Positions 1 through 44,367 of a stretch of 44,367 bases of DNA are shown one piece after another. Numbering within the stretch: position 1 is the first letter of the stretch; the number at the start of each line of letters is the position of its first letter. The translations under genes were made by a program, and so were the position numbers. Under the pieces are notes generated by a model, which saw nothing but the letters and a program-made list of their open reading frames with translations, made no database searches and had not been told where the DNA came from. The stretch lies in IMG/VR virus record IMGVR_UViG_3300029267_003851, positions 1 to 44,367 of that record, one strand, 5' to 3'. This stretch comes from a virus.

Positions 1-7391
<7,391 letters not shown>

Positions 7392-7401
7392 CTACTGCGA
7401 T

Positions 7402-7854
7402 CTAATAATCATAGACAATAATTAAGATATCATCCGTTGTAATGTATTCTCGTAAGCCCGTACCTATCCCATTATTGTTAAAGTGCAGTTCGCTTCCATT
7501 TAAAACTTCAAAATCTGGAATCGCACCTGTGGTGCCAACCGATAGTTTGTTGACTTGACGTGGTCCGCGATAGATGTCAACCGTAACACCTTCGGGATCA
7601 AGAGGGGTCTGTTCTAACATAAAATAACCGTTTGCGGTTTCATCGGCGGTTATTTTGTGCATTTCTTGCTTTCGTGCCCCACCACTACCAGAAAGTGCGA
7701 TAACCGATCCATTAACTCGGTCAGGAAGATTATCATAGGCAGAAGGACCATCGGACCATCTTAAAATTTTGAAGATGTTCCCTAGATCGTAGCCACGAAG
7801 CTGGCGATGTTCCGCAGATCCATGTCCCTTACCAGTTACCGATGATGCTCCCAT
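7402..7854 (-). CDS. Putative virion protein upstream of the collagen fibre
   Basis: About 150 residues from the ATG at 7854 (MGASSVTGKGHGS). An in-frame ATG at 7887 or GTG at 7902 could also be the start, and no strong ribosome site decides between them. The C-terminal half (YFMLEQTPLDPEGVTVDIY ... LREYITTDDILIIVYDY) has the look of the beta-rich modules found in phage fibre, head-decoration and baseplate proteins that end in a DxLxIxY strand; this is a resemblance, not an identification. It is co-directional with the collagen gene 16 bases downstream, so an adaptor or attachment role is inferred. The 103-base gap to the divergent hldE-like gene must hold promoters for both directions, but I see no convincing box there. 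Confidence 0.6.
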   Translation of the reverse strand: MGASSVTGKGHGSAEHRQLRGYDLGNIFKILRWSDGPSAYDNLPDRVNGSVIALSGSGGARKQEMHKITADETANGYFMLEQTPLDPEGVTVDIYRGPRQVNKLSVGTTGAIPDFEVLNGSELHFNNNGIGTGLREYITTDDILIIVYDY

Positions 7855-7957
7855 ATTCTTTACACTCTGACAAACAGAACTTATCATATATAGAACTTTC
7901 ACAGCTAAACATGCTGTTTCTCTTCAACAAAATTTCGTCTACTTACTTGAATAAGGT

Positions 7958-9364
7958 ATGAAAGAGCTAGAAACATTCCTTCGTCGAAACAAGAAATACA
8001 ATATTAAAATCGCCGTTGTGGGCGATACAATGATTGATGAGTATTACTCGGTTTGTGCAAATCGTGTTAGTCCTGAGTTCCCAATTCCGGTTATGCGACG
8101 AGATGACAACAAGCCTAGTTCCTATTGTCCAGGCGGGGCAGGCAATGTTTGCGGACAATTTCGACATTTCAATGTCGATGTGCGGCATTTTGCTTTGGCC
8201 GATTCATATGCCGAAATGATTTTAGAAGAGTTCGGTATTTCCAGCGGATACTGTGCTGCTTTGGTGGGTTCTAGTAATGTGCCTCGCAAAAAAAGATTTT
8301 ACCAAGGAGATTTTCCGCTTTGCCGACTCGATATTGAAGCACATAACTACGGTCTGGATCTTCCTTGTTTGAAAAGAAAGCAAGAAGAGCTTTTTTCGAA
8401 GTTTGTCAATTCTGAAAAAGATATTGTGATCCTTTCCGACTATGGCAAAGGGCTTTTCAGTGCAGGCCATGGAACGAGTCTCTGGATTCAAAAGAATGAA
8501 AACGAAATCCCTATTATCGTAGATCCGAAAGGTGGCCCTGTAAGTCGTTGGAAAGGATGCACAATCATCAAGCCCAACGCAAAGGAAGCTGCGGAACTAA
8601 GCGGAGAAGATGATTGGAAAAAACAATGCCACTATTTCTTGAAAGAAACAGAGTGCTTGGCAGTTGTCATCACGCAAGGCGGTACAGGAGTAGTTGGTAA
8701 CGTGATGGGTCGCGAGTTTGAATATAGGCCAAAAAAAACTGTCAAGGCGAACAGCGTTATTGGTGCTGGTGATTGTTTCATTGCCTTCTTAGCTATGGGA
8801 TTAGCTCATGCTATCGATATCATAGATGTAGTCGAGATTGCTTTCGAAGCGGGAGCGATTTACGTTCAAAGAAAACACAATCAACCCATAGCAATCGAGG
8901 ATTTACTTGGGCCGTGTAGGGTCAAGCACGTAAATCCAGAAAATCTAGCCAAAAGAAACTTCACACTAGCCTGTACAAATGGTGTATTCGATATGCTCCA
9001 TGCGGGGCACTTGGCTACATTGGAGTTTGCAAAAACCAAAGCAGATAAATTAGTCGTATTGGTTAATTCCGATGAAAGTACCAAGCGATTGAAGGGGGAT
9101 CATCGACCTATTGTCCCTCTAAAACAAAGAATAGAGATGCTAGCCGCACTAGAATGCGTTGATTATGTAGTTCCGTTTGAAGAAACGACACCATATCACA
9201 CAATCAAGAAAATTAGACCAGATTGTCTAATAAAAGGTGGAGATTACGACAAGAAAAAGATCAATTCAGCCGAGATTGTGGGAAAAGAGAACGTTTTTCT
9301 GGCCCCTTTCTTGGAAGGATTTTCTACCTCTAGTGTTATTGACAAAATCAAGCGAGATTGTTAG
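7958..9364 (+). CDS. hldE: Bifunctional heptose-7-phosphate kinase / heptose-1-phosphate nucleotidyltransferase (HldE-like)
   Basis: 468 residues, close to the roughly 477 of bacterial HldE, with both domains in the usual order. Residues 1 to about 320 form a PfkB/ribokinase-type kinase with DPKGG, KPNAKEAAELSG and the GAGD anion-hole/catalytic motif near residue 269. Residues from about 335 form a cytidylyltransferase-like domain with TNGVFDMLHAGH (HxGH near 347-350) and IKGGDYDKKKI. In bacteria the enzyme phosphorylates D-glycero-D-manno-heptose-7-phosphate at C1 and later adenylylates the heptose-1-phosphate toward ADP-heptose. GmhA, GmhB and HldD are not in this window, so the phage would depend on the host or on distant genes. 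It is divergent from the fibre operon, and three glycosyltransferase-like genes lie elsewhere in the window. Confidence 0.9.
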   Translation: MKELETFLRRNKKYNIKIAVVGDTMIDEYYSVCANRVSPEFPIPVMRRDDNKPSSYCPGGAGNVCGQFRHFNVDVRHFALADSYAEMILEEFGISSGYCAALVGSSNVPRKKRFYQGDFPLCRLDIEAHNYGLDLPCLKRKQEELFSKFVNSEKDIVILSDYGKGLFSAGHGTSLWIQKNENEIPIIVDPKGGPVSRWKGCTIIKPNAKEAAELSGEDDWKKQCHYFLKETECLAVVITQGGTGVVGNVMGREFEYRPKKTVKANSVIGAGDCFIAFLAMGLAHAIDIIDVVEIAFEAGAIYVQRKHNQPIAIEDLLGPCRVKHVNPENLAKRNFTLACTNGVFDMLHAGHLATLEFAKTKADKLVVLVNSDESTKRLKGDHRPIVPLKQRIEMLAALECVDYVVPFEETTPYHTIKKIRPDCLIKGGDYDKKKINSAEIVGKENVFLAPFLEGFSTSSVIDKIKRDC

Positions 9365-9388
9365 AATGTCTAAAAATGAGGTAACCTA

Positions 9389-10369
9389 ATGGATCTCCCA
9401 GTCCCACTCTATGCATTTGTTATCGAAGAAGAACTTCGAAGAGCGAAAAACGATAGCTTGTTTTGGCAAGTAACCTTGAAGATCAAAGAGGGAACTGTCA
9501 AGGGCTTTATGTGGGGAGCTAGTGCTGATGCTGAACAAAGCATGAAATATCCCCATATCGGTGATATCATAGAACTCACCGATTTTAAAGATCAAATGGA
9601 TGAAAGAAAATCCATTATCATCAACAGTTTCACAAGACTGCCTGAAGATGTCCTCCCTAAAGAGTTCCAGGAAATTTTAGAATTTGAAAAGGCATCCGAT
9701 GAGGATATAAAATGGGCGAAGGGCATCATCAACGACAAAAAGGCCTTTAAGAACAAAAATAATTTTGATTTTACGATGGCTTGTATTGATGTCGTTGGTA
9801 AAGACCAATTTTACAATTGTCCTGCTGCCACCCTCGTTCATCATCAATATCAGGGCGGTCTATTTATTCACACCGCAGAAGTAGTAGAGTTGGCAAGTGC
9901 TGTTGCGATGCTTTCCAAGCGAAGATATCCTTTCGTCAACCTAGATGTGGTTCGCTCGGCGGCAATCTTGCATGATTTGGGGAAAGTTAAAACTTACTAT
10001 TTCAATAAAGTCGGTGCTGCTCAATCGCTAATTACTGAAAAGATTATTGGCCATCTCTTCTACGGAATGCACGTTGTCTACAACACTGCTAAGGATTGCG
10101 ATGTCTGCGAGCAATTTGTAAATGAAGTTTTGCACTGCATTGCCAGTCATCACGGCGACCCACAGTACGGCTCATTAAAAACCGTTCAATCAATCGAAGC
10201 GGGTATTATCAGCCGTAGTGACTATATCAGTTCCAGAAATGGTATGTTAGCTAAGGTCATCGGAGAAGCAATGGCTTCGGAAAACCCATCGTTGCAAGAC
10301 AATTTTGAGGTTTACAAGGAGTATTATTTCCGATCTTTAGGTATGGAAGAATATTTAAGGGGAGAATAG
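9389..10369 (+). CDS. YhaM-family 3'-5' exonuclease-like protein (OB fold + HD domain)
   Basis: 326 residues. The N-terminal ~90 residues look like the OB-fold nucleic-acid-binding domain of YhaM (SLFWQVTLKIKEGTVKGFMW). From about residue 150 there is an HD domain: HHQYQGGLFIHTAEVVELA, AAILHDLGKVKTYYF (HD near 194-195) and CIASHHGD, the same order and spacing as in YhaM/CBF1-type exoribonucleases. All the metal-binding His/Asp positions I expect are present, so it is probably active on RNA or single-stranded DNA. It follows hldE by 24 bases with a modest ribosome site and ends just before a strong terminator. Confidence 0.85.
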   Translation: MDLPVPLYAFVIEEELRRAKNDSLFWQVTLKIKEGTVKGFMWGASADAEQSMKYPHIGDIIELTDFKDQMDERKSIIINSFTRLPEDVLPKEFQEILEFEKASDEDIKWAKGIINDKKAFKNKNNFDFTMACIDVVGKDQFYNCPAATLVHHQYQGGLFIHTAEVVELASAVAMLSKRRYPFVNLDVVRSAAILHDLGKVKTYYFNKVGAAQSLITEKIIGHLFYGMHVVYNTAKDCDVCEQFVNEVLHCIASHHGDPQYGSLKTVQSIEAGIISRSDYISSRNGMLAKVIGEAMASENPSLQDNFEVYKEYYFRSLGMEEYLRGE

Positions 10370-10388
10370 TTGAACTGAGACTATTTTT

Positions 10389-10428
10389 AAAAACTCCCTT
10401 TCGCCTACGGCGAAAGGGAGTTTTTTTT
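10389..10428 (+). terminator. Rho-independent terminator after the hldE-exonuclease operon
   Basis: A 14-base-pair stem (AACTCCCTTTCGCC paired with GGCGAAAGGGAGTT, loop TAC/TACG) is followed by eight T. The left side is also A-rich, so the minus-strand transcript ends in a short U run too and the structure may work in both directions. Confidence 0.9.
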
Positions 10429-10465
10429 CTTGTTTGACACAATTGGATCACTATAATAGTAGTGA

Positions 10466-10720
10466 ATGGACAAACAAGCAACGAAACACATAGACAAGAA
10501 ATGCCATTTCTGTGATGAAGACAACTATGATCTCCTCGATCTACACAGAATCACTCCCGGCTCCGAAGGTGGCAAATACACACGGGACAATACCGTCACC
10601 ACTTGTAGCAATTGCCATCGAGCTACTCATGCTGGTGTGATTGTCATTGACCGGTGGTACATAAGCACCAAGGGTCGGGTTCTTCACTACTTCGTTGAGG
10701 GTGAAGAGAGATTTGATTGA
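10466..10720 (+). CDS. Small HNH/zinc-finger protein
   Basis: 84 residues with CHFC near the N-terminus, HRITPGSEGGKYTRDN, then CSNCHRATHAG. This is the C-x2-C ... H ... N ... C-x2-C-H-x3-H layout of compact HNH endonuclease domains, with essentially nothing else attached. It could be a stand-alone nicking enzyme or a DNA-binding accessory to packaging; free-standing HNH proteins often sit next to terminase genes in phages, as here. No Shine-Dalgarno is obvious. A TATAAT box at 10452-10457 lies only 8 bases before the ATG, so the mRNA may be nearly leaderless. The 3' end overlaps the convergent terminase gene by 34 bases. Confidence 0.75.
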   Translation: MDKQATKHIDKKCHFCDEDNYDLLDLHRITPGSEGGKYTRDNTVTTCSNCHRATHAGVIVIDRWYISTKGRVLHYFVEGEERFD

Positions 10721-11673
10721 GTTATTTCAATGTTGTTTTTCAAAATTTGAAATTTCCTCTCTTCTAAATCCCTGATCTTTCTTCGAATTGCTTCTTCTTC
10801 GTCCTCATATTTGAGCCTGTATGCGGCCTCAATTAGAGTCAATCTTTCTTGTTTTGAGAGTCTTTTCTTAGAGGCAATTTCCAAAAGTTGGTCAACGAGA
10901 CTTGGAAGTTCAGTTGGTTGCCAATCGCTGATGAACTTTCCTTCTATTTCTTGAAGGAATTTCTTTTCTCCCATGTTGCTTTTCATCTCTTTGATCTTTT
11001 GGGGATCTTGAAAATCGGGATGTTCTGTGTAGTGAGATTTGAAGACATGGAAAAAATTCTCTTCGTCCAATGCACTGTGGTATGTTTCTTCAAACCAGTT
11101 CCCGACACCGTTTGCAGTCGAAAGGACAAAACATTTTCCTCCGCAAGCAATTGTTGGATACATGGCTTTCCAATGTTCCAACATATTGGGAATAAATGCT
11201 GCTTCATCAATGAAGGCGTGGGTAATAGATTTCCCTCTTGCCTTCTGAAGAGTGTAAAATGAAAGTTGGCTATTGGTTCTAGGTAATTTCTTTTCATGCT
11301 GGGTATTTCTTTCCAATTTTGGCCGCATCCAGTCGGGCAAGTTGTCTAGGACCTGGGTTGCTATTTTTCCCAAGTGAATTGCTTCCCTGTCCGTTTTGGA
11401 GTAGACATTGAAAGATTGATCTAAATAGAACATACACTTCCACAATGCATAGACGACAGTCATAGTTGTAAAACCGCCTTGTCGGAATTTGACTCCAATC
11501 ACGTATGGATAATTTTGATAGGAATCCACTAATCTTTGTTGAAAAGGATAGAGTTTTAAAGGGATTATGTCATGCTTCCAATGTCTGATTTTGACATAGT
11601 TCTCAGCAAAATAAGAGAAGCTTTCACTACAAGCGTTTTCTTCATCTATACGACTTTTATATTCTTTACTCAT
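10687..11673 (-). CDS. Terminase large-subunit-like ATPase, nuclease domain not seen
   Basis: 328 residues from the ATG at 11673, which has AAAAGG upstream; a GTG 30 bases earlier is less likely. It has the adenine-binding/Walker A region KFRQGGFTT at residues 62-70, Walker B with catalytic Glu AFIDEA at 153-158, and an STANG coupling motif near 183, matching the ATPase domain of T4 gp17-like motors. The classical Walker A lysine is Phe, as in some other phage terminases with an RQxGF/I motif. After about residue 250 there is only a charged helical tail (RLKYEDEEEAIRRKIRDLEE). The RNase H-like nuclease domain, normally another ~200 residues, is absent. Either the terminase is split and the nuclease is encoded elsewhere, or this is a related motor. 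Confidence 0.8.
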   Translation of the reverse strand: MSKEYKSRIDEENACSESFSYFAENYVKIRHWKHDIIPLKLYPFQQRLVDSYQNYPYVIGVKFRQGGFTTMTVVYALWKCMFYLDQSFNVYSKTDREAIHLGKIATQVLDNLPDWMRPKLERNTQHEKKLPRTNSQLSFYTLQKARGKSITHAFIDEAAFIPNMLEHWKAMYPTIACGGKCFVLSTANGVGNWFEETYHSALDEENFFHVFKSHYTEHPDFQDPQKIKEMKSNMGEKKFLQEIEGKFISDWQPTELPSLVDQLLEIASKKRLSKQERLTLIEAAYRLKYEDEEEAIRRKIRDLEERKFQILKNNIEITQSNLSSPSTK

Positions 11674-11735
11674 GGTACGATAACCTTTTGTTAGGTGGAA
11701 CACAATAGAACCACGGTAATAATGTAGTGGCGGTG

Positions 11736-11742
11736 CTAAATA
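11736..11742 (+). promoter_or_regulatory. CTAAATA box, candidate late promoter
   Basis: CTAAATA lies 14 bases before the ATG of a capsid-targeted protein and just ahead of a GGAGG ribosome site. It resembles the T4 late promoter box TATAAATA. The same box recurs before five other genes in this window. Confidence 0.4.
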
Positions 11743-11756
11743 TTGCGGAGGATATG

Positions 11757-12122
11757 ATGAAATTCAGCACATGGTTAGAGATGAAGGGGCTACCTCAACT
11801 GGCTGCACCGGGCGATATACCCAAAAGGAAGCCCGAGGCTAAACTTTTCGATATTGATAAGTGGCTACAAACAGTTAAAAATCACCTAGTCGAAATCAAA
11901 CGAGGAGCAGACGTTATGGGTGGCGAAATCAGCGATGAAAATGTTGCTCGTTTGAACATGGTCAATACCATTTTAAGAAAAACCCAGGAAAATATTGGTA
12001 TGGCCTTACCAGAACCAGTCGAATCAGAACCAGTCGAATCAGAACCAGTCGAACCAAAGAAAGAAGAACCGGATGAATGGATTAAATTTAGACAAGATAT
12101 AGGACGCGGACTTGCACTATGA
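11757..12122 (+). CDS. Putative internal head protein with capsid-targeting-like N-terminus
   Basis: 121 residues starting MKFSTWLEMKG. The ATG at 11757 is chosen over 11754 because it is better spaced from GGAGG at 11747. The N-terminus fits the M-x-F-x-x-F/W-L pattern shared by several proteins here and by the T4 capsid-targeting sequence. The middle is helical and charged. The C-terminus has a short tandem repeat, EPVESEPVESEPVEP (15-base DNA repeat, about 12009-12052), and ends at an ATGA overlap with the next gene. No enzymatic motif is visible. A packaged internal protein or core component is inferred. Confidence 0.65.
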   Translation: MKFSTWLEMKGLPQLAAPGDIPKRKPEAKLFDIDKWLQTVKNHLVEIKRGADVMGGEISDENVARLNMVNTILRKTQENIGMALPEPVESEPVESEPVEPKKEEPDEWIKFRQDIGRGLAL

Positions 12123-12508
12123 ATTTTCGGCAATGGTTAGAACAATATACACGCGAAGAATTGGAGCGAATGCCGACCGAGAAACTAGACAAAATGGCAT
12201 ATGGCTTCACTGATGATGAAGTGGTGTATTTGAATCCCAAGCAAATCACTATTGCTTACGATACAGATTTAGCTTTTGCTAAGGAAGACATGAAACATTT
12301 TTGTCATCATAGTAGTTTGTCATGTATAGAATGGGCTGAACGAGTGGATTTGCAAGATCCTGTTGAAGTAGATCTAGAAAGAGGCAAATACATATTACGT
12401 GACGGACATCACAGATATCTCGCAGCAGAAATTCTAGAAAAACCGTTGCCCGCAATTATCACCATTAAAGACAATCCGATTGATGTTATCCTTAGGAGAC
12501 AAAAGTGA
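12119..12508 (+). CDS. ParB/sulfiredoxin-like domain protein with capsid-targeting-like N-terminus
   Basis: 129 residues. The start MNFRQWLEQY matches the shared capsid-targeting-like pattern. The C-terminal half (DPVEVDLERGKYILRDGHHRYLAA ... PAIIT) matches the ParB N-terminal/Srx fold, where the GxHR-type motif binds or hydrolyses nucleotide; here it reads DGHHRYLAA at about residues 97-105. Such single-domain ParB-like proteins in phages can be nucleases or CTPases. It overlaps the preceding stop by ATGA and the following GTG start by GTGA, so it is translationally coupled on both sides. Activity is inferred only. Confidence 0.7.
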   Translation: MNFRQWLEQYTREELERMPTEKLDKMAYGFTDDEVVYLNPKQITIAYDTDLAFAKEDMKHFCHHSSLSCIEWAERVDLQDPVEVDLERGKYILRDGHHRYLAAEILEKPLPAIITIKDNPIDVILRRQK

Positions 12509-12930
12509 ATTTCCGAGAGTTTTTGAATATAGTTGAAGGTGGAGCCGGATCAGGAACCAAGTTCACAGGTTCGGGCTTGAATGCTGGCGGTCAAGCTCAA
12601 GCCGGAAGGGGAATGACCAAACCCAGCAATCCTCAAACTAAAACCGTTCCTTTTCCTCCTCCTCCAAGTGAAATGACTCCTGGAACACCCGGAGCCCCAC
12701 CGGGTTGGGTCGCTGGCTTTTCACCTTTTGCAGCCGGTGTTGGAAATTCAAAACCTCAAGAACCACCCAAGCCAGGATGGATGGGTGCAGGTAAATCAAA
12801 AGAAGAAATCGAAGGTGGTTCTTTTGGCGGTGGTGGTCCCAAGGGAATCAAGGCAAATCGACAAGGACTGACTCCTCCATCACAACCACAGCCTGGAAAG
12901 CCTGCTGGAATGGAAAAGCCTAAGCTCTAA
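12505..12930 (+). CDS. Disordered Pro/Gly-rich protein with capsid-targeting-like N-terminus
   Basis: 141 residues starting at a GTG (12505) that overlaps the previous stop. The N-terminus MNFREFLNIVEGG carries the shared motif followed by I-V-E before GG, which fits the L/I-x-E consensus cut by the T4 prohead protease gp21. The rest is low-complexity, rich in Gly, Pro, Lys and Ser (PFPPPPS, GGGGPKG, PSQPQPGKP) and very probably unfolded. A small DNA-condensing or space-filling internal head protein is the best guess; no enzymatic features are seen. Confidence 0.65.
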   Translation: MNFREFLNIVEGGAGSGTKFTGSGLNAGGQAQAGRGMTKPSNPQTKTVPFPPPPSEMTPGTPGAPPGWVAGFSPFAAGVGNSKPQEPPKPGWMGAGKSKEEIEGGSFGGGGPKGIKANRQGLTPPSQPQPGKPAGMEKPKL

Positions 12931-12936
12931 TATAGC

Positions 12937-13152
12937 ATGCAATTCTACAGTCTTTACAATAAACGACTTGATAGAAAACTCAAACATCCAAAAATCGGCA
13001 TTTGGTATTCTAACGATTTCGATGAAGCAAAAAAAATGCTGGAAGCTTGTATGGAATACCTGGAAGCATCTGGATTATCGGATTTTAAGGAAGATTTTGT
13101 TATCTTAGACGAATCAACCGGCAATGAAATTAACACCTCTGCGGATACATAA
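12937..13152 (+). CDS. Hypothetical small protein
   Basis: 71 residues (MQFYSLYNKRLDRKLKHPKI). It reads as a small alpha/beta protein with the pattern GIWYSNDFDEAKKMLEACMEYLEASG followed by a predicted strand DFVILDE. I do not recognise the family. AATATAGC abuts the ATG and there is no Shine-Dalgarno in the 6-base gap to the previous stop, so it is translated either by coupling or from a very short leader. Confidence 0.6.
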   Translation: MQFYSLYNKRLDRKLKHPKIGIWYSNDFDEAKKMLEACMEYLEASGLSDFKEDFVILDESTGNEINTSADT

Positions 13153-13174
13153 TAGTAGAATCCAAGGAGGTGCT

Positions 13175-13555
13175 ATGAGATACTTTATTTTCCTAGCTGT
13201 TTTCGCATTGGTTTTTGGAGCTATTGTTGCCGGAACGAAGTCCATTGATAGTTCCACGAAACTTTGTGGTGTTAGCTCCTCTTCATGTGGAGTGAGTGCT
13301 GACACTAGTGCAGTTTCTTCGGGACATCCCTACTGGCTACCCGGCCCCGCTCAACCAGTCAAAAAATACAGCTATCAGCAACATTACCAACAAGGCAATA
13401 ATGGATCTTGCTACACGTATTGCCATAAGGGCTATTACGACCGATGGGCTTGGCAACCATGCCAACCGGTCAGAAACGTAGTACGGTTTTTCCACAACCG
13501 GAGACCGATCCGACGAGGAATTGGGTTCCTCCTTTTCGGTCGTCGTTGCTGTTAA
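13175..13555 (+). CDS. Exported Cys-rich small protein
   Basis: 126 residues from the ATG at 13175, behind an ideal AAGGAGG. Residues 1-22 form a signal peptide or N-terminal anchor (MRYFIFLAVFALVFGAIVAG). The mature part contains Cys residues in short clusters (LCGVSSSSCG, SCYTYCH, CQPV, a final RRCC), several aromatic residues and an Arg-rich tail. Disulfide bonding in the periplasm is likely. A -10-like TACATAAT sits about 25 bases upstream. No family is recognised; superinfection exclusion or envelope modification would fit but is not shown. Confidence 0.65.
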   Translation: MRYFIFLAVFALVFGAIVAGTKSIDSSTKLCGVSSSSCGVSADTSAVSSGHPYWLPGPAQPVKKYSYQQHYQQGNNGSCYTYCHKGYYDRWAWQPCQPVRNVVRFFHNRRPIRRGIGFLLFGRRCC

Positions 13556-13582
13556 ACTAAAGCCGTCTTACTTGTTTATAGT

Positions 13583-14086
13583 ATGACAGGTAATGACTTA
13601 GGCATATTGATCCGCTGCCAGCAGCATCCGTGTCACCGTTGGATGTCTTTTGCGGCATGGTACTCGATTACCAAATTTCTACCGGATGCAATGGTAGCGG
13701 TCTATCTAATCAGAGCCAAACCTAAACTCGACTCTTTCGTCTGGCCCTATAAGTGTAGGGTGCCATTCTTTCAATGCGAAAGTGAAGCCGATCCTTTTGA
13801 ATGTATAAATTTTGCAGAACGGAAAAAATTCTGTATAGATTCTTCGGTGATCGCGGTGCGTTCTTATGACGGTAATTTAGATATTAGCAGCACCAAATCC
13901 GATAAGCTGACCACTTTTGTTGATTATTCTGAAGGATGTGCTGACTTTGTCATGGAACAATGGATAAATAGATTGGATGCACCGTTTTCGAAGACAAAAC
14001 TCTTCACAAACGATGACATGACAGCGAATGAAATTGCAGTTCTTAAACTGTGGGAAAGAATGAGGCATTTCTACACCGCACTATAG
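13583..14086 (+). CDS. Hypothetical protein (PCHRWMSFAAWYSI motif)
   Basis: 167 residues. The N-terminal part (IRCQQHPCHRWMSFAAWYSI, then LPDAMVAVYLIRAKP) looks like a compact alpha/beta fold with a His/Cys/Trp-rich motif. No catalytic signature that I can name is present. TTATAGT abuts the ATG and there is no obvious ribosome site, so initiation on a very short leader is possible. It is followed by a gene that starts 8 bases after its stop. Confidence 0.55.
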   Translation: MTGNDLGILIRCQQHPCHRWMSFAAWYSITKFLPDAMVAVYLIRAKPKLDSFVWPYKCRVPFFQCESEADPFECINFAERKKFCIDSSVIAVRSYDGNLDISSTKSDKLTTFVDYSEGCADFVMEQWINRLDAPFSKTKLFTNDDMTANEIAVLKLWERMRHFYTAL

Positions 14087-14094
14087 GAGACCAA

Positions 14095-14409
14095 ATGGAC
14101 AGATTTAACTTCGAAGAACCGGATGATTTCGATGGAGAATATGTTTATGGAGAAGATGAGGAAATGGTTCCTGAAGGAACTATGTTCTTAATGTATCCCC
14201 AGCAAGGACATGCAAGCGAATTAGTCCAGATGGCCCAAACGGGGATGATAATCACCGAACTCAACCAAAAATTGCTTCTAATTACTCTGCAAATACTAGA
14301 AAAATCTTGGTTCTGGCGATTCCGTTCTCAGGCCAAGAAAATAAAACTAATTCAAAAAACCTACGGCGATTTGAATCAGATTATGGATCAAACATATCAA
14401 GAGGAATAA
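14095..14409 (+). CDS. Hypothetical acidic/helical protein
   Basis: 104 residues from the ATG at 14095 behind AGGAG. The first ~35 residues are very acidic (EEPDDFDGEYVYGEDEE). The remainder is helical and ends in a basic stretch (SWFWRFRSQAKKIKLIQK). It is co-transcribed with the FmdB-like gene whose ATG lies one base after its stop. No known family. Confidence 0.6.
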   Translation: MDRFNFEEPDDFDGEYVYGEDEEMVPEGTMFLMYPQQGHASELVQMAQTGMIITELNQKLLLITLQILEKSWFWRFRSQAKKIKLIQKTYGDLNQIMDQTYQEE

Positions 14410-14410
14410 G

Positions 14411-14749
14411 ATGCCCTTCTACAACTTTGAATGCAAGAAGTGTGGTGAAATATATGAAGAATTAGCTGCCTACGATGAGACGGGGAAATATCCTAAAGTA
14501 AAATGCCCCGCCTGTAATTCAAAAAGCAAGCGAAAACTGATCTCTGTATGCAGTTTTACATTCGCGAATCCTGTGGGTACTGATCGTTATGAAAATTCGC
14601 ATGATTATCGTTTTCACCACAAGATGAACAAAAAAGGTGGAGTGCGGGACGAAAGAGCAGCCGCAGAGGCAGCCTCCCATATGGGAGCCCAACCATATAA
14701 CCATATAGACGATATTTCTAGTGGCCAACACTTCGGTGAAGTGAAATAG
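14411..14749 (+). CDS. FmdB-type zinc-ribbon protein
   Basis: 112 residues. The first 45 residues are a typical FmdB/CxxC_CXXC_SSSS zinc ribbon: MPFYNFECKKCGEIYEEL then VKCPACNSKSKRKLIS, with four Cys positioned to bind one zinc. The C-terminal 65 residues are charged and probably disordered. The family is small, widely spread in bacteria and phages, and has no firmly proven function; nucleic-acid binding is the usual assumption. Confidence 0.8.
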   Translation: MPFYNFECKKCGEIYEELAAYDETGKYPKVKCPACNSKSKRKLISVCSFTFANPVGTDRYENSHDYRFHHKMNKKGGVRDERAAAEAASHMGAQPYNHIDDISSGQHFGEVK

Positions 14750-14785
14750 AGGTTGATTTCTAGGTAGATTTTTGATATAGTGGCT

Positions 14786-15013
14786 ATGGAAAAACTAGAA
14801 TTTCGCTTATTGGTTGAAGAAGAAATCCTAGAGGCCCAAATCCCGGAAGGATATTACAACATCTTTGGAAATCTGTTTCAGGGATATCAAATCAATGCCA
14901 ACTTGAATGGAGAAAACTTCAGAGGTATTGGTAAATTCCGTGACATCCATACAGCCTTAGATAAAGCAAATAAACACTATGCTGAGTTCAAGAAAAGAAA
15001 AAACAATGAATAG
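14786..15013 (+). CDS. Hypothetical small protein
   Basis: 75 residues (MEKLEFRLLVEEEILEA). The ATG at 14786 is preferred to the GTG at 14780. A TATAGT box at 14776-14781 lies only 4 bases upstream and no Shine-Dalgarno is visible. The sequence alternates predicted strands and ends in a helix (ALDKANKHYAEFKKRK). Its end overlaps the following Tat-type gene by 8 bases. Family unknown. Confidence 0.55.
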   Translation: MEKLEFRLLVEEEILEAQIPEGYYNIFGNLFQGYQINANLNGENFRGIGKFRDIHTALDKANKHYAEFKKRKNNE

Positions 15014-15581
15014 ACGTGATATGCTCAAAACGATGGGATTGGGTGTCGCAGGAGCCTTTGCCTTGCCGCATAGCGGCAAGGCAAAGGCCGAATCCAACTT
15101 GAAATTCCAAGAAGCTCCCAAGGATGAGTTCAAAAACAAATGGACACTTAAAATCGATGATTTTGAAGTTGTTGTCGATCCCTATTATAGTGGTCATACC
15201 TTTGATTCGATTGACAGACCGTATACCGTGACCAACATAGAAACTCTCTATGGTCTTGATGGTAGGACTTACAAAATTTCAGGCCGACCGTACTATCAAC
15301 AAGTTTGTGCTATCCGTTACAACATTCGTCTCGATGATGATCCTTTTACCAAGAAGTTCCAGGAATTGATGTACGATAGTGATTACCCGCTCTACGATAT
15401 TGTTTTTTGTCGCTATCGAAAATATCCTCATAATTGGCCCGATCTCATTAAGTGTTGGCAATTTGAGGGATTTGCGACCACACTGGAAGTAAATTATCAA
15501 GTAGAAAATTTCAGTATGAAGACCAAATACATCTTCAAGGTCAACCATTTTAGAGAGCTTTTGAAACACTTAAATCCATAA
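15006..15581 (+). CDS. Exported protein with twin-arginine-like signal
   Basis: 191 residues from the ATG at 15006. The N-terminus MNRRDMLKTMGLGVAGAFAL is a textbook-like Tat signal (RRxxLK followed by a weakly hydrophobic Gly/Ala-rich core), with probable cleavage near HSGKAKAE. The mature domain of ~160 residues is rich in Asp and aromatic residues (DDFEVVVDPYYSGHTFDSID, YYQQVCAIRYNIRLDDDPF) with no motif I can name. Tat export implies it folds in the cytoplasm before translocation. Phage genes with Tat signals are uncommon. Confidence 0.65.
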   Translation: MNRRDMLKTMGLGVAGAFALPHSGKAKAESNLKFQEAPKDEFKNKWTLKIDDFEVVVDPYYSGHTFDSIDRPYTVTNIETLYGLDGRTYKISGRPYYQQVCAIRYNIRLDDDPFTKKFQELMYDSDYPLYDIVFCRYRKYPHNWPDLIKCWQFEGFATTLEVNYQVENFSMKTKYIFKVNHFRELLKHLNP

Positions 15582-15658
15582 ACATCAAGGACTTACGCCG
15601 ATAGCAGATTTTTTCTGAGTAATATAGGTACTATATTCTAGATCCTTTCACAATGCCA

Positions 15659-15681
15659 TTGTGGAGGCTTCGTATTCACAA
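15659..15681 (+). promoter_or_regulatory. Hairpin leader motif (GGAGGCTTCGTA loop), copy 1
   Basis: TTGTGGA and TTCACAA pair (one G-U) around the loop GGCTTCGTA, 15 bases before the ClpP-like ATG. The core recurs at 34979 and 37428. About 20 bases upstream is TATATTCTAG, a possible -10 region also similar to that before copy 2. Confidence 0.6.
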
Positions 15682-15695
15682 CACCGAAGGTGCCT

Positions 15696-16394
15696 ATGAC
15701 CACTCCTAGTCAAAAGAAGAAAACCGATGAAATCTCTCAGCTAATAACCGATATTCATGACAGAAACATAAACGTAAATACGCGAGAAATCTACTTACAT
15801 AGCGTCTACGGATCAGGCGAGGAGGCCGGAATTGATTATCGAGTGGCTACGACATTCATCAAGAATCTTCACATTTTAGAGCAACTAGGTAAGACCAACA
15901 TTCTAGTTCACACCCATACGATAGGGGGTAGTTGGAACGACGGCCTGATGATTCTACAAGCGATGCGGCTATCGAAATGTGTCGTAAATACGCTAGCTTA
16001 TGGCCAAGCCTCTTCTATGAGCGGCATCATCATCCAGGGTTCCGACAAGCGAGTTCTAATGCCAGATTGTGAATTTATGATCCATCACGGTTCTATTTCG
16101 ATAGAAGATAGCAGCCGAGCGGCTAGAGAAGCGGTGGCATGGAACGAAAAGGCCTGTAAACGTATGTTGCATATTTTTGCTACACGGGCTATAATAGGTC
16201 CGTTCTTCAAGGAAAAGGAATACTCTATTAGTAGAATAAAGGACTACATCGACAAAAAACTACAAAGTAAAAGTGACTGGTATCTAACCGCAGAAGAAGC
16301 CATCTATTATGGATTTGCCGATGGAATCCTTGGTGAGAAAGGATTTGAAAAAGAAAAGCTCAGAACGGGCCGGAAGCTAAGGCGAAAATTATGA
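15696..16394 (+). CDS. ClpP-like serine protease (S14 family)
   Basis: 232 residues from the ATG at 15696, spaced well from AAGG. It has the ClpP fold signatures: IYLHSVYGSGEE, HTHTIGGSWNDGLMI, the catalytic Ser region YGQASSMSGII (Ser near 105), the catalytic His in FMIHHGSIS (near 130), and YGFADGILGE near the C-terminus, where the family has YGLID. In phages, ClpP-like proteins are either prohead maturation proteases or true Clp peptidases that pair with a host unfoldase. With so many capsid-targeted proteins here, a head-maturation role is attractive, but the position beside replication genes leaves it open. Confidence 0.85.
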   Translation: MTTPSQKKKTDEISQLITDIHDRNINVNTREIYLHSVYGSGEEAGIDYRVATTFIKNLHILEQLGKTNILVHTHTIGGSWNDGLMILQAMRLSKCVVNTLAYGQASSMSGIIIQGSDKRVLMPDCEFMIHHGSISIEDSSRAAREAVAWNEKACKRMLHIFATRAIIGPFFKEKEYSISRIKDYIDKKLQSKSDWYLTAEEAIYYGFADGILGEKGFEKEKLRTGRKLRRKL

Positions 16395-16852
16395 CATCGT
16401 TTATCAAGCGGAACCACGAAAAGTTTCTGGCGAAGTTCGGAAACATGACCTACTTAGATCGAATGAAAGAGCCAGCAAAGGTTCGGGCAATCTGGGCCGA
16501 TGATGCGGGTGGAAATTGTCTTGTATTAGAAGAAAAAGGCGAACGTCCAACCATAGCTGTTCAGCCCCTTGCCTTTACTGATTTCTTTGATGACGGCTCT
16601 TTTTGCATTCAATATCAAGTTATTCTTTGGACAAAGTTCCTAGAACAACAAAATCGGATTGTTGAGCAATGCATTCTCTTACATGACGGCGATACGACCG
16701 TCCTGCATGGTGTTGCATTTGGAGCTTCCCTGCCCATTTTCGAAGATAAAGGGGCGGGCAGAATCGAAGCAAAAATTCACAAGGCTCAAATGGTCTACAA
16801 CGTTGCAGTCGAACAAGAGCAAGAACAAGAATTGGAGGAAAGTGATGAGTAA
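16391..16852 (+). CDS. Hypothetical protein coupled to the ClpP-like gene
   Basis: 153 residues, with its ATG overlapping the ClpP stop (ATGA). It is a soluble alpha/beta protein (KVRAIWADDAGGNCLVLEEKG ... DTTVLHGVAF) with a Gln/Glu-rich tail (EQEQEQELEESDE). No family is recognised. Tight coupling suggests a partner or adaptor of the protease, or part of the downstream replisome operon. Confidence 0.55.
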   Translation: MTSFIKRNHEKFLAKFGNMTYLDRMKEPAKVRAIWADDAGGNCLVLEEKGERPTIAVQPLAFTDFFDDGSFCIQYQVILWTKFLEQQNRIVEQCILLHDGDTTVLHGVAFGASLPIFEDKGAGRIEAKIHKAQMVYNVAVEQEQEQELEESDE

Positions 16853-17087
16853 CATCGATCCTAGTATTTTACTGTCGAAAGAGTTTGAAGATGTTTCGGT
16901 AAAACTCGCTGAACTTCGCGAGAAGAAGCAGAAGAAAACCGAAGAGTTCAAAGAACTTTACGACGCCTTTACAGCCGAGGTTGCCGAGATCGACAAAGAA
17001 GCCGCCGAAGAGTGGAAGAAGTTGATGGACGGCGAAACCGAGGTTCAAACCCTTCAAGAGGAAGAAGAGGTCACCGAAGAGGAATGA
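16845..17087 (+). CDS. Small acidic coiled-coil protein
   Basis: 80 residues from the ATG at 16845, preceded by GGAGGA. It is heptad-like throughout (VSVKLAELREKKQKKTEEFKELYDAF) and ends in an acidic run (EEEEVTEEE). The start overlaps the previous stop by 8 bases, and its own stop overlaps the dnaE N-terminal gene by ATGA, so the three are translationally coupled. It could be a replisome adaptor; nothing in the sequence proves this. Confidence 0.6.
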   Translation: MSNIDPSILLSKEFEDVSVKLAELREKKQKKTEEFKELYDAFTAEVAEIDKEAAEEWKKLMDGETEVQTLQEEEEVTEEE

Positions 17088-18448
17088 TCGAGAAGATAGC
17101 CGAAATTATCGGTTTCGAACATCTCCATCTTCACACCGATTTCAGTATCCTTGACGGGTACGGTCGCGTAGAAGAATACGCTACCAGGGCTCCCAAGATC
17201 AATCAAAGGTTTCTTTGCATTTCCGATCATGGGATTATGGGGGCTGTACCTAGACAAATCCAAGCGTGTGAGGAGCATGGCATTGAGCCAATTTTTGGAA
17301 TCGAGCTTTACGTCAATCCGCATCAGCCGGAAGTAGAGCCGGGCCAAACCATGTCGGACTATACGAAAGACATGGACGAAACCACCAAGAAGAAACTCGG
17401 GCGGTCGGCTCACTTGTTGGCGATTGCTTACAACGAAATCGGCTACGTGAATCTAGTCAAGTTGTCATCGTGGGCTTGGCTCAAAGGATTTTATCGAAGG
17501 CCGCGTGTGAACCACGAACAATTGCTTAAGCATCGGGAGGGGGTGATTTTCAGCACCGCCTGCTATAACGGAGAGGTTGGGCAGGCATACGAAGCAATGG
17601 GTGAAGACGCGGCCTTCGATGTTTTGGAAAAGTATATCGAGATGTTTGGGGAAAACTTCTATCTTGAGATGATGCTCTTAGATTTCCACAAACAGAAACC
17701 CTATAACGAGTTCCTCATCAAGGCCCACGAACGATATGGGGTGCCATTGATTGTGACGAACGATGTTCACTACTGTCTGGAAACAGATAGTTATATGCAG
17801 CGATGCATGTTGATGGTTCAAACAAATAAGACGATGGCCGATATCGACCGGATTTTGGCCGAAAACCAAATGGCCGATTTGTTCGAACTTCAGGATACAA
17901 ACCTATGGATGAAGTCAGAGGAGGAACTGAATAAAAAGTGGGCTACCATGTATGCCAACTCGATTGATTATGAGATTTTTAAGCAGGCAAAACTGAATAC
18001 AGTGGCAATTGCCGAAAAAGCCAAAGGAGTGAAATTGGACCGTTCAATCAAGCTTCCCAAAATCAAAGATGACAATCAGCGGTTGAAGAATTTGATGCTG
18101 GAAGGTTTTAGGAGAAGGCAACTGCCCAAGAACAAAAAATATCTCAACAGGATTGTCGAAGAATACGAACTAATTAGAAAGAAAGGATTCTCCTCCTACT
18201 TCCTGATTCAAAAGATGATGGTAGACGAGGCCCGAAGAGTTTCCCCGGAAATTCTCGGTTACGGAGACGGTTCCCAGGCCGTTGGACCTGGACGTGGAAG
18301 CTGCGTAGGATCTTTAATCTGCTATTGTCTCGGGATCACGGACGTGAATCCGATAGAACATGACTTACTTTTTTCAAGATTTCTTAGCCCCGCTCGGGGC
18401 GGTAAACAAATGAGACTTAGATTCATCAGTGAACCAATAGCAACCTAA
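17084..18448 (+). CDS. dnaE: DNA polymerase III alpha, N-terminal piece (PHP domain to PGRGS motif)
   Basis: 454 residues from the ATG at 17084 (ATGA overlap). The PHP exonuclease domain has its metal ligands: HLHTDFSILDG, SDHGIMG, GIELYV, HLLAIA, TACYNGEV and NDVHY, so it may proofread. After a linker (VEEYELIRKKGFSSYFLI) comes the polymerase motif VGPGRGSCVGSLICYCLGI (near residue 400) and DLLFSRFLSPARG. It then ends in a short unrelated tail (KQMRLRFISEPIAT). A normal PolIII alpha continues directly into PDIDVDF, the catalytic motif, which is found 5.6 kb away at 24037-26631. The two products presumably assemble into one polymerase. Confidence 0.9.
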   Translation: MIEKIAEIIGFEHLHLHTDFSILDGYGRVEEYATRAPKINQRFLCISDHGIMGAVPRQIQACEEHGIEPIFGIELYVNPHQPEVEPGQTMSDYTKDMDETTKKKLGRSAHLLAIAYNEIGYVNLVKLSSWAWLKGFYRRPRVNHEQLLKHREGVIFSTACYNGEVGQAYEAMGEDAAFDVLEKYIEMFGENFYLEMMLLDFHKQKPYNEFLIKAHERYGVPLIVTNDVHYCLETDSYMQRCMLMVQTNKTMADIDRILAENQMADLFELQDTNLWMKSEEELNKKWATMYANSIDYEIFKQAKLNTVAIAEKAKGVKLDRSIKLPKIKDDNQRLKNLMLEGFRRRQLPKNKKYLNRIVEEYELIRKKGFSSYFLIQKMMVDEARRVSPEILGYGDGSQAVGPGRGSCVGSLICYCLGITDVNPIEHDLLFSRFLSPARGGKQMRLRFISEPIAT

Positions 18449-18457
18449 GGTGATAAA

Positions 18458-19738
18458 ATGTATCGCGATGGATGTAACGAAAAGCCGATTGAAGGTAATC
18501 CCATTTTAAACCATGGATTTAACGGAAAGCCGATTGAAGGCAATCCCATTTTAAACCTAGATGAGCAAATAAACACCCCACAGCAGTATTCATTCGGTGG
18601 TCTTACCGAACTAAGCCGAGATATTCCTCTTATTTGTGAAGCTCTTGATGTGAACTCGGAAGATCTCTGTGTGTTTCGTAGTTGGATAATCGATTCCCAG
18701 TATATGGGTATAAAATCCATTAGAGATCGAGCGATCAAAAAGTTTGGTCTTAAAGAATTGCCCTTCATTCAGATCAATGGTTTGCATAGTCCCCAAGACA
18801 ACAAACACGACTACGTGGGTGACGGGTATGTTTTGTATGAAACTCGCGGGAAAAGGAAGATTCGGTATGTGAAGGCCCATATCCCCTACGGCAGCAATTA
18901 TCAAATAGAATTGCACATCATCCCTAAGGGCCAAGTCTATTTCTTCATGCGTCATGTGCAAGCCATGAATCAGATTTGCAGCGATAAGTTGCCACCAATT
19001 CTTGAAGGAAATCTTCTTCAAGACATCATCAACAACACAGTTGGTTTTTTGCTCAAACGAAAAGAGATCGAAAAATATGGAGTCAAAGTTCGTCGTGGCA
19101 TTCTGTTGAGCGGTGATGCAGGAAATGGGAAAACCATGGCTTGCCGATGGATCAAAAAAATCTGTACCCAGAATGGTATCGAGCATGGAACAATTACCGC
19201 CGCTGAAATCGAAAGGTTTTTTAATGAGGGGAATCCTCTGGATGAACTTTTTAATCGTTATACGGTTACATTCTATGATGATATCGACATCGAATATCTC
19301 AACAGAAAACAGGGTTCGGGCAAGATAGCTTGTTCAATTCTGTCTGCGATGGACGGCTTTACTCAAACCGATCACATTATTCGCATCTTCACAACGAATG
19401 AAAAACTAAATGACTTAGATCCCGCCTTTGTCAGGCCAGGAAGAATCGACCGCTGCTTCAACATCAATACGCCGAACGCAGACCTTCGTCGGCAATTGAT
19501 TATAGAAAGGTGGCCAGAAGAGATTAAGCAATATATCGGAGAGCAAGGCTTGAAATACCTGATCTTAAAAAGTGAGGGCTTCACATTTGCCGAACTTGAA
19601 TCCATTCGTTCCATCCTCGTCACCAATAAACTTGTCGGAGGCAAGGAATGGGATCTTTACAAAGCGTTCGATGATTTCTATAATGGGAGAGAAACTTTTG
19701 AAAAGAAGGGCGGTAAGACCCTTGGTTTTGGGAAGTAA
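18458..19738 (+). CDS. AAA+ ATPase
   Basis: 426 residues. The AAA core spans about residues 205-360: Walker A SGDAGNGKTM, Walker B TFYDDID, sensor 1 FTTNEKLND, and arginine-finger region FVRPGRIDR, as in FtsH/Bcs1/proteasome-type ATPases. About 200 N-terminal residues are of unknown type and begin with a 15-residue tandem repeat (KPIEGNPILN twice). It follows the dnaE N-terminal piece by 9 bases with ribosome site AAGGTG. It may remodel the replisome or serve as an unfoldase; no protease domain is attached. Confidence 0.85.
   Translation: MYRDGCNEKPIEGNPILNHGFNGKPIEGNPILNLDEQINTPQQYSFGGLTELSRDIPLICEALDVNSEDLCVFRSWIIDSQYMGIKSIRDRAIKKFGLKELPFIQINGLHSPQDNKHDYVGDGYVLYETRGKRKIRYVKAHIPYGSNYQIELHIIPKGQVYFFMRHVQAMNQICSDKLPPILEGNLLQDIINNTVGFLLKRKEIEKYGVKVRRGILLSGDAGNGKTMACRWIKKICTQNGIEHGTITAAEIERFFNEGNPLDELFNRYTVTFYDDIDIEYLNRKQGSGKIACSILSAMDGFTQTDHIIRIFTTNEKLNDLDPAFVRPGRIDRCFNINTPNADLRRQLIIERWPEEIKQYIGEQGLKYLILKSEGFTFAELESIRSILVTNKLVGGKEWDLYKAFDDFYNGRETFEKKGGKTLGFGK
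18476..18558 (+). repeat. 45-base direct repeat at the 5' end of the AAA+ gene
   Basis: Two near-identical copies (AACGRAAAGCCGATTGAAGG ... CCCATTTTAAACC) start at 18476 and 18521, each encoding a 15-residue unit with KPIEGNPILN. They keep frame and lie in the N-terminal tail before the folded domains. Confidence 0.85.
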
Positions 19739-19740
19739 AC

Positions 19741-20223
19741 ATGGAATTTTTGGTTTTGGGACGAAGCGGAGCCCGCAATTTCACCTGGGATAAACCTTGG
19801 GCCTGTATCTCAATCTGTACCGAGAAGGGCGATTGGCCTAAAGTCAATAAGGTCCAGCAGTTCGGTCTTTTGCAACTGCATTTTGCAGACGTAGATCACC
19901 CCTCTTTTGGGGAACGAATAGAGCGAATGGGACTTCAATTTTTCAATGAAGATCACGCTAACGAAATTTTGGATTTCGTGAATATGCACTGGGATAACGT
20001 CGAATTGTTTTTTATCCACTGCGAAGCAGGACAATCCCGATCCCCCGCTGTCGCCGCCGCGATCATGAAGATCAAAGGGCTGGATGATAGCATTTGGTTC
20101 AAAACCAAGCGACCGAATGCCCATGTCTATCGAACGATCCTGAATACGGCCCATGAGCGTGGCGAGTTTGGGCCTCCGAAAGAAGAGGAAATGCCTGAGA
20201 TAGAAGGGAAGTTCAATCAATGA
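19741..20223 (+). CDS. Dual-specificity/tyrosine phosphatase-like protein
   Basis: 160 residues. The signature FIHCEAGQSRSPAVAAA contains the C-x5-R-S/T active-site loop (Cys near 100), and an upstream Asp-rich segment (FADVDHPSFGER) can supply the general acid. This places it in the cysteine phosphatase superfamily, most like small dual-specificity or RNA-phosphatase types. It starts 2 bases after the AAA+ stop, so it is in the same operon. The substrate (phosphoprotein, RNA 5' end or nucleotide) cannot be told from sequence. Confidence 0.8.
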   Translation: MEFLVLGRSGARNFTWDKPWACISICTEKGDWPKVNKVQQFGLLQLHFADVDHPSFGERIERMGLQFFNEDHANEILDFVNMHWDNVELFFIHCEAGQSRSPAVAAAIMKIKGLDDSIWFKTKRPNAHVYRTILNTAHERGEFGPPKEEEMPEIEGKFNQ

Positions 20224-20236
20224 GGGGAGGGAATAA

Positions 20237-20530
20237 ATGTTTGAAACTTATAATGATCCCGAATGGCAGGACGACATTTGCGATTTTTGTGGTCAGCGTA
20301 GGATACACGACGTTGCAGAAGAAATAGTAGAACCGGGTGTCATGGAAGACGGCAAATGGACAGGTCACAAGTGGACAAAAGAAAAAAGTGAGAAATGGAA
20401 ACTCGCCCTGAAAAAAGCCTACGAACAATTGACGAAGCCTTGTTTGGTAATAAATACAACTGAGTGGGATCAGGGAACAGTTTGCCGCGATTGTCTTGAG
20501 CGATTTTTGAAAAAATGTCCTACAGGATAA
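20237..20530 (+). CDS. Small putative zinc-binding protein
   Basis: 97 residues behind a strong GGGGAGGG site. One Cys pair (CDFCGQRR) lies near the N-terminus and another (TVCRDCLERF) near the C-terminus, with a charged helix between, so it probably binds one zinc. It is the last plus-strand gene before a terminator hairpin and a convergent gene. Family not recognised. Confidence 0.65.
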   Translation: MFETYNDPEWQDDICDFCGQRRIHDVAEEIVEPGVMEDGKWTGHKWTKEKSEKWKLALKKAYEQLTKPCLVINTTEWDQGTVCRDCLERFLKKCPTG

Positions 20531-20566
20531 AAAGAACCCACCCCGGCGAAGCCGGGGTGGGTTCTC
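20530..20566 (-). terminator. Terminator between convergent genes
   Basis: A 14-base-pair GC-rich stem (GAACCCACCCCGGC with its complement, loop GAA). The T run (CTTTTTA) follows it only on the minus strand, serving the 20590-21768 gene. On the plus strand the tail is TCATCTCAATTTTT, so it may act weakly for the upstream operon as well. Confidence 0.8.
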
Positions 20567-20589
20567 ATCTCAATTTTTCCAAAGAATAT

Positions 20590-21768
20590 TTAGGGTCGCA
20601 TTCCCCTCAAGCGTTTCTTAAACTTCTCCAGGGGACTTTCTTCTCTTTCTAAATCTTCTTCGTCTTCCAGATCTTCTTCATCTTCCAAGCCTTCTTCGTC
20701 TTCCAAGCCTTCTTCGTCTTCGATATCGACCTCGTCTTCATCTTCTAGGTCCATGAGTGGCACTTCATCGTCTTCCATGTCTTCATCGCCCATGTCTTCC
20801 ATGTCTTCATCGCCCATGTCTTCCATGTCTTCATCGCCCATGTCTTCCATGTCTTCATCGCCCATGTCTTCCATGTCCTCATCGCCCAATCCTTCAAGAT
20901 CCTCGTCGCCTAAATCTTCATCGTCTTCTTCATCGCTGAGAATTGGTTTGTCTTTCTTGAGATCTACACCAATGGGCGGGCCAACGGCTTCTTTAATGCT
21001 TCGAATGAGTTTTTTCAGATCACCATTTTCACGGACTTCGCGGACTAGATGTTCGAAAATACTTTGGTTGTGATGCCCCACCGCTGCGAGATATCTGGCG
21101 GTTTCAACAGGATGTGGATGAACTTCACCGGCCTCATAGATCATAATGCCTTTGATATCCTTAGGATCAACAATCTGACCACATGCTTTTTCTTCTAGCA
21201 TGTAGTTTGTGAACTCTTGTAAAGACATACCTTTAGTCTTTTCAAGGAATACTTCTGTTACTTGTGGTTGTTTTTTCATGCCATTCACCTTATATGGTTC
21301 TTCTTTTTTGGATTTCGGCCAGGACGGAATAACTTCTGTATCTTTTTCTACATCCGTCTTGGGTTCGTAGATTAACGGTTTTGCCCCTTCGTCGCCCAAG
21401 CCGGATTCTCTAGTCGTAGACCCGCCAGCAGCAGGAGCCCGGTAAGGAGCGGTGGATGCTTGAGGCTTTCTGCTGGCCTTGGGTCCATTCGGTTCAATGG
21501 ACAGAGGCCAATTTCCAGATTTGGGAGGAGCGGAAGGATCGGGACCGGGATAATCCTGGCTCATAGAGGGTTTCTCTACTAACTTTCCGCTTCCGTCCAA
21601 ATACTCTTTAACTTGCGGTTGCTTGTCTTTGGTTTTGTTTTTCTTATGAGGGTCTTCCTTAGCCTTCGACTTCACAATGTCAATTTGGTCACCGGTAAGG
21701 TCTACCTTGGGTTTCTCTTCTGTCTTGCCCTTGCTGTTGAGATATTCTTGGAAAGATTGATATTTCAT
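20590..21768 (-). CDS. Acidic capsid-targeted protein, scaffold/core candidate
   Basis: 392 residues. It begins [15 protein letters not shown], the shared capsid-targeting-like motif, and has a second similar stretch at about residue 180 ([13 protein letters not shown]). A Pro/Lys-rich disordered region is followed by a small folded domain ([24 protein letters not shown]). After that come about 100 very acidic residues with five GDEDMEDM-type repeats, and a basic end ([10 protein letters not shown]). Acidic, helical, capsid-targeted proteins in T4 form the prohead core, so scaffold or internal protein is the leading idea. The start overlaps the PspC gene's stop (ATGA). It lies against the direction of the surrounding replication genes. 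Confidence 0.7.
20773..20893 (-). repeat. 24-base tandem repeat encoding GDEDMEDM
   Basis: About five tandem copies of a 24-base unit (plus-strand CATCGCCCATGTCTTCCATG plus TCTT) with very few differences, each encoding eight acidic residues. The near-identity suggests recent expansion by slippage or recombination. Confidence 0.85.
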
Positions 21769-21950
21769 TGTTTTTCCTCTTTAGGCAATATTAGCCACAG
21801 GATCAGATAAATAATTGGTCCTACCCCCCAAAGGGCGAAGGCCAAAACGAATGTCAAACGGACCAGCAGCGGATCACAATCGAAATAATTGGCAAGGCCT
21901 GCACAAACACCACCGATCATTTTCTTTTCAGGGTCACGTTTTAGGGACAT
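21765..21950 (-). CDS. PspC-domain membrane protein
   Basis: 61 residues and essentially only a PspC domain: [21 protein letters not shown], then one long membrane helix ([24 protein letters not shown]) and a short basic end. In bacteria PspC takes part in the phage-shock envelope-stress response. A phage copy could mimic or titrate that response, or protect the membrane. GAGGAGG precedes the start, and the gene is coupled to the acidic capsid-targeted protein by an ATGA overlap. Confidence 0.88.
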
Positions 21951-21966
21951 TTTTCCTCCTCAGTGT

Positions 21967-21973
21967 TATTTAG
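21967..21973 (-). promoter_or_regulatory. CTAAATA box, candidate late promoter
   Basis: CTAAATA on the minus strand, 16 bases before the PspC ATG and ahead of GAGGAGG. It would drive the PspC and acidic capsid-targeted protein pair. Confidence 0.4.
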
Positions 21974-22035
21974 GCTTCTCATTCCAAAATTCAGCTTTAC
22001 AAATAAGAGGGAAAAGACTACCATACATATACTAC

Positions 22036-22390
22036 GGGGGTGACTTGGTTTCGATCCGTAGGCAAGCGATTGAGTTGCGTGTACTGGTTCATCGACAGGC
22101 CAGTATAAAAGTCGATGAAAACACTTTAACCGCCGAAAAGGCAACTCTTCCTCTCGCTGCGTAAGCGAGAGCAGGTTTAGGAAGCCCTCCCGAGGCGTCC
22201 GACAACCTGACACCAATTCGGGATAGCTTCAGTCCATGCGACTACTGCTGAAGCGAAATTTCGTTGTCGCTAGCCTACTTCCAGGTTTGTTTGTTGTCCT
22301 AGCTATAGGTGAAATTGAACGACAAAATACACACGTAGACGCTCATTTGTGAGACTACCGGAGACGCGGGTTCGACTCCCGCCACCTCCA
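22036..22390 (+). ncRNA. ssrA: Transfer-messenger RNA (tmRNA)
   Basis: The 5' end GGGGGTGACTTGGTTTCGAT and 3' end GGGTTCGACTCCCGCCACCTCCA form the tRNA-like domain: GGGGGTG pairs with CACCTCC, and the T-arm reads GCGGGTTCGACTCCCGC. The 3' CCA is not encoded. Inside is a reading frame ending DENTLTAEKATLPLAA and TAA, with the usual hydrophobic LAA-type degradation tail. By analogy with the E. coli AGTC-GCA context, the resume codon is probably the GAT after AAAGTC at about 22110. It rescues stalled ribosomes with host SmpB and tags their products for proteolysis. A possible promoter is TTTACA at 21996, spaced 17 bases from TACCAT. Confidence 0.93.
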
Positions 22391-22408
22391 CTGGCAAAGT
22401 ATCTGAAG

Positions 22409-22446
22409 AAAAGCCCTCCCGGCAAAGCCGGGAGGGCTTTTTATTA
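22409..22446 (+). terminator. Terminator after tmRNA
   Basis: The stem AAAGCCCTCCCGGC, loop AAA and its complement are followed by TTTTTATT. Flanking A residues make it plausible in both directions. The GCCCTCCCGGC stem with an AAA loop is repeated at 43790. Confidence 0.9.
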
Positions 22447-22509
22447 TATTGCTCTAGTTTTTTCTACTTAGAACTCTTATAATTAGATGAAGAGATTGGA
22501 AGGTCAAGC

Positions 22510-22770
22510 ATGAGTTACAGATGTCAGCTATGTAATACAGCAGTCCCGCCAAAAACCAGGGCCCTCCGAGTAATTTTGGAGACGCGGACCAAATACTATC
22601 CTTATCGTGCCAAAGCCAATCCCGGCTTTCAAACCAAAAATGGCCAAATTCTCCGACCATTGCGAAAGAGTCGCAAGAAGGGGGATAGAATAGATGATCC
22701 TGGTGGTCGCGGCAAAGAAATAGTCAAAGAAGTCCTTGTCTGCAAGTCGTGTCTAGAGTCTGCGACTTAG
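22510..22770 (+). CDS. Small two-Cys-pair zinc-binding protein
   Basis: 86 residues with CQLC near the N-terminus and CKSC near the C-terminus, flanking a basic middle (YPYRAKANPGFQTKNGQ, RPLRKSRKKGDR) and the motif DDPGGRGKEIVKEVLVC. The arrangement implies a zinc knuckle closing a basic nucleic-acid-binding loop. Similar small proteins exist in bacteria without assigned function. GGAAGG is upstream, and TATAAT at about 22480 may be part of its promoter. Confidence 0.7.
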   Translation: MSYRCQLCNTAVPPKTRALRVILETRTKYYPYRAKANPGFQTKNGQILRPLRKSRKKGDRIDDPGGRGKEIVKEVLVCKSCLESAT

Positions 22771-22830
22771 AAGCAGCATTGCACTATTTCCTTCTGGCGG
22801 GTATATTGACTCTAGTTCTATGAGGCTCCA

Positions 22831-23862
22831 ATGAAGGTAATAACTATGCCGACAGGTGAATACGGTGAATACAAGGAACTTAACAAGATCTTGAATAGTA
22901 GCATCTCTTCAAGACTCGCAAAAGCCAGAAAACGGCCCAGGCTTCTAGCAGACGAAGAAGAAACTAATTCCGAAGCTTTTTCTGGAATGTGTCAGTTCAG
23001 CAGTAGCGATGGCACTAGATTCTTTCCGGCCAGCAAAACAACAGCCACTCTCAAGCCGGGCATCTACGAAATTTATTGTTGTTCTTCTAAAGGGATATAT
23101 TTTCAAAAGATTGATGTTAAAACCGACGATCTAATTCGATTTCCTGAAACCAATTCTGAAAAGGTTATCGAAGAAATCAAGAAGTTCTGGGATAGAGAAG
23201 AGTTCTTTCGAAAATACGACCTGAGTTACAAGCGAGGTATCATACTATGGGGGCCAGCCGGAAGTGGCAAATCGTGTACGGTAAAACTAGTTTCCCAGGA
23301 CGTGGTTAAAAGGGGTGGAGTGGTTTTCAAATTCACTACGCCGAACCTATTCTGCGAAGGGGTTCGTATTTTTCGAGAGATCCAGCCTGATACTCCAATT
23401 GTTGTATTGATGGAAGACCTAGATTCCACGGTTGACTGCTATAGTGAATCCGATGTTTTGAACATCTTGGATGGCGTCGATCAGATTGACAAGGTGGTGT
23501 ATCTGGCCACGACGAACTATCCCGAGAGATTGGGGGGCAGGATTCTCAACCGACCCAGCCGCTTTGATAGACGGCACAAAATGGGTCATCCGAAGAAGAA
23601 GTCTCGCCGCCGTTACTTCGAACATCTGATAGACGAGGAAACTAGAGAGCGATTCGATATTGATTTAGATCAATGGGTAGATGATACCAAGGATATGTCG
23701 ATTGCTCACCTGAAAGAACTATTCGTTTCAGTTTGCATTTTGGGCAACTCTTACGAAGAGTCGGTCAAGGTTTTGCGTTCAATGGTTGAAGAACATCCGA
23801 AATCTAGCGACGACGATTTCAAAGATTTCGGTTTTAAGCCTGGAGTGTTAAATGATGAGTGA
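22831..23862 (+). CDS. AAA+ ATPase (FtsH/Bcs1-like core)
   Basis: 343 residues. Core motifs: Walker A LWGPAGSGKS (about 138-147), Walker B VVLMEDLD, sensor 1 ATTNYPE and arginine finger NRPSRFDRR. The N-terminal ~130 residues are of unknown fold. The GAGG upstream fits the ATG at 22831; the ATG at 22846 with AAGG is an alternative. It lies just upstream of the membrane protein and the catalytic dnaE piece, as the other AAA+ gene lies just downstream of the dnaE N-terminal piece. A replication-linked remodelling role is inferred. Confidence 0.85.
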   Translation: MKVITMPTGEYGEYKELNKILNSSISSRLAKARKRPRLLADEEETNSEAFSGMCQFSSSDGTRFFPASKTTATLKPGIYEIYCCSSKGIYFQKIDVKTDDLIRFPETNSEKVIEEIKKFWDREEFFRKYDLSYKRGIILWGPAGSGKSCTVKLVSQDVVKRGGVVFKFTTPNLFCEGVRIFREIQPDTPIVVLMEDLDSTVDCYSESDVLNILDGVDQIDKVVYLATTNYPERLGGRILNRPSRFDRRHKMGHPKKKSRRRYFEHLIDEETRERFDIDLDQWVDDTKDMSIAHLKELFVSVCILGNSYEESVKVLRSMVEEHPKSSDDDFKDFGFKPGVLNDE

Positions 23863-24040
23863 GCCCGATGAAGACGGGGCACAAGCTATAGGTTGGTTGC
23901 TCTTTGGTAGTTTGGCGATCATTTGTATTTGCATCGCACAATTAACATCGGAAATCGTGGGATGGCTGGTTTTCGGATCGGTTCTTTTTTTCTTTGCGAT
24001 TTTTTGTGTTGTAGCGTATTTTATGTCTGGCGGGAAATGA
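23852..24040 (+). CDS. Small membrane protein with two transmembrane helices
   Basis: 62 residues. A short acidic N-terminus (MMSEPDEDG) is followed by two hydrophobic segments (IGWLLFGSLAIICICIAQL and GWLVFGSVLFFFAIFCVVAYF). It overlaps the preceding AAA+ gene by 11 bases and the following dnaE piece by ATGA, so all three are coupled. It could tether the ATPase or replisome to the membrane; that is inference from position only. Confidence 0.65.
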   Translation: MMSEPDEDGAQAIGWLLFGSLAIICICIAQLTSEIVGWLVFGSVLFFFAIFCVVAYFMSGGK

Positions 24041-26631
24041 ACGATTCTAGAGAAAAGCTGTTTGAATTATGTTACCTTGCCATGAAAAAGCAAGGTTTTG
24101 GCAATAAGATTCATTTAGATCGCCTTGAAGAGGAAATGAGCGAAATTGATGCCCAAGGGGAATATGATTATTTCATCGAACTGCACGAAAAAGGCGAAAA
24201 ATACCCGAATGACAACAATCTTTTCATAGCATATCTGCTGGATATTTGCGATGATTTCGATCTCCAACAACCACCAGTTTACATTGAGGGCGAACTTCCA
24301 GATATTGATGTAGATTTTTTGCCTGCGATCCAGAAATATCTAAAAGATAACTGGGCACCAAAGGCTTTTGGTTCTCAAAATGTTTGCAACATCGGCAACT
24401 ACACAACCTTTAGAATCAGATCCTCGTTGATTGATATGGCTAGGATTTTCGGCAAGAGTCGAGATGAGGTTTTGGCTGTAACTACAAATCTGGAATTGAC
24501 AGGTGGCGATGACGAAGAAGACACAAGTAACCAAGATTTGTCTTGGGATAAGGCCTTAGAGTTAGATAAGGCCCTGGCGGCTTATTGCGAACGACATCCC
24601 GACGTAGCGAATACCGCCAGCAATCTTCTGGAAAGAAATCGTGGCCGAGGTAAACACGCGGGAGGATTGATTATAGCCAATTGTCCCATCGATAATGTCG
24701 TTCCTTTGATGTTGGATACAAACGGCAACCCGGTATCGGCATGGACGGAGGGACTACACGATCAGGATTTACAGCCCGTTGGATTGATTAAGTTCGATGT
24801 TCTGGTTATCAAGGATTTATTGCGGATTGCCGAGTGCTGTCAATTGGTGAAAAAGAGGCATAATCTGGAATCTATTTGTGCCCTACCAGAGATGTCCGAC
24901 TGGACAGATACGAGTTATCTTAACGATCCCGCTGCTTTGGCCTTCGCAAACAAAGGCAAGACAACAGGTGTGTTTCAATTCAGCAATGATGGTATGAGGA
25001 AGCTGATTAAACGGGGTGGTGTGGAATCATTTGAAGATTTGGTCGCCTATACAGCCCTGATTCGGCCAGGACCATTAAGTTCCGGCATGACCAATGAGTA
25101 TTGCAAGCGGAAGAAAGGTGAGGAATACGATTTACATCCGCTTCTGGAGCCTATTCTTGGCAATACAAAGGGAGTTTTCGCTTATCAAGAACAAATTATG
25201 AAGATCCTCAACGTAGTGGGTAAGATCCCTCTTATTCATTGCGAAAAAATTCGAAAAGCCATTTCAAAGAAGAAAGATACGGTATTTAAGAAGTACAAGG
25301 ACCAGTTTATCGCCAATGCTCAGAAAACCTTGGGATGGGAAGAAGAGGAAGTTATTGAACTTTGGGACCAAATTGCCAAGTTTTATACCTATGCATTCAA
25401 TAAAAGCCATGGGGTTGCTTACACATACATCTCCTCCCGGTTGCTTTGGCTCAAGGCCCACTATCCCATTGAGTTCTTCAAGACAACGCTTCAGTATGAA
25501 CCAAAAGATTGGAAAATTCGCAACTTCAAAAGAGAAGCAGAAAACGAGGGCATCCCGGTGATGCTGCCAGATATCAATAAGTCGAAGATTCATTTTGGAA
25601 TCGTAGATGAGAAAATCTACACGGGATTTTCAGACATCAAGGGAATAGGCATAGGTCCAGCCCGAGAGATAGTTGACAATCAGCCCTACGTGGGATTTGA
25701 AGATTTTTTGATTCGTTTTGGAACGGCAAAGAAAGTTTTGGTGCCATTGATTAACTTGAGAGTTTTCGATGGCGATCCCGCTGTATTGATGGCCTTTTAC
25801 GAACATTTCAAGAACAGGGCCGAAAGTGCCCGCAACTCTCTGAAGCGAAATCTTAAAACCAGAGAGAAATACATTCAGCAGATCAAGGACGTGCTGCCTG
25901 AAGGTTGTGAAATTCGGGAACTAACAGCACATGAAAAACTGATGTCACTACAAGAAGAAGATATACAAGTTCTTTGTGAAAAACATGTCGCCCCCTGGCT
26001 TCTCCATTGGCAATTCACGTACAAGGATATTTGGGCGGTAGTTAAGAAATACCAACGCTCAGTCAACCAGTTCGAAGAAAAACAGAAGATCGCCCTGCCC
26101 TCCTTAGCTGATTTTGAAGTTCCTGACGAACTTCCTGAAATTCCTAAGGAACACGAAGCCCAAGAGCAGTGTTTTGGCTTTACTTGGATTCATAGATTGG
26201 AGAGAAGTCCTGACTTTTCCGCCGATAAGATGTTTGCCAATTTCGAGGAAGACGACACGATCCGAGACGGTCCTGTCGAAGTTATGCTAATCGAAGGGCC
26301 GGTAATGAAAATCTCCAAAAAGGGCAATCCCTACTACTATATCACCGTCGAAGATGGCGATTGGAACCAGCAGATCATCACTTTTTGGGAAGACGACTAC
26401 GAGCGATTCAAAGAAGAACTAAATTACTGGCAGGAATACACTCACCTAAAACATAAGAGCAAAGACAAGCCCAAAGGCCGAGGACATATGTTTAAGTTGA
26501 AGGTGATCCCCCCCGGTCCCGGCTTTAGATCGTTTACGTTTCTCTCATTTGGTAAGAGAAGCCGAAAACAAGCACCAGCAAATAAAGAAGACGATTACCG
26601 TTTGCACATTATGAAGGACCCCGATGCCTAA
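24037..26631 (+). CDS. dnaE: DNA polymerase III alpha, C-terminal catalytic piece
   Basis: 864 residues from the ATG at 24037 (ATGA overlap). The catalytic aspartates are in PDIDVDF (about residues 87-94) and KFDVLVIKDL (about 252). The fingers and thumb include GRGKHAGGLIIAN, TGVFQFSNDGM, YTALIRPGPLSSG, FAYQEQIMKI and YAFNKSHGVAYTYIS. A helix-hairpin-helix (DIKGIGIGPAREIV) follows, then a C-terminal OB domain (VMLIEGPVMKISKKGNPYYY). The first ~85 residues (FELCYLAMKKQGF ... RLEEEMSEIDAQGEYDYF) resemble the segment that precedes PGRGS in normal DnaE, but PGRGS itself is missing and is supplied only by the 17084-18448 product. It must therefore work together with that piece. Confidence 0.9.
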   Translation: MNDSREKLFELCYLAMKKQGFGNKIHLDRLEEEMSEIDAQGEYDYFIELHEKGEKYPNDNNLFIAYLLDICDDFDLQQPPVYIEGELPDIDVDFLPAIQKYLKDNWAPKAFGSQNVCNIGNYTTFRIRSSLIDMARIFGKSRDEVLAVTTNLELTGGDDEEDTSNQDLSWDKALELDKALAAYCERHPDVANTASNLLERNRGRGKHAGGLIIANCPIDNVVPLMLDTNGNPVSAWTEGLHDQDLQPVGLIKFDVLVIKDLLRIAECCQLVKKRHNLESICALPEMSDWTDTSYLNDPAALAFANKGKTTGVFQFSNDGMRKLIKRGGVESFEDLVAYTALIRPGPLSSGMTNEYCKRKKGEEYDLHPLLEPILGNTKGVFAYQEQIMKILNVVGKIPLIHCEKIRKAISKKKDTVFKKYKDQFIANAQKTLGWEEEEVIELWDQIAKFYTYAFNKSHGVAYTYISSRLLWLKAHYPIEFFKTTLQYEPKDWKIRNFKREAENEGIPVMLPDINKSKIHFGIVDEKIYTGFSDIKGIGIGPAREIVDNQPYVGFEDFLIRFGTAKKVLVPLINLRVFDGDPAVLMAFYEHFKNRAESARNSLKRNLKTREKYIQQIKDVLPEGCEIRELTAHEKLMSLQEEDIQVLCEKHVAPWLLHWQFTYKDIWAVVKKYQRSVNQFEEKQKIALPSLADFEVPDELPEIPKEHEAQEQCFGFTWIHRLERSPDFSADKMFANFEEDDTIRDGPVEVMLIEGPVMKISKKGNPYYYITVEDGDWNQQIITFWEDDYERFKEELNYWQEYTHLKHKSKDKPKGRGHMFKLKVIPPGPGFRSFTFLSFGKRSRKQAPANKEDDYRLHIMKDPDA

Positions 26632-27088
26632 AGAATTAGAAATAACTAACGAAAATTTTGACGAATACTTTCAAGATGTAAGAAAAGGCGAGCCTCAACC
26701 GGGCCAAATTATTGCCTGCTATTCGGCCATAGCCGAATTTGTTGACGGAAACCAAAAACGCGACATGATCGACCTTCTCCAATACACGGACAAAATGCTA
26801 CCCGCTATACAGGTTATGAAAAAGTGTTTTTGTGCTTCCGAAGCCGATTCCTATCGAGTACCACTGAAGATGGCTGAGGACCTCCTCTCTGGAATGAGTA
26901 GAAATGAAGTCGCCAAGAAATCATATAAGTATACTATTGAAATGTACTTCTACACACGGCCCGAATACGTGCCCGAGAACGACCCGCATTGGACAACAAT
27001 TTCGATCTTGAACCTACAAGAGCATTTGGCTAAAAAGGACGAAAGGATCAAATCGAGGATAGAGTGGCCCGAATCTATGAAGGATTAG
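26624..27088 (+). CDS. Hypothetical protein downstream of dnaE
   Basis: 154 residues, overlapping the end of dnaE by 8 bases, so part of the same operon. Mostly helical (MIDLLQYTDKMLPAIQVMKK, LKMAEDLLSGMSRNEVAKKS). No motif is recognised. Confidence 0.6.
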   Translation: MPKELEITNENFDEYFQDVRKGEPQPGQIIACYSAIAEFVDGNQKRDMIDLLQYTDKMLPAIQVMKKCFCASEADSYRVPLKMAEDLLSGMSRNEVAKKSYKYTIEMYFYTRPEYVPENDPHWTTISILNLQEHLAKKDERIKSRIEWPESMKD

Positions 27089-27118
27089 TAATGACTCTGA
27101 AAAACGGAGACAAGGGGT

Positions 27119-27125
27119 CTAAATA
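27119..27125 (+). promoter_or_regulatory. CTAAATA box, candidate late promoter
   Basis: CTAAATA lies 25 bases before the ATG at 27151, with AAAGGAG between, in the 62-base gap after the dnaE operon. A TATAA also follows it at about 27135. Confidence 0.35.
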
Positions 27126-27150
27126 AGAAGACGACTATAAAGGAGCCATA

Positions 27151-27735
27151 ATGCTGAATGAAGGACAAGTACCCGGAGATTTCATTATTCAATCCGACGA
27201 ATTTGAAGATTGGTGTCAAAAATGGGACAATGCCCAGGAAAAAGGGCTTTTCGATGATATTCCTAAACCAGTCAATACAACACCTCAAACATCGGAAGAA
27301 AGTTTCTTCGGACCCCAAAATACACATCCGACGAATAGCCCACATGAGGCCGATGTAGAGTATTGGAAAAGCGTACATTCTGCTCTAGTTCAAGGCGATG
27401 CGGCTCCTGATCCCCTCAAACCACAACTTTTGCAGGAAGGGAAACTACAGAATTTCAAGAGCAGTTATCCACCCAACCCAATGTATAGTTATTCCCAAGG
27501 CAAAGATCAAAAAATTGCCCCACGGCAACTCGATATAACTTTCGATGAAGAAGATATAAATGAGCTTGCTGACATGAAAAAGACATTATACGAACTGGAA
27601 AGCAAGGTTGGTGCTGCGGACACGAATGGCAAAGGCACCAAAAAACTTGAGTCGCAGATCGAAAATCTGAAGCAAAAAATTGACAAACTTAGTTCCTCAA
27701 TGGGTCGAGCTTATCCATTAGAGGTGGAAGATTAG
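27151..27735 (+). CDS. Hypothetical protein with C-terminal coiled coil
   Basis: 194 residues behind AAAGGAG. The N-terminal part is acidic/aromatic. The middle is low-complexity, with many Pro and Asn (PKPVNTTPQTSEESFFGPQN). The C-terminus (EDINELADMKKTLYELESKV ... LESQIENLKQKIDKLSSSM) is a clear coiled coil. A structural or scaffolding protein would fit; no homology is recognised. Confidence 0.6.
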   Translation: MLNEGQVPGDFIIQSDEFEDWCQKWDNAQEKGLFDDIPKPVNTTPQTSEESFFGPQNTHPTNSPHEADVEYWKSVHSALVQGDAAPDPLKPQLLQEGKLQNFKSSYPPNPMYSYSQGKDQKIAPRQLDITFDEEDINELADMKKTLYELESKVGAADTNGKGTKKLESQIENLKQKIDKLSSSMGRAYPLEVED

Positions 27736-27786
27736 ATTTTTCTTACTCATGTTATGTCATTGGGTCTAACTTAACAGGGACACAAG

Positions 27787-28335
27787 ATGGCGGATGAGTC
27801 CACCAAAAAGAAGAACGGCAATGGGGATATTCATGTCCCAAGTCCTGCCGAATACGTTGCTGCTGAAACAGAAAGTAGACGGCTCAAAGCCCTGATTCGG
27901 CACATCAGCAATGTTCAGCAATCATGTTTGATTGTGGGAGAACAACTGATTGGCAATGGGCAAAAAGAGTTTGGTCAGAAACTCATTGCCAATGGCTTTA
28001 CACACGACAATTCCAAATTCCGGGGAGTGGAATGGCTGCATCTACATGAAGATGTCAAACAAAGCAATTCTGAATCATTTAAGACCGCATTGCTTCAACA
28101 CACTCATAGCAATCCCCACCATCCCGAATACTGGGCAGGGATCAAAAATATGCCCCCACTCTATCTCGCAGAGTTCGTTTGCGATGTCCATGCTAGGGCA
28201 TCCGAATTTGGAACGGATGTCCGAGATTGGGTAAAAACAGTAGCGACAGAAAAATTTTGTTTTACTCTTCAGAGCAAGGTCTATAAGGACGTAAAATTAT
28301 TTCTCGATATGTTGCTTGAAAATCCCTTTAAATAG
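27787..28335 (+). CDS. DUF5662-like protein
   Basis: 182 residues. The His/Asp pattern THDNSKFRGVEW, HTHSNPHHPEYWAG and FVCDVHARASEFG matches the DUF5662 family seen in phages and bacteria. The motif set looks like a metal-binding helical bundle (possibly HD-like), but the activity is unknown. It is preceded by ACAGGGA. The next gene starts 6 bases after its stop. Confidence 0.7.
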   Translation: MADESTKKKNGNGDIHVPSPAEYVAAETESRRLKALIRHISNVQQSCLIVGEQLIGNGQKEFGQKLIANGFTHDNSKFRGVEWLHLHEDVKQSNSESFKTALLQHTHSNPHHPEYWAGIKNMPPLYLAEFVCDVHARASEFGTDVRDWVKTVATEKFCFTLQSKVYKDVKLFLDMLLENPFK

Positions 28336-28340
28336 AAACA

Positions 28341-28538
28341 ATGATTGACAATAGTATCTCGTTGTGGAGTAAAAGCTACGCAACCCCGGAAGAAGTTAGG
28401 TGGTGGGGAGCCGAGATAGAAAAGAAAAGAGGCGAGAAGATTCCGTTTGAGGTATTGCACGACATCGTCCATGATAAAATGTGTCGGTGGAGGAAGCAGT
28501 ATAAAAAGACGCACTCAGAAAGGCAAGAAAATGACTAG
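28341..28538 (+). CDS. Small basic hypothetical protein
   Basis: 65 residues (MIDNSISLWSKSYATPEEVR), helical and Arg/Lys-rich toward the end (CRWRKQYKKTHSERQ). No family recognised. Its 3' end overlaps the lipoprotein gene by 8 bases. Confidence 0.5.
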   Translation: MIDNSISLWSKSYATPEEVRWWGAEIEKKRGEKIPFEVLHDIVHDKMCRWRKQYKKTHSERQEND

Positions 28539-28848
28539 AACCAATGTGATTGCCACCATGCTGGCATTTGTACTATTTTGTCTATTGCTCTCAGGTTGCG
28601 GGCGAATTACTTCGGGAGAGGTTTATTCCAAAGACTACCATCCTGCGTATTCGCGTGAGGTTTACGCACCAATTAAGATCGGTGATACCACCATCCCCAA
28701 CTGGGAAACGAGACACTATCCAGAGAAATGGTCCATCGACATACGAAAGATGGATGAAGAAACAAATGAATGGAAGACTAGACGTGTTTACGTCCCCAAA
28801 ACGACTTATGATCGAATACAGATAGGCGACTGGTACGATGTGCCTTAA
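28531..28848 (+). CDS. Putative lipoprotein
   Basis: 105 residues from the ATG at 28531 (AAGGCAAG upstream). The signal peptide (IATMLAFVLFCLLLSGC) ends in a perfect lipobox LLSGC, with Cys near residue 23. The mature part is small, aromatic and charged (YSKDYHPAYSREVY, PNWETRHYPEKW) and of unknown fold. A lipid-anchored envelope protein, for example for superinfection exclusion, is plausible. Confidence 0.7.
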   Translation: MTRTNVIATMLAFVLFCLLLSGCGRITSGEVYSKDYHPAYSREVYAPIKIGDTTIPNWETRHYPEKWSIDIRKMDEETNEWKTRRVYVPKTTYDRIQIGDWYDVP

Positions 28849-29006
28849 TCCTTGCCCTTAATCCAAGAGGTACACTCAGGGCACCAGGAAGAATAGAACC
28901 AGATTTCTCTTTTACAGAACGGACAGATCTTTGTTCGTTCAGCGATCTTGTTCATCTTCCTTCGCTGGAGCCAATGTCTTAAACATTTGAGCATCCTACT
29001 GAACAT
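28845..29006 (-). CDS. Very small zinc-ribbon protein
   Basis: 53 residues on the minus strand from an ATG at 29006 (MFSRMLKCLRHWLQRRKMNK) to a TAA at 28845. It has CPFCKREIWF and CPECTSW, two CxxC knuckles 15 residues apart, and a basic N-terminus. It fills an otherwise empty gap and is convergent with the lipoprotein gene (4-base overlap). The upstream ribosome site is weak (GTGAG), so confidence is moderate. Confidence 0.5.
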   Translation of the reverse strand: MFSRMLKCLRHWLQRRKMNKIAERTKICPFCKREIWFYSSWCPECTSWIKGKD

Positions 29007-29058
29007 GGGCTAACTCACGGGTGTATTTGGTCGATACCGCCCGTATGTAGTCATAATA

Positions 29059-29092
29059 AACGCCGTCGCCCGAAGGCGACGGCGTTTTTTTT
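29059..29092 (+). terminator. Rho-independent terminator
   Basis: The stem AACGCCGTCGCC with loop CGAA and its complement is followed by eight T. It lies in the gap between the small minus-strand zinc-ribbon gene and the plus-strand gene at 29118. Confidence 0.9.
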
Positions 29093-29117
29093 ACTTTTTC
29101 GCTATGATAATTGTGAA

Positions 29118-29306
29118 ATGGAGAGAAGATTTATCATACGATGTCGTGCCTGCGGTTGGTCGGAGCCCTCGACAGGAATTACTGCGGAGCTAAAACATTT
29201 GCATGAATTGAAAAGAAATTGCAACAAGTGCGGCGGTCCTCGATTATTCCGCTGTCCTGAATGTGGACAAGTCGCTAAACAATTGAGAATTAGAGGATCT
29301 AGATGA
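29118..29306 (+). CDS. Small zinc-ribbon protein
   Basis: 62 residues with two to three Cys pairs: CRACGW, CNKCGG and CPECGQ. This is a short, probably two-knuckle zinc ribbon of unknown role. TATGATAAT lies 6 bases before the ATG without a Shine-Dalgarno. The stop overlaps the ATG of the following glycosyltransferase-like gene (ATGA). Confidence 0.65.
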   Translation: MERRFIIRCRACGWSEPSTGITAELKHLHELKRNCNKCGGPRLFRCPECGQVAKQLRIRGSR

Positions 29307-30472
29307 AAATTATACAACCAAAGAAGTTCAGTCCCGGTAATCGAGATCAGGTTAAATCTGAGGAAGAATTAGAAGATATACAATTCAATATTCACAAATT
29401 AAACAACCGTCCTAAACCAACGGATAGAAGGCAAATATTGATCGTTGGATGTTTTTCAGAATTTGGTTGTGAAACTGTTGGTATACTTTACTGTCTGCCA
29501 CGCATTTTTCAGCAATATCCCGGCAAATATAAAATCGTTATGGGTTGGTACGGTAGGGAGTATCTATATCGGCACTTAGCAGACGAGTTCTGGGAAGTGA
29601 AGGAAGAACATCAGCATTTACGAGAATACTGTCGTGCCTTTCATCACGATTCCATCAATTTGAAAAAAATTGAACAGGCGGCATTAGAGTTCGGAATGGT
29701 CATGCCATCAGATCAACTTGGCAAGATAGCTCTTGGGGCTCTTTGTTTGAAATGCAAGAAGTATTGGTCTTCAACAGAATATGCCGAAAAGTGTAAGTTC
29801 TGCGGGCATCCTGAAGTCAGACAATCTCTCTTTGGGGATATTCCTCACTGGAAGCCTCAAGCTGTACGAATCCCAACACCAGCAGATGAGAAAATGGAAT
29901 TTGCCAAGAAACTTTTGAAGCCAAGGTCTGTAGGAGTATTTGCCCGTGGCCGAATCTGTTACGGTAGAAATCTACAACCCGAGTTTTATGTCGGGTTAAT
30001 CGAGTTGCTCGAAAGGCTTGGATATAACCCGATTTGGTTGGGAGAGAAACAAACAACTCAACCATGTCCCGTGGATCGCATTGTGGATTTTTCAAGGATG
30101 GAAGAAGCCCGAGATTTAGAAACCACCATTGCCATTATAAAGCAATGCGAGTTCACCGTTCAATTTTGGACCGCATCTACAAGGTTGGCAGGCATGATGG
30201 GGATTCCCTATCTGTTGTTTGAATCGCCCGATCAGATTTGGGGTCGCGGACAGGAGGGATTCAGAAGAAATTTGTGTGACTTTGGTCCTCGCAAACTCTC
30301 CATCAACCATTTCTTGAATGTCTACAACGACAATGAGTCGGGTCTCAAGGTGGTCGAGCGTTGTATTCACGATATGGAGAATGGAAATTATGAGGACGAT
30401 ATAGGTCTTGTAGAAAGCGAAATGGTGGTTGAAAAACTAAAAAACGACAACTCGCAGCGGATAGGGGGATAA
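29303..30472 (+). CDS. GT-B/heptosyltransferase-like protein with internal zinc knuckle
   Basis: 389 residues. The N-terminal half has a nucleotide-fold start (ILIVGCFSEFGCETVGILYC). The C-terminal half reads like family 9 or related GT-B sugar transferases: VGVFARGRICYGRN, YNPIWLGEK, and IIKQCEFTVQFWTASTRLAGMMGIPYLLFESP, the usual place for sugar-nucleotide binding. Between the domains is a zinc-ribbon insertion, CLKCKKYW ... CKFCGH, around residues 152-173. Together with the HldE homologue it suggests a sugar-transfer pathway, but donor and acceptor are unknown. A related gene follows after one base. Confidence 0.6.
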   Translation: MKIIQPKKFSPGNRDQVKSEEELEDIQFNIHKLNNRPKPTDRRQILIVGCFSEFGCETVGILYCLPRIFQQYPGKYKIVMGWYGREYLYRHLADEFWEVKEEHQHLREYCRAFHHDSINLKKIEQAALEFGMVMPSDQLGKIALGALCLKCKKYWSSTEYAEKCKFCGHPEVRQSLFGDIPHWKPQAVRIPTPADEKMEFAKKLLKPRSVGVFARGRICYGRNLQPEFYVGLIELLERLGYNPIWLGEKQTTQPCPVDRIVDFSRMEEARDLETTIAIIKQCEFTVQFWTASTRLAGMMGIPYLLFESPDQIWGRGQEGFRRNLCDFGPRKLSINHFLNVYNDNESGLKVVERCIHDMENGNYEDDIGLVESEMVVEKLKNDNSQRIGG

Positions 30473-30473
30473 T

Positions 30474-31616
30474 TTGGATACAAGCACAATCATTAAACGA
30501 GCCGCCGAAAAGGGAGGATTCATACGGACGAGATATGAGGCGAATAACATACCCACGTCTCTAGAGCAAATTTGCATAATGTGTCTGTTCCCCGACCTTA
30601 GAGGGACCTTTTTAGCTTCGGCACTTCTTTTGAAACGTTTCAGGCAGGAAATTAAGGGATCTAAGTATTTCATTCTGGTCTCTTGGCCCAATCATGAGGG
30701 ATTTTATCCCTATGTAGACGAATACTGGACCCTGAAAGAGGAAGGAGCTTTACAGAAGCTACACGATGGAATCAAAGGTTTTCAAAATACCTCTGCAATC
30801 TATACTCTAGGTCAACGACATTTAAACGGCTTCTTTGAAGATAATATTGACTCAGACGTATTGGGTCTGTATTATAATAGGGGTTTAACCACGACGTTTC
30901 TTGAAAGGTTTTCCACCATAGAAGTTTTTCTACCTACGATATCGTCTTCCGTCGCAGTCGGCCCAGAGTTCAATCGAACCATGAACAGGATGTCGGGTTT
31001 TAAGGTTTTCATTTATCCCGAAAAGACCTTGAATACCTGGGTCCACAATCAAGAGGAAAGAGTCAATATCCCCAAAGATTTCTGGATCGGATTATGCGAA
31101 AGACTTGTGAAAGAGGGGTATCGTCCGGTTGTCTATAGAGATCTTTTCGCCTATGATATTTCAACCAATCTCACGGATCAGTGTATCCATTTAAAAGAAC
31201 AGCAGAGTACCAAGCTTTTGGGGGTCATGAGGGCATGCGGGTGCGTTATGGATTTGTTTTCAGGCATTTCTAGGCTAGCCATTGCTGCCCGGTGTCCTTT
31301 TATCGTAATGGATGAGCGGGCTAGATATGTGGGTCTCAAAGAGTACGAAATAGATGATCTAAGTGCTGACAGGTTGCCGAAAGACTATATTTTCACATTT
31401 TCTACTATAATAAGAAGTGGAGATTTACGCCTTTGGAAAGTTAATGTATATGATCCTTTGATTGCTAGGCTGAATCGTTTTGTCGGTATAATTGACCCAA
31501 ACACACTACCATCAACATCAGAAGAAAACAGAATAGTGACTTACGATCAAGTTAGAAAGAGAAAAATCCGGCGATTAGGGACGCGATTTATCAAACTAGA
31601 AAGGAACAGACTGTGA
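30474..31616 (+). CDS. Second GT-B-like protein
   Basis: 380 residues starting at a TTG (30474) behind GGGGGAT. The domain order resembles the upstream gene: an N-terminal fold (LEQICIMCLFPDLRGTFLASALLLK), DEYWTLKEEG as a counterpart of its neighbour's DEFWEVKEEH, and a C-terminal half with YRPVVYRDLF and MRACGCVMDLFSGISRLAIAARCPFIVMDE. It looks like a diverged tandem duplicate without the zinc knuckle. No catalytic residue can be assigned with confidence. Confidence 0.5.
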   Translation: MDTSTIIKRAAEKGGFIRTRYEANNIPTSLEQICIMCLFPDLRGTFLASALLLKRFRQEIKGSKYFILVSWPNHEGFYPYVDEYWTLKEEGALQKLHDGIKGFQNTSAIYTLGQRHLNGFFEDNIDSDVLGLYYNRGLTTTFLERFSTIEVFLPTISSSVAVGPEFNRTMNRMSGFKVFIYPEKTLNTWVHNQEERVNIPKDFWIGLCERLVKEGYRPVVYRDLFAYDISTNLTDQCIHLKEQQSTKLLGVMRACGCVMDLFSGISRLAIAARCPFIVMDERARYVGLKEYEIDDLSADRLPKDYIFTFSTIIRSGDLRLWKVNVYDPLIARLNRFVGIIDPNTLPSTSEENRIVTYDQVRKRKIRRLGTRFIKLERNRL

Positions 31617-31855
31617 GAAAAGCACAGATAAAGGTTACTTTGGACGATTGTAGTCCTTATGCCTCAAAACTAGAGAAAGAAAACGCTTTTCGAAAAATGC
31701 ATTCGGCCTTCAAGACTCAGATAAACAAGAGTGGAATCCTTGTCGAATGGAAACAGAGACAGTTCTTTGAGAGCAAGTCTCAAAAGAAGCGTAGGAAGAA
31801 AAAGCAATCGGAAATCCAGCGTAAAAAAGAAGCCTTGAAAAAACGTTATAATTGA
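31613..31855 (+). CDS. rpsU: Ribosomal protein bS21 homologue
   Basis: 80 residues from a GTG at 31613 that overlaps the previous stop. The segment ENAFRKMHSAFKTQINKSGILVEWKQRQFFESKS followed by KKRRKKKQSEIQRKKEALKKRYN matches bS21 in order and character (FxR ... KSGIL ... RRxFFEKPS ... basic helix). bS21 sits near the anti-Shine-Dalgarno on the 30S subunit and affects initiation. Phage copies are known from huge and marine phages and are thought to be built into host ribosomes to bias translation. It lies upstream of peptide deformylase, with IF-3 4.5 kb away. Confidence 0.8.
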   Translation: MRKAQIKVTLDDCSPYASKLEKENAFRKMHSAFKTQINKSGILVEWKQRQFFESKSQKKRRKKKQSEIQRKKEALKKRYN

Positions 31856-31863
31856 GGAACCAA

Positions 31864-32124
31864 ATGAACGAGAAAAAGAAAATAATGAGTCTATCCGTAG
31901 AACCCGAAATGCATAGCCTCTTGAAGAGGTCCAGCAAAAAGATGGGTTGGTCTACGTCCCAATTGGTCCGAGAATTGGTAAACAAATATTTGGATCTGGT
32001 CGTACAGGATGAGGAAATCATTCCCGTTATTCTAAGGATTCCTGCCGAGCTAAAAGAAAACCCGGAATCCTTACGGAAGTGGTTGGAAATCAAACGAGAA
32101 GCAATCCTTAAGGCTCTTACCTAA
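31864..32124 (+). CDS. Ribbon-helix-helix (CopG-like) DNA-binding protein
   Basis: 86 residues from the ATG at 31864 behind GAGGAA. IMSLSVEPEMHSLLKRSSKK then MGWSTSQLVRELVNKYLDL is the beta-strand plus two-helix pattern of MetJ/Arc-type repressors. The C-terminus (IPVILRIPAELKENPESLRKW) is an additional helical domain. A transcriptional regulator is inferred, perhaps of this bS21/deformylase operon. Its stop overlaps the deformylase ATG by one base (TAATG). Confidence 0.7.
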   Translation: MNEKKKIMSLSVEPEMHSLLKRSSKKMGWSTSQLVRELVNKYLDLVVQDEEIIPVILRIPAELKENPESLRKWLEIKREAILKALT

Positions 32125-32639
32125 TGGAAATTGTCCCCGTAAAAGACATCCCCAAATACCTTGAAGACATGCCATTGGACAAACCAATGGAAATCTTCAA
32201 GGTATTTCAAAAAATGGAAAAGCTCTGTGTGGCCGAGAACGGAGTCGGTTTGTCAGCGGTACAAGTCGGGATTCCCTGGCCTATGTTTCTCACGCGAGTA
32301 AATGACAAGACCTCCTGCTATGTGGACTGCAAATACACCCCTATTTTGAGGGACAATATTGGAAGCCCTGTCAATAAAAAAATCAATTCCATCGAGGGCT
32401 GTCTTTCATTAAGGCAGAACGGCAAGCTTCTCAGGTTCAAAGTAAAACGGCATCCAAAGGTTCGCATCAAAGGGCAACAACTCTTTTGGCATGACAGGCC
32501 CCGACTAGAACCCGTTGACCTGACTTTAGACGGGGTGGCTGCCGTCGTCTTTCAGCACGAAATCGACCATCAAAACGGAATCCTTATCTCCGATATCGGA
32601 AAACAAATCCATATTTCTGACATCGTTAAAATGGATTAG
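32124..32639 (+). CDS. def: Peptide deformylase
   Basis: 171 residues with all three motifs: I, GVGLSAVQVG; II, EGCLSL (metal-binding Cys); III, QHEIDHQNG (two metal His and catalytic Glu). The enzyme removes the formyl group from nascent N-terminal Met. Phage deformylases are known from several marine and huge phages. The N-terminus is standard, and a loop after motif II (RHPKVRIKGQQLFWHDRP) is somewhat enlarged. Convergent with the spanin-like gene. Confidence 0.93.
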   Translation: MEIVPVKDIPKYLEDMPLDKPMEIFKVFQKMEKLCVAENGVGLSAVQVGIPWPMFLTRVNDKTSCYVDCKYTPILRDNIGSPVNKKINSIEGCLSLRQNGKLLRFKVKRHPKVRIKGQQLFWHDRPRLEPVDLTLDGVAAVVFQHEIDHQNGILISDIGKQIHISDIVKMD

Positions 32640-33112
32640 TTCCTCTTGAGGAAGCTATAGACTTCGCCTTCTACTCGGCTGTTCAAAGCCGCAACAAAAA
32701 CGTTCTCACGCAAGTTTTCGTCGTTCGATTGGTTGATCTGCTGGGCTAGAATATCAGCAGCCTCTTCATTTTTATCCGCCTTGTTCTTGAAATAGGCGAT
32801 TATCATCAACAAAATCACGGCGAAAGCAAAGGCCGCGATCAAAGGCCCATCTCCCTGTAAAATCTGTACGCCTGAGTTGTTTTTGTTGATGATTCCTTGC
32901 TGAAGATTCTCGATTTTATCCGAAAGAATTTGTTGTTCGTTACGCAACTTACCTAATTCCAACAGAAATCCATTTTGGTTGTTTTGTAGGTCATTTATCT
33001 CTCCTTCCTGGTTTTCTATTCGTTGCTGTAAATCGGGACTGAATGGATCGATTCTAGCACAACCGGTCAATAGGGGGATCGATAGAACTAGAAGCAAAAG
33101 CAGTTTTCTCAT
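32636..33112 (-). CDS. Lipoprotein with coiled coil and membrane segment; unimolecular spanin candidate
   Basis: 158 residues from the ATG at 33112, preceded by GAGGAG. The signal peptide with lipobox (LLLLLVLSIPLLTGC, Cys near 18) is followed by a coiled coil (QQRIENQEGEINDLQNNQ, IENLQQGIINKN). A transmembrane helix (GPLIAAFAFAVILLMIIAYF, about 87-106) follows, then a charged C-terminus of ~50 residues. A lipid anchor in the outer membrane plus an inner-membrane helix joined by a periplasmic coiled coil is the layout of unimolecular spanins that fuse the membranes at lysis. No endolysin or holin is seen nearby, so this rests on architecture alone. Confidence 0.6.
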   Translation of the reverse strand: MRKLLLLLVLSIPLLTGCARIDPFSPDLQQRIENQEGEINDLQNNQNGFLLELGKLRNEQQILSDKIENLQQGIINKNNSGVQILQGDGPLIAAFAFAVILLMIIAYFKNKADKNEEAADILAQQINQSNDENLRENVFVAALNSRVEGEVYSFLKRN

Positions 33113-33135
33113 GGTTTCTCCTCTTTTATTCTGCC

Positions 33136-33164
33136 TTGACATAATTAGAAGGCTAGAGTACATT
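33136..33164 (+). promoter_or_regulatory. Sigma70-like promoter
   Basis: TTGACA (33136-33141), exact 17-base spacer, TACATT (33159-33164), followed by CTAG. It lies 48 bases before the ATG at 33212. Host RNA polymerase is expected to read it, which would suit early or middle genes. Confidence 0.6.
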
Positions 33165-33211
33165 CTAGTTAGACCAAAGGCCTGTGTTATACCTAGAAGA
33201 GGGACTCTACG

Positions 33212-33682
33212 ATGATTATCAAAGAATTAGATCCCAGCGTTTTCCAAAACGAGGAAGAGTCATTTGAGGATTATTCTGAAGAATTTGTTACTTATGCGGT
33301 CGATATTTATCAGGATTTCGACAAACTAGCTGAGAATTTCATCTACGCATTCTTCTGTGATAAATCGATGTTTTGTGGGGGCCCAATACCTAAAAAACTG
33401 CTTTTTTCCCGACAATACATCACTTTAGTGCTGAATCTGAAGATTGCGAAGGGCATTCAAAGGGCCCATGAAATGATAGAGATCCACAACAAAACCGCCG
33501 AAAATCCGATTACAGATATTCAGGCGATGGAACTGGTCCGAGACACCCTAGATTTATTCGCCCATTCGGGAGTGCCAAAACAATTGGCGGGCGGCATCCT
33601 TCTAATGTACCTAGAACTTGTAGAAGGCATCACAGCTTCAGAAGAACTTTTTGAACTAGACAAGGACGAGAATGACGGATAA
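33212..33682 (+). CDS. Hypothetical protein
   Basis: 156 residues behind GAAGAGGG and a good sigma70-like promoter. All-helical in appearance (YITLVLNLKIAKGIQRAHEM, AMELVRDTLDLFAHSGV) with an acidic start and end. Family not recognised. It is first in a three-gene overlapping cluster. Confidence 0.6.
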   Translation: MIIKELDPSVFQNEEESFEDYSEEFVTYAVDIYQDFDKLAENFIYAFFCDKSMFCGGPIPKKLLFSRQYITLVLNLKIAKGIQRAHEMIEIHNKTAENPITDIQAMELVRDTLDLFAHSGVPKQLAGGILLMYLELVEGITASEELFELDKDENDG

Positions 33683-34043
33683 TGAGTTCAATCGGGATTT
33701 GTACTTAATGGGAGGTAGTTTTTTAGTGGACCCTCTGCCCAAGGAAAAAGACTACTTATACCATTATTTTAAAACCCACGTTCAACAGATCTTTGTGAAA
33801 TACTACTATGACATAGGTTCCACAGAACTCTTTTTTCAACATACTGGAGTTTATGCAAACGATCATTGGCTCAAAAAGCTCAGAAATCGGTTTGGCGTGA
33901 TAGAAGAAGCTTACAAACGGGCAAAAGAAGAGGGAGATTTCGAAACCATCGCTATGATAAAAGCGGGCCAATACCCAGTACCCGTTACTAATCCAGAACG
34001 CAGAGCCAAGGGATTCAAATGGAAGAAAAAAGATGCGATGTAG
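33672..34043 (+). CDS. Hypothetical protein
   Basis: 123 residues, starting 11 bases before the previous stop. Rich in Tyr and Phe (LYHYFKTHVQQIFVKYYYDI), with a helical middle and a basic end (RRAKGFKWKKK). No family recognised. Confidence 0.55.
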   Translation: MTDNEFNRDLYLMGGSFLVDPLPKEKDYLYHYFKTHVQQIFVKYYYDIGSTELFFQHTGVYANDHWLKKLRNRFGVIEEAYKRAKEEGDFETIAMIKAGQYPVPVTNPERRAKGFKWKKKDAM

Positions 34044-34438
34044 ATCTATGCAGAACAAATGGCGAGATGTTTGCCCGTCGTATTGATCTCATAGACTTAA
34101 TTCAAGAATGTTGTCCCCCAAACAGTGCGACGACTTGGTTTTTAAAAGCACTAACCCGACCCGGAGAAATAGAGGATGAAAAGGCCAATATTACTTTCGT
34201 TCATGGCGATACCGAAGCAATTGTTCGGTGTATGAAAACCGAATTTGGAACATACTACCATCTCAACGATTTCATAGAATTAGCCCGAGATTTAAGAGGC
34301 TCTCTTCACGAAAGAAGTGAAAAAGCTCCTGAAAACCTGAAGGAAAAAATGTCCAATCAAGTGGGCGAAACATTTGATCTTATAGATGAACTGATTGGGG
34401 AACTGGCAGCGGGTCTCCAAGACTATTTTGGCGACTGA
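34019..34438 (+). CDS. Hypothetical protein
   Basis: 139 residues, overlapping the previous gene by 25 bases. It starts with a short Cys-containing stretch (RCDVDLCRTNGE) followed by helices (DLIDLIQECC, LNDFIELARDLRGSL, FDLIDELIGELAAGL). Function unknown. The 3' end overlaps the convergent capsid-targeted gene by 16 bases. Confidence 0.55.
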   Translation: MEEKRCDVDLCRTNGEMFARRIDLIDLIQECCPPNSATTWFLKALTRPGEIEDEKANITFVHGDTEAIVRCMKTEFGTYYHLNDFIELARDLRGSLHERSEKAPENLKEKMSNQVGETFDLIDELIGELAAGLQDYFGD

Positions 34439-34905
34439 CTCTCTGGTATTTCTTCAAGTTCTTTTTTTGATTTTTCTTCTTTGGATTCTTCCGGCTTTTC
34501 AGATTTCTTGGGTTCTTTGGACTCCTTTTCCTTTTCCTTTTCTTTTTCTTTTTCCTTTGGTGGTTCTTCCTCGGGTTTCTTGGGTTCTCGTTTCTTCTTC
34601 TCTATTGCATCCTCTAGTGCCTTGAGGTCGCCTTTGAGAGACTCTATTCGATCCATCAGATTGGCCGCCTGGGGATTTTTGGATAAATGTTTTTCGCTCT
34701 CATCCATCTTTTTCTTTTTCTTCTTCCGCTTCTTTTTGAGCTTTTTGACGATCTCCTCAACCTCAAATGGATGGGCGGTAGATCTGCTGTGAATTGATGG
34801 TTCCGCAATCAGCGGCTTTAGCCCAAGAGCAGCGTCCCGTCGCCATCGAGTATGTGGACTAGATTCCCTAGCCAACAGCCAATCTTTGAAAGTCATAAAT
34901 GCCAT
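34423..34905 (-). CDS. Lys/Glu-rich internal-protein candidate with capsid-targeting-like N-terminus
   Basis: 160 residues from the ATG at 34905, with CCAGGA upstream; an internal ATG at 34896 would give MTFKDWLLARES. The N-terminus fits the capsid-targeting-like pattern. A short conserved-looking segment follows (SPHTRWRRDAALGLKPLIAE, SIHSRSTAHPFEVEEIVKKL). After that come runs of Lys and a Lys/Glu/Pro-rich tail (EKEKEKEKEKESKEPKKSEK), a likely charged DNA-binding or space-filling region. A packaged head protein is inferred. Confidence 0.65.
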   Translation of the reverse strand: MAFMTFKDWLLARESSPHTRWRRDAALGLKPLIAEPSIHSRSTAHPFEVEEIVKKLKKKRKKKKKKMDESEKHLSKNPQAANLMDRIESLKGDLKALEDAIEKKKREPKKPEEEPPKEKEKEKEKEKESKEPKKSEKPEESKEEKSKKELEEIPESQSPK

Positions 34906-34978
34906 TGCTAAATCCTGGTATTCTGTTATAATTATACAATCTGTTATACTATCTAGTGGTTTTTATTCCATTTTGCCA

Positions 34979-34999
34979 TGTGGAGGCTTAGTATCCACA
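34979..34999 (+). promoter_or_regulatory. Hairpin leader motif (GGAGGCTTAGTA), copy 2
   Basis: TGTGGA and TCCACA pair perfectly around the loop GGCTTAGTA, 19 bases before the dCMP deaminase ATG. TACTATCTAG, a possible -10, lies about 25 bases upstream, as in copy 1. Confidence 0.6.
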
Positions 35000-35018
35000 G
35001 CACAACTAGGAGCATCTA

Positions 35019-35552
35019 ATGAGACCTCCAAGAGAAGTACCTTCGCGAGATGATTTCTATATGGGAATGGCTTTGTGGTATATGGCCAAATCCAAAGATC
35101 CCGATACACAGAATGGGGCTTTGGTTATCAGTGCTGATAATGAACCTCTTGGTTGGGGCTACAATGGGCCGCCTAGACAAATAGATGATGATGATATAGA
35201 TTGGTGCCGCGAGGGCGATATTACCAAATATGATTTGGTCGATCATGCAGAAGACAACGCAATCGAGTATTCTTGTTCCAATCTTGAAGGAGCAACGATC
35301 TATGTGAGTGGTAGACCGTGTCCCCCTTGCATGAGAAAAATCGTTCGGGCGGGAATTAAAAGGGTAGTTTGGTTTCCCCAAAAAGTCGATCCCAATTCTA
35401 CCCTGGCAGATGAAAAAAAAATCAAAAAGACCGAATATATTGCAAGGAAAGGCCGGGTGAAACTTGAATTATTCTCGGGAGACCTGTCCTGGATGGGCAG
35501 ACATTGGGAGTTCCTCAAGCAAATCGGAGTCCTTGAGTGGAAAAAAAGTTAA
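35019..35552 (+). CDS. dCMP deaminase-like (cytidine/deoxycytidylate deaminase)
   Basis: 177 residues. The zinc-binding and catalytic motifs are DHAEDNAIE (HAE near 77-79) and SGRPCPPCMRKIV (PCPPC near 100-104), with the dCMP-deaminase start RDDFYMGMALWYMAKSKDPD. It converts dCMP to dUMP for dTTP synthesis. A C-terminal ~45 residues (KLELFSGDLSWMGRHWEFL) extends the usual fold. The gene has its own promoter-like region and the hairpin leader. Confidence 0.88.
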   Translation: MRPPREVPSRDDFYMGMALWYMAKSKDPDTQNGALVISADNEPLGWGYNGPPRQIDDDDIDWCREGDITKYDLVDHAEDNAIEYSCSNLEGATIYVSGRPCPPCMRKIVRAGIKRVVWFPQKVDPNSTLADEKKIKKTEYIARKGRVKLELFSGDLSWMGRHWEFLKQIGVLEWKKS

Positions 35553-35557
35553 GATAA

Positions 35558-35564
35558 CTAAATA
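35558..35564 (+). promoter_or_regulatory. CTAAATA box, candidate late promoter
   Basis: CTAAATA ends only 5 bases before the ATG of the baseplate-like gene at 35570, with no Shine-Dalgarno in the gap. If it is a promoter, the mRNA would be leaderless or nearly so. Confidence 0.4.
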
Positions 35565-35569
35565 CTTGT

Positions 35570-36388
35570 ATGGTAACAGGAGCATCAGTAGGGGTTAATT
35601 GCCCTCCGGTTTCAACCCAATGCCCAGACGCATATGGCTGCGTCGGAGCCGGGCCGAATGGCACAACAATATGCCCCGATTTCACAATCAAACGACACGA
35701 TACGAAGCCACCCTTCAAGGTTGCAATTTCCGATTGCGATGGTCCATTAGATCTGACTGAAAAGCATTTGATCGCTGAAGTCAATATGTGGGCCAAAGGA
35801 AAACTCAAAACCGCTATTACCAAAGCAGACACCTACTTTGGGTTGGCAGATAATATCGGATTCAATCAAGTTATGGTGGGTGATATCATCGTAACGGATC
35901 GCGTCCGATTACCCGAACATATGCTAGTTACCGCTTTCGATGAGACTAACTATCTTATCCAGGTTCAGCGAGGTTACAACGGCACATTCATCGACAATTG
36001 GTCTAAAGGCACATCATTGCGGATATTCCGCATCATGAATGGTCCCGCCGAGCTAGAAACGGTTTTGGACGATATCCGACAGGTCGATGGCACAATTGCC
36101 GAAGATCAGTTAATTGAGAGTCTTTTGGTCTACCAATGGAATCAAAATAGCACTTGCGTCCCAGGTTGCTTTTGGTTAGAATTTAAGCTGCTCAAAATGA
36201 AGGAATCTGCCGTATCGATGTTATCCAATGGAATCAGTATTACCCCAAGTTTCACTCCAAGCACATTCAGTGCCACGCATTTTGGTTGCATTTTGGGAGA
36301 TGGTGTTGAATGGGTGAGACGTTTCCCGGCTGATGGGGAGGGTTTCTTTATCCATATTGTTGATTCTCCAACAGCAGAGTTGCCTTAG
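35570..36388 (+). CDS. Baseplate/tail-type structural protein
   Basis: 272 residues. The segment IKRHDTKPPFKVAISDCDGPLDLTEKHLIA resembles the BppU N-terminal domain of phage baseplate proteins (KRxDTxPP ... DxDGxPLDLT). Further on, LIQVQRGYNGTFIDNWSKGTSLRIFR is a short beta module common in phage structural proteins. The C-terminal part is beta-rich. Likely a virion protein. The start at 35570 has no ribosome site, but no other start is in frame nearby. Confidence 0.65.
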   Translation: MVTGASVGVNCPPVSTQCPDAYGCVGAGPNGTTICPDFTIKRHDTKPPFKVAISDCDGPLDLTEKHLIAEVNMWAKGKLKTAITKADTYFGLADNIGFNQVMVGDIIVTDRVRLPEHMLVTAFDETNYLIQVQRGYNGTFIDNWSKGTSLRIFRIMNGPAELETVLDDIRQVDGTIAEDQLIESLLVYQWNQNSTCVPGCFWLEFKLLKMKESAVSMLSNGISITPSFTPSTFSATHFGCILGDGVEWVRRFPADGEGFFIHIVDSPTAELP

Positions 36389-36391
36389 TTT

Positions 36392-36931
36392 ATGGCTAAA
36401 AAAACAGCGACCGACAAAAAGTTCTACAGGGTAAACGAAAAGATTCGCTTCAGTCCTGTAATGGTGATTGACCAACATGGAGAAAATCTGGGAGCAATAC
36501 CAGTTGATAAGGCCAAACAGTTGGCCAGAACCGCTAAACTGGATCTTGTAGAAGTCGCTCCTCATGCCCGCCCGCCCGTATGCAGGATCATGGATTTCGG
36601 CAAATTTCGATATGAACAAAGTCTAAAAGAGAAGAAACAGAGATCAAAAACCAAAAGCACACAGACAAAAGAAATCCGATTGAGTCCCGGAATAGCAGAC
36701 CATGATATTGAAACCAAAACCAAAGCGGCCAGAAAATTTCTAGAATCGGGATTCAAAGTGCAGTTGAAACTACAGTATTCAAAGCGAGAAAATGCCCACA
36801 AGGATCTTGGCTTCGTAGTTATCAAGAGAATCCTAGAAAATTTGAATGAAGTAGCAGCAGCCAAAGAACCTCCGAAACTCAATGGTCGCTTTCTGATGTG
36901 TTTGTTAGAATTAAAGAAAGATCGAAGATGA
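36392..36931 (+). CDS. infC: Translation initiation factor IF-3
   Basis: 179 residues, the full bacterial length. N-domain: YRVNEKIRFSPVMVIDQHGE, KAKQLARTAKLDLVEVAP. The linker is Lys-rich after PPVCRIMDFGKFRYEQ. C-domain: STQTKEIRLSPGIADHDIETK, AARKFLESGFKVQLKLQYSKREN. IF-3 checks start codons, keeps the subunits apart and disfavours some leaderless or non-canonical starts. Phage copies are rare but known in huge phages. It sits 3 bases after the structural gene and is followed by a terminator. Confidence 0.92.
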   Translation: MAKKTATDKKFYRVNEKIRFSPVMVIDQHGENLGAIPVDKAKQLARTAKLDLVEVAPHARPPVCRIMDFGKFRYEQSLKEKKQRSKTKSTQTKEIRLSPGIADHDIETKTKAARKFLESGFKVQLKLQYSKRENAHKDLGFVVIKRILENLNEVAAAKEPPKLNGRFLMCLLELKKDRR

Positions 36932-36988
36932 TAGAATTAAACCATTCCCCTTGACAGAATTGTCAAAGAATCAAACGGTCGCCCCGGA

Positions 36989-37028
36989 TAAAAAACCCTT
37001 TTCTCATTATGGGTGAAAAGGGTTTTTT
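36989..37028 (+). terminator. Rho-independent terminator after IF-3
   Basis: AAAAAACCCTTTTC pairs with GAAAAGGGTTTTTT around a 9-base loop and ends in six T. Because it is flanked by A and T runs, it can act in both directions. Confidence 0.85.
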
Positions 37029-37078
37029 GCGAGAATTGTCGAAACCTTACTGTTTTAATTGAAGAACGTGAGGTTTCG

Positions 37079-37414
37079 ATGCATTGGATTTTTGCACATT
37101 TAATAGGTGATTATGTAATTCAAAATGATTGGATGGCTCAAGGAAAAAAGAAATCTTCTTTTGTCTGTACTGTCCATGTTTTGACTTATATCATTCCATT
37201 CTTATTTTGTAGTTTAGCTTGGTGGCAGTTAATAGCAATTGCAATACAACATTTCATTCAAGATAGAACGAATATAGTTTTGAATTGGATGAATTTTTAT
37301 GGACAAGGAGCATTTGCCAAAGCCCCTCTTGCACCCTGGTCCATAATTGTAGTCGATAACATCTGGCACATTCTTTGGATAGCGTTTATAGTTTGGCTGG
37401 TGGCATGTGAATGA
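37079..37414 (+). CDS. DUF3307-type membrane protein
   Basis: 111 residues from the ATG at 37079 (GTGAGG upstream). The start HWIFAHLIGDYVIQNDWMAQGKK is the hallmark of DUF3307 membrane proteins. Membrane helices follow at about 33-50 (TVHVLTYIIPFLFCSLAWW) and at the C-terminus (IWHILWIAFIVWLVACE). Function unknown. It is more AT-rich than its neighbours. Confidence 0.75.
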   Translation: MHWIFAHLIGDYVIQNDWMAQGKKKSSFVCTVHVLTYIIPFLFCSLAWWQLIAIAIQHFIQDRTNIVLNWMNFYGQGAFAKAPLAPWSIIVVDNIWHILWIAFIVWLVACE

Positions 37415-37427
37415 TGATAATCCCAGA

Positions 37428-37448
37428 GTGGGAGGCTTCGTATACAAG
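37428..37448 (+). promoter_or_regulatory. GGAGGCTTCGTA leader motif, copy 3
   Basis: GTGGGAGGCTTCGTATACAAG shares the 12-base core with copies 1 and 2, but its flanks do not form the same hairpin. It lies 27 bases before the GroES-like ATG. Confidence 0.5.
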
Positions 37449-37475
37449 TAAAAACTGAGAAACAAGGAGTAATAG

Positions 37476-37808
37476 ATGAACATCATAGCAACAGATGGAA
37501 CCGAATTGAATAAAGTTCCCGATATTGTATCGGTGAAGCCTGTGGGGCATCAAATACTGTTTGAGGAACTGACTGCCCAAGAGATTCAGAGTTCTACACT
37601 ACACATCCCTGAGAGTGCTAATAGCGGACCCCCGCAGGGATACATCCTTGAGATCGGGCCAAAAGTTGACCCGGATTGGGGATTTGAAATTGGTGATCGA
37701 GTGATCCTATCGGGTAAATATGTACCCGTCCCGAACAACGAGAACCATCGTAATCGTGGTGTCGTTGAAGCTCATATGATTAAGGCTGTTTTAGTGGAAA
37801 ATGACTGA
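37476..37808 (+). CDS. GroES-like co-chaperonin
   Basis: 110 residues. It follows the cpn10 plan: VSVKPVGHQILFEELTAQEI (roof/N strand), a mobile-loop region with SSTLHIPESAN, then GYILEIGPKVDPDWGFEIGDRVIL (VxxxGxGxxxxG-type strand) and VVEAHMIKAVL. Like T4 gp31, a phage co-chaperonin can pair with host GroEL to fold capsid protein. It is preceded by CAAGGAG and overlaps dnaJ by 8 bases. Confidence 0.82.
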   Translation: MNIIATDGTELNKVPDIVSVKPVGHQILFEELTAQEIQSSTLHIPESANSGPPQGYILEIGPKVDPDWGFEIGDRVILSGKYVPVPNNENHRNRGVVEAHMIKAVLVEND

Positions 37809-38796
37809 GAATTTCTACGAAGTATTGGGTGTTAAGAAAGATGCAACTCAAAAGGATATTTGCAAGGCTTATCGAGAGATGGCCTTGAAATATCACCCGG
37901 ATCGCAATCCTGGCAACAAGGAGGCTGCCGATAAATTCAAGAAGGCATCCCAAGCTTTTGAAATACTCAATGATCCTAAAAAGAAAAGACAATACGACGG
38001 CTTCTCCAACAATCAATTTACGGTAAACAGCGATGGGATTTTCGACAGCATTTTCTCACAGTTCTTTGGCGATGATTTTGGTCGAGGGACGATTAGGGGT
38101 ACTAGAGTTCATGTGCGGATATCCCTGAAAGAAGCTTTTGCTGGTTGTCAAAAGGTCATTCAACTTCAACAACAGGAGCCATGTGAAGAATGCCATACAA
38201 GCGGCAGTACCAAATGGGAATCTTGTAAAGAATGCAAGGGTCGTGGGAGGTCTCAGTTACGACAAGAAGGATTCGCAATCGAAGTCACATGTATGATCTG
38301 CAACGGGATCGGCAAGGTGCCATTGGAGCGTTGTAAGAAATGTTCCGGCCAGGGCTATATTAGAGGCGAGGTTAACAAAATCCCCATAGATATTCCCGCA
38401 GGAATCGAAAACAGATCACAAATCAGGGTTTCGGGTCAGGGAATTGGAGGAAATGATCTCTATGTTGTTGTTGATGTGATCCCGGATGGAGTTTTTCAAA
38501 GACAGGGAATGAATCTTTTTGTAGAGTTTCCGGTAAGCTATACAACACTGATCTTAGGAAAGCAAATCGAACTTACTGGAATAGACGATCAGAAGATCGC
38601 CATAAAAATACGTCCCCGAAGTAATATTGGGACAAGATTGCGGGTGAAGGGGCATGGAATGCCGATACCTCACCAGCCAGGGATTCGTGGCGATTTGTTT
38701 GTCGTATTGTCGCTGGTCATGCCGTCCGAGATCAGCGAAAAAGAGGAAGAGTTACTACAGAAACTAGCCAAACTAGAAGAGGAAAAGTCATGTTAG
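37801..38796 (+). CDS. dnaJ: DnaJ (Hsp40) co-chaperone
   Basis: 331 residues. J domain with the essential HPD (KYHPDRNPGN) at about 34-43; a short G/F-like region (DSIFSQFFGDDFGRG); four CxxCxG zinc repeats, of which the last three read CKECKGRG, CMICNGIG and CKKCSGQG while the first is CEECHTSG; and the C-terminal substrate domains (GNDLYVVVDVIPDGVFQRQG, KGHGMPIPHQPGIRGDLFV). Somewhat shorter than E. coli DnaJ (376) but complete. It recruits and stimulates DnaK. Phage DnaJ homologues with this full layout are unusual. Confidence 0.92.
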   Translation: MTENFYEVLGVKKDATQKDICKAYREMALKYHPDRNPGNKEAADKFKKASQAFEILNDPKKKRQYDGFSNNQFTVNSDGIFDSIFSQFFGDDFGRGTIRGTRVHVRISLKEAFAGCQKVIQLQQQEPCEECHTSGSTKWESCKECKGRGRSQLRQEGFAIEVTCMICNGIGKVPLERCKKCSGQGYIRGEVNKIPIDIPAGIENRSQIRVSGQGIGGNDLYVVVDVIPDGVFQRQGMNLFVEFPVSYTTLILGKQIELTGIDDQKIAIKIRPRSNIGTRLRVKGHGMPIPHQPGIRGDLFVVLSLVMPSEISEKEEELLQKLAKLEEEKSC

Positions 38797-39098
38797 AAGA
38801 ATTGAAAACACTGTGGCAGAATCCATGGGTTCGAGTAGTTGCGATTTTGTTTTGTGTCTTCATTTTTTTGTTTGTCAACAACAAAATGATGGTGGAAAAG
38901 ACAGCAGACAGGGTCATTGAAAAGCTCAAAAAGGATTATGTGCCTGGGCCGTATGCCCCAGGATTTGATCCCGACAAAGTCAATCCCGATTTATGGAAGA
39001 GTGAGGAATCGGCTTTACGGAACGCACAGTGGCGGGATGAACCAAAAGACAATTGGAAAGAAGACTGGGAAGCACAAAGGCATAACCATTCTCAGTAA
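38790..39098 (+). CDS. Single-pass membrane protein
   Basis: 102 residues. An N-terminal helix is followed by one membrane span (WVRVVAILFCVFIFLFVNN, about 13-31), then a charged soluble tail (VEKTADRVIEKLKKDYVPGP ... EESALRNAQWRDEPKDNW). It overlaps dnaJ by 7 bases. Family not recognised. Confidence 0.6.
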   Translation: MLEELKTLWQNPWVRVVAILFCVFIFLFVNNKMMVEKTADRVIEKLKKDYVPGPYAPGFDPDKVNPDLWKSEESALRNAQWRDEPKDNWKEDWEAQRHNHSQ

Positions 39099-39472
39099 CA
39101 GCGGATATTTTGAATCTGAGAATACGCATCTGAGTGATCTTCGGGAAATCTTTGGAAGACAACGCTCATAGTCCTTCCTACCTTTGGTTCTTCGCCTGGG
39201 ATTCTTCTAAACTCATCCCATGTAAAATACATCTTTGTCCCGTCTGAAAGAAGGATCAAGATGGGATTCCTTTTCATTTCGACAAAGGTGATTTTCGCAC
39301 ATCGGGTAATCGTAGGGACCAGATCGGTGCCGGGCAGACTCAAACCTCGGCCTTCTAGTTGATCTGGGGAGTCACTACCAGTGTAGGATGTGGGCAAATA
39401 TGCCCCCGTTGCCATATCGTTGTGGGTGCCGATAGTATTGTCTTCTTGTAAGATAAATTCCCGGAAATTCAT
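39092..39472 (-). CDS. Capsid-targeting-like small protein, phage-conserved type
   Basis: 126 residues. The start MNFREFILQEDN carries the motif, and L-Q-E in it fits the T4 gp21 cut rule (L/I-x-E). The rest is a small beta-rich domain (AKITFVEMKRNPILILLSDGTKMYF, RTMSVVFQRFPEDHS). It is preceded by GTAAATA only 4 bases before the ATG. It overlaps the plus-strand gene end by 7 bases. Internal or head-associated protein inferred. Confidence 0.65.
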   Translation of the reverse strand: MNFREFILQEDNTIGTHNDMATGAYLPTSYTGSDSPDQLEGRGLSLPGTDLVPTITRCAKITFVEMKRNPILILLSDGTKMYFTWDEFRRIPGEEPKVGRTMSVVFQRFPEDHSDAYSQIQNIRCY

Positions 39473-39476
39473 ACCC

Positions 39477-39483
39477 TATTTAC
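39477..39483 (-). promoter_or_regulatory. GTAAATA box, candidate late promoter
   Basis: GTAAATA then GGGT directly before the ATG on the minus strand. The arrangement GTAAATAGGGTATG is nearly the same as CTAAATAGGATATG at 41735. Confidence 0.4.
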
Positions 39484-39520
39484 CCGTTCAACTACTATTT
39501 TAAGTCCACAGGAGGAATAA

Positions 39521-39817
39521 ATGGAAGTTGTTAGCGTAGATATGTTGTTTCCCGTCAAATTGGTTCGGAAAAGCGGTGAAGGAGTCGTTTGGGAGGATAT
39601 TGTTCTTTTGGATATGGCGATGAAGAAGGCCTATCTTGTCAATCATTGGACCGAAATTGAACACGACAGAGAAGCGATATTCGAAAAAATGGAAAAGATG
39701 ACGGCATCGATTTTCACAGCCCCCGATGCGACGGAAATTAGAGAAAAAATGATCTCAGGATACAAGGAGCTAGGAGATGGAAGTCAATCGACTAAATCTG
39801 AACGTGAATTGCGGTGA
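39521..39817 (+). CDS. Hypothetical protein
   Basis: 98 residues behind GGAGGA. Beta-rich at the start (VVSVDMLFPVKLVRKSGEGV) and helical later (HDREAIFEKMEKMTASIF). Family unknown. It overlaps the next gene by 41 bases in another frame. Confidence 0.55.
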   Translation: MEVVSVDMLFPVKLVRKSGEGVVWEDIVLLDMAMKKAYLVNHWTEIEHDREAIFEKMEKMTASIFTAPDATEIREKMISGYKELGDGSQSTKSERELR

Positions 39818-40010
39818 TAATCCCCGCCCCAAAACCAAGAGACCGCTCACGCTTGACAATGTAATCAACTGGATAAAAAGCAAGAATTATCCCACACCTG
39901 TCGAAGAAAAACTCATTGCAAAGGCAAAAGCCTACCCCAACGGTTCGCTGGATCATTTTAGGAACAATATCCAGCAACACGTTCAAAATGCTGCCAAATC
40001 TTCAAAATAA
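39777..40010 (+). CDS. Hypothetical small protein
   Basis: 77 residues (MEVNRLNLNVNCGDNPRPK) with TAGGAG just upstream. The middle and end are helical and basic (LDNVINWIKSKNYPTPVEEK ... HFRNNIQQHVQNAAKSSK). No family recognised. The 41-base overlap with the preceding gene is long but both have ribosome sites. Confidence 0.5.
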   Translation: MEVNRLNLNVNCGDNPRPKTKRPLTLDNVINWIKSKNYPTPVEEKLIAKAKAYPNGSLDHFRNNIQQHVQNAAKSSK

Positions 40011-40049
40011 TTACTACTTTAGTAGCGACACCATTTTGAAGAGGAAGCT

Positions 40050-40739
40050 ATGAAAGAAGACTTAAAAGTAGATCTTGACCGTTTAGCGAAACAGCTTGAA
40101 ATCGAAGAAAAAAAGGCTGAAAAGGTCCAAAAAGAGGCAGAAAATTTGGTGAGGGCCAAACCTAAGTCCAAGTCCGAAAAGAAATCCGAAATCCCTCACA
40201 GTATAGCAGTAAAATTTGGCAAAGAAAAACCAAAAGAACCACCCAAGCCCGAAGAATCGAAGCTGGAAGGTAGACCAAAGCCAAAAGCAGAAGTGGTAAC
40301 CAAGCTCCCAGAATCGCCCATTGAGGCAGCTAGCAAACCAACCCTCCAGAAAATCGCAACGAAGATCACCGTAGATGATCCCATGTTTGTGCCTCAAAGC
40401 AAGGAAGGAAGTTCGGTAGTAACTCTCGCTGCAAATCTAAGTGAACGAGGCACAATCCGACTACCTCATCGAGGAGTTGCAACCATTGACTGTGGTTTCA
40501 GTATGAAACTCAGATCGGGCTACAAGGCCGTCTTGACTTTGGAGAATCTCTTTGCTCATAAGGGACTGTTTATCTCTGGATCGGGGGTTATTGATGGCAC
40601 AGAAGAGAAGCGAGTTCAATTGGTAGTCATTAACTGTGGCCATCAGATCGTGGAAATCCATCATGGAGATTGGTTGGCACAAATGCATATCGAACCCGTT
40701 TTCCTATTCGAATTTATACCAACGTTCTTGGAGGCATAA
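40050..40739 (+). CDS. dUTPase-fold protein with charged N-terminal extension
   Basis: 229 residues. The first ~115 are Lys/Glu/Pro-rich with coiled-coil potential (LAKQLEIEEKKAEKVQKEAE). The C-terminal part follows the trimeric dUTPase plan: GTIRLPHRGVATIDCGFSMKL, GYKAVLTLENLFAHKGLFIS (near motif II), SGVIDGTEEKRVQLVVINC (motif III position), HHGDWLAQMHI (motif IV position). Key residues differ: the motif I Asp and motif III Tyr are not evident. It may be an inactive or regulatory relative, or a structural use of the fold. It begins with GAGGAAG and ends one base into the following ATG. Confidence 0.6.
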   Translation: MKEDLKVDLDRLAKQLEIEEKKAEKVQKEAENLVRAKPKSKSEKKSEIPHSIAVKFGKEKPKEPPKPEESKLEGRPKPKAEVVTKLPESPIEAASKPTLQKIATKITVDDPMFVPQSKEGSSVVTLAANLSERGTIRLPHRGVATIDCGFSMKLRSGYKAVLTLENLFAHKGLFISGSGVIDGTEEKRVQLVVINCGHQIVEIHHGDWLAQMHIEPVFLFEFIPTFLEA

Positions 40740-40987
40740 TGAAGGTATTTGCAGTAATCACTGTCGCTCGACAAGTGAATGGAGAGTATGTCTTTGTGAA
40801 AACGGACAAAGCATACAAGCAGGCAAAAAATGCCGACAAACGATTGAAAGAATTGAAAGAAGAGTACAGTGAGTATGGAAGAGTTAAACCAATCAAGATA
40901 TCAACTCCCCAAGGCGATGCCACTTGCTTGTGCGAAGCAGGGGTCTTTGAGATAGAAATAGATGACGATAAGGAGCCTAATGGTTAA
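40739..40987 (+). CDS. Hypothetical small protein
   Basis: 82 residues from the ATG at 40739 (TAATG overlap, TTGGAGG upstream). An alpha/beta pattern: MKVFAVITVARQVNGEYVFV, then helix AYKQAKNADKRLKELKEEY, then a strand pair ending acidic. The family is not recognised. Confidence 0.6.
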   Translation: MKVFAVITVARQVNGEYVFVKTDKAYKQAKNADKRLKELKEEYSEYGRVKPIKISTPQGDATCLCEAGVFEIEIDDDKEPNG

Positions 40988-41729
40988 AGAGATCGTACCT
41001 AAAACCCCACCCTATAATCCGTTAGAAGGAGAACGGCCTGACTTAATTATGAAACTCCATGATGGAAGCCAAGAGCAAGTCTCCATCATTGTTGTACACA
41101 GAAATAGGCCCGAGTATCTCAATATCTGTCTTCAATCAATTGCGATCCTTAGTGTCAACAACAACTACGAACTGATTGTAGTTGACAACGGTTCAAGCCA
41201 AGATACCCAAGAGTTTCTAGATGAAATTGAAGGTGAAGTCAAAGTCATCCGAAACAAAGACAATCTGTACTGGAGCGTAGCTGCGAACAAGGGGGCGGAA
41301 GCGGCAAATCCCAATTCAAAGTATCTGGTCTTCCTGCACTGCGATGTCGTAGTGCTGAATCCCGCATGGCTGGACTTGCTCATCAACGTCTCTTTGTCTG
41401 GAGATTCGGGAATCGTCGGACTAGACCTCCAGACATACTATCTGCAATCTCAGAAGATTGATTTCGTGCGAGAATGGTGTATGTTGATTACCCGAGATTG
41501 TTGGAATGCAGTTGGTCCATTTGATGAAAGGCTACCCCAGATCGGTCCAGCTTTCATCATGACGATGAAGGGCCAAAGAATGGGCTACAAGCCCCAGATT
41601 ATGAAGAATCCAATCGCTCACCATTACGGCATTTTTGCCCTTGATATCAATGAGCATGAGCGGCTTGTAGAACAGGCTATGGCCAATATTCCCAAGATCC
41701 TAAGAGAAATTCAAGGAATACAAGTCTAG
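40980..41729 (+). CDS. Family 2 glycosyltransferase
   Basis: 249 residues from the ATG at 40980 (AAGGAG upstream). GT-A fold: VSIIVVHRNRPEYLNICLQS, NYELIVVDNGSSQDTQEF, NLYWSVAANKGAEAA, then YLVFLHCDVVVLNPAWLD, where HCDVVV takes the place of the DxD metal motif. CWNAVGPFDERLP follows in the position of the acceptor and catalytic region. It transfers a sugar from a nucleotide donor; the acceptor is unknown. With hldE and the GT-B-like genes it suggests glycan modification of virion or host surface. Confidence 0.8.
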   Translation: MVKEIVPKTPPYNPLEGERPDLIMKLHDGSQEQVSIIVVHRNRPEYLNICLQSIAILSVNNNYELIVVDNGSSQDTQEFLDEIEGEVKVIRNKDNLYWSVAANKGAEAANPNSKYLVFLHCDVVVLNPAWLDLLINVSLSGDSGIVGLDLQTYYLQSQKIDFVREWCMLITRDCWNAVGPFDERLPQIGPAFIMTMKGQRMGYKPQIMKNPIAHHYGIFALDINEHERLVEQAMANIPKILREIQGIQV

Positions 41730-41734
41730 TGTCA

Positions 41735-41741
41735 CTAAATA
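41735..41741 (+). promoter_or_regulatory. CTAAATA box, candidate late promoter
   Basis: CTAAATA then GGAT directly before the ATG at 41746. The AGGA could also serve as a short ribosome site. Confidence 0.4.
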
Positions 41742-41745
41742 GGAT

Positions 41746-41919
41746 ATGCTGACTTTCAAAGAATTTCTAGATGGACTGGGCGATACCGAAAATATAGCTC
41801 AGTACATCAAACGTGTCACCAATCGTCTTATGCTTCTTGAGCCTAAAGAAATCGAAGAGGCAAAGCCTCTGCTTCTCAATTTGAAAGATGCTCTGGCAGA
41901 TAAGCTCTCAGGAACTTAG
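41746..41919 (+). CDS. 57-residue capsid-targeting-like protein
   Basis: A very short gene, MLTFKEFLDGLGDTENIAQY ... KDALADKLSGT. The first eight residues match the shared capsid-targeting-like motif and the rest is a single amphipathic helical stretch. It is convergent with the Dps-like gene, overlapping it by 4 bases. A small internal head peptide is inferred. Confidence 0.6.
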   Translation: MLTFKEFLDGLGDTENIAQYIKRVTNRLMLLEPKEIEEAKPLLLNLKDALADKLSGT

Positions 41920-42407
41920 GACTTGCTGACTTGTTGTAGCAAGTAGAGATTTGTTTCGTGGGCATTCGCGGTTGCCATCAAGAAATCGTCCAATCCCAGC
42001 GACATATCGTCAGCCTCTTTCAGCCTCTCGTAAGCCGCCTTGAAGATGTTTTGCATGTCTTTTTCAGTTTGAATCGCCCGGTCTACCGGATCTTTGATAT
42101 CCGACCATTTTTGAAGCCAGTTGTTAGTCTTTTCGGAGATGACCGTATTTTCTACTGCGTCTTCACCAAAATAACCAACGATTTTCTCGGCCAAAGTGTC
42201 AATTTCCTCGGTTAGATCGGTATAGAGTCGGTCAAAGAGAAGGTGGTTGCCATAGTAGTTGGGACCCTTGGCCCGCCAATGACTACCCCAGTAGTTCCAG
42301 TATTGGCCCTGTAACAGTGCGAGAACCTCCTGTAGGACTTCTACAGTGGAACCTGATTTGTCGATTCCCGATCCTTGATCTTTGATAAATTTTAGAAACG
42401 TCTTCAT
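41916..42407 (-). CDS. Dps-like ferritin with capsid-targeting-like N-terminus
   Basis: 163 residues from the ATG at 42407. It starts MKTFLKFIKDQGSG, close to the T4 targeting sequence MKTYQEFIAE. The body is a four-helix Dps fold. The ferroxidase ligands appear as H43, H55, D59, D70 and E74 (SHWRAKGPNYYGNHLLFDRL ... EIDTLAEKI), with exactly the 12-4-11-4 spacing of bacterial Dps. Dps proteins oxidise and store iron and protect DNA. The targeting-like start suggests packaging into the head. The IsrB element lies immediately upstream, and no ribosome site is seen at normal spacing from the ATG; a GTG at 42431 is an alternative start. Confidence 0.8.
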   Translation of the reverse strand: MKTFLKFIKDQGSGIDKSGSTVEVLQEVLALLQGQYWNYWGSHWRAKGPNYYGNHLLFDRLYTDLTEEIDTLAEKIVGYFGEDAVENTVISEKTNNWLQKWSDIKDPVDRAIQTEKDMQNIFKAAYERLKEADDMSLGLDDFLMATANAHETNLYLLQQVSKS

Positions 42408-42441
42408 AGTAATGCGGCAGGAAACCTCCACGGCGTAGCCG

Positions 42442-43470
42442 TCAGGGGCGAAGCCCCTGACCCTTGTGGTGGAGGAGGAATGCTGCTCCTTTTAAATAGG
42501 TTCTAAATTTGCAATCTTTTGGGTTTACATTTTGCGACAACCTTACGCCAGTTGCCACCGAATGTAAACTAATTTTGTTTTTACTTGTACCACCAACATA
42601 GGCTTCTCCGTATTTTGGGTGTTTGACCAAACTCCCTCTTTTTAGTCCCATACTACTTGTTCCACCATATTGTCGTCTTTTTCCGCCTTTTGCAAATTGA
42701 AGAACGTGTAATTGACGACGATGCAGCCTAATTGGACGGAATAACAGCAATTCTTCGTTATCCGGTTTCGTATGGCCTCCTACCATATCATTTGCCAAGA
42801 CCCAGCTATCAACACAATGAGCAGAGAATTTATTTTCCAGTTTGTTGCCGGTTTTTTTAAGTCCTAATTGATCTCGAAGCTCTTTTGTTTCCCAACCTTG
42901 TCTGATGGCTAAGTTATCGATTTGGTCGTAAAACCACTGTTTCCCTACTTCTAGTGGGGAAAAAGATTTATCCCATCTTCTTTTCCCTGTCGTTCTTGCC
43001 TTGATGTCTTCAACCACGACATGACTTACTGGAAACAATTGCTTCAACCAATTCAGTATCCTAATTTTCCATTGCCATCTAGCTTTGGTGCTAGGTGGAA
43101 TGCGATTTTTCTTAAGACTTGCTCGATTCCATCTGGGTTTACGACATGGAGTATTGCGAAATCTGCGGCTTCGCCGCATCTCTCGTCTAGTTGTTACTGC
43201 ATCTTTTACCCACGTCACCGCATCGGCTTGAATGTTAAGAAATGTGTGGGATTCTGACTTTACACTAAATCCCTCTTTTTTACTGCCTGGATCAATTCCT
43301 ACAGCTATGTCCTGCTTGTTCTCCTTTGCTTTTTGGTTCAAACGGACGCAGAAAATTCCATTCTTCCAAAAAGGGGTTGCCTTTTTGGAGTTTATCCAAC
43401 GTCTTGCTCTCAACAAAGTTGTCGGCATGAGTGGTTTATTTTCTAAATTTACTACCGGTACAAAAAACAT
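42442..43470 (-). CDS. isrB: IsrB-like RNA-guided nickase (RuvC, no HNH)
   Basis: 342 residues. N-terminal PLMP domain (VVNLENKPLMPTTLLRARRW); RuvC-I AVGIDPGSKKEGF; an Arg-rich bridge helix (RREMRRSRRFRNTPCRKPRW); RuvC-II HVVVEDIKA; RuvC-III HCVDSWVLA; then a basic C-terminal RNA/DNA-binding region. Only about 75 residues lie between RuvC-II and RuvC-III, with no HNH motif, so it fits IsrB (about 350 residues) rather than IscB. The catalytic Asp, Glu and Asp are in place. IsrB proteins use an omega-RNA to nick one DNA strand and are relatives of the ancestors of Cas9. Confidence 0.88.
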   Translation of the reverse strand: MFFVPVVNLENKPLMPTTLLRARRWINSKKATPFWKNGIFCVRLNQKAKENKQDIAVGIDPGSKKEGFSVKSESHTFLNIQADAVTWVKDAVTTRREMRRSRRFRNTPCRKPRWNRASLKKNRIPPSTKARWQWKIRILNWLKQLFPVSHVVVEDIKARTTGKRRWDKSFSPLEVGKQWFYDQIDNLAIRQGWETKELRDQLGLKKTGNKLENKFSAHCVDSWVLANDMVGGHTKPDNEELLLFRPIRLHRRQLHVLQFAKGGKRRQYGGTSSMGLKRGSLVKHPKYGEAYVGGTSKNKISLHSVATGVRLSQNVNPKDCKFRTYLKGAAFLLHHKGQGLRP

Positions 43471-43479
43471 AATTTTAAA

Positions 43480-43745
43480 AATTGGTAGTTTTACGGTAAG
43501 TGGGTACTACCGAACCTCCTATGTACTCCCCTTCGCTGCTGACTAACATAGTGGATACAAGCTAGAGAAGCACCCGTATCATACTTCGTACTGCCACGTA
43601 CAGTTAGTTCAGTTGACTTCAAACGACCATTTCTGATCTTGTCCAAGCTAGTCTCTCGTTTAACTCGTTGTTTCAGACTTGGCATATCCTACTCCTTCAA
43701 GCCCCCGCCCTTGTGGCGGGGGTAATTGACTTCGTCTACCCCGGT
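43480..43745 (-). ncRNA. Candidate omega-RNA (HEARO-type) of the IsrB element
   Basis: Reading on the minus strand, the RNA would begin near GTCAATTACCCCCGCC, with a hairpin CCCCCGCC/GGGCGGGGG (loop ACAAG), then GCTTGAAGGAG and about 200 bases without a credible gene, up to the isrB start. A hairpin with ACTACCCC...GGGGCTT at the guide-proximal end of an RNA just 5' of isrB/iscB is typical. A 64-codon frame inside (43491-43685) is not considered a gene. Confidence 0.6.
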
Positions 43746-43778
43746 ATTGTTTCTTTTCAATATCTATGCGGATCAAAC

Positions 43779-43817
43779 AAAAAAAAAAGAGCCCTCCCGG
43801 CTTTGCCGGGAGGGCTC
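43779..43817 (-). terminator. Terminator of the minus-strand gene at 43834
   Basis: The stem GAGCCCTCCCGGC, loop AAA and its complement are followed by ten T on the minus strand. The inner stem and loop are the same as those after the tmRNA at 22411. Confidence 0.9.
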
Positions 43818-43833
43818 TATTCAGAGGACAAAT

Positions 43834-44190
43834 CTATTCTTTCTTCTCCTCAGGCTTGCAGTCCTCGCATGTGCAGGCCGCAGGATGGGGCTCTGCCAAT
43901 TCTTCGTTGATGTCTTTGAAAACCTTCTCCGAAATACCTTGAAGGAAACTTTTGATCTTGTAGTAAATTCTACGAAACAAGCGTCTGATGGGATCATTCA
44001 AAATGGTCCAGAAAAGACTCCAAGGCCAATAGCTCATCCAGGCGATAATTCTGCCTTTATGGTTTCTAACCAAAGGCATCGTGATTCGCCTTTTATAGTC
44101 TGGAACTGTCTCGTAGCCAAGGGATTTTTTGCATTTTTCGTCATATTTCTTAACGCATTCTCTCCAATAGGAAACAACCTTTCCGGTCAA
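43834..44190 (-). CDS. Phage protein, probably 5'-truncated or TTG-started
   Basis: 118 residues if it starts at the TTG at 44190. The frame stays open upstream with protein-like sequence (FTNDLQQTVATGKLTGK) to a TAG at 44230-44232, exactly where the omega-RNA-like hairpin begins, so the real 5' end may have been cut off by insertion. The body has a basic helix (CVKKYDEKCKKSL), RNHKGRIIAWMSYWPWS, LNDPIRRLFRRIYY, and a Cys-rich end (CTCEDCKPEEKKE). The YWPWS ... LNDPxR motif is of a type I associate with phage genomes, but no function is known. Confidence 0.5.
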   Translation of the reverse strand: MTGKVVSYWRECVKKYDEKCKKSLGYETVPDYKRRITMPLVRNHKGRIIAWMSYWPWSLFWTILNDPIRRLFRRIYYKIKSFLQGISEKVFKDINEELAEPHPAACTCEDCKPEEKKE

Positions 44191-44223
44191 TTTCCCAGTG
44201 GCTACTGTCTGTTGCAGATCATT

Positions 44224-44367
44224 GGTGAACTACCCCGACCCTAAAGAGGTCGGGGCTTCCGTCCCAATCAGCAGCCCATCGTGAACGGGTCTTATGCCAA
44301 GGCGAACGGCTCTAACGTATTTCTCGGTCGTTCCGACCGTGCGTAGCCTCAAAGAGGACTTTGTAGC
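44224..44367 (+). ncRNA. Second omega-RNA-like element, continuing off the right edge
   Basis: On the plus strand GAACTACCCCGACC and GGTCGGGGCTTCC form the same type of guide-proximal hairpin as at 43730. Structured sequence follows (CCCATCGTGAACGGG, GCCAAGGCGAACGGC, CGGTCGTTCCGACCG). Such layouts precede iscB or isrB genes, so a nuclease gene would be expected beyond 44367. Its start coincides with the point where the minus-strand gene frame closes. Confidence 0.45.

Follow-up and report, generated by a model that had tools for sequence, protein, structure and literature searches.

The dps locus

The window, that is, the whole stretch of DNA analysed here, comprises 44,367 nt (IMG/VR record IMGVR_UViG_3300029267_003851, positions 1 to 44,367) and is a fragment of a phage genome. 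Its minus strand encodes a small protein that sequence searches (Pfam, PHROGs, PDB) and structural comparison assign to the Dps family, with the following layout:

41916..42407, minus strand: Dps-family miniferritin with an N-terminal capsid-targeting-like tag, 163 aa
42378..42407, minus strand: candidate capsid-targeting sequence MKTFLKFIKD (residues 1-10), a short amphipathic helix apart from the bundle, from the comparison with T4 and the structural model
41919..42359, minus strand: Dps four-helix bundle with ferroxidase ligands H43, H55, D59, D70 and E74, from the alignment, AlphaFold, Foldseek and VIA

The gene had been recognized in a preliminary description of this DNA, and its reading frame is confirmed: the minus-strand translation runs without a stop for 163 aa and begins MKTFLKFIKD. 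The product matches the Pfam Ferritin family above the Pfam cut-off (E 2e-8), as well as phrog_3636 (E 3e-16) and phrog_858, 'starvation-inducible' (E 4e-6), and the best matches in a PDB sequence search are Dps proteins. The start codon is not certain from the sequence, given an alternative in-frame GTG 8 codons upstream of the ATG, at 42431; neither start is preceded by a good Shine-Dalgarno sequence, and a GGAGG lies 17 nt before the ATG.

The neighboring minus-strand gene (42442-43470) encodes an RRXRR protein of 342 aa (Pfam E 7e-35; no HNH domain matched in Pfam) that looks IsrB-like, and a strong hairpin (GTCAGGGGC..GCCCCTGAC) is located near 42440-42470, between this gene and the dps start. 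It appears as if an IS200/IS605-type element ends just upstream of dps, and such a transposon-like element may have disturbed the native leader of the gene. No T4-type late promoter (TATAAATA) was found in the window, and an Rfam search at the dps locus returned nothing.

A Dps fold with all five ferroxidase ligands

The monomer was modeled with AlphaFold (AF2) from an alignment of the window Dps with 52 viral relatives, at a pLDDT of 92 and a pTM of 0.85. The model consists of four long helices (residues 17-45, 51-80, 107-131, and 137-162) and a short BC helix (87-101) that is typical of Dps. The top Foldseek matches are all Dps proteins, and in a VIA comparison the model aligns with Dps 2c41 with a Z score of 18.1 and an rmsd of 2.2 over 145 residues, the alignment beginning at residue 14. 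The Dps fold of the protein is thus firmly supported by the modeling, in agreement with the preliminary description, which had named structure prediction as a check on its assignment. Residues 1-16 lie outside the bundle and are modeled as a low-confidence helix (2-9, pLDDT about 59) followed by a linker; a separate N-terminal helix with a linker is the appearance that would be expected of a tag.

The five ligands listed in the preliminary description, H43, H55, D59, D70, and E74, are all present, with the 12-4-11-4 spacing that it gave. Among the 53 aligned sequences, H43, H55, D70, and E74 are invariant, along with Y62, G48, Y155, and Q159, whereas position 59 is D in only 8 of the 53, the most frequent other residues being E (19), Q (9), and G (9). 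The full five-ligand set is therefore a property of this protein rather than of the whole clade, which, as far as the alignment indicates, tolerates change of the fifth ligand that the window protein keeps. Four residues of helices C and D, E115, D141, H150, and E151, are specific to the clade, each being retained by 48-50 of the 53 sequences. By eye, D140 and D141 appear to occupy the acidic positions of the Dps iron-entry pore.

Members of the Dps family with known structures (2c41, 8ff9, 2chp, 1dps) share with the window protein the bundle, the BC helix, and the five identically spaced ligands, at about 20% sequence identity and a Z score of 18. A dodecameric cage that would oxidize iron with H2O2 is predicted here too. 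The window protein differs from these in its targeting-like N-terminal tag, and its clade differs in the four specific residues and in being almost restricted to viruses in our searches. The Dps body is acidic (pI 4.8), which argues against strong DNA condensation by this domain alone, and the tag is basic (pI 8.3).

A candidate capsid-targeting sequence

In phage T4, the first ten residues of internal protein IPIII suffice for targeting to the head; within this capsid-targeting sequence (CTS), positions 4 and 7 matter in targeting and positions 8 and 10 in processing, and a CTS with Asp at position 10 still directs targeting but is not cleaved (PMC9026906). The T4 proteins begin MKTYQEFIAEA (IPII and IPIII) and MKTFKEFTST (IPI), and the same kind of start, MKTFKEFIKED, is found in T4 gp61.1. 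The window tag is identical to gp61.1 (MKTFKEFIKE) at 7 of 10 positions and to IPII/IPIII and IPI at 5 of 10; in a control set of 1,543 N-termini taken from other phages, the highest score is 5. Its key residues are F4, F7, I8, and D10, so that the T4 rule of aromatic residues at positions 4 and 7 holds. The window tag reads I8-K9-D10 and lacks an (L/I)xE processing site with its last residue at position 10; with Asp there in place of Glu, the tag is probably retained uncleaved. On the T4 analogy, D10 lowers the claim of cleavage but not that of targeting.

The T4 gene 61.1 (L136:18966-19130) is annotated as hypothetical. Judging from its CTS-like start, its product could be a T4 internal protein that has escaped notice.

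The same type of tag recurs on other genes of the window. A strict tag pattern, drawn up after some of these N-termini had been seen but applied identically to the control genes, is found in 6 of 60 window genes (Dps and five others) compared to 4 of 1,097 genes of control phages (3/664 and 1/433 separately; Fisher P 3e-6, or 3e-5 with Dps itself excluded). These five genes, two others that match only a broader pattern, and the terminase gene are the following:

41746..41919, plus strand: convergent ORF of 57 aa, start MLTFKEFLDG, same tag type
39092..39472, minus strand: protein, start MNFREFILQE, same tag type
11757..12122, plus strand: protein, start MKFSTWLEMK, same tag type
12119..12508, plus strand: protein, start MNFRQWLEQY, same tag type; weak ParB-like match
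12505..12930, plus strand: protein, start MNFREFLNIVEGG, same tag type
20590..21768, minus strand: protein with a looser tag match, broader pattern only
34423..34905, minus strand: protein, start M(AFM)TFKDWLLARE, looser match, broader pattern only
10687..11703, minus strand: large subunit of a T4-type terminase (338 aa; phrog_2 E 2.5e-29), seemingly just the ATPase part

Thus, one tag is found on several unrelated proteins of a single phage, as is characteristic of a CTS. The window phage shares with T4 the terminase type and the presence of the tag on several differing proteins, and the window Dps shares with T4 IPI, IPII, and IPIII the MKT[FY]xxF start and the aromatic residues at positions 4 and 7. 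There are two differences, namely D10, which predicts the lack of cleavage, and the cargo, a ferritin-fold enzyme in the window as opposed to small basic proteins in T4. The capsid-targeting reading offered in the preliminary description accordingly gains from the similarity to the T4 CTS, from the repetition of the tag on window proteins, and from the T4-type terminase, and loses from the absence of the exact tag in homologues (see below). From such sequence comparisons, we consider the proposed targeting role of the tag to be well supported computationally.

Lineage of the phage

The nearest phage by terminase is LR756511 (595 kb), with 41% identity to the window terminase. The lineage of the window phage appears to be barely sampled, given that a TerL search for close relatives gave none and a DnaE search reached only about 30% identity. 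No genes for the capsid, portal, or a T4-type protease were recognized among the part of the ORFs searched in the 44-kb window. LR756511 encodes a T4-type prohead protease (S77), and the genes for this protease and the major head protein are closely followed by two tagged genes, with starts MDFKEWYF and MEFREWF. No Dps was detectable in LR756511 with the window Dps as the query.

Relatives of the window Dps

An alignment-based scan of 2.9 million viral contigs yielded 81 relatives of the window Dps, whereas 84,980 bacterial and archaeal species, scanned with a 12-row alignment as the query, yielded one, in a MAG contig, both scans relying on short conserved peptides and not being exhaustive. 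This sole relative from the cellular set carries the C-terminal tail of the phage Dps fusions, and the clade looks almost wholly viral from these searches. None of the Dps homologues found bears the tag MKTFLKFIKD, so that the check suggested in the preliminary description, homologues of this fusion in other phages, came out negative. Starts resembling MEEIFRQWIG (L168-L187) fit the tag pattern but belong to helix A and were for that reason left out of the tag count.

In a T4-type lineage (L160-L184), the Dps proteins have a different start, MKLTxxQLRxIIKEE (also given as MKLTxxQLKxIIxEE), and on the same contigs a start of the form MK[LI]TxxQLRxIIKEE is also found on neighboring unrelated genes. 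A start of this type is carried by a 194-aa Ala/Gly-rich protein encoded beside an S77 prohead protease, between the portal and the major head protein, which in T4 is the location of the prohead core genes. Furthermore, the IxE within this start fits the T4 protease rule. By its sequence and distribution, MKLTxxQLRxIIKEE is a candidate second class of capsid-targeting tag. Loci noted with MK[LI]TxxQLRxIIKEE starts are L160-L184, L196:7826-8410, and L170:3432-3845.

Elsewhere among large phages, one end of a protein of 280 to 1,040 aa is formed by the Dps domain. The partners include strongly basic Lys/Arg-rich modules (pI 9.4-11.5 for the fused part) and, by eye, a zincin-like HExxH module; in individual fusions, the Dps domain is joined to an InPase polyvalent-protein domain (L015:2-1693; PF18823, E 2e-40) and to an S-adenosylmethionine lyase, an enzyme of the counter-restriction type (L002:5950-7644; Pfam PF23780, E 7e-9). 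Polyvalent proteins (Iyer et al. 2017, PMC5512222) resemble the relatives in which a Dps domain is part of long multi-domain proteins with InPase or zincin-like modules. The window Dps differs in being a single-domain protein; the main text on polyvalent proteins names no Dps or ferritin domain (PMC5512222).

The motif [KR]x0-2AS occurs within 25 residues of the joint in 24 of 40 Dps fusions. The tighter form [KR]x0-1AS is enriched in the Dps-fusion phages (154 occurrences compared to 71 +/- 6 in shuffled sequences, and 135 compared to 85 +/- 8), with no enrichment in T4-type phages. We suspect that K/RxAS at the fusion joints may be a processing signal. An S78 protease was found in none of 34 records of phages with Dps relatives; S77 was found in 2 of these 34 and in 5 of 18 other records, and neither S77 nor S78 was found in the Dps-fusion phages tested. 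In the groups L022-L057 and L002-L034, the proteins show an enrichment of [KR]xAS that reaches about two-fold, and LIRLASTLPxG N-termini recur on several small proteins. Finally, three BFVD entries named 'Prohead protease' (A0A6J7XDU5, A0A6J7WIS1, and A0A6J7WPK9, from uncultured phage) match the Dps model structurally and, as a lead only, may be Dps-protease fusions.

Phage Dps and the virion

Dps genes are known from Lactobacillus phages (PMC6669764) and from Campylobacter and gut Gratiaviridae phages (PMC2853527, PMC8008677). These resemble the window gene in being phage-encoded but differ in that, in the parts of these reports available to us, no targeting tag is described and the role proposed is in the infected cell (PMC6669764, PMC8008677). 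For two podophages, mass spectrometry has placed a Dps-family protein in phage particles: in Proteus phage Privateer (QIN94861), it was detected in CsCl-purified virions (PMC7881722), and in the Kuravirus SU10 (CDS67), in PEG-concentrated particles, a preparation that also contained non-structural proteins (PMC4281155). The parts of these reports available to us describe no targeting tag for either protein. Dps cages may co-purify with virions, such that packaging is not proven by the Privateer detection. The statement in the preliminary description that no capsid-targeted Dps is known was too strong, considering the virion-associated Dps of Privateer (PMC7881722), although within the literature available to us a tagged Dps was not found described.

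A Dps probably packed into the phage head

We consider it probable that the window encodes a Dps miniferritin of a phage clade, fused to a T4-type capsid-targeting sequence, packed into the head, and protecting the DNA there. The computational support consists of the Dps fold, the ligands, the similarity and repetition of the tag, and the T4-type terminase; the dodecamer, iron oxidation, packaging, and the benefit are what we infer. During head assembly, the tag would recruit Dps into the prohead core, as with the T4 internal proteins, being probably displayed many times per cage and, owing to D10, retained on the packaged protein. Cargo size should be no bar to head entry because T4 heads take in even beta-galactosidase fusions (PMC9026906). 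In the filled head, the ferroxidase sites would oxidize Fe(II) with H2O2 and so keep Fenton chemistry off the packed DNA. A possible second role is that subunits exit alongside the DNA to act within the first minutes of infection. A Dps dodecamer exceeds the roughly 3 nm portal in width, so this could happen only with unfolded or disassembled subunits; given that the intact dodecamer cannot pass, we favor protection within the particle over delivery. Counting in favor of packaging are the S77 protease and tagged genes of LR756511, the MKLTxxQLRxIIKEE Dps lineage as an independent parallel, and the Privateer precedent; counting against it are the lack of a tagged homologue, of head genes in the fragment, of Glu10, and of TATAAATA, and the uncertain start.

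An ordinary intracellular phage Dps, which would bind free iron and peroxide during infection and never be packaged, its N-terminus being a mere amphipathic extension, is a less plausible reading that still deserves some weight. Such a role has been proposed for gut-phage Dps by Benler et al. (PMC8008677) and for Lactobacillus phages (PMC6669764), and it would suit L017 and L080, T4-type relatives that have an S77 protease yet an untagged Dps. It leaves aside, however, an N-terminus that is 7/10 identical to that of a T4 protein and recurs on unrelated window proteins, as well as the second Dps lineage, whose different tag is common to a protein encoded beside a prohead protease. The recurrence of this start on non-Dps proteins of the window also weighs against the notion, which we find very doubtful, that the N-terminus is a DNA-binding tail, whose K2, K6, K9, and K17 would bind DNA so as to condense it, whether of phage or host, in the cell. 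Lysines in the mobile N-terminal tail of E. coli Dps do bind DNA, and the window tag is basic on an acidic body and mobile in the model; but it is also helical, with one hydrophobic face, and matches the T4 targeting sequences.

The remaining alternative agrees with packaging and differs in what the cargo does: Dps would be a DNA shield injected with the genome that blocks nucleases in the manner of polyvalent proteins, serving anti-restriction or host takeover. Relatives in which Dps is fused to InPase (found also in DarB-like antirestriction families), S-adenosylmethionine lyase, and strongly basic modules point in this direction, as does T4 IPI, an injected restriction inhibitor whose tag is of the same kind (PMC9026906, PMC3012670). 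We regard this function as unlikely for the window protein, which consists of one acidic domain and lacks a basic module. It keeps all five ferroxidase ligands, which points to iron chemistry, and its folded cage is too wide for the portal.

Beyond the packaged Dps proposed for the window, there is a fair, if more tentative, possibility that the phage-specific Dps clade is routinely virion cargo, taken up by several unrelated routes (the CTS-like tag, the MKLTxxQLRxIIKEE tag, and long basic or polyvalent-like fusions with K/RxAS joints) to serve as antioxidant nanocages beside the DNA in the head. Phage Dps has so far been explained as an aid to the infected cell. If Dps is instead built for packaging, some phages carry a defense against iron and peroxide within the particle, which, if true, matters for how virions survive in the environment and for the earliest moments of infection. 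The tags would also provide a handle on other head cargo, such that tagged proteins of large T4-type phages could be listed as candidate head contents.

Other features of the window

A small HNH-like ORF (10466-10720, plus strand) adjoins the 338-aa terminase, which is apparently without a nuclease domain, possibly a split gene. By eye, DNA polymerase III alpha is apparently split as well, between two plus-strand ORFs 5.5 kb apart, with PHP and the start of the polymerase domain in one (17012-18448) and the remainder in the other (23923-26631). Between the two are AAA ATPases and a phage tmRNA (22036-22391, plus strand) with a full-length Rfam match of 133 bits and the tag peptide AEKATLPLAA. 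A cluster of host-like genes (32124-38796, plus strand) includes peptide deformylase (PHROGs) and, by eye, IF-3 (36392), GroES (37476), and DnaJ (37801). The ORF at 15690-16394 resembles ClpP and head maturation proteases (PHROGs), and a collagen-like protein with GXY repeats, at least 2,461 aa long (3-7385, minus strand), continues past the end of the window.
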